From IMG/VR virus record IMGVR_UViG_3300014913_001094, positions 27,454-91,453 of that record: a stretch of DNA of 64,000 nt; one strand, given 5' to 3'. The position numbers were made by a program, and so were the translations under genes. The notes beneath the pieces are model-generated. The model was not told the DNA's origin and searched no databases. It saw only the letters and a list, made by a program, of their open reading frames with translations. Of the stretch, positions 1-64,000 are shown piece by piece; position 1 is the stretch's first letter; each line of letters starts with the position of its first letter. The DNA is from a virus.

Positions 1-377
1 TTCTTATAAGTGAGACACCTCAGAAAACCACTGACGAAGCGTGCTACGACGCATTGTTGGTATTCGACTTTTTTCCTACGTTGGGTCAGCAATTCGAAAA
101 CTCACCGGAGATTTCGGAGAAACAGATCCAGGCTTTCGTAAGAGAGCTTGACTGTGAAAGACTTTGCATAGATGCGAACGAAGTTATAAAGAAAGTCAAA
201 AACTTTCGAAGCATCAGGCGAGTAATAGATGAGTTGATTCAGATGTTATCGCAACAGGTCAAAGAACAACTTGCACGCAAGTATTTGTTTGAGATCTGGT
301 TTAAACAGAATTCTAATGGTGATCTTGAAAACTTCAGAGGTAGTCTTAGGGAAGACTACTGGTCACCTAAAACTTAA
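1..377 (+). CDS. Hypothetical protein, 5'-truncated by the window edge
   Basis: The reading frame beginning at base 3 is open from the window edge to the TAA at 375-377, so this is probably the 3' part of a gene that starts upstream. The TTG at 54 is the first internal start-like codon and need not be the real start. The visible 125 residues are mainly charged and predicted helical, with no catalytic motif I recognise. It sits 25 bases before a strong ribosome binding site and two genes before the major capsid protein, so a role in head assembly is possible by position only. Confidence 0.6.
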   Translation, partial: LISETPQKTTDEACYDALLVFDFFPTLGQQFENSPEISEKQIQAFVRELDCERLCIDANEVIKKVKNFRSIRRVIDELIQMLSQQVKEQLARKYLFEIWFKQNSNGDLENFRGSLREDYWSPKT

Positions 378-402
378 CAACTCGTAGTAGAGGAGGAACT
401 CT

Positions 403-987
403 ATGACCTTATTTCCACTACAAGCATTTGAGCGTAACCCAATTGGGTTATTCCCGCTCGCAGCTAGTGTAGCGATTGAGGGCGGCATGGTTGGCGAAAT
501 TGTAGCCGCTGGTGGTGCTGGCAGTACTCCTGAGGTAGATATTATGAGCGACAGCGGAGCAGGCACTAAGCAGCTCTCACTAGTCGGTCTTCTTGATGAT
601 TCTACGTCAGGCGCTGGTTACGGTGGAGCTGTCTTTGGTACGCCTATTAATGCAGGCACAACCGAAGCAACAGGAACACCCGCTGGACCTGCATCCCACT
701 TCGCATCAGGTAAAGCAACAATTTGGACCGATTCCGGTCTTTATGCAACAGACGTTTTTGATTCCAGTCTTTCTGATCTAACTGGTTTAACCCCAGGCGA
801 CCTGCTTTATTCAGGTACCGGTGGTTCTGCTGGCTTACTCATTACTGGTCTCACAGATGAAATCGGACGTTTCGTCCGTCGTTTTGAGGGCGGCATTGGT
901 TCTGTAGATGCTTTTGATAGCTTCTTCATGCCTCGTGTTCAACCCCAACTCGCTGGGTCCGTATACATGATCTTTAAATTCAAGTAA
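403..987 (+). CDS. Putative small head/structural protein next to the major capsid gene
   Basis: A 194-residue protein rich in Gly, Ala, Ser and Thr, with no signal peptide, membrane segment or enzyme motif. The start is fixed by a strong AGAGGAGG site 8-10 bases upstream. The gene lies just before the major capsid protein with a 25-base gap, where tailed phages often keep decoration or scaffold-related proteins. Its short Gly-rich beta-like segments (around residues 32-48 and 62-75) and the C-terminal stretch ending in YMIFKFK fit a small beta-rich virion protein such as a head decoration protein. That identity is inferred from position and composition, since I do not recognise the family. 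Confidence 0.5.
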   Translation: MTLFPLQAFERNPIGLFPLAASVAIEGGMVGEIVAAGGAGSTPEVDIMSDSGAGTKQLSLVGLLDDSTSGAGYGGAVFGTPINAGTTEATGTPAGPASHFASGKATIWTDSGLYATDVFDSSLSDLTGLTPGDLLYSGTGGSAGLLITGLTDEIGRFVRRFEGGIGSVDAFDSFFMPRVQPQLAGSVYMIFKFK

Positions 988-1012
988 AGCTGAGAGAATA
1001 GGAGTAAAATAG

Positions 1013-2056
1013 ATGAACCTTTTCAATGACAAAGGCGAAGTCAATGCGCATGATCGTGCAGAAGCTCTCCAGAATCTCATCCGCTATGCAAACATGCTTG
1101 GCTCTACTGAGCCTGCAGCTGCAGCAGCAGATGCTGATGGTCCCTCTTTCAGTGATGAAGCTAAAGAGGCAATGCTGGCACAAGCGCTCGCTTCCCCCGA
1201 AGGCAAAGTTGCCCTCGGTCAGGCAATGGCGAATCCAATTCGTCGAAACTTAGACTATCAAGGTGTTGGTCGTAAAGCACTAATCGTAGATCCCCTTCCA
1301 CAGGGCGCTCTACCAGTTTACGACAAAGATATTGACGTCTCCGCATGTATTATCGCTGCTAACGGTTCGGCTCCTGAGAGCCGTGTCCAAGGCGACCGTC
1401 TGATGGTTCCTGAGTTGGAAATCGTTTCCAATCCAACCGTCCGTATCGCTGAGGTTAAGCGTCGTCGATTCAACGTTATCGACAGAGCGCAGCAAAAAGC
1501 ACGTCAAGAGATTCAAGCTCAAGAAGATGCTAACATTTTCTCCGCTATCGATTTTTCATCAGATACAGCTGGTGGCTTCGGTGGTGAGAATGCTCGTACC
1601 GGTTTCGCCGGTGGTGCAGCTAGCCGTCTACAGCTTTTGGATCTACTTGATATTAAACAAAACATCGACAAGTGGGATTTAGTTACAGCTAAATTCTTCA
1701 TGCACATCACACAGTTTACCGACCTTCTTGCGGTTGGTATGACTAATGTTGGTGGCGCCGGTGTTGGTGGTCCAATCTATGGTGGCTTTGATCCGGTAAC
1801 GGTCCGCGAAGTACTACAGACTGGTCTTTATGGTAGTATTTGGGGCGCTGACATGATCGTCAGCAAGATTGTACCACAAGGTACCGTCTATGGTCTCGCA
1901 GAGCCAGAATTTGTTGGTGTATTCCCTGTCCGTCAAGACATTGAAGTACTACCTGCTGACGAACCAAAACAGCTGAAGCTAGGTTGGGTCGTTAATGAGA
2001 TCGTCGGTGTTGGTATTGTTAATCCTAGAGGAATCGCATCCGCAGATAACTCCTAA
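1013..2056 (+). CDS. Major capsid protein (HK97-fold type)
   Basis: A 347-residue protein that would form the capsid shell. The helical, Ala-rich N-terminal 75 residues are followed by a region typical of phage major heads: a charged, mixed helix/strand segment (about residues 85-180) with PVYDKD, then VPELEI and VKRRRFNVIDRAQQKARQ, resembling the E-loop/spine-helix arrangement. Gly-rich P- and A-domain-like sequence follows (about 180-330). Length is normal for HK97-fold major capsids (about 300-400). Good AGGAG site upstream, a small structural gene just before it and a strong terminator just after, as expected for a highly expressed late gene. Recognised from overall pattern; a structure search would settle the fold. 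Confidence 0.78.
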   Translation: MNLFNDKGEVNAHDRAEALQNLIRYANMLGSTEPAAAAADADGPSFSDEAKEAMLAQALASPEGKVALGQAMANPIRRNLDYQGVGRKALIVDPLPQGALPVYDKDIDVSACIIAANGSAPESRVQGDRLMVPELEIVSNPTVRIAEVKRRRFNVIDRAQQKARQEIQAQEDANIFSAIDFSSDTAGGFGGENARTGFAGGAASRLQLLDLLDIKQNIDKWDLVTAKFFMHITQFTDLLAVGMTNVGGAGVGGPIYGGFDPVTVREVLQTGLYGSIWGADMIVSKIVPQGTVYGLAEPEFVGVFPVRQDIEVLPADEPKQLKLGWVVNEIVGVGIVNPRGIASADNS

Positions 2057-2107
2057 TAATACTTGGAGTTAAGAGCGAAGCAATTCTTTTAATTCGATAT
2101 CTAATAA

Positions 2108-2137
2108 GGGAGGTTACTAAGTAACCTCTCTTTTTTT
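2108..2137 (+). terminator. Intrinsic terminator after the major capsid gene
   Basis: Bases 2108-2117 pair with 2121-2130 to give a 10-bp stem (one G-T pair) with a 3-base loop, followed by seven T residues at 2131-2137. It lies about 50 bases after the capsid stop codon and separates the capsid block from the HNH gene. Confidence 0.9.
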
Positions 2138-2180
2138 ATAATTAATGTGACAATCGTGTTCTTCTATTAGATAAAAGCAT

Positions 2181-2888
2181 ATGTCTACAAAATGGTCAAG
2201 AAAATATAACCACTGTCAGAATCGAGAGTGTCCTAATACTGTTAATGGGATTACTCGCATGAAACATAATGCGAAGGGGCTCTGTAAGAGCTGCTTTTCA
2301 TCTGAGCACCGCCGTAAGAATCTTAAGCGGTCACAAGAAAATGAAGCTACTCGAAGAGTAAAGCCTGAAAATAGGGCAAAGCAAAAAGAAGCTCATGCAA
2401 AGTGGTACAGAGAACATGCAGAAGAACATATAGCTAATACAACTCAATATCGCAAAGAGCATCCAGAACAATCTCGTAAGCATTGGGCTAAATACCGTGC
2501 AAACAATAGAGAAGCATGTAATGTAGCGTGTCGCAAACATTGGCATGCCAATAAGGAGGCTGAGTCAGAAAAGCGCAGACAGTGGCGTAAAAGTAATAAA
2601 GAAAAAGTGAGAATAAGCAATAACCGACGCCGCGCCCTCAAAGAAAATGCAGAAGGCTCGTTTACTCTAGAAGAGTGGCTTGCCTGTATTGCTAGTTATA
2701 ATCATCAATGTTATGGTTGTCTTTGTGTTTTTGATGAAGAAAATATTCCTACAGTAGATCATTCGACTCCTCTCTCAAGAGGAGGTTCAAATTATATTGA
2801 CAATATTGAACCTCTATGTGGAAAATGTAATAGTAAAAAAGGAACAAAAACCAAAGAAGAATTCTTAACAAAAATTAACAGTTCCTAA
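2181..2888 (+). CDS. HNH homing-type endonuclease with N-terminal zinc-binding region
   Basis: A 235-residue DNA endonuclease. Residues 11-41 hold Cys pairs (NRECPN, then GLCKSC) like a small zinc finger. A long Arg/Lys/Glu-rich helical linker follows (about 45-150). The C-terminal HNH nuclease has CYGC near residue 175, the TVDHSTPLSRGG catalytic histidine segment, DNIEPL, and a closing CGKCNSKKG. The two CxxC pairs bracket the active site as in zinc-bound HNH enzymes. The gene sits alone between two terminators, with no strong ribosome site visible, which fits a freestanding homing-type mobile gene inserted after the capsid gene. Family assignment is strong; DNA target and mobility are inferred. 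Confidence 0.88.
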   Translation: MSTKWSRKYNHCQNRECPNTVNGITRMKHNAKGLCKSCFSSEHRRKNLKRSQENEATRRVKPENRAKQKEAHAKWYREHAEEHIANTTQYRKEHPEQSRKHWAKYRANNREACNVACRKHWHANKEAESEKRRQWRKSNKEKVRISNNRRRALKENAEGSFTLEEWLACIASYNHQCYGCLCVFDEENIPTVDHSTPLSRGGSNYIDNIEPLCGKCNSKKGTKTKEEFLTKINSS

Positions 2889-2910
2889 GCCCAATATTTA
2901 GGATACCATA

Positions 2911-2943
2911 GGGACTGACTTCGGTCAGTCCCTTATTTTTTTT
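2911..2943 (+). terminator. Intrinsic terminator with UUCG loop after the HNH gene
   Basis: A perfect 9-bp stem (2911-2919 with 2924-2932) is closed by a C-G pair around a TTCG tetraloop and followed by a T-rich tract at 2933-2943. UUCG-capped stems are common in phage terminators. Confidence 0.92.
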
Positions 2944-3023
2944 GGAAAAGCGGTGACAAGAATGAACAACTATATATAAAAATATAGAGTATTAAATGTA
3001 GTAACGAAAAGAAAGGAAGCAGA

Positions 3024-3848
3024 ATGCTCAAAATCACCGCTATTGTAGTAGTCCTTTGTGGTCTCCTCTTAACTCCCACCTTTGCTGATCAACAAGTCAG
3101 AGACATGCATGATCAACTAATGAAAACGGTTGTACGAGTTTCAACAGAGGGAGGTACTGGCTCTGGTACTGTCATTTATTGTGATGATAGAGACGAGGCA
3201 GGCAAATTTGAGACTTATGTTTTAACTAACTATCACGTCATCAGCGATGCAATCAACTTCGAAGAGCGTTGGGATTCTAATAGTAAAAGTATGAAAAAAA
3301 TTCAAGAGCTCGACAGAGTTGAAGTTGAAATTTTTCTATACAATAATGAAGGTACAGCTCAAGGTCAAAATGTATTTCAAGCTGACATTATAGCCTATGA
3401 TGAAAAGGGAGATATAGCCATACTTAAGCTATATACCACCAGAAGCATTACGGCTGATGCAAGAGTCGCACCTCTTCTTCCTGAAGGCGCTAGGTTGCAG
3501 GTATTTCAGGTAGTATATAATGTTGGATGCTCTCTTGCACATGAACCAATTCCGACAAAAGGAATGATCACTGATACAGACGATACAATTGATAATCGTC
3601 GATATGTAATGACCAACGCAGATATCATTTTTGGTAACAGTGGTGGTGCTTGTTTTGTTCAACACAATGGTGTGTGGCATCTTGCTGGCATTCCTGCTCG
3701 TGGACGAGTTGCCCAAGGTAATATGGTTACTCATATGAACTGGATTGTTCCTATCGAAAGAATTCGTGATTTCATCATTAAAGAAGAGCTCACTTTTCTT
3801 CTCAATAGGAAAGTAACACCAAAGAAAAGTAAAGGTGTAATTCTCTAG
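3024..3848 (+). CDS. Exported trypsin-like serine protease
   Basis: A 274-residue protease of the chymotrypsin/trypsin fold (Trypsin_2-like). Residues 1-21 form a classical signal peptide (Lys at 3, hydrophobic core, TFA before the likely cut), so the protein should be exported by the host Sec system. The triad is visible: His71 in TNYHVIS, Asp130 in GDIAILKL and Ser206 in GNSGGAC. The spacing is normal for the family and no PDZ domain follows, unlike DegP/HtrA. The start has a GAAAGGAAG site. It opens the block after the HNH cassette, 9 bases before a small coiled-coil gene. Likely substrates (envelope, virion or host surface proteins) are unknown. A second, diverged copy lies at 19772-20656. 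Confidence 0.88.
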   Translation: MLKITAIVVVLCGLLLTPTFADQQVRDMHDQLMKTVVRVSTEGGTGSGTVIYCDDRDEAGKFETYVLTNYHVISDAINFEERWDSNSKSMKKIQELDRVEVEIFLYNNEGTAQGQNVFQADIIAYDEKGDIAILKLYTTRSITADARVAPLLPEGARLQVFQVVYNVGCSLAHEPIPTKGMITDTDDTIDNRRYVMTNADIIFGNSGGACFVQHNGVWHLAGIPARGRVAQGNMVTHMNWIVPIERIRDFIIKEELTFLLNRKVTPKKSKGVIL

Positions 3849-3856
3849 GAGATCAA

Positions 3857-4045
3857 ATGAATATGGAAGCTGAAGCAGAGAGTTTGAAGATTCAAATTAT
3901 GGAACTTCAGCGTATGGAATTTGATATTCAAGAAGACATTGAAAAACTTTATCAAGACCTCGAGAGAGTACGCAAAGAGCGTACTCTCAAAGAGACTCAG
4001 CTTCGTTTAATAGAAGATAAGCAACTTGGTAGGACTGAAGAGTAG
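3857..4045 (+). CDS. Small coiled-coil protein
   Basis: A 62-residue, highly charged protein. Hydrophobic residues recur at heptad-like spacing from about residue 8 to 55, giving a single predicted coiled coil. No membrane segment or Cys. The start is preceded by AGGAGATCAA directly after the protease stop, and the gene ends 10 bases before the next start, so it is probably co-translated with both neighbours. No function is assigned. Confidence 0.65.
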   Translation: MNMEAEAESLKIQIMELQRMEFDIQEDIEKLYQDLERVRKERTLKETQLRLIEDKQLGRTEE

Positions 4046-4055
4046 AAAGAAAGAA

Positions 4056-5090
4056 ATGTTTGAGAATATTCCCACAGGCTATTTTTATGAAGACCTTTTA
4101 TTGAGACCTTGTGGTAGTGAAGTCATGTCTCGTATGGATGTTAATATGTCAACAGAATTGTTGCCAGGAATAGTTCTCAAGGCTCCAATTATTTCTTCGC
4201 CAATGTCTTCAATAACTGAATCAAAGATGGCTATTAAAATGCATGAAGTCGGTGGATTGGGCATTCTTCATCGCTTTGCAAGCCTTACTCACCTTGAGCA
4301 AGAAATGAAAATAATAGGCAAAGAAGTCCCGAAGTCTCATCGTGCTTTTGCTGTTGGAATTAAAGAAGCCGATACTGCTCTTCTTAGACTCTTAACTCCT
4401 CATGCAGATATTATTTGTGTTGATGTTAATGTAGGTCACCATGTTAAAACGATAGAAATGATCAAATATATTCGTCATGCATATCCTGATCATCAAGTAA
4501 TTGCTGGAAGTGTCTCAACAGCAGAAGGTACAACAGACTTATGTAAAGCAGGAGCTCACTGCATTAGAGCGACCAATGGGGGCGGCAGTATGTGTACCAC
4601 TTTAATTGAAACTGGCGTTGGTGTTCCAACTGCTACTTCGCTTGCTGAATGTGTTCAAGCTGCTGATCAATATGGAGTAACAGTTATTGCAGATGGTGGC
4701 ATTACAGGCTCAGGTACCATTGTTAAAGCTCTTGCAATAGGAGCAGATGCTGCAATGACTGGTTCATTGTTATCAGGTTCTTCTGCAATTCCAACTGAAG
4801 CATTTTTTCTTGATGAAGATGGTAATTATAAAGCTCATTATTATGGAATGGCATCGAGAGAGGCGCAGTTGCGCCGTGGCGATGAAGTTAGAGAAGGTAC
4901 AGCTCCAGAAGGAATTAGTCGAAGTGTGCCAGTACGAGGAAAAACAAGTGTCATACTTGAGAGATTGATTAATGGGATTAGATCAGGTATGTCGCAGGTA
5001 AATGCAAAAGATCTGTCAGCTCTAAGAGCTAATGCACAATGGGTAAAAGTAAATAAGTGGCCAAATTCGTTTTCAGGAAAAATGAAATAA
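4056..5090 (+). CDS. IMP dehydrogenase / GMP reductase family enzyme
   Basis: A 344-residue purine nucleotide oxidoreductase with a TIM barrel. Seen: SSPMSSIT near residue 48, the catalytic loop GGGSMCTT with Cys180, TGVGVPT, the phosphate-binding GGITGSGTIVKALAIGADA (213-231) and GSLLSG, then a flap with EGTAPEG. There is no CBS pair between barrel strands, so the size is closer to GMP reductase than to full IMP dehydrogenase. The Arg usually following CTT is replaced by Leu. ATG at 4056 has AGAAAGAAAG upstream and is preferred to an in-frame TTG at 4026, which lies inside the previous gene. It would alter guanine nucleotide supply during infection; direction of the reaction is not decidable here. 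Confidence 0.88.
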   Translation: MFENIPTGYFYEDLLLRPCGSEVMSRMDVNMSTELLPGIVLKAPIISSPMSSITESKMAIKMHEVGGLGILHRFASLTHLEQEMKIIGKEVPKSHRAFAVGIKEADTALLRLLTPHADIICVDVNVGHHVKTIEMIKYIRHAYPDHQVIAGSVSTAEGTTDLCKAGAHCIRATNGGGSMCTTLIETGVGVPTATSLAECVQAADQYGVTVIADGGITGSGTIVKALAIGADAAMTGSLLSGSSAIPTEAFFLDEDGNYKAHYYGMASREAQLRRGDEVREGTAPEGISRSVPVRGKTSVILERLINGIRSGMSQVNAKDLSALRANAQWVKVNKWPNSFSGKMK

Positions 5091-5498
5091 ATGTTTAAAA
5101 GCAAGAAGATCAAAGAGATAGAGAAGTTATGGGAACAAGTCCTCATGCTTTATACAGCAGTACAGATCACGGAGCTCAAAGACAAAAGACAAGCAGAAAA
5201 GGCTTTTGTTTCCGTAAGTATGAAAACAATAGGACTATATCCAAAGAAAAAGATCAATAAAACTATTCTGAGAGCGATGATTTTTCTTAAAAGAATAGCA
5301 GCGGATAAGGCAATGTACGATTCAGTTAAGGTAATAGACTACATAACTGGAGGACATAATGCAAGTAGAAAATTTAAAGGAGAGCTTCGAGATCGCATCA
5401 TAGCTCATTTTTGGCAATATGCATCAAACTATTGTACTATAATTATTAATGCTGAGAAGACAAATCCCATGGTTCCTGGAACATCCTTCAGAAAGTAA
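5091..5498 (+). CDS. Hypothetical helical basic protein
   Basis: A 135-residue, Lys-rich protein that I do not recognise. Its ATG directly follows the TAA of the IMPDH/GMPR-like gene with no spacer, implying translational coupling. The sequence is predicted mostly helical (about residues 5-45, 55-80 and 90-115), with no signal peptide or Cys motif. The gene ends 9 bases before the next start. Confidence 0.6.
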   Translation: MFKSKKIKEIEKLWEQVLMLYTAVQITELKDKRQAEKAFVSVSMKTIGLYPKKKINKTILRAMIFLKRIAADKAMYDSVKVIDYITGGHNASRKFKGELRDRIIAHFWQYASNYCTIIINAEKTNPMVPGTSFRK

Positions 5499-5507
5499 GG
5501 AAGAGGT

Positions 5508-6401
5508 ATGAGTAAGAAGAACAAGAATAAAAAGAAAAACAAAAACAAAAAAGCACAACGATCCAAGGTGTTACCAGAAGTATCTCAACAAGTGCCTCAA
5601 CAAGCATTGAAGCCTTTTGCTGAGATGACTACCGAAGAAAAGATTGAGACAATCAATCGAGGACATTCATTTTTTGATAAGCAAGCTACCCTGGATGATT
5701 TTAGTATTATGATTGCAACACCCCATTCTTATGACTTTGTCTATAAAGAATGGTTTGCTATGTATGAGCGTTTGATGAAACCTAAATCTGCAAGACTTTA
5801 TATGGATCCTAGTCTTCCTCTCTCTGTTAATCGTAACAATTGTGTAGAAGAAGCTCAAAAGTCGGGTGTGGATTTTTTGATGTTTATTGATCATGATAAT
5901 ATTTTACCGCCTGATACAATTTTAAAATTTATTGAACATAATGCTCCAATTGTCGGTGGTTTATATTTTGAACGCAAGTATCCTCATCTTCCTGTATGCT
6001 ATGTTTTTGAGAAGGATCGTCAAACGGTAAGAGTTGTGTATGATTACAAAAAAGGACTTGTCCCTGTTCATGTAACAGGACTGGGTTGTACTCTGTTTGA
6101 TATGAGAGTTTTTGATGTCATTGACGCTCCCTGGTTTTGTTATGAGCACGATGGACACTCTTGGGGTACAGAAGATATTGGATTTTTTCATAAAGTAATG
6201 GATGTAGGTATTAATACTTTTATGGATACAGCACATACAGTTGGACACTATACTCAAACAGTTATAGATGAAGGTGACTGGCTTGAATACAAGCCTGGTT
6301 ATTTGGAAGAAGTTAATAAAAAGGCACAGGAGTTTGGTGGGAATTCAGTCTACGTCGATAAGCGTAAAAATCAAATTCTACCCTCTCCAAGTGGTCAATG
6401 A
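5508..6401 (+). CDS. GT-A type glycosyltransferase with Lys/Asn-rich N-terminus
   Basis: A 297-residue predicted nucleotide-sugar glycosyltransferase. Residues 2-20 are almost entirely Lys and Asn, an unusual basic tail. The GT-A-like domain begins near residue 65 (FSIMIATPHSY), with FLMFIDHDNILPP near 125 supplying a DxD-like metal site, a GGLYF segment, and the late GTEDIGFFHK acceptor motif plus VGHYTQ typical of phage GT2-like enzymes. An AAGGAAGAGG site precedes the start. It is the first of nineteen glycosyltransferase ORFs in the window and lies far from the main glycan island. Donor and acceptor unknown; a virion or DNA substrate are both possible. Confidence 0.75.
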   Translation: MSKKNKNKKKNKNKKAQRSKVLPEVSQQVPQQALKPFAEMTTEEKIETINRGHSFFDKQATLDDFSIMIATPHSYDFVYKEWFAMYERLMKPKSARLYMDPSLPLSVNRNNCVEEAQKSGVDFLMFIDHDNILPPDTILKFIEHNAPIVGGLYFERKYPHLPVCYVFEKDRQTVRVVYDYKKGLVPVHVTGLGCTLFDMRVFDVIDAPWFCYEHDGHSWGTEDIGFFHKVMDVGINTFMDTAHTVGHYTQTVIDEGDWLEYKPGYLEEVNKKAQEFGGNSVYVDKRKNQILPSPSGQ

Positions 6402-6414
6402 AAAAGGAGTAAAG

Positions 6415-6975
6415 ATGAAAGTAAGAAACATTAGTAGACTGTTTTGGCCAAAAGGAATGGAACTATCTAGAGATTTACAATCAGGAGAAGAAGGTGTAGT
6501 TCTTGCAGAGGCAGAAAATAATGATAGGCTTCGTAATGCTATCGCTTCTGGGGTTCTTGAGATTGTTACTGAAGTGACACATATTCAAACTTCTGCTGGT
6601 ATTGTTCAAATTGTTCAAGGAGATGATCCATTTGAATCTTCTATTGGACAAGAAGCAATCAATCCCGCAATGGCAGAAACAAAGAGAGGCGCAGTTCGTC
6701 GCTTAACGGAAGCGGAGGCCTCTAAAGTAGCGAAAGAAGTGTCTACTGAAAAGTCGGAGATTGACGGATTTAAGCATCGTAAAGGTGGTGCTAAAGTTAA
6801 GTTTGTCAAAGAAATGACCGACGTTAAGGCGCTAAGACAAGTTTTGAGTCTCTCTAAAGGAGCAAAAGTTCTTGCTGCTGCACAGGCAAGGATTGAAGAG
6901 CTCAGTAATGTAGCTAAGGCTCCTGAAGAAATGATTCAATCAGTCCCAGCTCCAGAAGATAATAATGATAGTTAA
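6415..6975 (+). CDS. Virion-associated protein with N-terminal anchor-like module
   Basis: A 186-residue protein of unknown function. The ATG at 6415 is chosen because AAAAAGGAG lies 5 bases upstream; the frame is open further 5' only within the preceding gene. The first 60 residues (VRNISRLFWPKGMELS... then NNDRLRNAIASGVLEIV) resemble the N-termini encoded at 6965, 34064 and 38985: a short strand with Asn, a Gly/Pro turn, an acidic stretch, then a helix ending in a Gly turn. The rest is charged and helical, ending in acidic residues. The stop overlaps the next start by 11 bases. Confidence 0.6.
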   Translation: MKVRNISRLFWPKGMELSRDLQSGEEGVVLAEAENNDRLRNAIASGVLEIVTEVTHIQTSAGIVQIVQGDDPFESSIGQEAINPAMAETKRGAVRRLTEAEASKVAKEVSTEKSEIDGFKHRKGGAKVKFVKEMTDVKALRQVLSLSKGAKVLAAAQARIEELSNVAKAPEEMIQSVPAPEDNNDS

Positions 6976-7576
6976 AAATATTTCCATCACTATTCAAGAG
7001 TTTCCTGGCTTAGGCGGATTGCGTTTAATGCCAGGAGAACAGCAAGATATAAGTAATTTTAGCCAAAGAGAACGAGATAACTCTTACGAATTGCAAGAAG
7101 CTTTTCGTAAGGGTGATCTCATTTGTATTGGAGTTGGTAAGAGTGATCGTCCTGATATCGATCCAAAGATGCGAGTTGCTCGAGCTCGATTTATGGAAAA
7201 AATTGAAGAACAACCTCTTCTTGATGATCGTCATGAACAAAAAGAAACGCTAACACACGAAGATGAAAGAACAGGGGTTACTATTATTGATAATCCTCAC
7301 GCTTTTATTACTATGAATGAAGAGGGAGTAACACAAGTACAGCACATCGTTCCTCCCCCAAAAACCCCTCCTCCACCAAAGCCTCCTGTTGAGCATCCTA
7401 CTATTACGCCTGAGCGTGCCCGTGAAATTCTTAGTCAACAATGTTTAGGGACCCGCACAAATGGCCGCGAATGTCGCCGCCGTGCTGTAAAGGGTTACGA
7501 GCACTGTCTTGTTCATATGCCACCTGAAATTAAGGCAGAATATAAAAGACGTAAAAAACAACAATTTTTCGATTAA
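6965..7576 (+). CDS. Anchor-like module protein with C-terminal short zinc-finger motif
   Basis: A 203-residue protein. The N-terminal 60 residues (VKNISITIQEFPGLGGLRLMPG, quoted in part) belong to the same module as the previous gene. A proline-rich linker PPPKTPPPPKPP near residues 123-135 leads to a C-terminal segment with Cys at NQ-like spacing: CLG-TRTNGRECRRRA-VKGYEHCLVH. This Cys...NGxxCxxxA...Cxx His pattern matches a small zinc-binding motif found at the ends of many phage and bacterial proteins. The last residues are strongly basic. Function unknown; the tail could bind nucleic acid. It overlaps the previous gene by 11 bases. Confidence 0.6.
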   Translation: MIVKNISITIQEFPGLGGLRLMPGEQQDISNFSQRERDNSYELQEAFRKGDLICIGVGKSDRPDIDPKMRVARARFMEKIEEQPLLDDRHEQKETLTHEDERTGVTIIDNPHAFITMNEEGVTQVQHIVPPPKTPPPPKPPVEHPTITPERAREILSQQCLGTRTNGRECRRRAVKGYEHCLVHMPPEIKAEYKRRKKQQFFD

Positions 7577-7591
7577 GACATCCCAACAAAT

Positions 7592-7632
7592 CTATCGATA
7601 TTTCTCCTTAATAATGGAAGGATTGTATATAT
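7592..7632 (+). promoter_or_regulatory. Candidate phage promoter element (motif copy A)
   Basis: CTATCGAT at 7592-7599 is followed by TTTCTCCTTAA and, 26 bases after the first box, by TATATAT at 7626-7632. The same layout recurs at 29225-29265 ahead of the first giant collagen gene. The element sits in one of the few gene-free gaps (7577-7662) and ends 30 bases before the next ATG. Promoter function is inferred from the recurrence and location. Confidence 0.45.
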
Positions 7633-7662
7633 CCTATACACCCATTTGAACGGGAGTTATAT

Positions 7663-8037
7663 ATGGTTGAGATTATTGGTGGACAAGTCTTAAGATATTC
7701 TGTCTTCGGAAACGAAGCAGTATCTATTCCTTTTGTAGGGACTACTACAAGTACAGCAGCCTATGGAGGCGAACATCCTCCAATCTTTATCTACACTGGT
7801 TTCTCTGTTTCAGGTGCAAATACTTCATTTGAGAGAGAGTTTGGACCGCGTGATGCTGAGATAATTTACGATTTCAGGGATGACAGAAGTGCAGCACGAA
7901 TACGAGTAAGAGCTCCAATAGATCCTTGTCTAAACGGATTTTATGTTGATTTCTCACAAGAACCTGGCTTCAATGAACCTTTTGTATTGAGATTCAACTG
8001 GATAGCAGTTGGCGGTTCGATATCGTGTGATAATTAG
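7663..8037 (+). CDS. Hypothetical beta-rich protein
   Basis: A 124-residue protein with alternating hydrophobic and polar residues throughout, suggesting a compact beta sandwich. There is no signal peptide and no enzyme motif. Two Cys occur near the C-terminus (DPCLNG and SISCDN). The start has a GGGAG site and the gene is the first after the candidate promoter at 7592-7632. I do not recognise the family; a structural or adhesive role is plausible from its neighbours. Confidence 0.55.
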   Translation: MVEIIGGQVLRYSVFGNEAVSIPFVGTTTSTAAYGGEHPPIFIYTGFSVSGANTSFEREFGPRDAEIIYDFRDDRSAARIRVRAPIDPCLNGFYVDFSQEPGFNEPFVLRFNWIAVGGSISCDN

Positions 8038-8049
8038 GAAGGGCATGAC

Positions 8050-8484
8050 GTGGTAGCAAAAGTAGCAGTTATCTATCGTAAAGAAGATGGAAAAATCGTC
8101 AGAGTAACGACGTTGACTCCATTGACTGAGCGCACTATAACAGAAGAAGATATGGCAATCTTCATGCCTGGCATTAAGCTTGACAGTTTTGCTATGGTCC
8201 TCATTCAAGGTAAGCAATATCTAGATATTGAGAGATATCGTGTTAATGTTAGTGCTGATGGTGAATATCTTGGAATCATTGAGGACGAAGATATTGAGAT
8301 TATGAGTGCAATTGATTCAAGTGCAGAAATAACAGATGGACTTCTTGACAGAGAAGCAAGCATAGTAATCAGTGTATTAAGTGTTATTGATGATCAAGCA
8401 AGACTATTAAAATACAAAGAGATTGAGATTAAGGGTAAGAATAGAACAGAGATATTGAATTTCTTTAAGCAAAGGGGTCTATAG
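8050..8484 (+). CDS. Hypothetical acidic protein
   Basis: A 144-residue, acidic, mixed alpha/beta protein with a GTG start placed after an AGGAAGGG site. Residues 1-60 look like beta strands (VAKVAVIYRKEDGKIVRV) and the rest is helical with many Asp and Glu. No known motif. It ends 4 bases before the double glycosyltransferase gene and probably shares its transcript. Confidence 0.55.
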   Translation: MVAKVAVIYRKEDGKIVRVTTLTPLTERTITEEDMAIFMPGIKLDSFAMVLIQGKQYLDIERYRVNVSADGEYLGIIEDEDIEIMSAIDSSAEITDGLLDREASIVISVLSVIDDQARLLKYKEIEIKGKNRTEILNFFKQRGL

Positions 8485-8488
8485 AAAT

Positions 8489-10501
8489 ATGAAGATCTTT
8501 GACATGCTTGTTCATGAAGGACATCAATATGAACTCTGCAAATTGGGTTGTGACTTCACAGTTATGACGGATGAGAGTACAGGTAAGGTTTGGGATACAA
8601 AAATGCGTCCTGTACCATCTAATGTCACTTTTGTTGATAAAGTGGGACTATCTATAAAGACTATTGAGTCACATGATCTTGCAATTATTCGCAATTATAG
8701 ACAATTTAAATTGTTGGAAAATTGTCGCTTACCAAAAATAATTGTGATGCATTGTTCAAGACATGGTCAAGGTAATGTAGAATTTGTACAAGAAGATCTT
8801 TCTAATTATACAATAGTATTTTGTTCTCACAAGGATAAAGAAAGATGGAACCTTGCTTCTGGTAGACAGCATGTTATTTATCCTGGATTAGATCCAAATG
8901 AATGGCCAATTAGTCAAAGAACAACAAACAGAGTGTTTACAGTAGGGAGAATGATAAAAGAGCGGAGTAAGATTTGTGGTTTCAAGATTGTTGAAGAGTT
9001 CCAAAGGAGTAGGATACCAGTTAGTGTAGTTGGAGACAATCCTGCAATACAAGTTCAAGCTCCTGGTAGTTTTGAAGCATTTAAAAGAAATCATGAAAGA
9101 TATGCAGTCTATTTGAATCCAACTCTAAGGTCACCACAACCTCGTGGCCGAGTTGAAGCAATGATGTCAGGAATCCCTATTGTAACAACAGCGTTTTATG
9201 ATGAGTCATCTTTTATTGAGAACGGCATCAATGGTTTTTTCTCAAATAATGCTCAACAGTTAAAAGAATATGCTGTTTTACTGTTAAATGATCGAACCTT
9301 ACAAGAGTCAATGGCAACTAAAAGTAGACAAACAGCAGTAGAGCATTTTCACATTGATAGATTTCTTGGACAATGGAGAGAAATTATTGAAGAGATGGTT
9401 GGAAGTGCAAATATTCCTATCATCAAAGCACGACCAACGAATATATCTATGACAAGAAAAGATAGTAGTGGTGGTGGAGGAACAGTAACATCAAACAATG
9501 TAGTTGAAGGACTAAAGAAAAGCGGATACAATGTAAGCTGCTTAGATATTAACAGCAAAGGATGGGTTTCTTTTGTAAATGATATTAAGCTCCCAGCTAC
9601 TGGCGATAGAATATTCGAGAATTATATTAGACAAAATCCATGCGATGTTTTGATTTTTGATGATGTAGCTCGATATATATTATGTAAAGACTCCATCGAT
9701 CCTCATTGTCGAGTGTTTTTATGTCTTCTTGGTAATCCTCAAGTTCACTCAGAACATTGGGCAAGTTCAGGAGTAAATCTCAATGACCCAGATAATCGTA
9801 TAGAAAGAATTTTATGTAGACCTGTATATGCTAAATTTCTAAAAGTTCAATTTGGAGATGAAAGGGTGATAAGCTGGGTTGGTGGATGTGATGGAGAAGC
9901 GTTGCGTAGAGAATATGGCTCCGCTCAATATAGAAGTCCACAAGATGGAGCACTAGTTATATCAGCTCATAGAGGTACAGATTGGTGGAAAAACCCAACA
10001 ACTTCATTCCTAGCAGCTTATGGGTTATCCAAGACACATCCTGGGTTAATATATTTTAAGCCTAGCGGAAATGAGATGGAAAAGCAATTTCTTAAGCATT
10101 CGCCATTTGATATTCAATATGGTGGAACACGTAGAGAAGGAATGGAAAGAGAAAAGCTTTTAAGAACAATGGCTTGTGCTCAATTAGCAATTGAACCTGG
10201 ATATTCAGAAGGGTTTTCGAGATCTTGTAATGAGATGATGAACTTTGGTATACCAGTAATTCAAGGACCGAATGCACAGCATTTGAGACAAAACGAGCTT
10301 CTCAGTAAATACTTATTGCTTAATGATGGAAGTGATATTCAAGAATTGGTTGAAAAGTCATCAGCTCTTTTGGAAGATAAAGAGCTGTGGGAACAGGTTA
10401 GTGCAGAATGTATTGAGTTTTCTGCACAATATGATATACAACAAGAAGTAGCAACTTTACTTGAGGCTTTAGGAGATGAAGATCATGAAGCTGGCTGCTA
10501 A
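8489..10501 (+). CDS. Tandem GT-B glycosyltransferase (two GT4-like modules)
   Basis: A 670-residue protein with two glycosyltransferase modules in tandem. Module 1 (about 1-305) has the C-terminal donor-site pattern EAMMSGIPIVTT near 225 and ENGINGFF. Module 2 starts near 313 with SGGGGTVTSNNVVEGLKKSG, the glycine loop and helix of a GT-B N-domain, and ends with EGFSRSCNEMMNFGIPVI near 580, the matching donor-site pattern. No membrane segment. It would transfer sugars from activated nucleotides, perhaps two successive additions. It overlaps the next gene and is separated from the main glycan island by the fibre genes. Donor sugars cannot be read from sequence. Confidence 0.82.
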   Translation: MKIFDMLVHEGHQYELCKLGCDFTVMTDESTGKVWDTKMRPVPSNVTFVDKVGLSIKTIESHDLAIIRNYRQFKLLENCRLPKIIVMHCSRHGQGNVEFVQEDLSNYTIVFCSHKDKERWNLASGRQHVIYPGLDPNEWPISQRTTNRVFTVGRMIKERSKICGFKIVEEFQRSRIPVSVVGDNPAIQVQAPGSFEAFKRNHERYAVYLNPTLRSPQPRGRVEAMMSGIPIVTTAFYDESSFIENGINGFFSNNAQQLKEYAVLLLNDRTLQESMATKSRQTAVEHFHIDRFLGQWREIIEEMVGSANIPIIKARPTNISMTRKDSSGGGGTVTSNNVVEGLKKSGYNVSCLDINSKGWVSFVNDIKLPATGDRIFENYIRQNPCDVLIFDDVARYILCKDSIDPHCRVFLCLLGNPQVHSEHWASSGVNLNDPDNRIERILCRPVYAKFLKVQFGDERVISWVGGCDGEALRREYGSAQYRSPQDGALVISAHRGTDWWKNPTTSFLAAYGLSKTHPGLIYFKPSGNEMEKQFLKHSPFDIQYGGTRREGMEREKLLRTMACAQLAIEPGYSEGFSRSCNEMMNFGIPVIQGPNAQHLRQNELLSKYLLLNDGSDIQELVEKSSALLEDKELWEQVSAECIEFSAQYDIQQEVATLLEALGDEDHEAGC

Positions 10502-11243
10502 GACAGAGCCCAATAAAGAAAAGATGCAAACAATATGGGATGCTGGATTTCGGTATCTTGAAATTTATACAACTGTTCAAAATATCAATAAGGATAGTGA
10601 GGACTTACTTAATTCATTTGAATTTGAATATGCTATACATGCTCCTATCTATTCTTTTGATGAGAGTGTAATTGATTTTGCTCATCATGTTGGAGCACGA
10701 ATTATAAATACACATAAGATTCTTAATCCTGATAGATTTAGAGAATTAGTACAATACGCTAGAGGAAAAAATATAACAATAACAATAGAAAATGATTCAC
10801 TTCCTTCAGCTCATCAAATTAAAGATGGACAGTTGATAGTGATGCCACCAGAGCCCTTTCATGCAGCTTCAGATGGAGAGAGAATAGTACGAGACATATT
10901 AGGAGTAAAGTTGTGCTTAGATATTGAGCACGCTTGGTTAAGAGGAGAATATAGTCAGATTCTTACAGCACACGCTTCACATCACATTAGACATGTTCAT
11001 TTAACGGGCTACATATCATCCAATTCAAAAGGATTTCATAGGCCTGTATATGAGAGTGACTTTTTAGTAGAGAATACAATTCATTACCTAGCACGAGAAA
11101 GCTACGAAGGTTTTGTAGTATGTGAGCACAATGTGCAGTATCATACATTTGAAATATGGAAGAGATCTTTTGATTTTTGTAACGACATTATAGTAGAGAA
11201 AGAAATGCTAAATAGGACCAAATTAGCTAGGAGAACCAAATGA
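10485..11243 (+). CDS. Xylose isomerase-like TIM-barrel protein (sugar isomerase/epimerase type)
   Basis: A 252-residue protein of the AP-endonuclease-2/xylose isomerase-like superfamily. Barrel strands ending in metal-ligand positions are visible: AIHAPIYSF near 47, ITIENDS near 100, LCLDIEHAWL near 142 (Asp and His), HIRHVHLTGY near 170, and VVCEHN near 216. This set of Glu, Asp and His ligands fits a divalent-metal sugar isomerase or epimerase better than a DNA repair enzyme, because the chain is short and lies beside a glycosyltransferase. ATG at 10485 is 9 bases after AGGAG; an upstream ATG at 10476 overlaps that site. It overlaps the previous gene by 17 bases and the next by 4. Confidence 0.72.
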   Translation: MKLAAKTEPNKEKMQTIWDAGFRYLEIYTTVQNINKDSEDLLNSFEFEYAIHAPIYSFDESVIDFAHHVGARIINTHKILNPDRFRELVQYARGKNITITIENDSLPSAHQIKDGQLIVMPPEPFHAASDGERIVRDILGVKLCLDIEHAWLRGEYSQILTAHASHHIRHVHLTGYISSNSKGFHRPVYESDFLVENTIHYLARESYEGFVVCEHNVQYHTFEIWKRSFDFCNDIIVEKEMLNRTKLARRTK

Positions 11244-13189
11244 ATTTTCGCCTAAAAACAAGTACAAACATTCAACAAGCTATTGGAAGAAGAATGTATC
11301 CAGATCCACATATGGCTATTGTTGAGCTTGTAAGTAATTCTTATGACGCTGATGCCGATAAGGTACATGTTATTGTAACAGCAGATAAGATTATTGTCCA
11401 CGACGATGGTTGGGGCATGACAGAAGATAATCTAGCCGGATTCTTTACGATTGGTAAAAGTTCGAAAGCCCCTTCAGAAAAGGGCAGAGAGCCAATTGGA
11501 ACATTCGGAATTGGTAAATTTGCTATTCTTAGTATGGCAGAGCAGTTCTTAGTATTCTCAAAGTCTGAAACTGGTCCCTACAGAAGCTGTGCATTTTATT
11601 CACACGAAGCAGCAATAGCAGCAGGTGATTTAATCGACGACTATGAGATTGAAGTAAGTACATATTTAACAGAAGAAGAGTATGAAACTGCTCTTGTTGC
11701 AGAGATTGGTACAGAGCTGTATGATGTAAATAAAACTGGCGTTTGCATTATTATGAAGAATCTTCATAGACAATATTCTGATATGGCTATTCGAGAGAGG
11801 CTTTCTGAAATGCTTGTTCCCCAAGCAGAGAGCGAGTTCAGTGTATTTGTTAATGATGAGCTGCTTGAAGAAAAGTATGTTCATGGTCTTCGTTACGATA
11901 TTGATCTTACCACTGAATTTGGTCCAATCACAGGCGAGATTGTCATAGCAGCAGAGAGCATTGATCTTGCAGATCAGGCTGGTGTTCAAATTCAAGTACA
12001 GAGTAGAGGAGTATATAGAACCTATTTTGGACTTGAAGGTTATGATAAGTCGGCAGGTCGTCTTTCAGGATATGTGGTTGCCAATTGGCTTAAGGATGTG
12101 ATCTCTTCTAATAGAACAGATTTGATTGCCTCTCCAGAAAAAACAGCATTTGAAGCTGCTGTTACAGAAGCTATTCGTTCCATCCTCGACGTTGAAGCTC
12201 AGAAGAGAGCAGCAGAAGACGAAGAACGAAAAGCAGAAGTTCTTAATAGAGCTGTTAGAACAGTAACAAATATTTTAAACAAGCTTCCAGAGTTTGATTT
12301 TCCACAGAGACCTATGCAGTCAATGATTCCTGTAGGGATTCTCGAAGATGTTCTCGCCGGTAAAGATCCAGCAGGAGAAATAAATGAAGATGGAAGTATG
12401 GAAGCAACAGTATCTGCTGCTTCAGGTGCTTTTAAGGAATTGTTAAAATATCTAAGAGAAATAGCACCACAATTCAATGTTGATCCTTCTGATGTTCCTA
12501 CTGAAGTTCGTACCATCTCTGAATTGCTCGATGTAGTTGAGAAGGTACTTGGAGTATCGCTGGTTGAACTAATTGGAAAAGAAGCTCTTGAGCAATTAAT
12601 TAGTGCAGCTATCCCAGAAGCAGAAATGGAAGATGAAGAAAGAATTAGAGGTGCATTTAGATTAGTTAGTCAAAGAATTGAGCAGCTAATAAGAGAAATT
12701 ACAGCACAAGAAGATATGCCAACAGAATGTGCCCAACCAGCAGAAGGTGTTTCTTTACGTACTCCTATTACCAATTCGTTGGAGCTAGGTAAGATTAATC
12801 TTACTCCTATTGCTCCTCCACTTGACTTTTCTTCTTTAGATCTCAATATTAATCCTCAAGAAGACGGATATGTTCCAGATGCACCACAAGCACAAATAAA
12901 CAACTTTGTTGCTGCTAGTGTTGAGCATCTTGGAGAAGATGGTCCCGCAAGCATGGTAGCTGAGGGAGCAGGTTTCGACGGTATTCAAATTTACATTAAT
13001 GCAGATCATCCAGTATATCAAGGTATCAAAGAGGATTCCCCAAGTATGCTTGCTTTTTATCAAGCACAGTTAATTTTTGGTGAGGTTATTTTAATGCAGA
13101 ACTTTACACCAAGAGAGGCAATGGATAAACAAGCAGAACTCATGAGATTACTTGTCAATACTGACAGAAAGATTCTTAAATTTAAATAA
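11240..13189 (+). CDS. GHKL (Hsp90/MutL/MORC-like) ATPase
   Basis: A 649-residue protein whose N-terminus is a clear GHKL ATP-binding domain (HATPase_c_3-like). The N-box is AIVELVSNSYDADA (residues 26-39, with Glu29 and Asn33), box G1 is DDGWGM (55-60), and the ATP lid/G2 is PIGTFGIGKFA (85-95). A beta-rich middle follows to about 310. The C-terminal half has a helical Glu/Lys-rich part (about 310-500), then a low-complexity linker and a final acidic helical region. It has no histidine-kinase H-box, receiver or MutL metal motif. The start overlaps the previous gene by 4 bases. Such ATPases usually work as dimers that clamp on closing. What this one acts on is unknown. Confidence 0.85.
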   Translation: MNFRLKTSTNIQQAIGRRMYPDPHMAIVELVSNSYDADADKVHVIVTADKIIVHDDGWGMTEDNLAGFFTIGKSSKAPSEKGREPIGTFGIGKFAILSMAEQFLVFSKSETGPYRSCAFYSHEAAIAAGDLIDDYEIEVSTYLTEEEYETALVAEIGTELYDVNKTGVCIIMKNLHRQYSDMAIRERLSEMLVPQAESEFSVFVNDELLEEKYVHGLRYDIDLTTEFGPITGEIVIAAESIDLADQAGVQIQVQSRGVYRTYFGLEGYDKSAGRLSGYVVANWLKDVISSNRTDLIASPEKTAFEAAVTEAIRSILDVEAQKRAAEDEERKAEVLNRAVRTVTNILNKLPEFDFPQRPMQSMIPVGILEDVLAGKDPAGEINEDGSMEATVSAASGAFKELLKYLREIAPQFNVDPSDVPTEVRTISELLDVVEKVLGVSLVELIGKEALEQLISAAIPEAEMEDEERIRGAFRLVSQRIEQLIREITAQEDMPTECAQPAEGVSLRTPITNSLELGKINLTPIAPPLDFSSLDLNINPQEDGYVPDAPQAQINNFVAASVEHLGEDGPASMVAEGAGFDGIQIYINADHPVYQGIKEDSPSMLAFYQAQLIFGEVILMQNFTPREAMDKQAELMRLLVNTDRKILKFK

Positions 13190-13198
13190 GGAGTAGAA

Positions 13199-13438
13199 AT
13201 GGTAACAGTAACAAACAGTGCTGAGTTAAATGCAGCAATTGCAGCAACAGAAGCACAGATTGTGTGTGAGACAGGTACGTATGTGGTATCTGCTGTACCA
13301 ACATACAATTGCTTGCTCACTATGAGAGTTGGGGCAATTCTAACAGGTGCAATTGAGAATTTTTGTTTAGGACATCCTGGCGCAATGGCTCATCTTGTGT
13401 ACGAAGGTGCGACAATTCCAGAAGATTATAATCCGTAG
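13199..13438 (+). CDS. Small hypothetical protein, possibly structural
   Basis: A 79-residue protein with an AAGGAG site 5 bases before its ATG. The first 25 residues (VTVTNSAELNAAIAAT) look like the cap of a beta-helix protein, followed by three short strands and three Cys. No signal peptide. Located between the GHKL ATPase and the LamG protein and transcribed with them. No family recognised. Confidence 0.5.
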   Translation: MVTVTNSAELNAAIAATEAQIVCETGTYVVSAVPTYNCLLTMRVGAILTGAIENFCLGHPGAMAHLVYEGATIPEDYNP

Positions 13439-13451
13439 GAGGATATAGATC

Positions 13452-14336
13452 ATGGCATTAGAAACTAATTTAGTATCATATTGGAAAATGGATGAAACAT
13501 CTGGAACAAGATCTGACTCAAAAGGGTCAAATGATCTTACAGCAAGTGGCGTTGACTACGACACAGGTCAGTTCAATAATGCAGCAGATTTTAATGACCT
13601 TTCAGATTATTTAACAATAGCCGATGGTAGTCAAAGTGGTCTTGACGGTTCTCTTGACTTTTCATTCTCTCTTTGGGTAAATTGGCGAGGTGTGAGTTCA
13701 AGTGGAGATAATCAGTTTATAGCTAAACACTCTAGCCCCTTCCATTCTACTAGTCCAAATTACGACCTTGCGGCCCGTCTAACTTCAGGTCGTCTGATAC
13801 TCTCTTCCACCATGACTGGAGGGAGTACTGCTTCTCTTACTGGTGGCTTTTGGACATTTTCCACAGATACATGGCATCACATTGTTGTGACAAGAGCAAA
13901 TTCTGGTAATTTGACTTTGTATCTTAATAATGTTTTATATTTTCAGACTGCTTCAGGTGGAGGAACAAGTCACGACAGCGACCGGCCATTCTATATTGGC
14001 AACCGTTACAACCCTACTCCAAGTGAAGGTGCTGATGCGCTAATTGATGAAGTTGGTTTCTGGAGTCGCGAATTGACGACTGATGAAGTTGAAGAGCTAC
14101 ATAACTCTGGTAGTGGTCTCCAATTTGATAATGAAAAGCCTGGCGAATTTGACGATATTCCTCCAATTTGTTGGAACTACACAGCACAATACAAAGGCTC
14201 TACCAAAATGTTCAAAATGTCTGGTCCTGGCGACTTCCCAAAAAGAATCAGTATCCCAGGTAATATAGATACATCAACCGGTAAAATGATTGATGATGGT
14301 CAAGAAATTGACCCTTCAAATTACGAAGTAGAGTGA
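13452..14336 (+). CDS. LamG/concanavalin A-like lectin-domain protein
   Basis: A 294-residue protein with a LamG-like jelly roll over residues 5-225. Hallmarks are the opening LVSYWKMDETSGTRSDSKG, FSFSLWVNWRG, WHHIVVTRANSGNLTLYLNN, and the closing IDEVGFWSRELTTDEVEELHNSG. These domains bind carbohydrates and are common in phage adhesins. Residues 226-294 form a separate tail (DDIPPICWNY, KMFKMSGPGDFPKRI) of unknown type, which may attach to the virion. AGGAGG lies at the correct distance from the start. It opens the adhesin block together with the neighbouring synthetase-like and S74 fibre genes. Confidence 0.83.
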   Translation: MALETNLVSYWKMDETSGTRSDSKGSNDLTASGVDYDTGQFNNAADFNDLSDYLTIADGSQSGLDGSLDFSFSLWVNWRGVSSSGDNQFIAKHSSPFHSTSPNYDLAARLTSGRLILSSTMTGGSTASLTGGFWTFSTDTWHHIVVTRANSGNLTLYLNNVLYFQTASGGGTSHDSDRPFYIGNRYNPTPSEGADALIDEVGFWSRELTTDEVEELHNSGSGLQFDNEKPGEFDDIPPICWNYTAQYKGSTKMFKMSGPGDFPKRISIPGNIDTSTGKMIDDGQEIDPSNYEVE

Positions 14337-14352
14337 GTAAAAAGGAAAGAAA

Positions 14353-15804
14353 ATGAAAGTAGTAACTCGATTTGCACCCACAATTAGTGGAGACCTACAT
14401 ATTGGTGGTTTGTATAATGCTCTTGTAAATTATTTGTTTGCTAAAAGGTATGATGGTGATTTTAAGCTTCGACTCGATGGAATATTTACCAACGATGACA
14501 GGCTACAATGGCAAAAGAGTCTTGAAGAGGATCTAATAACCTTTGGTTTAATTCCAGACGAGGTTCTTAGGTGCTCTGATAGACTTGAATATTACAAGAC
14601 AACAGCAACAAGCATGCTTTTGGATCACCCAAGATCATACTACTGCGACTGTACAGTGCAAGATTTATTGAAGCGTGCTGATAAAAGTGATGTAGGATTT
14701 TATCATTTATATCGTCCAGAAAAGTATCCGCCATATTGTAAGATAGCGCAAATCAAGTTATTTGGTTTAGAAAATGACAACAATATTGCAGTAGGATGTG
14801 GAGTTAAATCAGGCACTACATCGCAGAATAGTTCTATTGAATGTCTAACAGGACATACTGCAAATAAGAATAAGTATTGGGAGCCAGTAGATTCAGGTTA
14901 TGCATTTCATCCAATGAAGCCTGAAGTGACTATTCACTTCAAAGAGGCAACAGATGTGAGTGGAATCGAAATTGTATGGCGAGATAGACCAATTCAAGAA
15001 TACAAAGTAGAAGTGTGTACAGAAGGTAAAGGGAGTCAGGAAGTTGTTCACTGCAGTAAACCAGGAAGGCATTTTGTAGACCATAAACCAGGCCAACCTT
15101 ATCCTACTTTAACAAGTGATAAGCAAAGCTTTGCTGCAGTTAAGGGTACATATGTGAGGATAACTTTTATTGGATGTCCTCGACCTGTAGATCGACCATA
15201 TTTTTATGATTATCATTGTCGTGATCTTGGTAAGTCTTTAGATCTTACCGAGCGCGATGCAACAATGAGAATGAAAAATAAAGATTGGTATGAGGGTGGC
15301 TACAGTGGTCCAGTAGACTTTTTGACTCAAGAGTCAACCATTCAGCCCGAAGATCTTAATGTTGATACCTGTTGGTGGTTTGGACGAGCACCAGATTTAG
15401 TTTTTACAAGCCCGCTTGACGATCATGACCTTGGAGTTACACATTTGCTGAGAGGTGAAGATATTCAACCTTTTAGTGTGATAGAGTCACAAATTGCAGA
15501 AGCAATGGGAATGTTGGTAAAACCCCAGCTCTACCATGGAATGATAATAGATACAAGCGGATATAAGTACAGTAAGTTTGTTGAGAGTACACCAGTGAGA
15601 CAACATTTAAAAGACGGAATAACCGCTGATATGATCTTAACCTATCTTGCACACAGAACAGGATTAGTTGAAAGTCTTGATAAGATTATGACGCCCAAAC
15701 AGCTGGTACAGTGCTTTGAGGCAAGTAGTATTTTGACTCAAAATATTGTGATTGATGAAGAAATCATGATTGAAGTGATCAAAGAGAGATTTATAAGGAG
15801 CTAA
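14353..15804 (+). CDS. Glutamyl-tRNA synthetase-like catalytic core with an inserted F5/8C-like domain
   Basis: A 483-residue class I synthetase-like protein. Residues 4-31 match the GluRS/GluQ-RS opening (TRFAPTISGDLHIGGL, HIGH-type site at 16-19). CDC at 98-100 and YDYHC at 285-289 match the two halves of the GluRS zinc site. LRGED at 366-370 and YKYSK at 404-408 correspond to the RGED and KMSKS loops. Between the zinc halves (about 125-282) lies an extra beta-rich domain: WEPVDSGYAFHP, VTIHFKEATDVSGIEIVWR, YKVEV, GTYVRITFIG, resembling a discoidin (F5/8 type C) lectin. After the KMSKS-like loop only about 75 residues remain, so the anticodon-binding domain is missing. The amino-acid pocket segment RIEDTD of GluRS reads LRLDGIF here. 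Substrate unknown. Confidence 0.82.
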   Translation: MKVVTRFAPTISGDLHIGGLYNALVNYLFAKRYDGDFKLRLDGIFTNDDRLQWQKSLEEDLITFGLIPDEVLRCSDRLEYYKTTATSMLLDHPRSYYCDCTVQDLLKRADKSDVGFYHLYRPEKYPPYCKIAQIKLFGLENDNNIAVGCGVKSGTTSQNSSIECLTGHTANKNKYWEPVDSGYAFHPMKPEVTIHFKEATDVSGIEIVWRDRPIQEYKVEVCTEGKGSQEVVHCSKPGRHFVDHKPGQPYPTLTSDKQSFAAVKGTYVRITFIGCPRPVDRPYFYDYHCRDLGKSLDLTERDATMRMKNKDWYEGGYSGPVDFLTQESTIQPEDLNVDTCWWFGRAPDLVFTSPLDDHDLGVTHLLRGEDIQPFSVIESQIAEAMGMLVKPQLYHGMIIDTSGYKYSKFVESTPVRQHLKDGITADMILTYLAHRTGLVESLDKIMTPKQLVQCFEASSILTQNIVIDEEIMIEVIKERFIRS

Positions 15805-15807
15805 AAA

Positions 15808-17448
15808 ATGGCCAGTACACCTACCGATAATTTCGGTTATGACAAGCCAGCAGCTGGTGACAGAGGCTGGGGTACAACAATGAATACCAATCTTACCAAT
15901 CTCGATGTTCATCTTGCAGCTGAACATCGCAGTAGTTCAGGTAATGAAGGTAAGCATGGTCCCAATCTTACAATTCTTAATTCAAACTCAACTCCAGCTC
16001 TTGATATCACTCAGAGTGCAGGATCTGCAGTAGCAGTTAATATTACTAATTCGACAACAACTGCGGGTGATATGCTTTCCATTAATTGCAACTCGAGCAC
16101 TGGCAGCGCCGTATCAGTCACCTCAACTCATACTAATAATTATGTCACTTTGATTGATATTGATGACAGCTCTACAAATTCCGGTGGCTGCACTTTTAGT
16201 GTAAAGAGTGCAAGGAAAGTCGGTGCTGGGGGTGCTAAGTTTGAGAACACATCTACTCACTCAAACAGTTCTTCATTGGCAGTATCAAAGGCTGCAGGAA
16301 CAAGTGGTAGGGTTCTCAAGGTCACCAACGATGGTAATGGTATAGGAATAGATATAAATCATTCTAGCGATGGTGTTATTATAGATATTGATTGCACAAA
16401 CGCTGGTTCTGGTATTATGACCATCAATCAATCAGGAGCAAGTGGTGGTGCAGGCATCACAATGACAACAATATGTAATCAGGAGGCTCTAGGAATAACT
16501 GCAAATGGTACTCACAGTAATGCTCACGGCATTGAGCTCACCAATAGTGGTGGTGGCAAGGTCTTGTGGCTCAAACAGTATGCATCTGGCATTGGAATAG
16601 ATTTAGATTACAATCACACCACTAGTGGCAATGCAGCAATTGATATTGATACATCAAACCCTGCCAATGTTATTGATATTAACAAAACTCATACAGGTAG
16701 TGGAAGTCCGATCAGTATCAACAACTCTGGTACAGGTGTTGGTATTTATGCACAACAAGTTGGTACAGGATATGGTCTACAAATTAGAAAGACAGCAACC
16801 TCTGGAACGACAGCACTTCTTGAATGTACCTCTACGGCTAATACGAGCACTCTCTTGTCAATAAGTCACAGTGGTACTGGGAATGCAATAACAGTCAGTC
16901 CTTTGAGCTCAGGTAAAGGTATTTTTGTCAACAAGACGACAGTAGCCGCTGGAGCTTGTATTGATATTATGAACTCTGGAACTGGTCATAGTATTAATAT
17001 TACACAAAATGGTGATCAAATACCAATAAGAGTTTCAATGGCAAGTGGCAACACTTATGCTGCCATTTACGTTACAAATTCTGGTTCTGGACATCACTTT
17101 GATACTGATGCTGGTTCAGGTACCGCAGCTCATTTAACAAATGGTGGTGTTTGGACTGATGCGTCTTGCTTTAGAGAGTTTAAAGAAGAGATTGAAGAAC
17201 TAGATGCTGAGGCACTAACTGACGTATTAGATAGGGTTAGTGAGATGCCAGTTGCTCGTTATTATGATAAGGCAGATAAGGCTAAAGTACGTCGTCGTCG
17301 TTTTGGTCCATTCCAAGATGAATTGGTTGATCGGTTTGGTCTTGATCCTCGTGGAGTCAGTCCAGTAGAAGTAGCCACAATTGCACTTGCTGCAGTTAAA
17401 GCTCTTAAAGCCGAGATGAATGATCTTAAAAAGCAGTTAGGTCAATAA
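15808..17448 (+). CDS. Tail-fibre-like beta-repeat protein with S74 intramolecular chaperone
   Basis: A 546-residue fibre protein. The N-terminal 40 residues (TPTDNFGYDKPAAGDRGWG) match the virion-proximal tip seen on many phage fibres. Residues 50-440 are repeats built on Ile/Val-alternating strands and turns such as NSGTGxxIxI, suggesting an elongated trimeric beta helix. The C-terminus (about 447-546) fits a peptidase S74 autocleaving chaperone: SCFREFKEEIEEL with Ser and Lys at the cut site, VARYYDK, a GPFQDELVDRFG segment, and the final helix VEVATIALAAVKALKAEM. It would fold as a trimer and release the chaperone. Starts 3 bases after the synthetase-like gene. Confidence 0.83.
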   Translation: MASTPTDNFGYDKPAAGDRGWGTTMNTNLTNLDVHLAAEHRSSSGNEGKHGPNLTILNSNSTPALDITQSAGSAVAVNITNSTTTAGDMLSINCNSSTGSAVSVTSTHTNNYVTLIDIDDSSTNSGGCTFSVKSARKVGAGGAKFENTSTHSNSSSLAVSKAAGTSGRVLKVTNDGNGIGIDINHSSDGVIIDIDCTNAGSGIMTINQSGASGGAGITMTTICNQEALGITANGTHSNAHGIELTNSGGGKVLWLKQYASGIGIDLDYNHTTSGNAAIDIDTSNPANVIDINKTHTGSGSPISINNSGTGVGIYAQQVGTGYGLQIRKTATSGTTALLECTSTANTSTLLSISHSGTGNAITVSPLSSGKGIFVNKTTVAAGACIDIMNSGTGHSINITQNGDQIPIRVSMASGNTYAAIYVTNSGSGHHFDTDAGSGTAAHLTNGGVWTDASCFREFKEEIEELDAEALTDVLDRVSEMPVARYYDKADKAKVRRRRFGPFQDELVDRFGLDPRGVSPVEVATIALAAVKALKAEMNDLKKQLGQ

Positions 17449-17449
17449 T

Positions 17450-18790
17450 ATGGTTCTTTGGAATGAGTCAGGTTGGGATGCCGCAAGGTGGGATCTAGGC
17501 GGAAGTGAATTAGCTTCTGACTGGTTTCAGATTGCATATGACGGCGACACAGAGATAGCTGGCATTCTAAGTATTATTGAGTTTGATGGCGATTTGTATG
17601 CTGGTACTAGCGATGGTAGAGTTATAACATCAGTAAATGGTACAACATGGTCTCTTGCTTATGATTCGCTAGAAGATGAGATGCATGGTCTTGCACTCTT
17701 CGGCGGTGACTTATATGCTATAACAGGAAACAATGGAAGAGTACTAAAGACCACTGATGGTTCTTCCTGGACTCTTGCTTACGACTCTCCACAGACAGAT
17801 TTATTTGCAATTCAAGAATTCAGTAGCTATTTATATGTGGGTGGCGACAATGGAGTAATCTACAGAAGTAGCGATGGTGCTACCTGGACTCTTGCTTACG
17901 ATTCTCCACAAACTACCATTCATGATTTTGGAGATTTCAATGGCTCCCTATTTGCCGCAACAGGAACTAATGGGGTGATTTATTCTAGTGCAGACGGAAC
18001 AACATGGTCTCTCGCTTATGACTCTCCGCAAACTGGAATTTTATCATTAGCATCTTTAGATCCTTCTTTAGATCCTTATGTTGACGATACACTCTTTGCT
18101 GGAGTTGATACGTCGTTCTTAATCTATAAGACTACTGATGGTACAACGTGGGAAGTTGCATATGATGGACCAGACGGTGCTGGTGGCGTTAATAGTATGT
18201 ATGCAACTGATGCAATGATATTTGCTGGCTCTGATACAGATGGATCATTATTTAAAAGCGACGATGGTCTCACTTGGTTCATGAGCTATGACTCACCAGC
18301 AGGTTCAATCAATGCAATGGCTCCATGGTCTAGCAATTGTAATCTATATTTAGGTGCTGATGAATTTGTATATAGTATGGATAATCTTCCGCAGATATCT
18401 CTTGCTGATACATGTCCTGATATTACTGCACCAGATGGTGGAGAGACAATAACAGTTGATACCTTTACGGTTCAATGGAGTGTAGAAGATGATACAAATC
18501 TCGTTTTTGATGTTGAGTATTCAAGAAATTGGTCAACGAATAGAGATTGGGAGACTGCAGTAGATGATACTGGAGGAGATCCAGGACATACAGGAGCGCC
18601 TCTCACAGGAATACCAGGAGATCCAAATGGTAACTACCTAGAGGCTGATTGGAATGTTTTACCAATTGTTGACAGTACAGATATGAAAATTAGGATTAGA
18701 GCGAGAGATACCAGTGCTTCTGGATGTGCACGAATAGGATCTTGGAACGAATCAGAAGATATATTCGAACTTAATAATGGACCTTGTTAG
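17450..18790 (+). CDS. Asp-box (BNR) beta-propeller protein
   Basis: A 446-residue protein with six tandem repeats of about 45 residues over residues 30-300. Each has an Asp-box-like turn, for example NGTTWSLAYDS, DGSSWTLAYDS, DGATWTLAYDS, DGTTWEVAYDG and DGLTWFMSYDS, so a beta-propeller of sialidase/BNR type is expected. Such propellers bind or cleave glycans, but I see no complete sialidase catalytic set. Residues 320-446 (PDGGETITVDTFTVQWSVED) form an Ig-like C-terminal domain. It starts one base after the fibre gene and overlaps none of the next gene if that one starts at 18807. Confidence 0.78.
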   Translation: MVLWNESGWDAARWDLGGSELASDWFQIAYDGDTEIAGILSIIEFDGDLYAGTSDGRVITSVNGTTWSLAYDSLEDEMHGLALFGGDLYAITGNNGRVLKTTDGSSWTLAYDSPQTDLFAIQEFSSYLYVGGDNGVIYRSSDGATWTLAYDSPQTTIHDFGDFNGSLFAATGTNGVIYSSADGTTWSLAYDSPQTGILSLASLDPSLDPYVDDTLFAGVDTSFLIYKTTDGTTWEVAYDGPDGAGGVNSMYATDAMIFAGSDTDGSLFKSDDGLTWFMSYDSPAGSINAMAPWSSNCNLYLGADEFVYSMDNLPQISLADTCPDITAPDGGETITVDTFTVQWSVEDDTNLVFDVEYSRNWSTNRDWETAVDDTGGDPGHTGAPLTGIPGDPNGNYLEADWNVLPIVDSTDMKIRIRARDTSASGCARIGSWNESEDIFELNNGPC

Positions 18791-18806
18791 TCCAGGAAGA
18801 GGAAAG

Positions 18807-19775
18807 ATGACAGCTTTAGGAATAACATGCTGGTCAGCGACAAAGGCTAATTTTGAAATAATGAAAGAACTTGGTTGCACTGAGTTTTACTCTGTAGTAG
18901 AGTGGTGTAATCATCATAAGTCTCCTGATCATTATTACTGGAGTCAGTTAGATAAAGAATTTGCTCTTGAAGAACAATATGGAATTAAGAGCATAAGAGT
19001 AATAATGCACACACCATTGTGGGCATCAGGAGTTGATCGTACAGATTGTAAGTTTAGACCTAGATCTTATCCGCCAAGAACGTTAGAATATTATGGTCGT
19101 TTTTGTGCTGCTCTTGTAAGAAGATATCCAGATAGAGAATGGATACTTTGGGGTGAGCCAGATAACTCTTGGCCACGAGAAGACGCGAAAATTATACAGT
19201 GGGCAGGTGATGCTGAAACATATGCTAAAATGGCAAAGTATGCATATGTGGAAATGAAGAAAGCTGATTCTAAATGTGTTGTGGGACTTGGAAGTCTTGT
19301 TGGAGCAACGCTGAATGGAACTTATCGAACAGTAGTAGAGAATAATAAGCCTCTCAATAAGCTACCGTTTTTTGAAAAGTTGTTAGAATTAGATATGGGC
19401 AATTATTGTGATTTCATTCCCCTTGATCTCTATTGCTGGGGTTACGGAGGATCAAGAAACTTTTTAGCAGGAATTCGAAAAATAAAGGGAATAATGGCTG
19501 ACTTTAATGTAAAGAAGCCACTATATATAATGGAGTGTGGTGCCAAGATAACTCCTCCAGGAGGAAAGATGAGAGAGGAATTTCATCACGAGGTAGTGAA
19601 TGAAGAAACTCAGGCTGGTTTCTTACTACGCGCCTACAAGTGGTCCCAAGAGAACAAAATTGACAAATTGTTCTGGCATACCTTAAAGGATAGTAATTGG
19701 GGAGTCATTAATCGCTTGGGTAGACCACATCTGAGTTACCATGTATTTAAAGCCATGAAAGCGGGTTCGTTTTGA
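18807..19775 (+). CDS. Clan GH-A glycoside hydrolase-like TIM-barrel protein
   Basis: A 322-residue (beta/alpha)8 glycosidase-like protein. EWILWGEPDN places Glu117 as the likely acid/base at the end of strand 4, and LYIMECG places Glu243 as the nucleophile at strand 7; this spacing is typical of clan GH-A. Further barrel signatures are FYSVVEWC, IRVIMHTPLWAS and the C-terminal LFWHTLKD. No signal peptide or carbohydrate-binding domain. ATG at 18807 has AGGAAGAGG just upstream; an earlier in-frame ATG at 18777 lies inside the propeller gene. It could cleave host surface polysaccharide as a virion depolymerase or trim the phage's own glycans. Confidence 0.8.
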   Translation: MTALGITCWSATKANFEIMKELGCTEFYSVVEWCNHHKSPDHYYWSQLDKEFALEEQYGIKSIRVIMHTPLWASGVDRTDCKFRPRSYPPRTLEYYGRFCAALVRRYPDREWILWGEPDNSWPREDAKIIQWAGDAETYAKMAKYAYVEMKKADSKCVVGLGSLVGATLNGTYRTVVENNKPLNKLPFFEKLLELDMGNYCDFIPLDLYCWGYGGSRNFLAGIRKIKGIMADFNVKKPLYIMECGAKITPPGGKMREEFHHEVVNEETQAGFLLRAYKWSQENKIDKLFWHTLKDSNWGVINRLGRPHLSYHVFKAMKAGSF

Positions 19776-20656
19776 GAGCACAGAGTATTTCGAGTTTGAT
19801 TATGTTCATCGTTACAATTACTTTCTGCATAAGCGCTACAGAGGTGCCTATAGCTGAGTCACAAGATAGAGGTGCTCCAATTATTGTTCAAGTTGGGCAA
19901 ACAGAGCAAGAAGAGATTACACAAAAGCAGGAAGAAATGCTCTTTCCGACTGTTCGTCTTGCTGTAACTCATAAGTCTGGAGGAGTCACAATACATGGAG
20001 CTGGAAGCGGATCTGTAGTGTCTTCAAAGTTTCTAGGGGTTGAAAAAACAGAGTCTGGAGAAAGAGATATTTATGAAAATTTCATAATCACAGCCCACCA
20101 TGTTGCTGTAAGTCCTTTTAAAAAGAAGAGTGAGTCAGAAATTGTAGTAAGTGTATTTTGCGATGAACCGCTATTGTCTATGAAAGTTTGTGGAAAAGTT
20201 GTTTATGGAGACAAGCTAGCAGATTTTGCAATTGTACGTCTTGATTATGACGGTCCTCTGTTTGTTGCTAAAGTATTGCCTTCTGAGTTTACTCCAAGAG
20301 CTTTTCAAACAAGCTACACATTGGGATGTCCTCTTGGAATATCAGTACCTTTGCCCATTGAAGGTATTATTAGATTGCCTGAAGCAAATAGGAAAGATGT
20401 GCAAATGGGGGTCACAAGTGCAGGAGCTCTGCCAGGAAATAGTGGTGGTGGAGTTTATGTTAAATTTAATAATACATATTATCTTGTTGGAGTTATCTCT
20501 TTTATTTCAGTAAACAATGAGATTGTGATTGGTGGTCCTTGTGGATTTCATCTAAGTGTTGATGTAGGAGTCCCTGAGTTAGCATGGTATGTAACAATTT
20601 CACATATAGAAGAAATCCTTCTTAATGAAACTTATGAAGAGTATTTAGGGAGATAA
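19772..20656 (+). CDS. Second exported trypsin-like serine protease
   Basis: A 294-residue protease with the trypsin fold. An N-terminal hydrophobic stretch (about residues 5-22) looks like a signal peptide or membrane anchor. The triad is His110 (ITAHHVA), Asp151 (LADFAIVRL) and Ser224 (LPGNSGGGV). The likely start is TTG at 19772, overlapping the previous stop; an in-frame ATG at 19802 has no better ribosome site. It shares the triad layout and the YTLGCPLG/YNVGCSLA segment with the protease at 3024-3848, so the two are diverged paralogues. It ends one base before an Ig-like gene. Substrate unknown. Confidence 0.83.
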   Translation: MRAQSISSLIMFIVTITFCISATEVPIAESQDRGAPIIVQVGQTEQEEITQKQEEMLFPTVRLAVTHKSGGVTIHGAGSGSVVSSKFLGVEKTESGERDIYENFIITAHHVAVSPFKKKSESEIVVSVFCDEPLLSMKVCGKVVYGDKLADFAIVRLDYDGPLFVAKVLPSEFTPRAFQTSYTLGCPLGISVPLPIEGIIRLPEANRKDVQMGVTSAGALPGNSGGGVYVKFNNTYYLVGVISFISVNNEIVIGGPCGFHLSVDVGVPELAWYVTISHIEEILLNETYEEYLGR

Positions 20657-20657
20657 A

Positions 20658-21170
20658 GTGTCAATATTAACTAATGTAATTCATTTTCGTGGAGAGACTG
20701 TTACTCTCTATGCTACCTTTAAGCAAGCTACTTCTGTTCCTGAGTCGACTGGAATTTTGACAATTCAACCGACTGTAAGGATAGAATATGTAAATTCTCT
20801 TGGAAATGTAATTACAACGTTACCTGACACTCAAATGTCTCTTATATCAAAAGAGAGATTCTTTTACAATTGGTTGATACCAGATTCAGCTCCAATTACT
20901 GCATATATAGTAACTTATACTGGAATCATTGATGAAATTGAAGCATCGAGAACAGAAGAGCTTGTAGTAGGTAATCCCAATATCACTACAAAGAATCGTT
21001 GTATGCTTAGATATGGCCCAGGAAGCGTTTTGTTGCGTCCTCGTGATTTTTCTGTTCGACCACACCCTGCACAACCAAGAATAGTGCCAATACCAGCGAG
21101 AACAAATAAAAAATTCTGTGGAACTTGTCCGCCACAACAAACAATAGTTCCGCCTCCACCTGGATCTTAG
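20658..21170 (+). CDS. Ig-like module structural protein (copy 1)
   Basis: A 170-residue protein starting with GTG 1 base after the protease stop, next to AGGGAGAT. Residues 8-105 form an Ig-like beta-sandwich module with the pattern RGETVTLYATF, PTVRIEY, FFYNWLIP and YIVTYTGIID. The same pattern occurs in the products at 21179, 23636, 40377 and 41235. The C-terminus is Pro/Arg-rich with a CGTCPP pair and ends in a poly-Pro run. Probably a fibre or baseplate accessory protein; exact role unknown. Confidence 0.65.
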   Translation: MSILTNVIHFRGETVTLYATFKQATSVPESTGILTIQPTVRIEYVNSLGNVITTLPDTQMSLISKERFFYNWLIPDSAPITAYIVTYTGIIDEIEASRTEELVVGNPNITTKNRCMLRYGPGSVLLRPRDFSVRPHPAQPRIVPIPARTNKKFCGTCPPQQTIVPPPPGS

Positions 21171-21178
21171 GAGACCTA

Positions 21179-21544
21179 ATGACAGAACAAATTTTTAGAC
21201 AGGGTACAACAGAAAGAATCACCACTGCCTTTATAACCTATAGTGGTGTAGTAATTCCTCAACCTGTTGGTCTTCCTACGGTTGAGATTATTTTTATAAA
21301 TGACAATTTAAAGCCTGAGTCAGCAATAGCGAGAATGGTAATGACAGAATATGATGTAGGAAGATATTTTTATGATTGGAATATTCCTATAGATCAACCT
21401 ACTACTGAACATCAAATTATATATAAAGGAATCATCGATGGCAGGAAAGTAATAGGAGAAGATACTGTTACAATATTACCAATAATAGTAGATTGTCCAG
21501 TTACACCTGTAAACCTTGATAATAATCAGGGATGTGGATGTTAA
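21179..21544 (+). CDS. Ig-like module structural protein (copy 2)
   Basis: A 121-residue protein that is almost entirely one Ig-like module: RQGTTERITTAF, PTVEIIFIN, GRYFYDWNIP and QIIYKGIIDG align with its neighbour at 20658. It ends in a GCGC tail. The ATG at 21179 is taken because TTAGGAG lies 5 bases upstream; the frame extends to a TTG at 21125 inside the previous gene, without a ribosome site. The adjacent copies are a local duplication. Confidence 0.65.
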   Translation: MTEQIFRQGTTERITTAFITYSGVVIPQPVGLPTVEIIFINDNLKPESAIARMVMTEYDVGRYFYDWNIPIDQPTTEHQIIYKGIIDGRKVIGEDTVTILPIIVDCPVTPVNLDNNQGCGC

Positions 21545-21557
21545 ATAAGGAGAGAAT

Positions 21558-23609
21558 ATGGTAGACTATAACGATACACCACAATCTGGTGGTCCTTTAG
21601 AATCGTCATCGCTTCGTGATAATTTTCAGATTTTGAGAAACGCAACTGGATTATATGCATCAGAAACAGATCTTTTAAGTTTAGCTGTGAATGTACATGA
21701 AGGGTACTATCAAACTAATTATGTCAATAGTATTTTTCTTTCTGAACAAGATAGTCCTGCTTTAGCAGCTAATCATGTAAGTGGCGACGGTGGTGTTCTT
21801 GGTCAACAAAGAATTGCTACACTTACAGTTGAAGCAATAGGAAGTTTCCCTTCAATAGTAAGCACTTTGAGCTGGGTTGTAGGAAGCTGGGAAACACCTC
21901 CTACTACTCCTAACCCTCCTCCTATTTTTCCTAATCGTATTCCAATTTGCAATGTTTTGATTACATTCGATATGACAGAGGTAACAAACGACCTCATCAC
22001 CGACACTCGTCCTTTAATAAGTCTTGGTGGAGATGGTCCTACAGGTATCACAGGGACACAAGGAATAACAGGTCTTCAAGGTATCCAAGGTGCAACTGGG
22101 AGTCTAGGTATTCAAGGAGACACAGGTGCTTTAGGAAATACAGGAGTCCAAGGTATCCAAGGTGACCAAGGAGATACAGGAGTCCAAGGACTACAAGGTG
22201 ACACAGGTACTCAAGGTACAATTGGAAGTGCAGGAATCCAAGGCGACACTGGAATCCAAGGCGACACGGGTATCCAAGGTGACACGGGTCCTATAGGAGC
22301 GACAACTCTTCAAGCAGCTTATGATGGTGGAAATACGATTATTCCAACTGGTCTTGGTCTTGGTGGGGATGAAGTAGAGATATTCCCAACTCCTGGCACA
22401 GGAGGAATCAGAATGGTATCTTCTGGAGGTAGTTTTCCTTCTCTCCTTATTCAACATATGACTAATGGACCAGCGAACCCAAGCGGACAACCGATCCGCA
22501 TAGAAACAGGAACTGTTGGTAATGGAGATAGTACAACAGGAACGGCTCTACGCATAGTTGCAGATAGTTCTTTTTCAAGTGGGAATGGAACCTCTGGCTT
22601 ACATATATCTACTGGGCATTCAAATTCTGGTAGAGCAGTGTTCATTGATAGTAGAGGGACATCGGCAAATGCAATAGGTCTTCGAATCGACAGAATAGAT
22701 GCCTCTAGCGTAGGAGCCCTAGGCTCCCTCATGGCTGTTACAAATTCTGCCTCTGGTCGTTTGATGGTTATATCAGATAGATTGTCAACGAGTACTGCTG
22801 ATACAATATTATTTGATCACAGGACTCAAGGCATCGTTCTCAATATTGATTCAACAAATACAGCAAATGCAGCTAATATTGTTGATATCACAAATAGTGG
22901 TACTGGTGATAGTGTTGAAATTAATCAAGTTGGTGCTGGTGCAGCTCTTGATATAAATTATACCAATACTGGTTCAAGTAATGTAATTGATATTGTTAGT
23001 TCAAGCACTGGTGATGTTATTGCTATTGTTAAGAACGATACTGGTGTTGGAAGTCCAATTGATATTATTAACAAAGGTTCAGCCGCATCAATCAGGATTA
23101 TTGATGAAGGTACCGGAACAATGCTCGACCTGACCCAAAGTGGGTCAGGTATAGCGATGCTACTAAATAAATCACACACTGGTAGCGACACTTGTCTTGA
23201 CATCAACAATAGTGGTACAGGTACTGCAATATCTATTGCTCAATATGCATCGAGTACAGCAATGTTAATAGAATCGACATCAGCAAGTACAGCAGATTGT
23301 GTTCAAATTAAGAATAGTGGTTCAGGTAGAGGTCTTTACATTTCACAAAGTGCCACAGCAAGTGCAAGTAAAGTGATAGATATTGATAATAGTGGTACAG
23401 GAATTGGTATTAATCTCAATCAATCAACAACTACAGCCCCTGCCTTTGTAATGGGTGGTGCTGCTGATAGGTTTGAATTGACAAATTCTAAAACACCATT
23501 GAATGCTTCAGATACAGGTACAGTAGGAACTATATGTTGGGATGCAAGTTATGTTTATGTTTGCACAGCAACGAATACTTGGAAGAGAACAGCAATAGCA
23601 AGTTGGTAA
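21558..23609 (+). CDS. Fibre protein with short collagen-like segment and beta repeats
   Basis: A 683-residue fibre. The N-terminal 150 residues (DYNDTPQSGGPLESSSLRDNF) look like a tail-fibre attachment domain. A collagen-like run of about 29 Gly-X-Y triplets follows (about residues 158-248), rich in GDTG and GIQG and nearly free of Pro. Residues 260-640 repeat motifs such as NSGTGxxIxINQ and resemble the beta repeats of the fibre at 15808. The end (GTICWDASYVYVCTATNTWKRT) is a short compact cap found at the ends of other phage fibres. Good AAGGAG site. It links the collagen and beta-helix fibre types in one chain. Confidence 0.8.
   Translation: MVDYNDTPQSGGPLESSSLRDNFQILRNATGLYASETDLLSLAVNVHEGYYQTNYVNSIFLSEQDSPALAANHVSGDGGVLGQQRIATLTVEAIGSFPSIVSTLSWVVGSWETPPTTPNPPPIFPNRIPICNVLITFDMTEVTNDLITDTRPLISLGGDGPTGITGTQGITGLQGIQGATGSLGIQGDTGALGNTGVQGIQGDQGDTGVQGLQGDTGTQGTIGSAGIQGDTGIQGDTGIQGDTGPIGATTLQAAYDGGNTIIPTGLGLGGDEVEIFPTPGTGGIRMVSSGGSFPSLLIQHMTNGPANPSGQPIRIETGTVGNGDSTTGTALRIVADSSFSSGNGTSGLHISTGHSNSGRAVFIDSRGTSANAIGLRIDRIDASSVGALGSLMAVTNSASGRLMVISDRLSTSTADTILFDHRTQGIVLNIDSTNTANAANIVDITNSGTGDSVEINQVGAGAALDINYTNTGSSNVIDIVSSSTGDVIAIVKNDTGVGSPIDIINKGSAASIRIIDEGTGTMLDLTQSGSGIAMLLNKSHTGSDTCLDINNSGTGTAISIAQYASSTAMLIESTSASTADCVQIKNSGSGRGLYISQSATASASKVIDIDNSGTGIGINLNQSTTTAPAFVMGGAADRFELTNSKTPLNASDTGTVGTICWDASYVYVCTATNTWKRTAIASW
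22029..22300 (+). repeat. Collagen-like triplet repeat within the fibre gene
   Basis: In-frame 9-base units encoding Gly-X-Y, dominated by GGT/GGA Gly codons with CAA and ACA, repeat across this stretch. The last copies (GGCGACAC... unit at about 22241-22290) are nearly identical, suggesting recent slippage or recombination. Confidence 0.85.
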
Positions 23610-23635
23610 AATAGGCTATATACAAAGGATATAAA

Positions 23636-24313
23636 ATGCCAGATCTCAATACAGGTGTACTTCAAGGAGACATCGTACCAATTTATCTAGCAATACGTGC
23701 CTTAACGGGAGAGCTGATTCCTCAGCCACCCGACGCTCCAACAATTGCGATTACTTTCACTGATCCAGAGACTAATATTATTCATACAAGAATAGAGCAG
23801 ACGCAGATGAGTGAAATAATTCCTGGACAGTATTATTACTTATGGCGAATACCACTGAATGAATTTATTGGAGAACATAGACTCTTGCTTCGTGGTGTTA
23901 TAGATAATACTCCACTTGAGGCAACTGATAGTTCTTTTGTTGTTTCTGATCTCTTTCAAGTTGAAGATTTTGAAATAAGGATAAAAGTTACTGAAAGACA
24001 TGAAGTATGTTATCCTGAAGTAACAGACAAGCCTGTAAAATGTAGACGAAGAGGTCCTCTACCAGCTTCTCACATGCAAGAGGCTGACATAGGGCTTGAT
24101 GATAGGGTACTTGAAGGAGCTTTCAGATTTGGTGAATTTCCAAATCAAGTTGTCGACAGGAGAGTGTCTGGAAGATTTGAAATTGGTTATGGCGCCAGAA
24201 GTGGCCTAAACAGTTACATCAACAGTAGAATGCCTGGAGGAGGTCCAGCTCATCGTCTGAGAGGCATCAATGAGGGACAGGTACCACCTCATAAAGGTGG
24301 ATTTAGATATTAA
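23636..24313 (+). CDS. Ig-like module structural protein (copy 3) with extended C-terminus
   Basis: A 225-residue protein. Residues 6-105 carry the Ig-like module: LQGDIVPIYLAIR, PTIAITF, QYYYLWRIP, LLLRGVIDN. The remaining 120 residues are Arg/Gly-rich (RRGPLPASHMQ, then GGGPAHRLRGINEG) and unlike the other copies. AAAGGAT precedes the start. This is the last gene before a strong terminator and so closes the adhesin block. Confidence 0.62.
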   Translation: MPDLNTGVLQGDIVPIYLAIRALTGELIPQPPDAPTIAITFTDPETNIIHTRIEQTQMSEIIPGQYYYLWRIPLNEFIGEHRLLLRGVIDNTPLEATDSSFVVSDLFQVEDFEIRIKVTERHEVCYPEVTDKPVKCRRRGPLPASHMQEADIGLDDRVLEGAFRFGEFPNQVVDRRVSGRFEIGYGARSGLNSYINSRMPGGGPAHRLRGINEGQVPPHKGGFRY

Positions 24314-24329
24314 AATAGAGTGACAAAAT

Positions 24330-24366
24330 AAATAGCCTTGCATATAAAAGTGCAAGGCTATTTTTG
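24330..24366 (+). terminator. Intrinsic terminator closing the adhesin block
   Basis: A 13-bp stem (24330-24342 with 24351-24363) with an 8-base A-rich loop ends in a run of T residues at 24361-24365. It lies 16 bases after the preceding stop codon, with the next gene starting 30 bases downstream. Confidence 0.92.
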
Positions 24367-24395
24367 TAGCTTTTGATATATAAAGAGGAGAAAGA

Positions 24396-27300
24396 ATGAC
24401 TACTGTCAGCATATGTATGATTGTTAAGAATGAGGAAGAGGTCCTTGCACGATGCCTCAAATCTCTCGGTAATTTTCCTGATCAATTAGTTATAGTAGAC
24501 ACAGGTTCAATAGATAGAACAATTGAAATTGCAAAGGAATTTGGAGCTGAAATTCATCACTTCGAATGGATACGAGACTTTGCCAAAGCGCGTAACTATT
24601 CCTTTAGTAAGGCAACTTGCGACTATGTTTTCTGGCTTGATGGCGACGATGAAATTGCACCAGAAGAGCTTGAAAAGCTAATGACTCTCAAATCTAATCT
24701 CACCAAAGATATGTATCTAATGGTTTATGATTACTTCCAAGATGCAGACGGTAATCCTAAATGTGATCTTTGGAGAGAGCGCCTTGTAAAACGAGAGTTG
24801 GGATTGAAGTGGCGCTATCCAATTCACGAATGTATCCCTATGGATCAGCGTCCTCTTGAAACAGAGCAAGTTCCAATTCGAATTACACACAAACGAACAG
24901 AGGCTGGATTTGCTAGCGACCTCAGCCGTAATATAGATATTCTTGAAAATGCTGTAAGAGGCGATTATGCCGACGATCCTCGTGTTAGATATTATTTAGC
25001 TAAAGAGATTCATGACAATAGAGATTTTGAAAGAGCATCAAGAGAGTACACAAAGTTTCTTAATATGAATGCCGGCTGGTATGAAGATAAATTATATGCA
25101 CAATTTAAATTAGCTCAGTGTTATTATGAAATGGGCTGCGACAAACAAAGGCAAGTAGAGAAATTTGAAAAGCAAGCAAGAGAAGCAAAGAATAGTAAGA
25201 AGCGAGAACAAGCAACAAGAGCAGCTAATCGCCGCAAGAAGCAGGTAAGTATACAGCATGATAATGCAAGAAAAGCCGCAAAGCAAGCGATTAAAAGCGA
25301 TTCTCAATTTGCAGAGCCATACTATGTTCTTGGTCAACTTGCAATGGATGAGCAAGATCATGATGAAGCCATCTACTGGTTTGAAAAAGCGTTTAGACCA
25401 TTTCCTAATGTTCTAAGTCCTATTCGAAGAGACTTTTATACATGGATGCCAGCTCTTCAGTTATGTGTATGTCACAGTAACCGTGGTGACTATGAACAAG
25501 CAAGCTATTACAATGAACAAGCTGCCAAGGAAAATCCACAACATTCTTCTATTATTCATAATACGAAATATTTTGCTGAGAAGCTTGAAGAAAAAACGCA
25601 AAGAAAAACTCCAGAAGGAGATATTTCTGTTAAGTTGAATCTTGGTAGTGGAAATAAAAGATACAAAGATTACACGAGTTGTGATCTGTTTCCAGGAGCA
25701 GAAGTAGATGAAGTATTTCCCCTAAATGATATTCCATATGAAGACCAAACCGTAGATGCAATTCATAGTGAACATTCTCTTGAGCATCTTCGTCATGTCG
25801 ACGCAAGGTCAGCCATACAAGAATGGGCACGAGTTTTGAAGCCAGGTGGAGAGTTGCATCTTCAGATTCCAGACCTTGAAGAGTGTTGTAGAAAATATAT
25901 AGAGGCAGTACAAAACGGAGATCGAAGACTACAACAATGGTATATGTATACAATATTCGGTATACAAAAATCACAAGCCGACGAGCCGGATGAAGGTCAA
26001 ATTCATTATACAGGATTTAATTTGGCTGAGATTTTAGACTTACTTAAAGATGCTGACTTCATAATAGATTATTATGGAAAATACGATGGACATAGTACGC
26101 CGTCTCTTGAGATAAGAGCTGTTAAAGCAATCGGTTCAATCAGAATAGGATGGTTGGGTCAAACATGTCTTGAAAGTCCACAGTATAGAATTCGAACACA
26201 CCATATAGATAGATGGCTTCGCAGCAGAGGATATCGTACAGAGATCTCCCAAAAAGATCAAAAGTATGACACTGTGATTGCTGATAACGGTACACCATAT
26301 AGGACAATACAACAATACAAGAAAGAGGGTTCAAGAGTAATTCTCAATTTATGTGAAGACTATGACACAATGCTTTCTAAAGAAGAGATGAAAGTAGAAC
26401 AAAGAAGATATGAGGTTGTAGATCTTATAGTATGTTGCTCTCATGCCCTAGCTGAGAAGTTGAAAAAATATAATACTGTTGTAATAGAAGACGCAGTTGA
26501 AGTCGATTTTAATTTAAACTGCACTTATGAAAACAAAGAACAATTGACAGTTGGTTGGATCGGTATGGGTGGTAATGTCGTTCATGCAGAAAGACTGCGT
26601 CCACTAATTGAAGAGCTAGGATATAAGCTTGTCACAATTCATGAACACGATAATGCAGATGTAAAGTGGGATTTGAACACTTGGCAACAAGAGTTAGCAA
26701 AATGTGATATGGCAATAGCTCCAATTGATCATCATAAGCAACCCAGCAAATCAAATAATAAACTGACAACATATATGGCTCTTGGTCTTCCTACTGTCGT
26801 CAGTCCACTAGATGCATATAAACACGTTGTTGATAATGGTCCTTCTAATTATCCATTTTACATTGCATATAATGATGAAGGATGGAAACATTGTTTGGCT
26901 TGTCTAGGAAATGTTGAGCATCGAAGAGAAATGGGATTTGACGCAAAAGAAAAAGCAAAAGAATATAGCCTTGATGCAATAGGTCAGAAATGGGTAGATG
27001 TCTTAATTGAAACTGACTGGATGAGCGATGAAGATTGGGATAAGTTATCTGTATCATCACTCGAAAGATTATATGAAGACGAAGATAGAGCAGAACAACT
27101 TGTTGATATAATTATTCCTACATATGGTAAAGATGATTATCTTCAAGCATGTATCAATAGCATTAAGACATGTACAACTGACTATCCATATAATATTATA
27201 GTTGTTGATAGCCTAAAGCTGGGACTGAATTTTTCTCAAGCAGTAAATCATGGAATTAGACAATCAACAGCATCGCATGTATGTATTATGAATGACGATG

Positions 27301-28280
27301 TAATAGTATCAAAAGGATGGTTAAAGCCATTGCTTGAAGAGTTAAAAGATGATGTTGGTTTTGCGAACCCATTGAGTAATTGCGACAAGGGATGGTTACA
27401 TAATTATGATCTTAAAGCAGGTGAAGTAAATCTGCTTCCTGGCGTTCATAAGCTAGGCGAGGTTGATCCATATGCAATTTATGATTTTAAATCTCCTTCT
27501 ACAAAAAGATATAAACGAGATTGGCTTCCTTTATACTGCACTTTAGCAACAAAAGAAGCTATTGAAAAAATAGGATATCTCGATGAAGAGTTTGAAACAG
27601 GAAGTGAAGATTTAGATTATTGTAAGAGAGCAGAAAAGCTTGGAATAAAATGTGCAGTAGCAGAAGATTCGTTTGTGTTTCATTTTGGAGGAGTGAGTCG
27701 CAAAGCACATGAAATGGAAGATCGTAGTGTTCATCAAGAAGAAGACACAAAGAATCAGAACAGAATTGGATTTAAATACAATCGTCCGCTCGTTGTAATC
27801 CAGTCAGGATTAGCCTATGAGGACTGGGATGCGAATACGTTAAGAGAAAAGGGTTGTGGTGGTAGTGAACTAGCTGCTTGTATGATGGCAGAAAATTTTG
27901 CTAAGCAGGGATACAGAGCGGTAGTATTTGCTCAAACAGGAAAACCGAAGCAGGTAATTAATCAAGTAGAGTGGTACGATCAAAGTGAGTGGTTGAATTT
28001 CATCGACATGAATCATATTAGTATCTGCGTTGTTTCGCGCTATGCAAACTATCTTGAAGATTCAATAAGAGCAGATCAGCTATGGCTCTGGACGCATGAT
28101 ATTTTTGCGATGTGTAGTAAGGTTGGAGATGTCGACTTAGTTCAAAAGAATTACGATAAGCTGACAGGAATTTTTGTATTATCCAAATGGCATGCCTGCT
28201 TTATGGCTGATTACCATGGGATATCAACAGAAAAGACATGGGTTACAGGAAATGGTATAAATTTGAAGGGAAGTGAATAA
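24396..28280 (+). CDS. Giant multi-module glycosyltransferase/methyltransferase
   Basis: A 1294-residue protein with at least five enzyme modules. Module 1 (about 1-230): GT2, opening VSICMIVKNEEEVLARCLKSL, metal site WLDGDDE. A TPR-like helical part follows (about 225-395). Module 2 (about 411-575): class I methyltransferase, LNLGSGNKRYKDY and WARVLKPGGELHLQIPD. Module 3 (about 577-890): GT-B-like, IRIGWLGQTCLESPQYR to YMALGLPTVVSP. Module 4 (about 900-1125): GT2, IIIPTYGKDDYLQACINS, CIMNDDV. Module 5 (about 1130-1294): only the N-half of a GT4, KGCGGSELAACMMAENFAKQG, ending GNGIN. The matching C-half is encoded by the next ORF. AGAGGAG site at the start. It may assemble several sugars plus a methyl cap processively. 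Confidence 0.88.
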   Translation: MTTVSICMIVKNEEEVLARCLKSLGNFPDQLVIVDTGSIDRTIEIAKEFGAEIHHFEWIRDFAKARNYSFSKATCDYVFWLDGDDEIAPEELEKLMTLKSNLTKDMYLMVYDYFQDADGNPKCDLWRERLVKRELGLKWRYPIHECIPMDQRPLETEQVPIRITHKRTEAGFASDLSRNIDILENAVRGDYADDPRVRYYLAKEIHDNRDFERASREYTKFLNMNAGWYEDKLYAQFKLAQCYYEMGCDKQRQVEKFEKQAREAKNSKKREQATRAANRRKKQVSIQHDNARKAAKQAIKSDSQFAEPYYVLGQLAMDEQDHDEAIYWFEKAFRPFPNVLSPIRRDFYTWMPALQLCVCHSNRGDYEQASYYNEQAAKENPQHSSIIHNTKYFAEKLEEKTQRKTPEGDISVKLNLGSGNKRYKDYTSCDLFPGAEVDEVFPLNDIPYEDQTVDAIHSEHSLEHLRHVDARSAIQEWARVLKPGGELHLQIPDLEECCRKYIEAVQNGDRRLQQWYMYTIFGIQKSQADEPDEGQIHYTGFNLAEILDLLKDADFIIDYYGKYDGHSTPSLEIRAVKAIGSIRIGWLGQTCLESPQYRIRTHHIDRWLRSRGYRTEISQKDQKYDTVIADNGTPYRTIQQYKKEGSRVILNLCEDYDTMLSKEEMKVEQRRYEVVDLIVCCSHALAEKLKKYNTVVIEDAVEVDFNLNCTYENKEQLTVGWIGMGGNVVHAERLRPLIEELGYKLVTIHEHDNADVKWDLNTWQQELAKCDMAIAPIDHHKQPSKSNNKLTTYMALGLPTVVSPLDAYKHVVDNGPSNYPFYIAYNDEGWKHCLACLGNVEHRREMGFDAKEKAKEYSLDAIGQKWVDVLIETDWMSDEDWDKLSVSSLERLYEDEDRAEQLVDIIIPTYGKDDYLQACINSIKTCTTDYPYNIIVVDSLKLGLNFSQAVNHGIRQSTASHVCIMNDDVIVSKGWLKPLLEELKDDVGFANPLSNCDKGWLHNYDLKAGEVNLLPGVHKLGEVDPYAIYDFKSPSTKRYKRDWLPLYCTLATKEAIEKIGYLDEEFETGSEDLDYCKRAEKLGIKCAVAEDSFVFHFGGVSRKAHEMEDRSVHQEEDTKNQNRIGFKYNRPLVVIQSGLAYEDWDANTLREKGCGGSELAACMMAENFAKQGYRAVVFAQTGKPKQVINQVEWYDQSEWLNFIDMNHISICVVSRYANYLEDSIRADQLWLWTHDIFAMCSKVGDVDLVQKNYDKLTGIFVLSKWHACFMADYHGISTEKTWVTGNGINLKGSE

Positions 28281-28885
28281 TGTCAATTGAGAATCCTAAA
28301 TTCATCTATTCCTCCTCTGCTGATAGAGGGCTCGATACACTTCTTTATTTATGGCAATTTATTCGTAAAGAGTTTCCAGAAGCAACCTTAGATGTTCTAT
28401 ACGGTTTTGAAAATTGGAAAAAGTCGATTCTTGCATCTGGAAATGAACAACAGAAGCAGTGGATGGAGTCAATTGAAGAAGGATTAAATCAACCTGGTGT
28501 CACCAACCATGGTCGTGTAAGTCAGGATGAGTTAGCTAAATACTGGCAACAGATGGATATATGGGCCTATCCAACAAGATTCACCGAGACATACTGCATA
28601 ACTGCGCTTGAGGCACAACTCTACAGAACAGCAATTGTCACAACTCGTCTTGCTGGTCTTATTGATACAGTTGGTGATCGTGGTATCTTGATTGATGGAG
28701 ATGCTTATACTAAAGAATATCGTGAACAATTTCTCAGTGAAGTTTTTGCAATTTTGCGTGATGATGAGCGTAGAGAAGTTATGTTAGATAAAGCAGAAAA
28801 ATGTGCCAAAAAACTAACATGGTCAAATCGTGCAAAAGAATGGACTGATGTATTTAAACAAAATGGTCTAACTTTTCCGAAATAG
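28280..28885 (+). CDS. C-terminal half of a split GT4 glycosyltransferase
   Basis: A 201-residue protein that looks like the donor-binding half of a GT-B enzyme: FIYSSSADRGLDTLLYLW at the start, VLYGFENW, and the donor-site segment TYCITALEAQLYRTAIVTTRLAGL near 115. Its ATG shares a base with the TAA of the giant gene (TAATG), and a weak GAAGGGA site lies upstream. Aligned against the usual GT4 layout, it continues directly from the last residues of the preceding protein. It may be translated by reinitiation and pair with that protein. A single-base change at the junction would fuse the two. Confidence 0.82.
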   Translation: MSIENPKFIYSSSADRGLDTLLYLWQFIRKEFPEATLDVLYGFENWKKSILASGNEQQKQWMESIEEGLNQPGVTNHGRVSQDELAKYWQQMDIWAYPTRFTETYCITALEAQLYRTAIVTTRLAGLIDTVGDRGILIDGDAYTKEYREQFLSEVFAILRDDERREVMLDKAEKCAKKLTWSNRAKEWTDVFKQNGLTFPK

Positions 28886-28892
28886 AGGATTT

Positions 28893-29189
28893 ATGAACCT
28901 AGATAGATATCAAAAGCTATTCGAAAGATTTTATGAACAATTCGGAGAAGTAAGGGATGATAGTCCTTTAGAAATACGATACAATCACCTGCTCGGTCAA
29001 GTAGATATCCTAGGAAAGTTTTTATTAGAACATTTTGATCATGAGATTGGAGGAGGTCCTGATCCAGGTGGTGAAGGTGCCTGTGAATTAGTCGTAAGAC
29101 TGCTACAAGGTTGCAGAGCACCAGAACATAGGCTGTATCGTATCATTGGTCAACCCTTTTCTTGCCCTTGTTTTCCTGACCCCTCCTAA
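28893..29189 (+). CDS. Small hypothetical protein
   Basis: A 98-residue protein with an AGAGGA site. The first 55 residues are helical and acidic (DRYQKLFERFYEQFG), followed by a Gly/Pro linker (GGGPDPGGEG) and a C-terminal part with three Cys (GACELV, GCRAP, SCPCFP gives four in all). It ends the glycosyltransferase block, ahead of a 117-base gap that carries a candidate promoter. No family recognised. Confidence 0.5.
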   Translation: MNLDRYQKLFERFYEQFGEVRDDSPLEIRYNHLLGQVDILGKFLLEHFDHEIGGGPDPGGEGACELVVRLLQGCRAPEHRLYRIIGQPFSCPCFPDPS

Positions 29190-29224
29190 AAATCCTGTCT
29201 ATTTCACATCTTACCCTCCCAAAC

Positions 29225-29265
29225 CTATCGATTTTCTTCTCCTTAAATGAGGCTACACGTATAGT
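29225..29265 (+). promoter_or_regulatory. Candidate phage promoter element (motif copy B)
   Basis: CTATCGAT at 29225-29232 is followed by TTCTCCTTAA and, 27 bases after the box, by TATAGT at 29260-29265. This matches copy A at 7592-7632 in boxes, middle segment and spacing. It lies in the gap 29190-29306 and ends 41 bases before the ATG of the first giant collagen gene. Function is inferred. Confidence 0.45.
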
Positions 29266-29306
29266 CTGATTCCTTGTTTTAACAGCACCTGGATTCCGGA
29301 GATAAG

Positions 29307-34052
<4,746 letters not shown>

Positions 34053-34063
34053 GGGAACGATAA

Positions 34064-37000
34064 ATGGTGATCGGTCGCACAATAGATCTACGAAACAACA
34101 CAATAAGTGATATTCTGATAGAAGACTTAGGTGTCATTCTACCGGCAAACCTCACTTCCAATACCACTAATGTTGTAAGGATAACAGACTTTGTCCAAGC
34201 TGATACTCTTGATTTTTCACAAGATCTAAGAAGTCTCATTACCAGTGGGCAGGTGAGCGTAAACGGACACAATGGTACTGGAGACGGAACGGCTACGACT
34301 AATCTAGAAATAGCGGAGAGTCTTGATGAAGTTTCAATCACCACTATTCGTTCCTCTGCTGAAGATTTTGAACATCTTGATAAAGGAGGCCTAAGTCTCC
34401 TTGTAACAGGCGGACATTATAATGTTGGTGGAGTTCATGGGGTTGCACCTAGTACTACCTTAGTTCTTACTGATAACGCAACTAATTATATTTATGCTGA
34501 TCCTGTAGGTGGAACGATAGCCTTCAGTACAATTGGTTTTCCTGATAATTCAACACCTCTTTGGACAGCAACAACCTCCGGTGGAGATATAGATAGCACA
34601 TTCGATCATAGAACATTTGTAGTCCCTAATACCTCAGGTGAAACAGGTGTAGCAGGAACAACAGGTGTCCGTGGAGTAACAGGTCTCTTAGGTGAAACAG
34701 GACTAATAGGAGAGACAGGACTTCAAGGACTTCAAGGAACGACAGGCATTCGTGGAGTAACAGGTATCCTTGGTCAAACTGGTGTTCAAGGCGAACAAGG
34801 AACAACTGGAGTTCGTGGAGTAACAGGTATACTTGGTCAAACAGGAATCCAAGGTATCCAAGGTGACACAGGCGTCCAAGGTATCCAAGGTACTACGGGT
34901 GTAGTTGGAACAGCAGGAGACCAAGGCGAGACAGGAATCCAAGGAGACCAAGGTGACCAAGGTGAAACTGGAACTCAAGGTATCCAAGGAGACCAAGGCG
35001 ATACAGGCGTCCAAGGCCTTCAAGGAGACACTGGAGCACTAGGTAACACAGGACTCCAAGGAGCAGTAGGCGATCAAGGACAAACTGGTACACAAGGTAT
35101 CCAAGGTAACGTTGGTGACCAAGGTCAAACTGGTGTTCAAGGAATCCAAGGTAATCAAGGTAATACTGGTAATCAAGGTGATACAGGTGTTCAAGGTATC
35201 CAAGGGATAACGGGACTTGGTACAACTGGTCCAGAAGGACAAACAGGTACTCAAGGCATTCAAGGTACCCAAGGCGATCAAGGTGAAACTGGTGTAGAAG
35301 GACAAACTGGTCCCACTGGTGGAGTCGGAGCTCAAGGTAGCACAGGTCTTCGAGGTGAAACAGGTACTCAAGGCATCCAAGGCAACCAAGGTAACGTAGG
35401 TGCCCAAGGTGAAACAGGCCTTCAAGGCGTCGTAGGTGACGAAGGTCAAACAGGCATCCAAGGACAAACAGGAGCATTAGGTAATACAGGTGCTCAAGGA
35501 GTTCAGGGTAACCAAGGTAATCAAGGCGACCAAGGACAAACTGGTATTCAAGGTAATCAGGGTGCACAAGGTATAACTGGACTACAAGGTAACACAGGTA
35601 TCCAAGGTACCCAAGGAGACACTGGAGCACTGGGCAATACAGGTGCCCAAGGCGAAACAGGTCTCCAAGGTGTCCAAGGTAACCAAGGTACCCAAGGTGA
35701 CACTGGTACTCAAGGCGACCAAGGTGACACAGGTACTCAAGGTACTCAAGGAACAACAGGCGATCAAGGTGACACAGGTATCCAAGGTGAAACAGGAACA
35801 CAAGGTATCCAAGGTGACACAGGTACTCAAGGTATCCAAGGCGACACAGGTGTAGACGGAACAACCGGCGACCAAGGTGAAACAGGACTTCAGGGTGAAA
35901 CTGGTCTTCAAGGTATCATAGGTGATACAGGTACTCAAGGCATCCAAGGAGACACTGGAGCACTAGGTAACACAGGACTCCAAGGAACAGTAGGTGACGA
36001 AGGTCAAACTGGTATTCAAGGTATCCAAGGTAATGTTGGTGATGAGGGACAAACTGGTGTTCAAGGAGTTCAAGGCAATCAAGGTAACACTGGTGACCAA
36101 GGCGATACAGGTGTTCTAGGTCTTCAAGGTACCACAGGTGTTGGTGCAACTGGTCCAGCTGGTCCAGAAGGACAAACTGGTCCTCAAGGTACTCAAGGTG
36201 ACCAAGGTGACACAGGCGTAGAAGGACAAACTGGTCCCGTTGGTGGAGTCGGAGCTCAAGGAGAAACAGGTCCACAAGGATTAACAGGATTACTAGGTGA
36301 GACTGGTCCGTTACAGCAAGGTGAAACTGGCGTAGAAGGACAAACTGGCGTTCAAGGCGTCCAAGGTGACCAAGGTGAAACTGGAACTCAAGGTATCCAA
36401 GGTGATACAGGCATCCAAGGACAAACTGGTGCGCTAGGCAACACTGGTGTTCAAGGAGTTCAGGGTAACCAAGGTAATCAAGGCGACCAAGGACAAACTG
36501 GTATCCAAGGTAACCAAGGTACACAAGGTATAACTGGACTACAAGGTAACACAGGTATCCAAGGTATCCAAGGAGATACTGGTATCCAAGGAGACCAAGG
36601 AGACACAGGTACTCAAGGCATCCAAGGAGACCAAGGTGAAACAGGTACTCAAGGTATCCAAGGAGACCAAGGTGAAACAGGTACTCAAGGTATCCAAGGA
36701 GACCAAGGTGATCAAGGTGACACAGGCATCCAAGGTGACCAAGGTGAAACAGGTACTCAAGGTATTCAAGGTACCCAAGGCGATCAAGGTGAAACTGGTG
36801 CTCAAGGACAAACAGGCGCACTAGGTAATACAGGGGCTCAGGGTACTCAAGGTGACACAGGTACTCAAGGAATCCAAGGCGACCAAGGTGAAACAGGTAT
36901 TCAAGGCATCCAAGGAGACACTGGAGCACTAGGTAACACAGGACTCCAAGGAACAGCAGGCAACCAAGGACAAACTGGCGTTCAGGGTATCCAAGGTAAT

Positions 37001-38974
37001 GTTGGCGATGAAGGTCAAACTGGTGTTCAGGGAGTTCAAGGCAATCAAGGTAACACTGGTGACCAAGGTGGCACAGGTGTTCAAGGTACCCAAGGGATAA
37101 CAGGACTTGGTGCAACTGGTCCAGTTGGTTCAGAAGGACAAACAGGTACACAAGGTACTCAAGGTAACCAAGGCCTCCAAGGTGAAACTGGCGTAGAAGG
37201 ACAAACTGGTCCCGTTGGTGGAGTTGGAGCTCAAGGAGAAACTGGTACCCAAGGAATTCAAGGTACTCAAGGTGACCAGGGCAACACAGGTACTCAAGGA
37301 CAAACAGGTATCCAAGGAGTCCAAGGTGAAACAGGTCTTCAAGGTATCCAAGGCACTCAAGGCAATACTGGTGTTCAAGGAGTACAAGGCAATCAAGGTA
37401 ACCAAGGTAACCAAGGACAAACTGGTATCCAAGGTAACCAAGGTACACAAGGTATAACGGGATTACAAGGTAATACAGGTGTCCAAGGTGCTCAAGGTGA
37501 TACTGGAGCACTAGGTAATACTGGTGCCCTTGGAGAAACAGGTACTCAAGGCATCCAAGGCGACCAAGGCGACCAAGGCGACACAGGCATCCAAGGCGAC
37601 CAAGGCGACACTGGTACTCAAGGTATCCAAGGTATCCAAGGCGATCAAGGTGATACAGGTGCTCAAGGACAAACAGGTGCTCTAGGTAATACAGGTGCTC
37701 AAGGCATTCAAGGTGATACAGGTATCCAAGGTCAGACTGGTACACTAGGTAATACAGGTATCCAAGGCCTTCAAGGAGACACAGGCGCTCAAGGTCTCAC
37801 CGGTCTTCGAGGATTAACAGGTCTACGAGGTCCAACAGGCGTTCAAGGTCTCAGAGGAACAACAGGTGTTCAAGGTGTTATAGGTAATACAGGTATCCAA
37901 GGACCACAAGGACACACGGGTGCAAAAGGTGCCACCGGCTTCCAAGGAATAACAGGTCTCCAAGGACAAACCGGTATCCAAGGAATAACAGGCCTCCAAG
38001 GACAAACCGGTATTCAAGGACAAACCGGTATCCAAGGAGTCCAAGGACAAACAGGTCTCCAAGGTGAAACAGGTCTCCAAGGACAAACCGGTACTCAAGG
38101 TATCCAAGGCGACCAAGGTGGTACGGGTCTCCAAGGAGTTCAAGGTCAAACTGGTGCTCAAGGTCAAACTGGTACTCAAGGCAACCAAGGACAAACTGGT
38201 ACTCAAGGTACTCAAGGCGATCAAGGCGATCAAGGTGAAACTGGAGTACAAGGTCTCCAAGGCGAAACCGGAACCCAAGGTATTCAAGGCGACGAAGGAC
38301 AAACAGGCGTTCAAGGTGTTCAGGGTCTTCAAGGACAAACAGGTGTCCAAGGTATCCAAGGCATTCAAGGTGTCCAAGGCATTCAAGGTGAAACAGGTGT
38401 TCAAGGTATCCAAGGTGACCAAGGCAACCAAGGCAACCAAGGCGACCAAGGTGATACTGGTATCCAAGGACAAACAGGCATTCAAGGTGTCGAAGGACAA
38501 ACTGGTGCTCTTGGACTACAGGGATACACAGGAGTATCAGGTGAAACAGGTGTCCAAGGCATCACAGGATTAGTAGGAGAAACAGGCGCTGAAGGAGTCG
38601 GCAACACTGGCTACGGAACTGGTTCTGGAGGACTACAAGTAATTTGTTTTAGTGATACACGACCTAGTGGAGCGTCATATTTACCTATTGGAGACGCTAT
38701 CAATGCAAAAACAGGAGTACTGCTTCCTGTTGACGTCACTGTCCAATATATAACATGTAAATGGCAAAAAACACAGGACTTCTATGTACGTCTTCGACGA
38801 AACAATGACAGTATAAATATGTATTCATTAAACTGCACAGGAGAAGAGCAATCAGCCCTAGATGTAGGTATTTCGTACACAGCAGGTGATTTTTTACAAG
38901 TCTACTGTGATGAAGTAGACACAAGCATTAATGATCTAGTTGTTTCACTATGGTTCCAATTGGATAATAATTAA
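34064..38974 (+). CDS. Giant collagen-like fibre protein B
   Basis: A 1636-residue protein. Residues 1-60 carry the anchor-like module shared with 38985, 6415 and 6965 (NNTISDILIEDLGVILPAN, then FSQDLRSLITSGQVSVNG). Residues 60-190 form a beta-rich domain (LEHLDKGGLSLLVTGGHYNVG-type sequence, quoted in part). Gly-X-Y triplets fill about 192-1515, with Thr or Gln in most Y positions. One clear register break, GETGPLQQGETG, occurs near residue 747. The C-terminal 120 residues form a beta-rich cap with two Cys pairs (VICFSDTRPSGASYLPIGD). It starts 11 bases after protein A, so the two fibres are probably made in similar amounts. Confidence 0.85.
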   Translation: MVIGRTIDLRNNTISDILIEDLGVILPANLTSNTTNVVRITDFVQADTLDFSQDLRSLITSGQVSVNGHNGTGDGTATTNLEIAESLDEVSITTIRSSAEDFEHLDKGGLSLLVTGGHYNVGGVHGVAPSTTLVLTDNATNYIYADPVGGTIAFSTIGFPDNSTPLWTATTSGGDIDSTFDHRTFVVPNTSGETGVAGTTGVRGVTGLLGETGLIGETGLQGLQGTTGIRGVTGILGQTGVQGEQGTTGVRGVTGILGQTGIQGIQGDTGVQGIQGTTGVVGTAGDQGETGIQGDQGDQGETGTQGIQGDQGDTGVQGLQGDTGALGNTGLQGAVGDQGQTGTQGIQGNVGDQGQTGVQGIQGNQGNTGNQGDTGVQGIQGITGLGTTGPEGQTGTQGIQGTQGDQGETGVEGQTGPTGGVGAQGSTGLRGETGTQGIQGNQGNVGAQGETGLQGVVGDEGQTGIQGQTGALGNTGAQGVQGNQGNQGDQGQTGIQGNQGAQGITGLQGNTGIQGTQGDTGALGNTGAQGETGLQGVQGNQGTQGDTGTQGDQGDTGTQGTQGTTGDQGDTGIQGETGTQGIQGDTGTQGIQGDTGVDGTTGDQGETGLQGETGLQGIIGDTGTQGIQGDTGALGNTGLQGTVGDEGQTGIQGIQGNVGDEGQTGVQGVQGNQGNTGDQGDTGVLGLQGTTGVGATGPAGPEGQTGPQGTQGDQGDTGVEGQTGPVGGVGAQGETGPQGLTGLLGETGPLQQGETGVEGQTGVQGVQGDQGETGTQGIQGDTGIQGQTGALGNTGVQGVQGNQGNQGDQGQTGIQGNQGTQGITGLQGNTGIQGIQGDTGIQGDQGDTGTQGIQGDQGETGTQGIQGDQGETGTQGIQGDQGDQGDTGIQGDQGETGTQGIQGTQGDQGETGAQGQTGALGNTGAQGTQGDTGTQGIQGDQGETGIQGIQGDTGALGNTGLQGTAGNQGQTGVQGIQGNVGDEGQTGVQGVQGNQGNTGDQGGTGVQGTQGITGLGATGPVGSEGQTGTQGTQGNQGLQGETGVEGQTGPVGGVGAQGETGTQGIQGTQGDQGNTGTQGQTGIQGVQGETGLQGIQGTQGNTGVQGVQGNQGNQGNQGQTGIQGNQGTQGITGLQGNTGVQGAQGDTGALGNTGALGETGTQGIQGDQGDQGDTGIQGDQGDTGTQGIQGIQGDQGDTGAQGQTGALGNTGAQGIQGDTGIQGQTGTLGNTGIQGLQGDTGAQGLTGLRGLTGLRGPTGVQGLRGTTGVQGVIGNTGIQGPQGHTGAKGATGFQGITGLQGQTGIQGITGLQGQTGIQGQTGIQGVQGQTGLQGETGLQGQTGTQGIQGDQGGTGLQGVQGQTGAQGQTGTQGNQGQTGTQGTQGDQGDQGETGVQGLQGETGTQGIQGDEGQTGVQGVQGLQGQTGVQGIQGIQGVQGIQGETGVQGIQGDQGNQGNQGDQGDTGIQGQTGIQGVEGQTGALGLQGYTGVSGETGVQGITGLVGETGAEGVGNTGYGTGSGGLQVICFSDTRPSGASYLPIGDAINAKTGVLLPVDVTVQYITCKWQKTQDFYVRLRRNNDSINMYSLNCTGEEQSALDVGISYTAGDFLQVYCDEVDTSINDLVVSLWFQLDNN
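34638..38610 (+). repeat. Collagen-like repeat region B
   Basis: About 440 in-frame Gly-X-Y triplets encoded by short, highly similar units built on CAAGG(T/A), GACACAGG and GGAACTC-type blocks. The repeat composition also creates long artefactual ORFs on the opposite strand. Confidence 0.88.
35024..37790 (+). repeat. Three-copy higher-order repeat of about 925-965 bp inside fibre B
   Basis: The block beginning GGAGACACTGGAGCACTAGG starts at 35024, 35948 and 36914. Each copy then encodes the same order of sub-blocks: GLQG(A/T)(V/A)GD, GNVGD(Q/E)GQTG, a non-repetitive spacer near TTG-GPEGQTG, VGGVGAQG, and NQGNQG-GQTGIQGNQG. Periods are 924 and 966 bases, or 308 and 322 residues, both multiples of three. 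Confidence 0.8.
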
Positions 38975-38984
38975 GGAGTAATAA

Positions 38985-40154
38985 ATGGTAATTAGGATTG
39001 TAAAAAATAACACACCGAGTCCAGTAGTATTAAGCGACCTCGGTGGATTAACGGTTCCCGCTAGCGGACAACTTGATTTATATCTAGGCAATAGTTTAGA
39101 AGAATTAGCACAATCTGATGATCTCGCTATTTTTATTGGAGATGGAACACTCACATTAAATGTAGGTCAAGATGCTGATATTCCTTTTCCTCGCTCTCTT
39201 GATATTATTCGCAATATTCCACAGGTTTGCAGTACAACACATAATGATGCAAAATTAAATGTTGTATCAACCCCAAGACCAACAGGAACATTTTTTCATG
39301 CAACAGGTCGTGCTGATCATGTTCATGAAGGCGGCGATTTATCTCCTCGCTTTGGAGGCGGCAATCATTTTTATTTCCGTCATACCATTTATCAACATGG
39401 TCAAGACATAGAAGACGTGTTTGCTCCGCCAGGAGAGTTTATTAGTGGTGATCATTCAGGTGGACTATATTCAGATTACTGGATTAATCGAATGTATTTT
39501 GATGTTAAAACTGCGGAGAATGAAACACATTTATACGATGGCCTACTCTGTTGGGATATAGATACATCAGAACCAGCGATGGTAGCGCTAACAGTGGATA
39601 TTGTCACGATTCCATGTAATTTTGCGCCTTTTGCGGTTGCTCCTGGAACAGGAAACGCAATGTTAATGGGCGGCTATCTGGCAGTACCTCATCCAACTGG
39701 ACAAGGTGATTTTAATCTACCATTTGGTCAAACTGAAGAACAAACCCCTCAAGACATGAATATATTTGAATTTAAGCCTTCTTTATTGCAAGGAACTTAC
39801 AGTACTCCTGCTTTCTTTACTATTGAATATAATCTCACAACACATAAGTATTTTAATTTATTGCCTCGTGAAAATCCGTATGATAAGAGTCCTAACTTAG
39901 ATACTGGAAATCCTAATATAAAAAGAATGACTGGTAATTTCTTTGCTATAGAGATTCCAGTACATAATTTTGTTGAGAGCTTTGTTTTGATCAACAACAA
40001 TCCCTATATGTCAATTGGTTCTGGTGACCCAATTAGTCTAGGTGCTAATACAAGGATAAGAGCAACAGCAAAAACGATTATTGATGAGCATCATAGAAAT
40101 TCGGCATGGCAGATAGCGATGTTACTTAAAATGTATCGTATGCGTACCATATAG
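38985..40154 (+). CDS. Virion surface protein with anchor-like N-terminus
   Basis: A 389-residue protein with a strong AAGGAG site. Residues 1-60 are the anchor-like module (IVKNNTPSPVVLSDLGGL, LEELAQSDDLAIFIGDGTL). The large C-terminal domain (about 75-389) is beta-rich with conserved-looking HV-HEGGD, FYFRHTIYQHGQD and FFTIEYNLTTHKYF segments. No enzyme motif is evident, and I do not recognise the fold. Its place immediately after collagen fibre B, with the same kind of N-terminus, suggests that it docks on the same virion site and could be a receptor-binding or fibre-base protein. Confidence 0.6.
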   Translation: MVIRIVKNNTPSPVVLSDLGGLTVPASGQLDLYLGNSLEELAQSDDLAIFIGDGTLTLNVGQDADIPFPRSLDIIRNIPQVCSTTHNDAKLNVVSTPRPTGTFFHATGRADHVHEGGDLSPRFGGGNHFYFRHTIYQHGQDIEDVFAPPGEFISGDHSGGLYSDYWINRMYFDVKTAENETHLYDGLLCWDIDTSEPAMVALTVDIVTIPCNFAPFAVAPGTGNAMLMGGYLAVPHPTGQGDFNLPFGQTEEQTPQDMNIFEFKPSLLQGTYSTPAFFTIEYNLTTHKYFNLLPRENPYDKSPNLDTGNPNIKRMTGNFFAIEIPVHNFVESFVLINNNPYMSIGSGDPISLGANTRIRATAKTIIDEHHRNSAWQIAMLLKMYRMRTI

Positions 40155-40169
40155 AAAGGGGAACAATAA

Positions 40170-40373
40170 ATGAGTACTGAAAATGATCTTAAAAATGATC
40201 CTGAATATCAAAAGAAGAATGAAAAGAAGTTAAAAGAAATAAACAAAGCGAGAGACAGCAAAAAGCATTTCGAAGAAATAAGTCGTCTTATTCGACTTTG
40301 GAATAAAGATAGTACCTTTGATACGGGTGAAAGAATTTGGAAAGAACATATCGAACCGAAGTTAGGGGAATAA
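40170..40373 (+). CDS. Small charged helical protein
   Basis: A 67-residue protein of which more than 40% is Lys, Glu or Asp, with an AAAGGGGAA site. It is predicted to be one or two helices. No motif is recognised. It lies between the surface protein and an Ig-like protein, 3 bases before the latter, and is likely co-translated. Confidence 0.55.
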   Translation: MSTENDLKNDPEYQKKNEKKLKEINKARDSKKHFEEISRLIRLWNKDSTFDTGERIWKEHIEPKLGE

Positions 40374-40376
40374 AAA

Positions 40377-41222
40377 ATGGCTAGACCAATTTTAGTTGGC
40401 AGTGTCTATCAACAAAATAGTCGTGCTGTATTGAAAATGAGCATGTCGATTCAAGGATCACCGGCAATAGGAGAAGTACCAATTGTTACTATTATCCGCG
40501 ATAGAGATCTATATGCTGTTGATTTTACCACCTCAACTTTTGAGCCAACTACTCCAGCTACCATAACTGTTAATCCTAACTTCAAGTCGGCAATGTCTGA
40601 GGTAGGAGCTGGTAGTTATCTCTTCAATTTTGATCCGGAAGATTATGAAGGAGTCGAGCCTGGTAGTTATACAATAATCTTCCGCAATGAACGAGTTGGA
40701 GCTGAAGCAACAACACAAGATGAGTTGTTCTACACTGGACCAGCCGGTTCACTTTCAGCTGGGCCAAAACTTGGATTTATTGATAGGTATAAAGATGTTT
40801 GCTTGAATTCAGATACTTTAATTGCTTACTTGGCAACACCAGGACAAAATGATGTTATACTTAATATTTTTGATCCTCTTGACAATCTTGTTGTTGCTGG
40901 TGCTACGATGACAGAGCTCGATGACACAGGAGTTTTTAAGTATAACTATACCTTCTCATTAGCTGGTGATTATATTCTAATGGGTTCGGAAGCGTCGAAT
41001 AATTCTAACGATGCCCTAGTAATAACAGTAGGTGGCAATTGTTGTACACTAAAAAGAATTGAACAACAACTTGGAGCATTAATTTCTTGTCCACCTTCAG
41101 TAACTTCAGGTGGTGAAACAAATTATTGTAATACTTCTTCTGTTTGTAGTACTTGCAATCAACCTTGTGGAACTTGTAATTGTTCATCAAACTCATCAGG
41201 CGGCAGTTGTTCGTCTTGCTAA
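40377..41222 (+). CDS. Double Ig-like module protein with Cys-rich tail
   Basis: A 281-residue protein. Residues 8-120 and 135-220 are two Ig-like modules (GSYLFNFDPEDYEGVEPGSYTI, quoted in part, and DTGVFKYNYTFSLAGDYIL) related to those at 20658, 21179 and 23636. The last 60 residues are exceptional: ten or more Cys in Ser/Asn/Gly-rich sequence, such as CSTCNQPCGTCNCSS, ending in CSSC. The tail may cross-link through disulfides once outside the cell, or bind metal. AGGGGAA site upstream. The next gene starts with the same kind of Cys-rich sequence. Confidence 0.62.
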   Translation: MARPILVGSVYQQNSRAVLKMSMSIQGSPAIGEVPIVTIIRDRDLYAVDFTTSTFEPTTPATITVNPNFKSAMSEVGAGSYLFNFDPEDYEGVEPGSYTIIFRNERVGAEATTQDELFYTGPAGSLSAGPKLGFIDRYKDVCLNSDTLIAYLATPGQNDVILNIFDPLDNLVVAGATMTELDDTGVFKYNYTFSLAGDYILMGSEASNNSNDALVITVGGNCCTLKRIEQQLGALISCPPSVTSGGETNYCNTSSVCSTCNQPCGTCNCSSNSSGGSCSSC

Positions 41223-41234
41223 TAAGGAGAAAAT

Positions 41235-42497
41235 ATGTCTGATTGCTCATGTGGAAGCTGTGGAAGCTCACAACCAGAGCGAATTCGCCTTACACGAAAT
41301 GTCAATGCAAGTTGTCAACCAATTGGTTGCTGTGCTCCAATATCATGTCACTGCACAAGAGCTGACTGGCTTTCTGGCATTGACTGTTGTTGCAGTGGTG
41401 GACAAAGTCTGACAGATTGTGTAGTAGCAATTGAGCAAGGCGCAGTAGGAAAATTGATTGCGATTTTCAGAGATGGAGATGGTGTTTATAGAGATCCATC
41501 TGCACCAAAAATCACTATTAAAGATCCATGTGGTAACACAATCTTATTAAGTCAAGATATGTCTAGAGAAAGTACAGGATTGTACTTCTTCTATTTTGGA
41601 ACCGATGGAACTACGCCTCTTGGAAGATGGTCAGCTCTTGTCACAGGTTCCTTAGGTGGCGTAGCAGTTCATAATGAATGGACCTTTTGTGTATTAACAG
41701 TTGGTTCAATACCTCGAGACGGCTATGGTTGTGACGGCTATGGTAGTGACGGCTATGGAGACGGCTATGGCTGTGATGGCTATGGTGATGGCTACGGTTG
41801 TGATTGTACCAATAATAATTGCTCCTGCTCTAGTGGAGATGTAGGAATATTTGCAGGCAGAGAAAAATGCGGCTTCGACGGTACAAGCAATGATGCTAGC
41901 GGTAAACCAGGTTCAGCAGACGTTCCTTCCACGGGTGGTTGTAGAACAAATCGTAACGAATGTGGCGATGGATTTTGGGATGGAATCAGCTACGAAGAGT
42001 GCTGCGTAGATCCAATTGGTAAACGAGGGCAGTGTATGAAAGATAAAGGTCATGCAATGCTTAGAGTAAGGCTAAAAGATATAGTACCTTCATGCTGGGC
42101 GTTTACAGAAGATGAGCTTGATATGCAATTAGAGTTAGCGTTGAGCGACTTTAACTCTGTTCCAACATTTACACATTTTACATGGGATACGCTAACAGAT
42201 GCATGGCTAGGTGTTATCGTCTTTGGAGCACAAGTATTTGCTCTATTTTCTCAAGGACTAATTGAAGCAGGTCGAGAATTTAACATCACTGACAATGGTA
42301 TTAACTTTGTACCTCCAGCAATATCAGGTTACATGCAAAGCACTGCATCTACTTTGCTTCAGACTTATGTACAGCAAAGAGATGCTATTAAAGCTAATAT
42401 CAAGCCCAATCCAAGTGGCGTTGGAACTTTTAGAGTTCTTTCTGTAGTTCCAACACTTGCAAGACTACGCCACTTAAGAGCCAGACAGATTATGTAG
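41235..42497 (+). CDS. Cys-rich, DGYG-repeat structural protein with Ig-like module
   Basis: A 420-residue mosaic with 27 Cys. Residues 1-62 hold twelve (SDCSCGSCGSS, GCCAPISCHC, DCCCSGG). Residues 65-155 form the Ig-like module (KLIAIFRDGDG, TGLYFFYFG). Residues 160-195 are tandem DGYG units with interspersed Cys (GYGCDGYGSDGYGDGYG). The C-terminal 150 residues (MLRVRLKDIVPSCWAFTEDELDMQLELALSDFN, quoted in part) form a helical domain resembling virion connector or neck-type structural domains, which would fasten it to the particle. AAGGAG site. The Cys-rich part is unusual for a protein made in the cytoplasm. Confidence 0.68.
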   Translation: MSDCSCGSCGSSQPERIRLTRNVNASCQPIGCCAPISCHCTRADWLSGIDCCCSGGQSLTDCVVAIEQGAVGKLIAIFRDGDGVYRDPSAPKITIKDPCGNTILLSQDMSRESTGLYFFYFGTDGTTPLGRWSALVTGSLGGVAVHNEWTFCVLTVGSIPRDGYGCDGYGSDGYGDGYGCDGYGDGYGCDCTNNNCSCSSGDVGIFAGREKCGFDGTSNDASGKPGSADVPSTGGCRTNRNECGDGFWDGISYEECCVDPIGKRGQCMKDKGHAMLRVRLKDIVPSCWAFTEDELDMQLELALSDFNSVPTFTHFTWDTLTDAWLGVIVFGAQVFALFSQGLIEAGREFNITDNGINFVPPAISGYMQSTASTLLQTYVQQRDAIKANIKPNPSGVGTFRVLSVVPTLARLRHLRARQIM

Positions 42498-42509
42498 TAG
42501 GAGGACTCC

Positions 42510-42851
42510 TTGTTAATTGTACCAAATCCACAGTTCAAGAGTTTTAAAAGAGAAAAAGGAAAACGAGTTATAGTCGAATATGTAGTAATGAATCAAAATA
42601 AGCTTGAGGAAGCAAATTTAAAATGGTTTCCGGAAGTGCCAAGTAATGAACTTGTCGAGGCAAATGAAGATATTTTAGAAGACTTTACACAAGCAATGAC
42701 ATTATGTAAAACACATATAGCAGATCCGTTAGTATTTGATTTATGTAGAAAAATAGAAGTTTTAATTAAGCAAATTATGTTAGATCGTTTCACATACCAA
42801 GGTAAAGACTGTTGGGTATTTGAAGAGAAACCACTAGATAAAGAAGACTAA
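42510..42851 (+). CDS. Hypothetical helical protein with TTG start
   Basis: A 113-residue protein of unknown function. The TTG start is supported by AGGAGG at 42499-42504, at normal spacing. The sequence is a mixed alpha/beta domain with helices at about 35-75 and 80-100. No motif recognised. The ribosome site AGGAG pairs with CTCCT two bases later and overlaps the start, which could limit initiation. Confidence 0.55.
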   Translation: MLIVPNPQFKSFKREKGKRVIVEYVVMNQNKLEEANLKWFPEVPSNELVEANEDILEDFTQAMTLCKTHIADPLVFDLCRKIEVLIKQIMLDRFTYQGKDCWVFEEKPLDKED

Positions 42852-42878
42852 TTTCAAAGTAGTTCTAAGGAGGACAAT

Positions 42879-43625
42879 ATGGTCGCACCAAGGTTAATTA
42901 ATATTACTCCAGGTTCAGGTTCAGGTTTATATACTGGTGGTGATATAGTTACAATTACTGGATATGACATTGATGCAGGCGCTACGGTAGATGTGAGACC
43001 GTTCCTAACCCAATCAGTCACAGCAGCAGCAGTAACAAAGTATGTTTCGTTTCCAAATGGCATCCAACATATATCTGTAGCCATGCCAGCAGTCTCGTTG
43101 CTCCCAATTACAACACCTGCTCCGCCAACCCCCTTCATGGGCAGTGTTGCAAAAGATACAGCACTATCAGCTACTCTACGAGTAACTAATCCACCGTATG
43201 GTGAATCTACAGAATTACTTTGGAGCTATGATTATAGATTTATTGCTCTTGTGGCTCCACCAGTTGGCAATACTACGTTTGAAGTTGAGAGTGTAGGAGT
43301 TGCTCCTGCAGTAATCAAGCAGACTTATGAATTTGTTGCTGACGCTTCTGGAGACGTTATCTTCCCAACAGCAGCAGGTGGAACTATAGGAAAAGTTATA
43401 CTAGAGTCAGATACAGCAACTGCAACATGGGTAGTAATCTATGAAGATGAAGCAGGGATTGATGCATTCCACGGAGCACCTGCTGGACCAGCTCCAGGAG
43501 CAGATGTTGAGTTTATTCCAGTCATCGGAACATTGCCAGTAGTTGTAGCAGATAAGTTCTCACTAAAAATTACAGGTGCAGGAGCAGGCGGTACTGGTAG
43601 AGTCCATGTTTACTTGACAAGGTAG
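42879..43625 (+). CDS. IPT/TIG-like beta-domain structural protein
   Basis: A 248-residue protein with a consensus AAGGAGG site. Residues 5-95 begin LINITPGSGSGLYTGGDIVTITGYDI, quoted in part (LYTGGDIVTITGYDID), the pattern of an IPT/TIG Ig-like domain. The rest consists of beta-rich Ala/Val/Thr sequence likely to make a second sandwich, ending in VHVYLTR. No enzyme motif. It is likely a surface or fibre accessory protein, next to last in the structural block. Confidence 0.6.
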   Translation: MVAPRLINITPGSGSGLYTGGDIVTITGYDIDAGATVDVRPFLTQSVTAAAVTKYVSFPNGIQHISVAMPAVSLLPITTPAPPTPFMGSVAKDTALSATLRVTNPPYGESTELLWSYDYRFIALVAPPVGNTTFEVESVGVAPAVIKQTYEFVADASGDVIFPTAAGGTIGKVILESDTATATWVVIYEDEAGIDAFHGAPAGPAPGADVEFIPVIGTLPVVVADKFSLKITGAGAGGTGRVHVYLTR

Positions 43626-43636
43626 ATGGTGACATA

Positions 43637-43927
43637 ATGAAGATTGATGATCTAGTTAAAATAATTAAAATAGCTGACAAAGTAGATCAAAAAGGCCAAC
43701 GTAAAATAGCAGTAGAATTAGATAACATTGTAAATAGTATATTGAAGACCAGCAAATGTGAGTGTGATCCAAACACACTTCAACCATTTGGGACATTTCA
43801 AGGCCGCGTTATGTATTATTGTTATAAGTGTGAAGAAGAGGTTCTAGAGCAACCATGGTCTTCTCAAACGCCATATCCTCAAGATAATGGATTACCTTCA
43901 AGACAAATTATGGACGGCTCTAATTAA
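43637..43927 (+). CDS. Small zinc-ribbon-like protein
   Basis: A 96-residue protein. The N-terminal 38 residues are helical and Lys-rich, and the middle holds CECDP... and YYCYKCEEE, two Cys pairs about 20 residues apart as in small zinc ribbons. The start has only a weak ribosome site. It ends the structural transcription block, ahead of a terminator. Confidence 0.55.
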   Translation: MKIDDLVKIIKIADKVDQKGQRKIAVELDNIVNSILKTSKCECDPNTLQPFGTFQGRVMYYCYKCEEEVLEQPWSSQTPYPQDNGLPSRQIMDGSN

Positions 43928-44001
43928 AAATCGAAAATGTATCGATATAATATACTTACTATGAGTAGTTCTAAATAGGCTACTTATCCTCTACTATCCC
44001 T

Positions 44002-44034
44002 AATGGATCCACATTCGTGTGGGTCCATTTTTTT
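44002..44034 (+). terminator. Intrinsic terminator with UUCG loop before the glycan island
   Basis: A 12-bp stem (44002-44013 with 44018-44029, one G-T pair) is closed around TTCG and followed by T residues to 44034. The gap 43928-44130 also holds TATCGATATAATATAC at 43940-43955, before the terminator, and CTATTGATATATATCGAC at 44066-44083, after it. Both are promoter-like A+T-rich elements. Confidence 0.92.
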
Positions 44035-44065
44035 ATGATAAACCACTCGTAGCCTCTCTCTAAAT

Positions 44066-44100
44066 CTATTGATATATATCGACATATATAGAGCAATACT
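44066..44100 (+). promoter_or_regulatory. Candidate promoter for the glycan island
   Basis: CTATTGAT at 44066-44073 differs by one base from the CTATCGAT box of copies A and B and is followed by alternating TA sequence (TATATCGACATATATAG). It lies between a strong terminator and the first gene of the 20-kb glycan island, where a promoter is required. The second box is not as clear as in copies A and B. Confidence 0.35.
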
Positions 44101-44130
44101 GTAGAAACGCAAGAGAAAGGCTCGAGACAA

Positions 44131-44889
44131 ATGACAAAGCTTATAGCATGTATGCCCGTGCGTAATGAGCAGTGGATCCTTAGCAAAACGCTCACTGATC
44201 TTTCTACCTATGTAGATGAGATTGTGATTGTTGACGACGGATCTACGGACGATACTCCCGAAATAATTCGTAGCTTTCCCAAGGTTACGAAGATTCATAC
44301 TAACCCTCCTGGGACCAAGCCTTTCGGTAACGGACAAGAGTCTGACAACCGCAATAAAACCCTCCAAATGGCTCGTGAACGTAACGCTGACTGGGTTCTC
44401 CAGATTGACGCAGATGAAAGATTCGAGCCGCGATTCAAAGATGAAATCCATAATTTGATTGACCGAGGATGTAGTACCAAATTTAGGGTACTCCATTTCT
44501 GGGAAGATACTAGCCAATTTCGAGTAGATGGCGAGTGGGGCGGATTCTTTAGATACTGTCTATTTCGTCTCAAGCCTCGTATGCGATTCTCACCACAACA
44601 TATCATAGCTACACCCAAGGCTTTTGATCGTAAAAATCGATATAAATCTGATATTAAACTGTTGCATTACGGGTGGATTCATCCACAACAGCGTGAGAGA
44701 TCATTGCTTCGTTACTACGAAGTCTACAAGCTGAAATACCCGGAAAAAACAGTGTCTTTTGAGCAATTTAAAGTGAGTACTGAGATGCAAACAGACCTGC
44801 GAATTGTTAAGCAAGATGCTGAGAATTTAACAACAATTCCGTGGGAGCAAGAAATGGGAGATCTTGATCGGAAAGATTATATATTATGA
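44131..44889 (+). CDS. GT2 family glycosyltransferase
   Basis: A 252-residue GT-A enzyme opening the glycan island. It begins LIACMPVRNEQWILSKTL, has VDDGSTDDT near 37 (UDP-binding Asp) and the metal site LQIDADERFE near 90, then the catalytic part and a C-terminal helical region. It lacks transmembrane segments, so it acts as a soluble transferase. AAAGG site upstream. It overlaps the next gene by 4 bases (ATGA). Donor and acceptor cannot be read from sequence. Confidence 0.85.
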   Translation: MTKLIACMPVRNEQWILSKTLTDLSTYVDEIVIVDDGSTDDTPEIIRSFPKVTKIHTNPPGTKPFGNGQESDNRNKTLQMARERNADWVLQIDADERFEPRFKDEIHNLIDRGCSTKFRVLHFWEDTSQFRVDGEWGGFFRYCLFRLKPRMRFSPQHIIATPKAFDRKNRYKSDIKLLHYGWIHPQQRERSLLRYYEVYKLKYPEKTVSFEQFKVSTEMQTDLRIVKQDAENLTTIPWEQEMGDLDRKDYIL

Positions 44890-46022
44890 GAATTGGATTC
44901 TTTAACATTAGATATCCCAAGGGAATAGGTATATTGTGTGAGGACTTTGCTCGTTTAATAGAATCCAAGGGACATGAGGTATATTTTCTTACCTATCCTT
45001 TAAGTCGTAGACGTCCAGCTCTAATTAGTGACGAGTGGGCAAGAGATAATGTAACAATTATTGAGACATTCGAGCGCAATGCTGTTAAAGTAGATGATGC
45101 TACTGTAAGAGGATGGATTGAGGACAACCAACTAGATGTAGTTTTTACAGCCGAACAGCCTAATAATCTTAACGTATTTCCAATTGCTAAAAAGCTAGGT
45201 GTCTCAACAATCAATTATATTGATATTGAGATGTTTGACCCAACAATTGAGCAATATAAAGATTGTGATATTTTCTTTTGTCCAACTCAACAAGGATATA
45301 ATATACTCAAGGGTTATGAATTTCATAACCTAATGTCATTAAAGTACCATGCAAATGCAAATCAGTATCCATGGTCCTTGAGAAAAGCAGAAGATAAGGT
45401 AGAGTTTGTAATACATGCCGGTTGGGGAGGACAAAATGGTCGCAAAGGAGTTGGTCCAACAATAAGAGCCTTCGCAAAAGCAACGATAAGAGCCTCTGTA
45501 AAAGTAAATCCTTCAAATGCTACATTAACAATTATTACACAAAAGAAATGGAGGACATACGAAGAAGAGTTTAAGAAAATAGTCAGTGAATATTCAAATA
45601 TTTTAATTAAAGAAGTCAACGATACTCAAAATGTATATAATAGCGCTGCCTACGAAGAGGGACATGTAGTAATCCAACCAAGTATGTGGGAGGGATTAGG
45701 ATTAACTTACATCGAAGCAATGATGTCAGGTATACCAGTGATTTCATGCGATGGTCCTCCAATGAATGAATTTATAACACACGGACAAACAGGACTACTA
45801 GTTCCATGTAAAGAGATAGCAGGTAGTGCAATTAAAAAGGGACTACGAGTTCCAGCATTTATTGTAGATGAAGATAGGCTTGCCGAAGCAATTATGCAAT
45901 TTGCAGACAATCCTAAGTTGGTGGAGCAGATGTCTCACAATACTAAGCAAGTATGGGATGGTTATCAAGGATATTGTCAAGGATTTGAAGAAATGTTTGT
46001 TAGGATAGGAAAGCCACTATAA
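44886..46022 (+). CDS. GT4 family glycosyltransferase
   Basis: A 378-residue GT-B enzyme. The N-domain starts MRIGFFNIRYPKGIGILCEDFARLIESKGHEV, quoted only in part (GIGILCEDFARLIESKG), and the donor domain has IHAGWGGQNGRKGVGP near 180 and the EX7E-type motif MWEGLGLTYIEAMMSGIPVI near 262, followed by HGQTGLLVP. Retaining transfer from a nucleotide sugar is expected. Overlaps the genes on both sides by 4 and 1 bases. Confidence 0.85.
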   Translation: MRIGFFNIRYPKGIGILCEDFARLIESKGHEVYFLTYPLSRRRPALISDEWARDNVTIIETFERNAVKVDDATVRGWIEDNQLDVVFTAEQPNNLNVFPIAKKLGVSTINYIDIEMFDPTIEQYKDCDIFFCPTQQGYNILKGYEFHNLMSLKYHANANQYPWSLRKAEDKVEFVIHAGWGGQNGRKGVGPTIRAFAKATIRASVKVNPSNATLTIITQKKWRTYEEEFKKIVSEYSNILIKEVNDTQNVYNSAAYEEGHVVIQPSMWEGLGLTYIEAMMSGIPVISCDGPPMNEFITHGQTGLLVPCKEIAGSAIKKGLRVPAFIVDEDRLAEAIMQFADNPKLVEQMSHNTKQVWDGYQGYCQGFEEMFVRIGKPL

Positions 46023-46858
46023 TGGACCGTTTAAGTATTCTCATTGTCAATCATAATAGGGTTCGATATCTCAAAGCAGCTCTAAAGAGTATTATGTTGA
46101 ATACTGTCACTCCATATGAGCTGTTAATCTATGACAATAAATCTGGTAGACCAGATGTACGATTTCTTCAGAGATTTGAGCGAGAAGCACAAGTACCTGT
46201 AAAGGTGTGGTATGGTCAGAAAAATATAGGAGTATGGCAAGCGTCTAATATTCTAATCTCCAATGCGAGCAGCAGAGAAACTCTTGGCTTTATTAAGTGC
46301 GATAATGATATCATCGTTAAGACAATAGGGTGGGATAAAAAATGGATGCAAGTTGCAGAAGATATTCCTGAAATTGGAATTATAGGAGCAAATGCAGAAG
46401 AGATATCAGTCCGCAACAGTCATATGACTGCTATGAGTCAAAAGGGACATGAGTTACTTGTCAATCATGACTATGGAACAGGTGTTTGTGTCTACTGGCC
46501 AGCAAGGACTTTTAAGGCTCTGGGTTATTATGAGGAGCAATTCGGAAAGATGGGACATTGCGACAAGAGCATAGAAGTTAGATGCAGAGCTATAGGTCAG
46601 AAGTTTGTTTACGACAGAAACGTAACAGTTGCTCGTCAGAAGCCAGGACGAAAAGATAAGTACGGTGGATATCGTAGATGGAAGAATAGATATGTTAAAA
46701 ACAATAGACCTGTTTATGAAATGTTTAAAGGGCAATATTTAGATGGAACAAGATCGCCAGCAATCTGGTATGAAAAATTTAAAGATACAGCACCAGAAGG
46801 TGTTGATTTTACCAAGGAAGAGCCGCTTGTAGACTGGGAAAGTGGTTTACCCAAATGA
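46022..46858 (+). CDS. GT2 family glycosyltransferase (duplicated pair, copy 1)
   Basis: A 278-residue GT-A enzyme: LSILIVNHNRVRYLKAAL at the start, LIYDNKSG near 40, and LGFIKCDNDIIVK near 96 with the DND metal site. GTGVCVYWPARTFKALGYY and GHCDKSIEVRC follow in the acceptor region. It is clearly paralogous to the product of 47367-48275 over the whole length, sharing ETLGFIK, GWxxKW, IGANxE and the final W-x-TG/SG segment. An endonuclease gene now separates the two copies. It overlaps both neighbours. Confidence 0.85.
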   Translation: MDRLSILIVNHNRVRYLKAALKSIMLNTVTPYELLIYDNKSGRPDVRFLQRFEREAQVPVKVWYGQKNIGVWQASNILISNASSRETLGFIKCDNDIIVKTIGWDKKWMQVAEDIPEIGIIGANAEEISVRNSHMTAMSQKGHELLVNHDYGTGVCVYWPARTFKALGYYEEQFGKMGHCDKSIEVRCRAIGQKFVYDRNVTVARQKPGRKDKYGGYRRWKNRYVKNNRPVYEMFKGQYLDGTRSPAIWYEKFKDTAPEGVDFTKEEPLVDWESGLPK

Positions 46859-47370
46859 AAAAAGAATGCAAAAATTGTAATAAGATACGAGAGCACAAAG
46901 GATTAGGGTTATGTGCATCTTGCTACAGGAAGCATTACTTTACTCGGCCTGGAAAACGACAAGAAAGAAGTAAGACCAACAAGAAAAGTCGTGAGAAGTG
47001 CAAGATAGAATGTGTGGAATGCGGGAATGTTCGCTCACATATAGCACAAGGACTGTGTAGTAATTGTTATAATAAGGGGTTATATATGCGACAACCAACG
47101 AAGAGAATGAAATCAATAAGGTCCAGTCTATATGGGAAGAAGGCTACAGCAGCCTTTTATGAGGCTGTAGAGGCGCAAGGTAGCAAATGTCTTATTTGTG
47201 AGGAGACAAAAGATCTAGTACTGGATCATGACCACGAGACTGGTATATTTCGTGGTGCCATATGTCACAAATGTAATGTAGGCTTGGGTATGTTGAATGA
47301 TGATGTAGATATACTGCAGAGAGCACTTAATTATCTCAAAGGATCTTTAGGAAAGGTTACTCTGAAATGA
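46855..47370 (+). CDS. Endonuclease VII-like HNH nuclease
   Basis: A 171-residue nuclease. Two N-terminal zinc-finger-like modules repeat the pattern CxxC...GLCxxCY (CKNCNKIREHKGLGLCASC and CVECGNVRSHIAQGLCSNC), linked by a basic stretch. The catalytic part has CLICEETKDLVLDHDHETG, RGAICHKCNVGLGML and DDVDILQRALNYL, matching the recombination endonuclease VII fold with its DHDH site and zinc Cys pairs. It sits between duplicated glycosyltransferase genes with exact ATGA overlaps on both sides, so it is probably a freestanding homing-type gene that kept translational coupling intact. Confidence 0.87.
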   Translation: MKKECKNCNKIREHKGLGLCASCYRKHYFTRPGKRQERSKTNKKSREKCKIECVECGNVRSHIAQGLCSNCYNKGLYMRQPTKRMKSIRSSLYGKKATAAFYEAVEAQGSKCLICEETKDLVLDHDHETGIFRGAICHKCNVGLGMLNDDVDILQRALNYLKGSLGKVTLK

Positions 47371-48275
47371 ATGTTCAGAAAATTAGCATTCTAATAGTTA
47401 ATTATAATCGTTTAGATTATCTCAAAGGTACTATAGCATCTATTAGAGAACATACAGAATGGCCATTTCATCTTTATATCTGGGATAATGACTCTACAGA
47501 AGAAGGTGTTAAAGATTATCTTGATAAGATTGATCAAAAAGATGATGTTACAGTCTTTCATAGTCCAAAAAATGTTGGAATTTGGAAAGCGTCAAATGAG
47601 TTGATTAGTCGAGCAGCTAATGTTGAGACATTAGGCTTTATTAAGATGGATAATGATTGTATTATAAAGACTCAAGGATGGGCTCGTAAGTGGATTGAAT
47701 GTTGTAATGTTAATAAAGAAGTTGGAATGATCGGTGCGAATATCGAGGGCAAAAAGTCTCGTAGTGCCGATATTGATCCTCTAACTTTAAAAGGTCATAA
47801 AGTATTCTCTCTAACACGAGAAGGAACTGGCGGAGCAGTATATGTTCCAGGTAGAACATTCTGTAGCCTAGGGTTCTACAATGAGGAATATGGAAGATAT
47901 GGCCATGCCGATAAAGATTATGCTCGTCGAGTATTTTGTATGGGACGAAAGTTTGTATATCACTGTGACGTAGAAGTCGATCGCTTTGCAGTAAACAATG
48001 ATGACAATGTAGGTGGCTACAGAGAGCACAAGAACATGTATCTTCGTCGTAACCGTAGACTATATGTTCTTAATAGATATAAATATCAAAGAAAAATAAG
48101 ACCCCTAGCTATTTGGTATAGAAAGTTTCAGAAATCGATACCAAAGAGCGTTCGTAGAGATCCAATGTTTGCCTGGACCGAAACAAACTCAGTTGTTCAC
48201 TGGGATACAGGAAAAGTGTCACAATACATTAGGGATGAAATTGAAAAATACAAGCTTGAAAAGATTAAGAGATAA
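47367..48275 (+). CDS. GT2 family glycosyltransferase (duplicated pair, copy 2)
   Basis: A 302-residue GT-A enzyme: ISILIVNYNRLDYLKGTI, LYIWDNDST near 40, LGFIKMDNDCIIK near 96. GTGGAVYVPGRTFCSLGFYNEEYG and YGHADKDYARRVF occupy the acceptor region. It aligns end to end with the product of 46022-46858, about 24 residues longer at the C-terminus. The ATGA overlap with the endonuclease gene and the next start on its stop codon mark coupled translation. Confidence 0.85.
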   Translation: MNVQKISILIVNYNRLDYLKGTIASIREHTEWPFHLYIWDNDSTEEGVKDYLDKIDQKDDVTVFHSPKNVGIWKASNELISRAANVETLGFIKMDNDCIIKTQGWARKWIECCNVNKEVGMIGANIEGKKSRSADIDPLTLKGHKVFSLTREGTGGAVYVPGRTFCSLGFYNEEYGRYGHADKDYARRVFCMGRKFVYHCDVEVDRFAVNNDDNVGGYREHKNMYLRRNRRLYVLNRYKYQRKIRPLAIWYRKFQKSIPKSVRRDPMFAWTETNSVVHWDTGKVSQYIRDEIEKYKLEKIKR

Positions 48276-49111
48276 TGACTCTAATTTCTGTAATTATTCC
48301 TACCTTTAATAAGTCTCCTCTTGTGTGTGATACGGTAAGAAATCTCCACTCACAAACTCTACAAGACTTTGAAGTAATAGTAGTAGACGACGGCTCAGCT
48401 GATGATACTGTTAAGCAGATGAAGAAGATGCGCAAAGAAGAGCGTCATTTAAAAATTAAAATATTTCAAACAGGAATGTCGGATCAATTTGGAATGTGTC
48501 ATGCTATAAACATGGGATTGAAAAATGCCAGTGGACCTATATCGCTGTTGCTGAATGATGATATTTATTTACATTCTACATGTCTCGAGCAGCATGCGCT
48601 AGCTCACAAACGTATTCGTTCTCGACATGCATTTATAGGTCCACGCTTTAAAAGTCCTCCTTATCAAAGAGGACAATTGTATATTGATAAAGATACGCAG
48701 AGACAGCAGAATCGGCGATACATAGATCGCAGTCAGCCTAAAAAATATGGCTATGGGGCATATCGAAAGAAGATGATGGTGTCGAGCAATTTTTCCATTA
48801 GTACTGATAAGTTGTGTAAAATTGGAGGATACAACCCCTATTTTACACAATACACAGGAGCAATAGATCGTGATGTATATAATAGAATGGTAGATCATAG
48901 AATTGGAACATTCTTTCTTTTTCAAGCTCAAGCATATTCTGTTAATTATGAAAATGATTTATTAAAGCAAACGATGTGGTTAAAAGATACAGAGTTTAGA
49001 GATGGACTTGGAGTAGTTGATTGGAAGCGTCAACAAATGCGCTATACAATTCGTCGAGAACGGAAAGCAAGAAAATATCCACCAGATCCTATCATTAGGA
49101 GGAGAAAATAA
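48275..49111 (+). CDS. GT2 family glycosyltransferase
   Basis: A 278-residue GT-A enzyme: ISVIIPTFNKSPLVCDTV, VVDDGSADDTVKQM near 35, and SLLLNDDIYLH near 91 with an NDD metal site. The acceptor part includes SSNFSISTDKLCKIGGYNPYFTQYTG, quoted in part (DKLCKIGGYNPYF). The C-terminal 40 residues are strongly basic (RRERKARKYPPDPIIRRRK). The start and stop overlap both neighbours by one base. Confidence 0.84.
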   Translation: MTLISVIIPTFNKSPLVCDTVRNLHSQTLQDFEVIVVDDGSADDTVKQMKKMRKEERHLKIKIFQTGMSDQFGMCHAINMGLKNASGPISLLLNDDIYLHSTCLEQHALAHKRIRSRHAFIGPRFKSPPYQRGQLYIDKDTQRQQNRRYIDRSQPKKYGYGAYRKKMMVSSNFSISTDKLCKIGGYNPYFTQYTGAIDRDVYNRMVDHRIGTFFLFQAQAYSVNYENDLLKQTMWLKDTEFRDGLGVVDWKRQQMRYTIRRERKARKYPPDPIIRRRK

Positions 49112-50190
49112 TGAAACGCAAACCTCGAATTATGTCAATGATTGATGCTATTAGCGGTGGCGGCGGCATGGTGGCATATAATATTATTAAAGAACTACCA
49201 CAATATGACCACGTAATAGTAACACCTGGCTTTATTAAATCATGGTCCATAGGTTTACCAAAGTTATTTGCTGATGAGCAAATCTCTGTTGATGTTATCA
49301 GTGCTGGACCAACTCATGCAAAGACAATGCATAAAATACTCAATCAAAAGGTGATGACCTATGATCCAGATATTATTGTTAATCACTGGTGGAAATCTGC
49401 ACAGATACAGAGACTAAATAAATTTGGTAGAACTCGTAAAGTATTTGGTCGTGCAAAGACAGTTCTTGTATCTCACAATAACGATCCATCTCCACCTGGA
49501 TATGATTATTATGTATCTGTATCAAAGCATAATGCGAAGTATCAAGTTTATGCAAATAAAGGGAAGCAGAAGTCAAACCATCAAGTTATTTATAATGGGA
49601 TAGATATTGACAGATTCTCAAGTATTCCTAAGAGGCCAAATAAAGATAAATTTGTAATCGGCCGGGTTAGTTCTTTAGTAAAGTTTAAGGTTCCTAGAGA
49701 TTGGATTAGGTTTGTTAATACATTTAATATTCCGAATCTTGAATGTATTATTGTTGGAGAAGGTGAGAGACGTAGACAATTTCAATATGATATTAATAAA
49801 TTAGGAGCTCAACATAAATTTAAGCTTCCAGGTGAAGTACCACAACTTGGTAATGAGCTTCCACAAGCGCTAGCAGGATTTGACATTCTCTGCTACGTCA
49901 CCGAAAAAACTGAGGCTTTTTCGCTTGCCATCTTAGAAGCAATGGCAGCTGGTATTCCTATTGTAACACAAAACGTGGGTGGAACGCCAGAGCAAGTAAT
50001 TCATGGTCAGACAGGCTTCTTGTGTAGTAGTAGAGCAGAAGTCAAGCAGTACTGTGAGTGGTTATATAATAATCCAAAACAATTATTAATTATGGGACAA
50101 AATGCTCGAAGAAGAGCTCAGGAGCAGTTTACACTTAAGAAAATGGCTGATCAATATGATGAGCTATTCCTGAGGTTACTCCATGAATAA
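49111..50190 (+). CDS. GT4 family glycosyltransferase
   Basis: A 359-residue GT-B enzyme. The N-domain has MIDAISGGGGMVAYNIIKEL (glycine loop), the linker YNGIDIDRFSSIP near 165, and the donor domain has FVIGRVSSLVKFK and TEAFSLAILEAMAAGIPIVT near 267, then GGTPEQVIHGQTGFL. Complete for the family. AGGAGG ribosome site, and an 8-base overlap with the next gene. Confidence 0.87.
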   Translation: MKRKPRIMSMIDAISGGGGMVAYNIIKELPQYDHVIVTPGFIKSWSIGLPKLFADEQISVDVISAGPTHAKTMHKILNQKVMTYDPDIIVNHWWKSAQIQRLNKFGRTRKVFGRAKTVLVSHNNDPSPPGYDYYVSVSKHNAKYQVYANKGKQKSNHQVIYNGIDIDRFSSIPKRPNKDKFVIGRVSSLVKFKVPRDWIRFVNTFNIPNLECIIVGEGERRRQFQYDINKLGAQHKFKLPGEVPQLGNELPQALAGFDILCYVTEKTEAFSLAILEAMAAGIPIVTQNVGGTPEQVIHGQTGFLCSSRAEVKQYCEWLYNNPKQLLIMGQNARRRAQEQFTLKKMADQYDELFLRLLHE

Positions 50191-50917
50191 ATATAAAGTT
50201 TCTGTTGTTATGCCAGTATATAATTGTGTTTTGTTTCTGCATGAGGCAGTTGATGGTATCCTTAATCAAACATTTAAGGATTTTGAATTTGTCATTGTTG
50301 AAGATTGTTCGACTGATGGATCAAAAGAAATTATCAAAGACTATGCTGATAGATATGCAAACATCAAGGTTATATGGCACGAGGTCAACAAGGGCTTAAG
50401 TCGGTCTCTTAATGATGGTCTCGCTGCAGCGTCTGGAGATTTGATTGCAATACAGCATGGGGACGATGTAAGTTTACCACAGAGATTAGAAAAGCAGGTA
50501 GCTTATCTAAAAGAGAACGAAAATGTTCACTTACTAAGTACGTGGGTGAAGTTAATAGATGAACATAGCAAAGCTGCAAGAAGAGATAGTTGGTGGATCA
50601 AGCAAATCAAAGGTACAGCAGATAATCCCGAAGTACTCAAACAAAAGATGTTAGAGATGAATATTTTTGTTCACACGAGTGTAATGTTTCGAAGTTCAGT
50701 AATAGATTCTGTGGGTACATATGGTCTTGATATGGTACCGGCTGAGGATTTTGATCTTTGGTTACGTATTGCAGACAATCATGACTTAGGAATCTTAAGA
50801 GAAGTCCTTTGTTTATATCGTCATCATTCAAATCAAATATCAGGAACAGATTCGGGTAATTTGATGAAAGCAAAGGCAGCAATAGCTATCGAGAGAGCAA
50901 AAGAGAGAAGAAAGTAA
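50183..50917 (+). CDS. GT2 family glycosyltransferase
   Basis: A 244-residue GT-A enzyme: YKVSVVMPVYNCVLFLHEAV, VIVEDCSTDGSKEI near 36, the metal segment IAIQHGDDVSLPQR near 88, and the acceptor part MVPAEDFDLWLRIADNHDLG near 180. This is the common EpsE/WcaA-like arrangement. It ends 4 bases before the next start. Confidence 0.86.
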   Translation: MNKYKVSVVMPVYNCVLFLHEAVDGILNQTFKDFEFVIVEDCSTDGSKEIIKDYADRYANIKVIWHEVNKGLSRSLNDGLAAASGDLIAIQHGDDVSLPQRLEKQVAYLKENENVHLLSTWVKLIDEHSKAARRDSWWIKQIKGTADNPEVLKQKMLEMNIFVHTSVMFRSSVIDSVGTYGLDMVPAEDFDLWLRIADNHDLGILREVLCLYRHHSNQISGTDSGNLMKAKAAIAIERAKERRK

Positions 50918-50921
50918 AATA

Positions 50922-53084
50922 ATGGCCAAGGTTACAATTATTTTAGATAAACACAATATGGATTCAATCCAATCCATTAAAGATCAAGTCTATGAAGATT
51001 GGGAGCTCCTGATTGTTGATGAGATTGGCTCTAAGAGGAGTATGACTCCAGGAATTAAATATGTTAGAAATGTAAGCAATATCGTAAGTGAATTTGTTGT
51101 GTTCTTATGTAGTGGGGATATTTTACTTCCAAGTCATCTCTATTCCCTTGTTGAGCAGTTTGATGAAGATACCGATGTCACCTATGGTCAAGTAAAAGAG
51201 TTTAAGTATAAGAATCCTGAAAGGTTCTCTGTATATAAAAAGCTTCACACAAGATATAGTAGCAATGCTATGGTCCGCGTTAAGGCAATCAGTGTGTTTG
51301 CTCGAAAAGACCTAGACTTCAGTGGACTAAAGGCAAAAGCAATCAAGATTCCAGTATCGGAACGCTTTTATCCTCAAGAAATGATTGACAAGTGGGAAAA
51401 ACAAAGAACCTCAAGATACCGCCGCCAGATGAAAATATCAGTAATATTTGGGGTTCGTAATAGGTCGAGATATGCTAAGAGAGTTATTCGTTCCTTATTA
51501 GTACAAGATCTTCATAGAGACATGTATGACATTGTTATAGTAGATTTTGACAGTTCAGATGATCTTGGTAATTATGTTAGCCTCCTTAAGGCAAAAAATA
51601 TAACTTACATCAACATCCCAGAAGTTACCGTTTTTGATAGAGCAAAGGCATTTAATATAGGACTTAAGCAGTCGAGTGGCGAAATAGCTCTTTTTGTTGA
51701 GGCAGATTTACTGTTCCCCAAGTATTCGTTGAGAACACTCAAAGATCATTTTATTGACAATGAAAAGCAAGCTCTTTTGATTAAACAAAAAGATCTTGAA
51801 AAATTAGAAACAGCGGTTGTCATTGGCAAAACATATTCGGATTATGCTGAAATGTTAAAGACAATCAAAGCTAAAGAGGCCACCAGATTAGGATGTATCG
51901 CAGTAGAAAGAGAACATGTAGAGGCTATTGGAGGTTTTGATGAGGTGTTCACAGGAGAATCATACGAAGTAGAAGATTTTCTTACAAGGATAGAGAAGCA
52001 CGGAATCGAAAAGGTTGATTTTTCTAGTGTTGAGGTGCTTCATATGTGGCACAACGAACCAGTAGAAGAGAAAGATAAAGGATATCTTTGGGAGCTAGCT
52101 CAAAGAAATAAGACAGCCGAAAGTGCAGTTCGCAATATAGATAGAGAATGGGGGATATTAGTCAAGAAGCGTCCAAGTGTGATGTTTATGTTAAGTCCTC
52201 ATGTTTGGGAATCAGGAACAATTTTTAAATATGTTTCTCGTTTTCTCGAACCACACTACAATGTTACTATGTGTGGTTTACGAAGTGACATTAGAGGAAA
52301 GACAGCAAAGAGTCACGACATCATTTATTCAGTTGACTGGAGATATCCTACCAAATTTAGAGCCAATAGCTGCAGATTTGTAGTAGGAGTTCATGATTTT
52401 CATAGTTGGAATGAGGGTGCAGAGCACGATATTCCCAGAGATGATATTTTGAATAGATTGAAGCTGTTTGAAGCGGTAAGTGTTCCATGCAAAAAGCTTG
52501 GTGAAATCTTTGTTCAATATCATCCCAATACTTTCTATACGCCTTCTGCTGTTGATACAGAGTTTTTTAAGCCACTGAAAGAAAAACGTAGAGTCTCAAA
52601 AAAGTTCACTATTGGTTGGGTCGGAAGACCAGAAAAGAAACATACGATTGAAGGATTCCAGGAGCATATTAAACCAGTGTGTAATCAAATGTCTGGTGTT
52701 GAATTGTTTTCTGCACCTGGCGGAGAAGATATTAATGGACCCCTTCAAATGCTTGGATTTTATAATGCAATAGATGCCTTAGTGTTGTTTCCTGAAAACT
52801 CAGGTGATAATAAAACTATGCTTGAAGCAATGGCTTGTGGTATTCCTGTGATAACAACGAGAGTCGCTGATACTGATTCGATCATAGAAAATGGTACCAA
52901 TGGACTCATTGTTCCGCGTAATGAGCAAGACCTTGAAGATGCAATCAAAATGATGAGAGACAAAGATTCAATGAGGCTTAATATGGGCCGTGCAGCACGA
53001 GAATGTGTTATTAAAAATTGGGACTGGAGAGATATATCCTACTACTGGAAAAAACTCTTTGATTTTGTAATGGAGACTGAATAA
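50922..53084 (+). CDS. Three-part glycosyltransferase (degenerate GT-A, GT2 and GT4)
   Basis: A 720-residue protein. Residues 1-160 resemble a GT-A fold (KVTIILDKHNMDSIQSIKDQ, FVVFLCSGDILLP) but the metal site reads CSGD, so this part may be inactive. Residues 169-410 form a GT2 module of chondroitin-synthase type (MKISVIFGVRNRSRYAKRVI, IVDFDSSDDL, ALFVEADLLFPKYS, GGFDEVFTGESYEVEDFLTR in part). Residues 418-720 form a GT4 module (FTIGWVGRPEKKHTIEGF, LVLFPENSGDNKTMLEAMACG, TNGLIVP). Two active transferases in one chain suggest alternating additions. The stop overlaps the next start by one base. Confidence 0.86.
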   Translation: MAKVTIILDKHNMDSIQSIKDQVYEDWELLIVDEIGSKRSMTPGIKYVRNVSNIVSEFVVFLCSGDILLPSHLYSLVEQFDEDTDVTYGQVKEFKYKNPERFSVYKKLHTRYSSNAMVRVKAISVFARKDLDFSGLKAKAIKIPVSERFYPQEMIDKWEKQRTSRYRRQMKISVIFGVRNRSRYAKRVIRSLLVQDLHRDMYDIVIVDFDSSDDLGNYVSLLKAKNITYINIPEVTVFDRAKAFNIGLKQSSGEIALFVEADLLFPKYSLRTLKDHFIDNEKQALLIKQKDLEKLETAVVIGKTYSDYAEMLKTIKAKEATRLGCIAVEREHVEAIGGFDEVFTGESYEVEDFLTRIEKHGIEKVDFSSVEVLHMWHNEPVEEKDKGYLWELAQRNKTAESAVRNIDREWGILVKKRPSVMFMLSPHVWESGTIFKYVSRFLEPHYNVTMCGLRSDIRGKTAKSHDIIYSVDWRYPTKFRANSCRFVVGVHDFHSWNEGAEHDIPRDDILNRLKLFEAVSVPCKKLGEIFVQYHPNTFYTPSAVDTEFFKPLKEKRRVSKKFTIGWVGRPEKKHTIEGFQEHIKPVCNQMSGVELFSAPGGEDINGPLQMLGFYNAIDALVLFPENSGDNKTMLEAMACGIPVITTRVADTDSIIENGTNGLIVPRNEQDLEDAIKMMRDKDSMRLNMGRAARECVIKNWDWRDISYYWKKLFDFVMETE

Positions 53085-53980
53085 TGCAAACAGCAGCGAT
53101 TATAGTGCCACAAGATAATATATTCTTTTCTGACCTAGCAAAGGCACTAGTAATGTCTTTTATGGAGCTTGGTTGGAATGTGATGTGGCTTGGTGATAAA
53201 GATCAAATTAGAGAATATGCAAGACAAATTGATCTAGCAGTTGTACTATCTCCCTTTGATTATAAAGATATTCGTAAAATACTTCCTCGGACGACCAAAG
53301 TTCTCTATCAACTAGAAGCTCTTCCTTGGCCTCAATGTGTTCATTTGAAGAGACGAAAGTATTGGAAGTGGGAAGAGCGCCTAGAAGCAATGAATTCTTA
53401 TGATGCTGTTTGGGAAGCTGACCTAGCCAACATCAAGGAACACTATAGGTATTACAATATTCGTAGACCATTGATTCATATGCCAGTTGGATATTCTTCT
53501 ATATTCGAGCTAGACAAGAGAGTGTCGCAAAGAAATATAGCCTTGTTTATTGGTGAAGATGGTAATCATCCTCGCGTAAAGCCAAGACGTCGAATAGTAC
53601 GAAGAGTCCAATCTCTAATACCTAAGCAGTTTAAGATTGTTAAGGGGCGTTATGGAGATAAAGCAAAGCAGTCAGCTAAGAATGCTCGAATCAATCTCAA
53701 CATTCATCAAAACAGAATGCAGAATTTAGAGAGTCTTCGAGTTGTTGGGCTTTTGATGAGTAATAAGTGTTTTGTCATGACAGAGCCTGTGCTTCACTCG
53801 CCCTTCGAGAACAACAAACACTGGGTAGTTGTTGAAGGTAAAGATATGGCAGCAGAAATTAAGTACTACCTTGAAATGGCAACTTGGGAAGTAGATCGAA
53901 TAGCTAAAGAGGGATACAACTTTGTCAAGAATCACTATACAATGACACAACATTTGAAGAAGGCGTTAGAGCAACTCTAA
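53084..53980 (+). CDS. CgeB-like GT-B glycosyltransferase (paralogue 1)
   Basis: A 298-residue protein of the CgeB/Glyco_trans_1_2-like group. The last 110 residues are diagnostic: ARINLNIHQNRMQNLESLRV, VVGLLMSNKCFVMTEP, then NKHWVVVEG and IAKEGYNFVKNHYTMTQHL. The N-domain is short (IIVPQDNIFFSDLAKALVMS). Two paralogues lie at 55311 and 57822. Donor sugar unknown. It ends one base before an acetyltransferase gene. Confidence 0.8.
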   Translation: MQTAAIIVPQDNIFFSDLAKALVMSFMELGWNVMWLGDKDQIREYARQIDLAVVLSPFDYKDIRKILPRTTKVLYQLEALPWPQCVHLKRRKYWKWEERLEAMNSYDAVWEADLANIKEHYRYYNIRRPLIHMPVGYSSIFELDKRVSQRNIALFIGEDGNHPRVKPRRRIVRRVQSLIPKQFKIVKGRYGDKAKQSAKNARINLNIHQNRMQNLESLRVVGLLMSNKCFVMTEPVLHSPFENNKHWVVVEGKDMAAEIKYYLEMATWEVDRIAKEGYNFVKNHYTMTQHLKKALEQL

Positions 53981-53981
53981 A

Positions 53982-54527
53982 ATGGGACACAAATATAAAA
54001 AACCTAGACAGGTAAAAATCGGAAAGAATTCTTATTTTGGTAAGAATCTTCGCGTTATTGAAGGACATTCTCACTGTGTTCAAATTGGTGAATTCTGCTC
54101 ATTGGCTGCTGATATCACATTTTGTATGGTAACAGAACATAATTATCGTCGAGTAACAACCTATCCAGTCAAAATGAAGGTTCTTGGAATGGAATATGGA
54201 GTAGATGAACCAAGGGTTGCCTCTAAAGGTGATGTAATTGTAGGAAATGATGTGTGGATTGGATATGGAGCAACAATACTAAGTGGAGTAAATATAGGTC
54301 ATGGCGCGATCATAGCTGCATATGCCCTAGTGACTAAAGATGTTGAGCCCTATGCAATAGTGGGTGGTAATCCTGCAAAAGTAATTAAGTATCGTTTTGA
54401 ACCTCATCAAATAGAAGCTCTATTAGATATAGCATGGTGGAATTGGTCGATAGAAGTCTTGAGTGAGCGTTGTGATGACGTGTACATGGAGGATATTGAT
54501 GAATTCATCGCCAAATACAAAAATTAG
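53982..54527 (+). CDS. Left-handed beta-helix O-acetyltransferase (CatB/Vat type)
   Basis: A 181-residue hexapeptide-repeat acetyltransferase. Hexad turns are visible from residue 10 to 140 (VKIGKNSYFGKNLRVI, VIVGNDVWIGYGATILSGVNIGHGAIIAAYALV in parts). The catalytic His is likely His53 in TEHNYRR, and the segment PYAIVGGNPAKVIKYRF is the conserved end of the CatB-related group. In this setting it probably adds acetyl groups to sugars; antibiotic resistance is unlikely. It overlaps the next gene by 29 bases. Confidence 0.85.
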   Translation: MGHKYKKPRQVKIGKNSYFGKNLRVIEGHSHCVQIGEFCSLAADITFCMVTEHNYRRVTTYPVKMKVLGMEYGVDEPRVASKGDVIVGNDVWIGYGATILSGVNIGHGAIIAAYALVTKDVEPYAIVGGNPAKVIKYRFEPHQIEALLDIAWWNWSIEVLSERCDDVYMEDIDEFIAKYKN

Positions 54528-55314
54528 TGCTATTTGGATTACAAAGAATAGTGAAAAATTTATTGGATATTCAATTGCTTCACTACTCTCTGTTGTTGAT
54601 CAGGTAATTGTAATGGATGCCGAATCTACAGATAATACACAAAGAATTGTCACTTCTTTTAAGAGTCCAAAAATACAATTTTCTGTTTTAGATCAAGATA
54701 TCTATAATATGAATCACAGTGCTAAGATTGGGTTTGAACATGCTACTGGGAATTTTGTTATGCTTCTTGGTGATGACTATGTCTGGGACAACAACAATGC
54801 TCAAAAATTAAGAGCAGCGGTAGAAGAATCTGAAGTTAATAAAACAAAGGGAGTGCGAGCGACAGTTTATAATATGTCAACTGACTCTGGACATTATTTT
54901 ACTAAATACCAAAAAGAGTATATTTTTCGAAGACAAGAAAAAGATCCACTCCTATGTTACGGTTCTTTTTTTGTAGATAGATTTTATATATTACACAAGA
55001 GTGAGGCGCGTAAATTTAAGAATGGTCTCCCAAGTGTCCGTTTTGCATCAAGCAGATATACAAAAGCAGGACTAGCTTTTTCCCATTGGAAATATCTTAA
55101 AGATACAAAAGATTATTTTATACATAAATATATTTTATATAGAAAAGATAAAAAAGAAACAATTGAGCAGCTTAGAAAAAAAGCAGAGTTAGCCTGGCAG
55201 ACAATAGAAAAGCAACGTCGATATCTTTTACCTCAAATTGTTCCAGAGGTCTTTGAAGATTATAGAGATCTTTTTGTGCCTCTTGGAGGATATGATATTC
55301 TGGAGGAGAAGTGA
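54499..55314 (+). CDS. GT2-like glycosyltransferase
   Basis: A 271-residue GT-A enzyme: KISAIWITKNSEKFIGYSIA at the start, VIVMDAESTDNTQRIV near 37, and MLLGDDYVWD near 90 with GDD as the metal site. The rest is basic and helical. ATG at 54499 is chosen because GGAGG lies 6 bases upstream; an in-frame TTG at 54463 has none. It resembles the WaaE/KdtX-like group that uses short acceptors, which is a guess. The stop overlaps the next GTG start. Confidence 0.78.
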   Translation: MNSSPNTKISAIWITKNSEKFIGYSIASLLSVVDQVIVMDAESTDNTQRIVTSFKSPKIQFSVLDQDIYNMNHSAKIGFEHATGNFVMLLGDDYVWDNNNAQKLRAAVEESEVNKTKGVRATVYNMSTDSGHYFTKYQKEYIFRRQEKDPLLCYGSFFVDRFYILHKSEARKFKNGLPSVRFASSRYTKAGLAFSHWKYLKDTKDYFIHKYILYRKDKKETIEQLRKKAELAWQTIEKQRRYLLPQIVPEVFEDYRDLFVPLGGYDILEEK

Positions 55315-56180
55315 AGATTTTAACAATAGCTCATCATTATGATCCTCTTGCTCGCTTTATAGCTACTGCTTTTCAGGAATGTTTTATTGAATTGGGATAT
55401 GAAGCTGAAATGCGGTCAGAATATGAGTCCGGATATGATATTAGTTTTGGAATGTACGCTCATTCGTCATATGGCACTCAAAATGACGGAACTTATAAGA
55501 TAGCATACAATTGGGAATCGTTAAGCCTCAAGATGTGGCACAGAAGGATATGTGGAGGAACACAATTTGATTGCATTTGGGACTGTGATGAGAATAATCT
55601 TCAATATACTACTCCTGGAGAGCACTTATGTTGTCCAATTGGATATCATGAGAAATTTGAACTTCCACAAGCGATAGGGCCTCACAATAAGATAGCATTC
55701 ATAGGAAATTCTCCAACAAGCAGTCGAAGAAGACGTAATCCAAATTCAAGAAAGTGGCATAGACGAAGGATAATAGAGAGCATAGAAAAACATACAGGTA
55801 CACAGGTGTGGTATGTTGAGGATAAGACTAAGCAAATACATACAGAGAAGTTGAGTCAAATCATACATAATACTGATGTTCATTTAAACATTCACAACAA
55901 TCCTCATAGTCCTATGTTTGAAAGCCTTAGAGTGATTGCAATGTTGCTAAGCAATAGAAAATTTGTAATAAGTGAACCAAGTAGAACCTCTCCTCTTATT
56001 GATAAAGAGCATTATATAGAAACTAATGATTTTTCTAATGTTGAATATTACCTACAACACCCAGAAGAATGTAAAGAGATTGCACAACGTGGATATGACT
56101 TTATCAAAGCTAAATATAAATTAATTGATCATGTTGCTGAGTGTTTCGATCAACTACCAGAGAGAGTTAAGAAGAGATGA
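55311..56180 (+). CDS. CgeB-like GT-B glycosyltransferase (paralogue 2)
   Basis: A 289-residue paralogue of the products at 53084 and 57822. Shared landmarks: YKIAYNWESLSLKMW, CCPIGYHEKFELP, DVHLNIHNNPHSPMFESLRV, AMLLSNRKFVISEP, and IAQRGYDFIKAKYKLIDHV. It uses a GTG start overlapping the previous stop, with GGAGGAG just upstream. The central Arg-rich loop (SRRRRNPNSRKWHRRR) is specific to this copy. Confidence 0.8.
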   Translation: MKILTIAHHYDPLARFIATAFQECFIELGYEAEMRSEYESGYDISFGMYAHSSYGTQNDGTYKIAYNWESLSLKMWHRRICGGTQFDCIWDCDENNLQYTTPGEHLCCPIGYHEKFELPQAIGPHNKIAFIGNSPTSSRRRRNPNSRKWHRRRIIESIEKHTGTQVWYVEDKTKQIHTEKLSQIIHNTDVHLNIHNNPHSPMFESLRVIAMLLSNRKFVISEPSRTSPLIDKEHYIETNDFSNVEYYLQHPEECKEIAQRGYDFIKAKYKLIDHVAECFDQLPERVKKR

Positions 56181-56806
56181 AAGATAGACATCGTAAAAAG
56201 TTAATTGAGTTGATAGAGAGAGCTGATCAAGCTCGTCGAGATTGGGAAAATCTTGCTGTACGTGCTTATAAAATTCATCCAAAGCAAATCTTTAGTCCTA
56301 GAGAGGCTAATTTTATACGATTCATTCAGTCTGACGACTTCATTCTAGATCTTGGCTGTGGTAATGCAAAAACTCTCAAGGCTCTCGCAGAGAAGTGTAG
56401 AGGCGGAATTGGTATAGAAAGTAGCCCTGTATGTCATAAAGATTCGAAGAGATTCAATAGCAGTAAGATCAGAATCATAGAAGACAACTTCTTTAATGTC
56501 CTACCTGGATTAGCTGGGCAATATACCGTAACTCTGATGTCTCATGTCTTAGAACATGTGATTGAGCCAATACCATTGTTACAACAATTGACAAGTGAAA
56601 AGCTTCTCTTACTTGTTCCTACTAATACTTGGGAGTTTAAAATGAGAGATGACCTTGGTATACATTCTACTCGTCAGCCAGATCATTATAGAGAATACGA
56701 TAAGGATTTGTTAACTAGTGAACTACAAGCAAGCGGATGGCAATCAGAATATATGGAATATACAGAAGAAGAAGAACTTCTATGTTTTGCAAGGAGAGTA
56801 AGATGA
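56177..56806 (+). CDS. Class I SAM-dependent methyltransferase
   Basis: A 209-residue methyltransferase. Motif I is FILDLGCGNAKTLKAL near 54, the acidic end of strand 2 is GGIGIESS, and motif IV is VTLMSHVLEHVIEP near 120. The N-terminal 45 residues form a helical arm. The position amid glycosyltransferases implies O-methylation of a sugar, which often caps chains. It overlaps both neighbours by 4 bases. Confidence 0.85.
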   Translation: MKDRHRKKLIELIERADQARRDWENLAVRAYKIHPKQIFSPREANFIRFIQSDDFILDLGCGNAKTLKALAEKCRGGIGIESSPVCHKDSKRFNSSKIRIIEDNFFNVLPGLAGQYTVTLMSHVLEHVIEPIPLLQQLTSEKLLLLVPTNTWEFKMRDDLGIHSTRQPDHYREYDKDLLTSELQASGWQSEYMEYTEEEELLCFARRVR

Positions 56807-57810
56807 AAATAGCATTTATTTGTCCGGATGGCCTCGACGTAAGAGGTGGTGTAAAAAGAATTTGCGAATATGCCATGAGACTCGGTCATCGCGGTCATGA
56901 TGTGTATGTTTTAACTAAAGATACAATAATGCCTGAATGGTTAAAAGATTATGATAGCTTTAAGTTAGCACCAATCAAAGACTATAGACATTTTAAAACC
57001 GATGTTGCTATCGCTACGGGTGGCCGAGCTGCTCGTCGCCTTGGTAGAATGACAAAAGTAAAAGTCAAAGTATACTCAGTAGTAATGTTGGAAAGTATGA
57101 ATAAGCCAACCGAAAAGCACGGGAAAAAGATTGATCGTGATAGATTCCTTTCTGATCCCTATGGTCAAAATTGGCTTTATTATGCCAACTCCACATGGAT
57201 GCGGGATATAGTAGAAAAAGATTTTAATCAAAAGTGTGAATTGGTGTTGGCACCAAGTCACGAAAGAATGAGGCCTGTAGCAAGCATTAAGCCAAAAAAC
57301 AGAGTATGGGCCCTTGGTTATGGTGGGACAAGCGATTGGAAAGGTGGAGGCAGGACAGCAGAGGCAGTTGGATTAGCAAAGAAACATATATCAGGACTGC
57401 AGATGATTCATTATTCTCAACGCAGCATACCAAAGCAAAGAAGAATTATTGCAAAACACTGGAGCTGTCCGGATCAAGATTTTCTACCAACAATCTACAG
57501 CTCAGCAGATGTATTTATTCATTCGTCCAGATTTGAAGGTTGGGCAAACACCTGCATGGAAGCAATCAGCTGTGGAACACCAGTTGTTTCTTACAAGACT
57601 CCTGGAATTGAAGATATTGTAATCAATAATAAGACAGGTATTGTAGTAGATACGTTTGATCCAACTCATATGGCCCGCGCTATGGTAAGACTATTGCAAG
57701 ATAAGCCGAGATATGAGGCAATGAAGATTCGATGCATTGAGCATGCGGCCACCTTTTGTTGGGATGTAACTTTGTCAAAGTTAGAGCAAATTTTTGAAGC
57801 ACGCCTTTAA
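56803..57810 (+). CDS. GT4 family glycosyltransferase
   Basis: A 335-residue GT-B enzyme: MKIAFICPDGLDVRGGVKRI with the glycine loop, a central WALGYGGTSDWKGGGRTAEAV, and the donor motif SSRFEGWANTCMEAISCGTPVVS near 240 followed by NNKTGIVVDTFDP. ATG at 56803, 4 bases inside the previous gene, follows AAGGAGAG and is preferred to an earlier in-frame ATG at 56737. Confidence 0.86.
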   Translation: MKIAFICPDGLDVRGGVKRICEYAMRLGHRGHDVYVLTKDTIMPEWLKDYDSFKLAPIKDYRHFKTDVAIATGGRAARRLGRMTKVKVKVYSVVMLESMNKPTEKHGKKIDRDRFLSDPYGQNWLYYANSTWMRDIVEKDFNQKCELVLAPSHERMRPVASIKPKNRVWALGYGGTSDWKGGGRTAEAVGLAKKHISGLQMIHYSQRSIPKQRRIIAKHWSCPDQDFLPTIYSSADVFIHSSRFEGWANTCMEAISCGTPVVSYKTPGIEDIVINNKTGIVVDTFDPTHMARAMVRLLQDKPRYEAMKIRCIEHAATFCWDVTLSKLEQIFEARL

Positions 57811-57821
57811 AAGAGGATAAG

Positions 57822-58634
57822 ATGAAAAGAATACTCGTAGTATGTCCCCCAAATAAGATATTTGGTAGATTTGCGGAAGCCTGTGTAGATAGTCTTGACA
57901 ATCTTGGCTATGAAGTGGTTTTACAGAAAGAGTATTCTGCTGACTTTGACATAGCTCTCTTTTTCGATTTTTATGCAGAACATAATATTGTGGACGACAC
58001 CTATAAGGTAGGATATAATTTTGAACCTCTGTGGGTAGGTAGATGGAGAAGACAGATATCGCAGAAGCAACATCAATATGATTGTATTTTTGATGCGAGC
58101 TATCTCAACTGCTCCTACTCTAAAATTTGTAAGCCACATATCTTTTGTCCTATAGGATATCATCCTATGTTTGAATGTTTAGAGACAGTAGAGAAGAAAG
58201 AAAAAATTATCTTCATTGGTGATCTTAGTAAGTATAGACAGAAAATAATACAAAGGATTTCCACAAAAACTGCCAAAACAGTAAAAGTAATTACAGGAAA
58301 ATACTGGCAAGAGTTAGAAAAAGATTCATCTGGCATTTATCTCAACATACATGGCCACCGCAGTAAGTTTATATTTGAAGGTGCACGCATAATAGGAGTT
58401 TTGATGAGTAACAAGTGCTTTGTTATCAGTGAGACTTGTAAATGGAGCCCACTAAAGAATGGGATACATTATGTCGAAGCTCACTGGTCTTCTATGCCAG
58501 AGAAGGTTCAATATTATCTTAATAATCCTCTCAAAAGAGAAAAAATAGCGCAACAAGGATATGATTTTATAAAAACGCAATACAGATTTCAAGATCACAT
58601 AAAAAGAGCAATGGAGCAAATATGTCAAAAATAG
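57822..58634 (+). CDS. CgeB-like GT-B glycosyltransferase (paralogue 3)
   Basis: A 270-residue paralogue of 53084 and 55311: YKVGYNFEPLWVGRW, FCPIGYHPMFE, SGIYLNIHGHRSKFIFEGARI, GVLMSNKCFVISE, and IAQQGYDFIKTQYRFQDHI. AGAGGAT ribosome site. The three paralogues alternate with GT2, acetyl- and methyltransferase genes, as expected for stepwise divergence into separate linkages. It overlaps the next gene by 13 bases. Confidence 0.8.
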   Translation: MKRILVVCPPNKIFGRFAEACVDSLDNLGYEVVLQKEYSADFDIALFFDFYAEHNIVDDTYKVGYNFEPLWVGRWRRQISQKQHQYDCIFDASYLNCSYSKICKPHIFCPIGYHPMFECLETVEKKEKIIFIGDLSKYRQKIIQRISTKTAKTVKVITGKYWQELEKDSSGIYLNIHGHRSKFIFEGARIIGVLMSNKCFVISETCKWSPLKNGIHYVEAHWSSMPEKVQYYLNNPLKREKIAQQGYDFIKTQYRFQDHIKRAMEQICQK

Positions 58635-59335
58635 GAATAGGAGTCTGTACATATAATCGCTTAGATCTACTTCAGAAGTGTTTGAGTGGCTTTGCAAACA
58701 CAATCTCTTCAACATGTCGATTGATAATATCTTCTGATGGAAGTACAGATGGGACTGATAAGTGGTTAGGCCAACAGAGCCACGACTGGATATCGGGACC
58801 AAATGTGGGAATAGCTAAAAATAAAAATCGCTTACTCAATGTGCTAGATGATTGTGATTATATATTTTTAATTGAGGATGATATAGTAATAAAAAATTCG
58901 AAGTGGATTGAATGGTATATCAGAACATCACAAGAAAGCGGTATACAGCATTTTTCTTATCATAATAAGATTCAAAGAGCGCGAAGAAATACAACACACT
59001 ATGCAACAACAACAACAATAGGGGATCATGGAACAACAGGACAATTGATGTTTTTTACAAAAGAGGTTTTAAAAAGATGTGGAGGCTTCAATGAACAATA
59101 TGCTGGACATGGCTATGAACATCTTGAATATACAAAACGAATTAATTTTGCTTTTCAATATGGACCTTTATTTCTAGATAGCTTAGAAGGACATCTATGT
59201 ATTCATGCACCCACAACAAAATCTTCCACTCAGGCTACAGGTAAAAACGGAAAACTATATAAACATTTTAAGAGATATTATCAAAGAGACTTTGAACGAT
59301 TTCGCTATTGTGAATATAAGGGAGAACAAAGATGA
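58622..59335 (+). CDS. GT2 family glycosyltransferase
   Basis: A 237-residue GT-A enzyme: IGIGVCTYNRLDLLQKCLSG, IISSDGSTDGTDK near 37, and YIFLIEDDIVIK near 80 with EDD as the metal site. The acceptor part has GGFNEQYAGHGYEHLEYTKR. It resembles the enzyme at 5508 in the aromatic/His-rich acceptor loop. The stop overlaps the next start by 4 bases. Confidence 0.83.
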   Translation: MSKIGIGVCTYNRLDLLQKCLSGFANTISSTCRLIISSDGSTDGTDKWLGQQSHDWISGPNVGIAKNKNRLLNVLDDCDYIFLIEDDIVIKNSKWIEWYIRTSQESGIQHFSYHNKIQRARRNTTHYATTTTIGDHGTTGQLMFFTKEVLKRCGGFNEQYAGHGYEHLEYTKRINFAFQYGPLFLDSLEGHLCIHAPTTKSSTQATGKNGKLYKHFKRYYQRDFERFRYCEYKGEQR

Positions 59336-60087
59336 TCCCACTCAAAGTAGCTCCTGACAATGGTAATTGGGGAGACATATTGTCGCCAGTTTTGATTAAA
59401 AAACTTACAGGCATAGATATGCCAGTTGTTTATGGAAATACGCACAGGAAGCAAGCACATCTTTTAGCAATTGGAAGTCTTTTGAGATGGGCAAATAAAA
59501 ATACCACAGTCTGGGGCACTGGGTTTTTGTCAAATTCAATGAAGGTAAAAGGAAGACCTCATATCTGTGCTGTACGTGGACCATCAACTCGAGAGAGATT
59601 ACAACAATTGGGAATCGATTGTCCTGAGATATATGGTGATCCAGCACTGTTGTATCCTCGTTTTTATAATCCAAAAGTTGAAACTAAGTTTGATTTGGGA
59701 ATTATACCTCATTATTGTGAGAAAGATTTATATAAACATTTGAATCAAAATGGTGTCCTTACGATAGATATCTGTGCAGGAATAGATTCTGTTGTAGATC
59801 AAGTTAAGAGTTGTAAGAAAATAATATCAAGCTCACTTCACGGATTGATTGTAGCTGATGCATATCAGATTCCCTCTCTTTGGATTGAGGCCTCAAGTGA
59901 GGTTCTTGGTAAAGGATTTAAATTCATAGACTATTTTAGGTCTGTTGGTCGATCTGACAGAAGCTCCTTTAAAGTCAATAAAGAAACTACGCTTGAACTG
60001 ATTGAGAATCAGTTTTCTCAATACAAAATAGATATTGATCTCGACAAGTTAGCTAATTCATTCCCAATTCATCTATTGGAAAAATAA
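59332..60087 (+). CDS. Polysaccharide pyruvyltransferase family protein
   Basis: A 251-residue protein of the PS_pyruv_trans (CsaB/EpsO-like) family. Seen: NGNWGDILSPVLIKKLTG near 11, VWGTGF near 62, VRGPSTRERLQQLGI with IYGDPALLYP near 84-105, and ISSSLHGLIVADAYQIPSLWI near 165-185. Members transfer pyruvate from phosphoenolpyruvate to form ketals on sugars; a few make other links. It implies acidic decoration of the glycan. The next gene follows after one base. Confidence 0.84.
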   Translation: MIPLKVAPDNGNWGDILSPVLIKKLTGIDMPVVYGNTHRKQAHLLAIGSLLRWANKNTTVWGTGFLSNSMKVKGRPHICAVRGPSTRERLQQLGIDCPEIYGDPALLYPRFYNPKVETKFDLGIIPHYCEKDLYKHLNQNGVLTIDICAGIDSVVDQVKSCKKIISSSLHGLIVADAYQIPSLWIEASSEVLGKGFKFIDYFRSVGRSDRSSFKVNKETTLELIENQFSQYKIDIDLDKLANSFPIHLLEK

Positions 60088-60088
60088 A

Positions 60089-60841
60089 ATGTTAGATATG
60101 ATGACAGACATGGAAGTGGTAGAGAGTGTGCGCCGGCATATTTCTCACAATACTCCTTTTGCTTTGATGCGACTAGGGGATGGAGAAATGTATTTACTAA
60201 GAGGAACATCACCACGGTCTGGATTTTGGAATAAATATGTGCAAGTTTGGGGTTTTGAGGAAGAAAAGCAAGCTCTCGACTCTGTTGGCAAATATACGCT
60301 TAAAGCTCTGAGAGAAGCAGATGTTGTAGGTCTCTTAGATAAGAGGGTAGCTAAAAGGATGTACATTCGCCTCAGAGAGGAAGATTGGATTCCTACAAAG
60401 GAAGAACTAAAAAAATGGAGGGTTAATCTTGATTCTAGAAAAATATGTAGTCATCAGATTGTGAGGACAAGAGAATTAGGAACAGTGGAAGCGTGGCAAA
60501 AGCTCCTGGCCGGTCGTCCTGTTCATATCATAAGCTGCAATGTAGAACAGTTGAAGAAAAACAAGATTTCCAGCTTACTAAAGGCTGATGTTTCTTATAC
60601 TCAAGTACCCAATCCGACTTCGCTTTTGGATCGAGAAGAGATATTGAAGAGTTTAGAAAACATTAAGCCTAGTGTGGTTCTTTTTGGATTAAGCGTGCTT
60701 GGAAAAGATATAGGAATAACTTTAAGAGATGAATATGGAAAAATATCCATAGACATGGGAGCTACATTAGATGCTTGGGCAGGGCTTGAAACCAGACCAT
60801 GGTTCAAAAAAGATGGGGGACAGGAGTACCTAGTTGTATGA
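60089..60841 (+). CDS. GT-D fold glycosyltransferase (DUF1792-like)
   Basis: A 250-residue enzyme with the GT-D signature FALMRLGDGEMYLL (residues 24-37; DGE at 31-33 is the metal/nucleotide site). Late ISIDMGATLDAWAG near 222 is the second conserved segment. GT-D enzymes are known mainly from Gram-positive serine-rich adhesin glycosylation (DUF1792 in streptococcal Fap1-type pathways), where they extend protein-linked glycans. This supports a protein-glycosylation role for the island. It overlaps the next gene by 4 bases. Confidence 0.82.
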   Translation: MLDMMTDMEVVESVRRHISHNTPFALMRLGDGEMYLLRGTSPRSGFWNKYVQVWGFEEEKQALDSVGKYTLKALREADVVGLLDKRVAKRMYIRLREEDWIPTKEELKKWRVNLDSRKICSHQIVRTRELGTVEAWQKLLAGRPVHIISCNVEQLKKNKISSLLKADVSYTQVPNPTSLLDREEILKSLENIKPSVVLFGLSVLGKDIGITLRDEYGKISIDMGATLDAWAGLETRPWFKKDGGQEYLVV

Positions 60842-61386
60842 AGTTACATATTGGATGTGGAAAAAAGGCTCTTGAGGGATGGATTAATATAGATATTAAA
60901 GATCATCCTTGGATAGACTTAAAACATAACATTTTACAACCTTTACCATATGATAAAAATACCATAGATTATATTTTTAATGAACATGTATTTGAACATT
61001 TTACTCAGCGTGAGGGAATGAAGATACTTAGAGATTGGCATCGAGTCTTGAGTCTCACCGGTGTTATAAGGATAGCAATGCCAGGACTAAAAGATAGTAT
61101 TGCAAAGTATCTCGATGGCTCTTGGCGCAATGAGCCTTGGGTAAAAAAGCTCAAATTTCGTAGAAGAACAGATGCAGAGTATTTAAATCTTCTTTTTTAT
61201 GGAACCTTAGATAGATATCATCATAAGTGTATATATGATTTTGAATTGTTGAAGAGAAATTTAGAGAGAGCAGGATTTAGAAACGTACAACAGCAAGTAC
61301 ATCATCAAAGTTCATACATAGAGTTATGTAATATAGAGGGCAGATCTGCAGCAGAAAGTAATTTGATAATAGAAGCGGTGAAGTAA
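60838..61386 (+). CDS. SAM-dependent methyltransferase-like protein
   Basis: A 182-residue protein: KLHIGCGKKALEGWINIDIK as motif I, the DYIFNEHVFEHF segment near 53, and a class I C-half. This pattern matches the predicted methyltransferases common in glycan clusters and module 2 of the giant protein at 24396. ATG at 60838 overlaps the previous stop (ATGA), with CAGGAG 11 bases upstream; an in-frame ATG at 60799 lies inside the previous gene. Confidence 0.82.
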   Translation: MKLHIGCGKKALEGWINIDIKDHPWIDLKHNILQPLPYDKNTIDYIFNEHVFEHFTQREGMKILRDWHRVLSLTGVIRIAMPGLKDSIAKYLDGSWRNEPWVKKLKFRRRTDAEYLNLLFYGTLDRYHHKCIYDFELLKRNLERAGFRNVQQQVHHQSSYIELCNIEGRSAAESNLIIEAVK

Positions 61387-61962
61387 GTGGTTTTTTTAAC
61401 TGAAGTGGCCTTGAAGAATTTAGGCTTTAACAATATAGGAGACAATGTTCTCATTAGTGACAAGGCCTCAATATATGGTGCAGAGAATGTTTCTATTGGA
61501 GACAATGTAAGAATAGATGATTTTTGCATACTCAGTGCAATAGGTGGATATATTGATCTAGGAAGCCATATCCATATTGCAGCATATGTTTCTTTATTTG
61601 GAGGAGGCGGAATAGTAATTGAGGATTTTTGTGGAGTTTCTTCCTATACTTGCATCTACTCAGTTAATGATAACTATAATGGAGATTATTTGATGGGTCC
61701 AGAAATAGATAGCGATCTCACAGATGTAACAAAAGCAGAGGTAAGGCTGTGTAGATATGTCACATGTGGTACACACTCTGTAGTCCTACCAGGTGTTAGA
61801 TTAAATGAAGGAACAGTACTTGGAGCTTGCTCACTAGCAACAAAAGAACAAAACGAGTGGCAAATTTATGCAGGGGTGCCTGCAAAAGAAATTAAAGCTC
61901 GCAAAAGAGGACTATTATCAAAGGCTAAAGAGATGGAGAAGAGATGGCAGCGAAAATCATAA
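61387..61962 (+). CDS. Left-handed beta-helix acyltransferase
   Basis: A 191-residue hexapeptide-repeat acyltransferase. Hexads cover about residues 15-85 and 125-165 (DNVLISDKASIYGAENVSIG, AAYVSLFGGGGIVIEDFC). The ending IYAGVPAKEIKARK is the conserved tail of sugar O- or N-acetyltransferases. A GTG start right after the previous stop is used, with only a weak ribosome site. It probably acetylates an amino sugar or hydroxyl; an aminotransferase gene lies two genes downstream. Confidence 0.82.
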   Translation: MVFLTEVALKNLGFNNIGDNVLISDKASIYGAENVSIGDNVRIDDFCILSAIGGYIDLGSHIHIAAYVSLFGGGGIVIEDFCGVSSYTCIYSVNDNYNGDYLMGPEIDSDLTDVTKAEVRLCRYVTCGTHSVVLPGVRLNEGTVLGACSLATKEQNEWQIYAGVPAKEIKARKRGLLSKAKEMEKRWQRKS

Positions 61963-61974
61963 AAAGGAGCGGAA

Positions 61975-62571
61975 ATGGTACTGATTAGAAAACCATTTAT
62001 TGGATTAGGTACTGGTAGAATGGGTACAACAAGTCTTCAAAAGTTAGTCGGAGCGTGTCAAAATACAATAGTTGGTCACGAGCAGAAACAATATCTCACT
62101 GCGTGGCATGAAGATAAGAATATACATAAAATTGATCGATTAATTGAATGGCTCGAAAGCAATGCTCAAAAAGGACTTTTAGTTGGTGAAGTGACTCCAA
62201 GCTTAGTACCAAGAGTTGACTATATTCGAGATAAGATAGATGTTAAGATTATATGTTTACATAGATCTAAGGAAGAAGTAGTAGAGTCATATATGAAAAA
62301 ATGCAAAAACAGGTCACTTATACTTCCTGATCAAAAATGGAGTAATTGGTGCAAATATGCACCGACAATTTCAGCTAAAGATGTGAGAACATCGTATGAG
62401 GCATATTGGGAATTGTATGAGAGAGTTGCAGCCGATATAACAGATGCATATCATTTTAATACACACGACTTGAGCAACAAAAAAAGTCTTGAACAGTTGT
62501 TCAAGTTTTTAGATATTCCTAAAGGGGATTGGGAATTTCTAAAGAAGACAAAATGGAATATCGGTTGTTAG
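61975..62571 (+). CDS. Sulfotransferase-like protein
   Basis: A 198-residue P-loop protein. FIGLGTGRMGTTSLQKLVG (residues 8-26) matches the 5'-phosphosulfate loop of PAPS-dependent sulfotransferases, and VKIICLHRSKEEVVESYM near 91 matches the 3'-phosphate site. The C-terminus FLDIPKGDWEFLKKT is also family-like. It would add sulfate to a sugar or a Tyr; the setting favours sugar. AAAGGAG ribosome site. Sulfated viral glycans would be unusual. Confidence 0.76.
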   Translation: MVLIRKPFIGLGTGRMGTTSLQKLVGACQNTIVGHEQKQYLTAWHEDKNIHKIDRLIEWLESNAQKGLLVGEVTPSLVPRVDYIRDKIDVKIICLHRSKEEVVESYMKKCKNRSLILPDQKWSNWCKYAPTISAKDVRTSYEAYWELYERVAADITDAYHFNTHDLSNKKSLEQLFKFLDIPKGDWEFLKKTKWNIGC

Positions 62572-62589
62572 CAAGGAGAGAGACGGGTT

Positions 62590-63678
62590 ATGATTCCTTT
62601 TATAAAGCCAATTTTACCTTCTGCTGAAAGATATCAACAGCATATTTATGATATGCACGAAAACGAATGGTTTTCTAACAATGGTCCCCTTGTGCAGCAG
62701 TTTGAAAAGGCCTTACAGAAATATCTTAAAACACAAAGGGAAATCGTTGTAGTATCTAATGCAACAATAGGACTCATTCTTGCCCTCAAGGGACTACAAG
62801 AAATACAAGATCTCAAACAAGTGATAGTCCCCTCCTTTACATTTGCTGCCACAATAGCAGCGATAGAGTGGTGCAAAATGGATTATAAATATGTAGACAT
62901 AGACTCTACCTGGTCAGCTAGTGTTGAAGATGTTGAGAGGCTCTTAAGAGAAGGTGAGTTTGAAGCATTGATGCCAGTTCATACCTTTGGAGGTCCATGT
63001 AGGATTGAAGAGCTTGAAAGCATTGCAAAGAAGAACAACATAAAGTTGATCTTTGACGCAGCCCCAGCAATGGGATCGCTTTATCGTAATCAGCCTATAG
63101 GTAACTTTGGAGATATAGAAGTTTTCAGTCTCCATGCTACAAAAGTTCTTCCTGTTGGAGAGGGTGGCTTTCTTAGCATTAAAGACAAGGAAGTGGCAGA
63201 TCACGTAAGGCAGCTTAAAAATTTTGGATTTGATAGCAATAAAATAGTAGCATCGAATGGGCTAAATGGAAAGATGCCAGAGATGATGGCAGCCATAGGA
63301 ATAGAAGCTCTCAAGGATGTTGATCAGCATCTTCGAAATAGAAAGATGTATATTGAAAAATACAAAGAAATTCTTGGAGATATGGTTCAATATCAAGAAG
63401 TAATACCTGATAGTTCACATTCATTTCAATCTCTGGGTGTTTTGGTAGAGAATGCAGAGCAAGTTGTTTTTGAGATGGAAAAGCGAGATATTCAAGTGCG
63501 TCGATATTTTTCAGATCCTATGCATACTCATCTTGCCTATCGTCAATGTGGAACTGATCTTTCGATGACAAATCGTGTAGCAAAAGAGATTATAAATTTA
63601 CCACTTTACTCAATTATGGATGAACACACAATAGAGTGTGTATGTTCTAATTTAAAGGATATTATTAATGGATCATAA
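62590..63678 (+). CDS. DegT/DnrJ/EryC1/StrS aminotransferase
   Basis: A 362-residue PLP enzyme converting keto-sugar nucleotides to amino sugars. It shows WFSNNGPLVQQFEKAL at the start, SNATIGLILAL near 56, PSFTFAATIAAIEW near 81, IFDAAPAMGS with Asp156, and the PLP lysine Lys185 in LHATKVLPVGEGGF. Length is normal. Together with acyl- and methyltransferases this points to an N-acylated amino sugar of the anthrose or viosamine kind, which is inference. It overlaps the next gene by 11 bases. Confidence 0.88.
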   Translation: MIPFIKPILPSAERYQQHIYDMHENEWFSNNGPLVQQFEKALQKYLKTQREIVVVSNATIGLILALKGLQEIQDLKQVIVPSFTFAATIAAIEWCKMDYKYVDIDSTWSASVEDVERLLREGEFEALMPVHTFGGPCRIEELESIAKKNNIKLIFDAAPAMGSLYRNQPIGNFGDIEVFSLHATKVLPVGEGGFLSIKDKEVADHVRQLKNFGFDSNKIVASNGLNGKMPEMMAAIGIEALKDVDQHLRNRKMYIEKYKEILGDMVQYQEVIPDSSHSFQSLGVLVENAEQVVFEMEKRDIQVRRYFSDPMHTHLAYRQCGTDLSMTNRVAKEIINLPLYSIMDEHTIECVCSNLKDIINGS

Positions 63679-64000
63679 AAAATACATTCACTCACAAGCT
63701 AAGAGATTTTCTGGTGAAAATCATCAAGCACAGGGAAGATTGAAGCAAGCATTTAAGTTTTTTAAACCGATTGTTAAGTCTGACAAACCGTTACTCGACA
63801 TTGGTAGTCGAGATGGGTGGTTTATAGAGTTTTTAGAGCGAAAACGTTATAAGGATGTTCAGGGAATTGAAATTACCAAAAACGCTGTAGCGCATGCTCA
63901 ATCAAAAGGACGCAACGTGACATGGGGTGATGCGCATGATCTTTCAAGATTTATTGATGAGCAATTTACAACAGTTTTGATGATTCATAGTCTTGAACAT
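63668..64000 (+). CDS. SAM-dependent methyltransferase, 3'-truncated by the window edge
   Basis: The frame starts with ATG at 63668, inside the end of the aminotransferase gene, and is open to the window edge (111 codons). KPLLDIGSRDGWFIEFLERK is motif I of a class I methyltransferase, QGIEITKNAVAHA is the end of strand 2, and TTVLMIHSLEH is motif IV, as in the enzyme at 56177. The remainder lies beyond the window. Confidence 0.8.
   Translation, partial: MDHKKYIHSQAKRFSGENHQAQGRLKQAFKFFKPIVKSDKPLLDIGSRDGWFIEFLERKRYKDVQGIEITKNAVAHAQSKGRNVTWGDAHDLSRFIDEQFTTVLMIHSLEH

Follow-up and report, generated by a model that had tools for sequence, protein, structure and literature searches.

The collagen-like fibre gene and its surroundings

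The window, the whole 64,000-nucleotide stretch analyzed here, corresponds to 27454-91453 in a viral contig of 91,453 bp. Among named phages, Bacillus phage G has the major capsid protein nearest to the one encoded here (53%); the record of that phage differs in holding a single collagen match, within a 211-aa frame. Genes for an HNH endonuclease, a trypsin-like protease and an IMPDH/GMP reductase-like protein are found just after the capsid gene (2181-5090), and a baseplate-wedge-like match to PHROGs (13452-14336) lies upstream of the fibre genes. Collagen-like sequence is encoded on the plus strand by three genes: one with a short stretch of 31 triplets (21558-23609), that of fibre A (29307-34052; 1581 aa, about 426 triplets) and that of fibre B (34064-38974; 1636 aa), in which about 438 Gly-X-Y triplets occupy residues 192-1513. 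Further downstream, a 420-aa protein (41235-42497) includes a short tandem repeat at 41718-41804.

By Pfam, fibre B is a collagen-repeat protein with glycine at every third residue: its match to PF01391 reaches 637.8 bits (E 7.6e-197) against a curated cut-off of 27.2. It also matches tail fibre families in PHROGs, but these matches are driven by collagen composition; we regard it as a putative tail fibre. The collagen rod is flanked by unique domains at both ends. The N-terminal domain (34064-34636, plus strand; 191 aa), presumed to be the attachment end, has weak relatives only, and its AlphaFold model (pLDDT 31) is uninformative, with no reliable fold. The C-terminal domain (38597-38974, plus strand), presumably a trimerisation or binding head, is modelled as all-beta (pLDDT 67), with C1q and a TNF-like lectin among its weak, generic beta-sandwich matches.

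The Y position of the triplets is glutamine in 52% of cases and threonine in 33%; each chain contains about 144 GXT triplets, and proline makes up 0.9% of the Gly-X-Y residues. We infer a homotrimeric triple helix, in which low proline makes stability a real question. The rise per collagen residue is 0.286 nm; the approximately 1314 Gly-X-Y residues would therefore form a rod of some 376 nm, of which a block of about 300 residues would account for about 84-92 nm. The NCBIfam models for the LPXTG-anchored adhesins Scl1/Scl2 (NF038330, NF038329) exceed their cut-off on fibre B through composition; we rejected this assignment, as the protein has no LPXTG motif and ends in ...WFQLDNN. A 609-aa frame on the minus strand (35916-37745), inside the repeat described below, is most likely a side effect of codon repetition.

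Gly-X-Y rods with non-collagen domains at both ends have been described in the phage fibre proteins EPclA-D of E. coli prophages, where collagen length varies in multiples of three residues and breaks in the pattern are conserved (PMC3368898, in the excerpts used here). By analogy, fibre B may work like these prophage fibres, but it is far longer (about 1320 collagen residues versus 322 in the longest EPclA protein) and almost proline-free, whereas the same excerpts describe GPK, GPQ and GPA triplets and mention neither a block repeat nor a linked glycosyltransferase (PMC3368898).

A block of about 100 triplets in three copies

The original prediction placed an ordered set of sub-blocks at 35024, 35948 and 36914. 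All three starts are exact and in the fibre B frame, and the copies are colinear, each opening with the same 13 residues. Copy 1 (35024-35947, from residue 321) comprises 308 residues and copy 2 (35948-36913, from residue 629) 322, which agrees with the predicted length of 308-322 residues; copy 3 (36914-37789, from residue 951) is shorter, at about 292 residues (876 nt), so that the range becomes 292-322. Copy 2 has an additional local array of 36-nt period and an additional break (GPLQQG, near 36313), and copy 3 is without several segments present in copy 2. A one-residue break in the Gly-X-Y pattern (GIT-GL-GTT, 35216-35227) provides a landmark in copy 1, and equivalent breaks occur at about 36140-36151 in copy 2 and 37106-37117 in copy 3; they lie near 35221, 36145 and 37111, that is, 924 and 966 nt apart. 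Across the three copies, 203 of the 284 common columns are identical in all.

The off-diagonals anticipated near 0.92-0.97 kb in a dot plot of the gene are present: strong lines appear at 924, 957, 966 and 975 nt between copies 1 and 2 and copies 2 and 3, with a further line at 861 nt between late copy 2 and copy 3 and lines at 1881-1899 nt between copies 1 and 3. The best 300-nt window reaches 87.3% identity, at offset 966, whereas shuffling the Gly-X-Y triplets 200 times with their phase kept gave a mean of 67.2% and a maximum of 73.3% for windows of the same size. Matching continues upstream of copy 1 (34849-35148 versus 35773-36072, 73%), and at offset 924 it begins at 34969; the phase of the block is therefore conventional. 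The fibre B gene contains nested repeats, from 9 to 108 nt, along its whole length. Fibre A has no block repeat of comparable size, with a best 300-nt window of 65% against a shuffle maximum of 62%, and no exchange between the two fibre genes was detected, the best 180-nt match between them (74%) being near background for such sequence.

Chance block repeats could conceivably converge out of low-complexity collagen sequence, since just 85 distinct protein triplets occur among about 440 in fibre B. We regard such convergence as extremely improbable, because the observed identity lies beyond every triplet shuffle. Furthermore, where two copies have the same residue their codons agree in 69-74% of positions, against 54% expected from the codon usage of the gene; this excess of 15-20 points at silent sites contradicts convergence and argues for duplication at the DNA level. 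Seven of the nine exact repeats of at least 36 bp in the gene are in block register, the longest being 56 bp at offset 966. Tandem duplication of segments of about 100 triplets is thus well supported by comparison of the copies; the unequal recombination invoked in the original prediction is one plausible route to it.

As the contig is metagenomic, strain variants of a single block might also have been joined in tandem during assembly. This artefact seems very unlikely: the copies differ by roughly 10-25% with distinct small indels, the reading frame is open throughout all three, and independent contigs from other samples carry blocks of other sizes. The divergence of the copies at silent sites further indicates that the duplications are not recent. 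Continuing exchange among them leaves no clear sign in the alignment, the mosaic signal being weak (permutation p 0.047, with sites treated as independent).

The '90 nm steps' in fibre length of the original prediction are conjectural: we found no copy-number variant, and the copies have diverged at silent sites and differ by smaller indels as well. The fibres of three contigs of another phage (G031, G032 and G035) are equal in length, which is a weak test given that these contigs are near-identical. A search for close relatives of fibre B returned two weak loci for the N-terminal domain and none for the C-terminal domain, and relatives of the terminal domains were not found among named phages. 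Whole fibre B returned nothing in a tblastn search of named phages, probably owing to the low-complexity filter.

Block repeats in other viral collagen genes

We surveyed 57 collagen frames from viruses, collected with two composition patterns, calling a block repeat when identity was at least 0.75 and at least 0.08 over the shuffle maximum. Eight frames lie above this threshold, with offsets ranging from 315 to 1851 nt. The fibre of contig G026 has a two-copy block at offset 1017 nt (85% versus a shuffle maximum of 63%), and G030 has many blocks, one of them 92% identical at offset 1593. Block repeats are, on this sequence survey, a recurrent growth mode of viral collagen fibre genes and not unique to fibre B, which is among the stronger cases. 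At the three nearest capsid relatives, whose contigs are fragments, no fibre comparable to fibre B was found; only one of these fragments (G003) encodes collagen, and this is short and different.

Several viral collagen frames stand out in other respects. Frame L373, one of the eight, lies in a 178-kb contig (G127) and has a block that matches at 99% over 300 nt (offset 1026 nt), which is probably a recent duplication. The collagen frame of G030 (IMGVR_UViG_3300020183_000008, 2-19780) has at least 6593 residues and 2040 triplets with 0.2% proline, and runs past the contig end; if folded as collagen, its rod would measure at least 1.7 micrometres. A collagen-like frame in G031 (96325-99801) has 294 triplets with 0.0% proline within them.

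We may also hypothesize that the block is simply a by-product of a repetitive gene, in which random slippage and duplication act at all scales, without selection on block size or on the spacing of hinges and with no role for glycans. The nested repeats found throughout fibre B fit this explanation, as do block sizes that vary from fibre to fibre around no evident preferred value, and the divergence of the copies with their differing small indels. On the other hand, the landmark break is retained in all three copies, and a purely neutral view leaves unexplained the glycosyltransferase linkage presented below. We consider this explanation quite possible, while leaning somewhat against it.

Linked glycosyltransferases and a model for the fibre

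Upstream of the two fibre genes, on the same strand, lies a gene for a multidomain glycosyltransferase of 1294 aa (24396-28280; GT2, TPR, methyltransferase, GT4-like and GT2 domains), followed by a GT4-type glycosyltransferase (28280-28885). In contig G026, whose capsid protein is only 35% identical, a counterpart colinear with both lies upstream of the fibre, the GT4-type enzyme being fused to the multidomain protein. The solved structures closest to the N-terminal domain are those of GmaR (E 9e-23) and SunS (6e-12), which we take to be a flagellin O-GlcNAc transferase and a peptide S-glycosyltransferase, respectively. Assignment to the SunS peptide S-glycosyltransferase family itself (TIGR04195) was rejected, the score of 49.2 bits against an equivalog cut-off of 350 indicating a related domain only.

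All eight best viral relatives of the multidomain enzyme, representing six lineages, have a collagen frame of at least 74 triplets within 10 kb; five of the six lineages are independent, as G026 entered via the collagen pattern and helped build the query. By comparison, collagen occurs within 10 kb of 4 of 72 weaker glycosyltransferase relatives and at 3 of 80 capsid-relative loci. In six further contigs, found by the collagen pattern and having a good match to the glycosyltransferase profile, the enzyme lies 0.6-9 kb from collagen. At the level of gene order, multidomain glycosyltransferase and collagen genes thus show a conserved linkage in large phages. No collagen was found near the bacterial relatives of the enzyme. 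The converse association is loose, since most contigs with Gln/Thr-type collagen show no such enzyme: of 50 examined, many of them short, 11 match the glycosyltransferase profile at all and about 7 match it well. Any GT2 gene over cut-off occurs in 20 of 50 Gln/Thr-type and 14 of 49 proline-type collagen contigs, and is not clearly commoner in the former. Low proline, first suggested as a marker of the glycosyltransferase, was not upheld in this wider comparison of contigs. In two Chitinophaga loci (L260 and L261, 12311-21706), a relative of the enzyme faces a frame of 3131 residues that lacks collagen repeats.

A glycosyltransferase gene adjoining a threonine-containing collagen gene has a precedent in C. 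difficile, where sgtA lies immediately upstream of bclA3 and its product puts O-GlcNAc on collagen-repeat threonines (PMC7157674). BclA3 is a spore protein with GPT triplets and SgtA a 358-aa enzyme (PMC7157674), whereas we are dealing with a phage fibre of GXQ and GXT triplets and a 1294-aa multidomain enzyme, the modification being predicted from genes alone. Fibre B combines two attributes of a BclA-type system, GXT triplets (threonine, 33% of Y) and a linked glycosyltransferase. BclA is a GPT-rich spore-surface protein whose collagen region varies in length. In Bacillus anthracis and B. cereus it is a glycosylated bacterial collagen (PMC8968730); unlike the system described here, it involves no phage fibre and no multidomain enzyme of this kind. 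By analogy with sgtA-bclA3, fibre B is probably glycosylated on its Y-position threonines by the adjacent enzyme.

The sugars could have other destinations. Downstream of the fibres, on the plus strand, a glycan island (44131-63678) encodes many GT2 and GT4 enzymes, methyltransferases, hexapeptide transferase-like proteins, a pyruvyl transferase and a sugar aminotransferase, as well as an Endonuclease VII-like protein (46855-47370). Its sugars may instead be destined for DNA, capsid or host envelope. The glycosyltransferases as a whole might likewise modify such targets, their proximity to the fibre reflecting a shared adsorption-gene region: phage glycosyltransferases with these targets are known (cited in PMC12619734), and the Chitinophaga relatives have no collagen nearby. 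Against this, the long viral relatives are all near collagen, and among solved structures the N-terminal domain is nearest to GmaR and SunS. We therefore view other targets as possible but rather unlikely.

Our preferred reading, held with moderate confidence as a whole, is that of a collagen tail fibre lengthened by tandem blocks and glycosylated by the adjacent enzyme. The rod would have grown by tandem duplication, at least twice and in frame, of a block of about 300 residues; imperfect repeats most likely recombined with one another, and the copies then diverged and acquired smaller indels. The adjacent glycosyltransferase would initiate O-glycosylation of the Y-position threonines, and the downstream glycan island possibly extends the sugars on the fibre. 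The repeat would then govern both how long the fibre is and how many sugar sites it bears, and the one-residue breaks that recur in the copies could serve as hinges about 90 nm apart.

More tentatively, and with some doubt on our part, this reading may extend to a group of large phages with nearly proline-free collagen fibres, from hundreds of nm to more than 1.7 micrometres long, whose threonines would be glycosylated by a dedicated neighbouring phage enzyme and whose length and glycans would grow via blocks of about 100 triplets. Many proline-poor collagens are threonine-poor, such as that of L304, in which the Y position is 92% glutamine and 2% threonine; threonine sugars are therefore not a general substitute for proline.

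Block duplication within a fibre gene is a straightforward genetic means of arriving at fibre length. These phages would also provide, if the linked glycosyltransferase does modify the fibre, a natural test of what stabilises a near-proline-free collagen and of virion glycosylation as a trait that serves adsorption or shielding.
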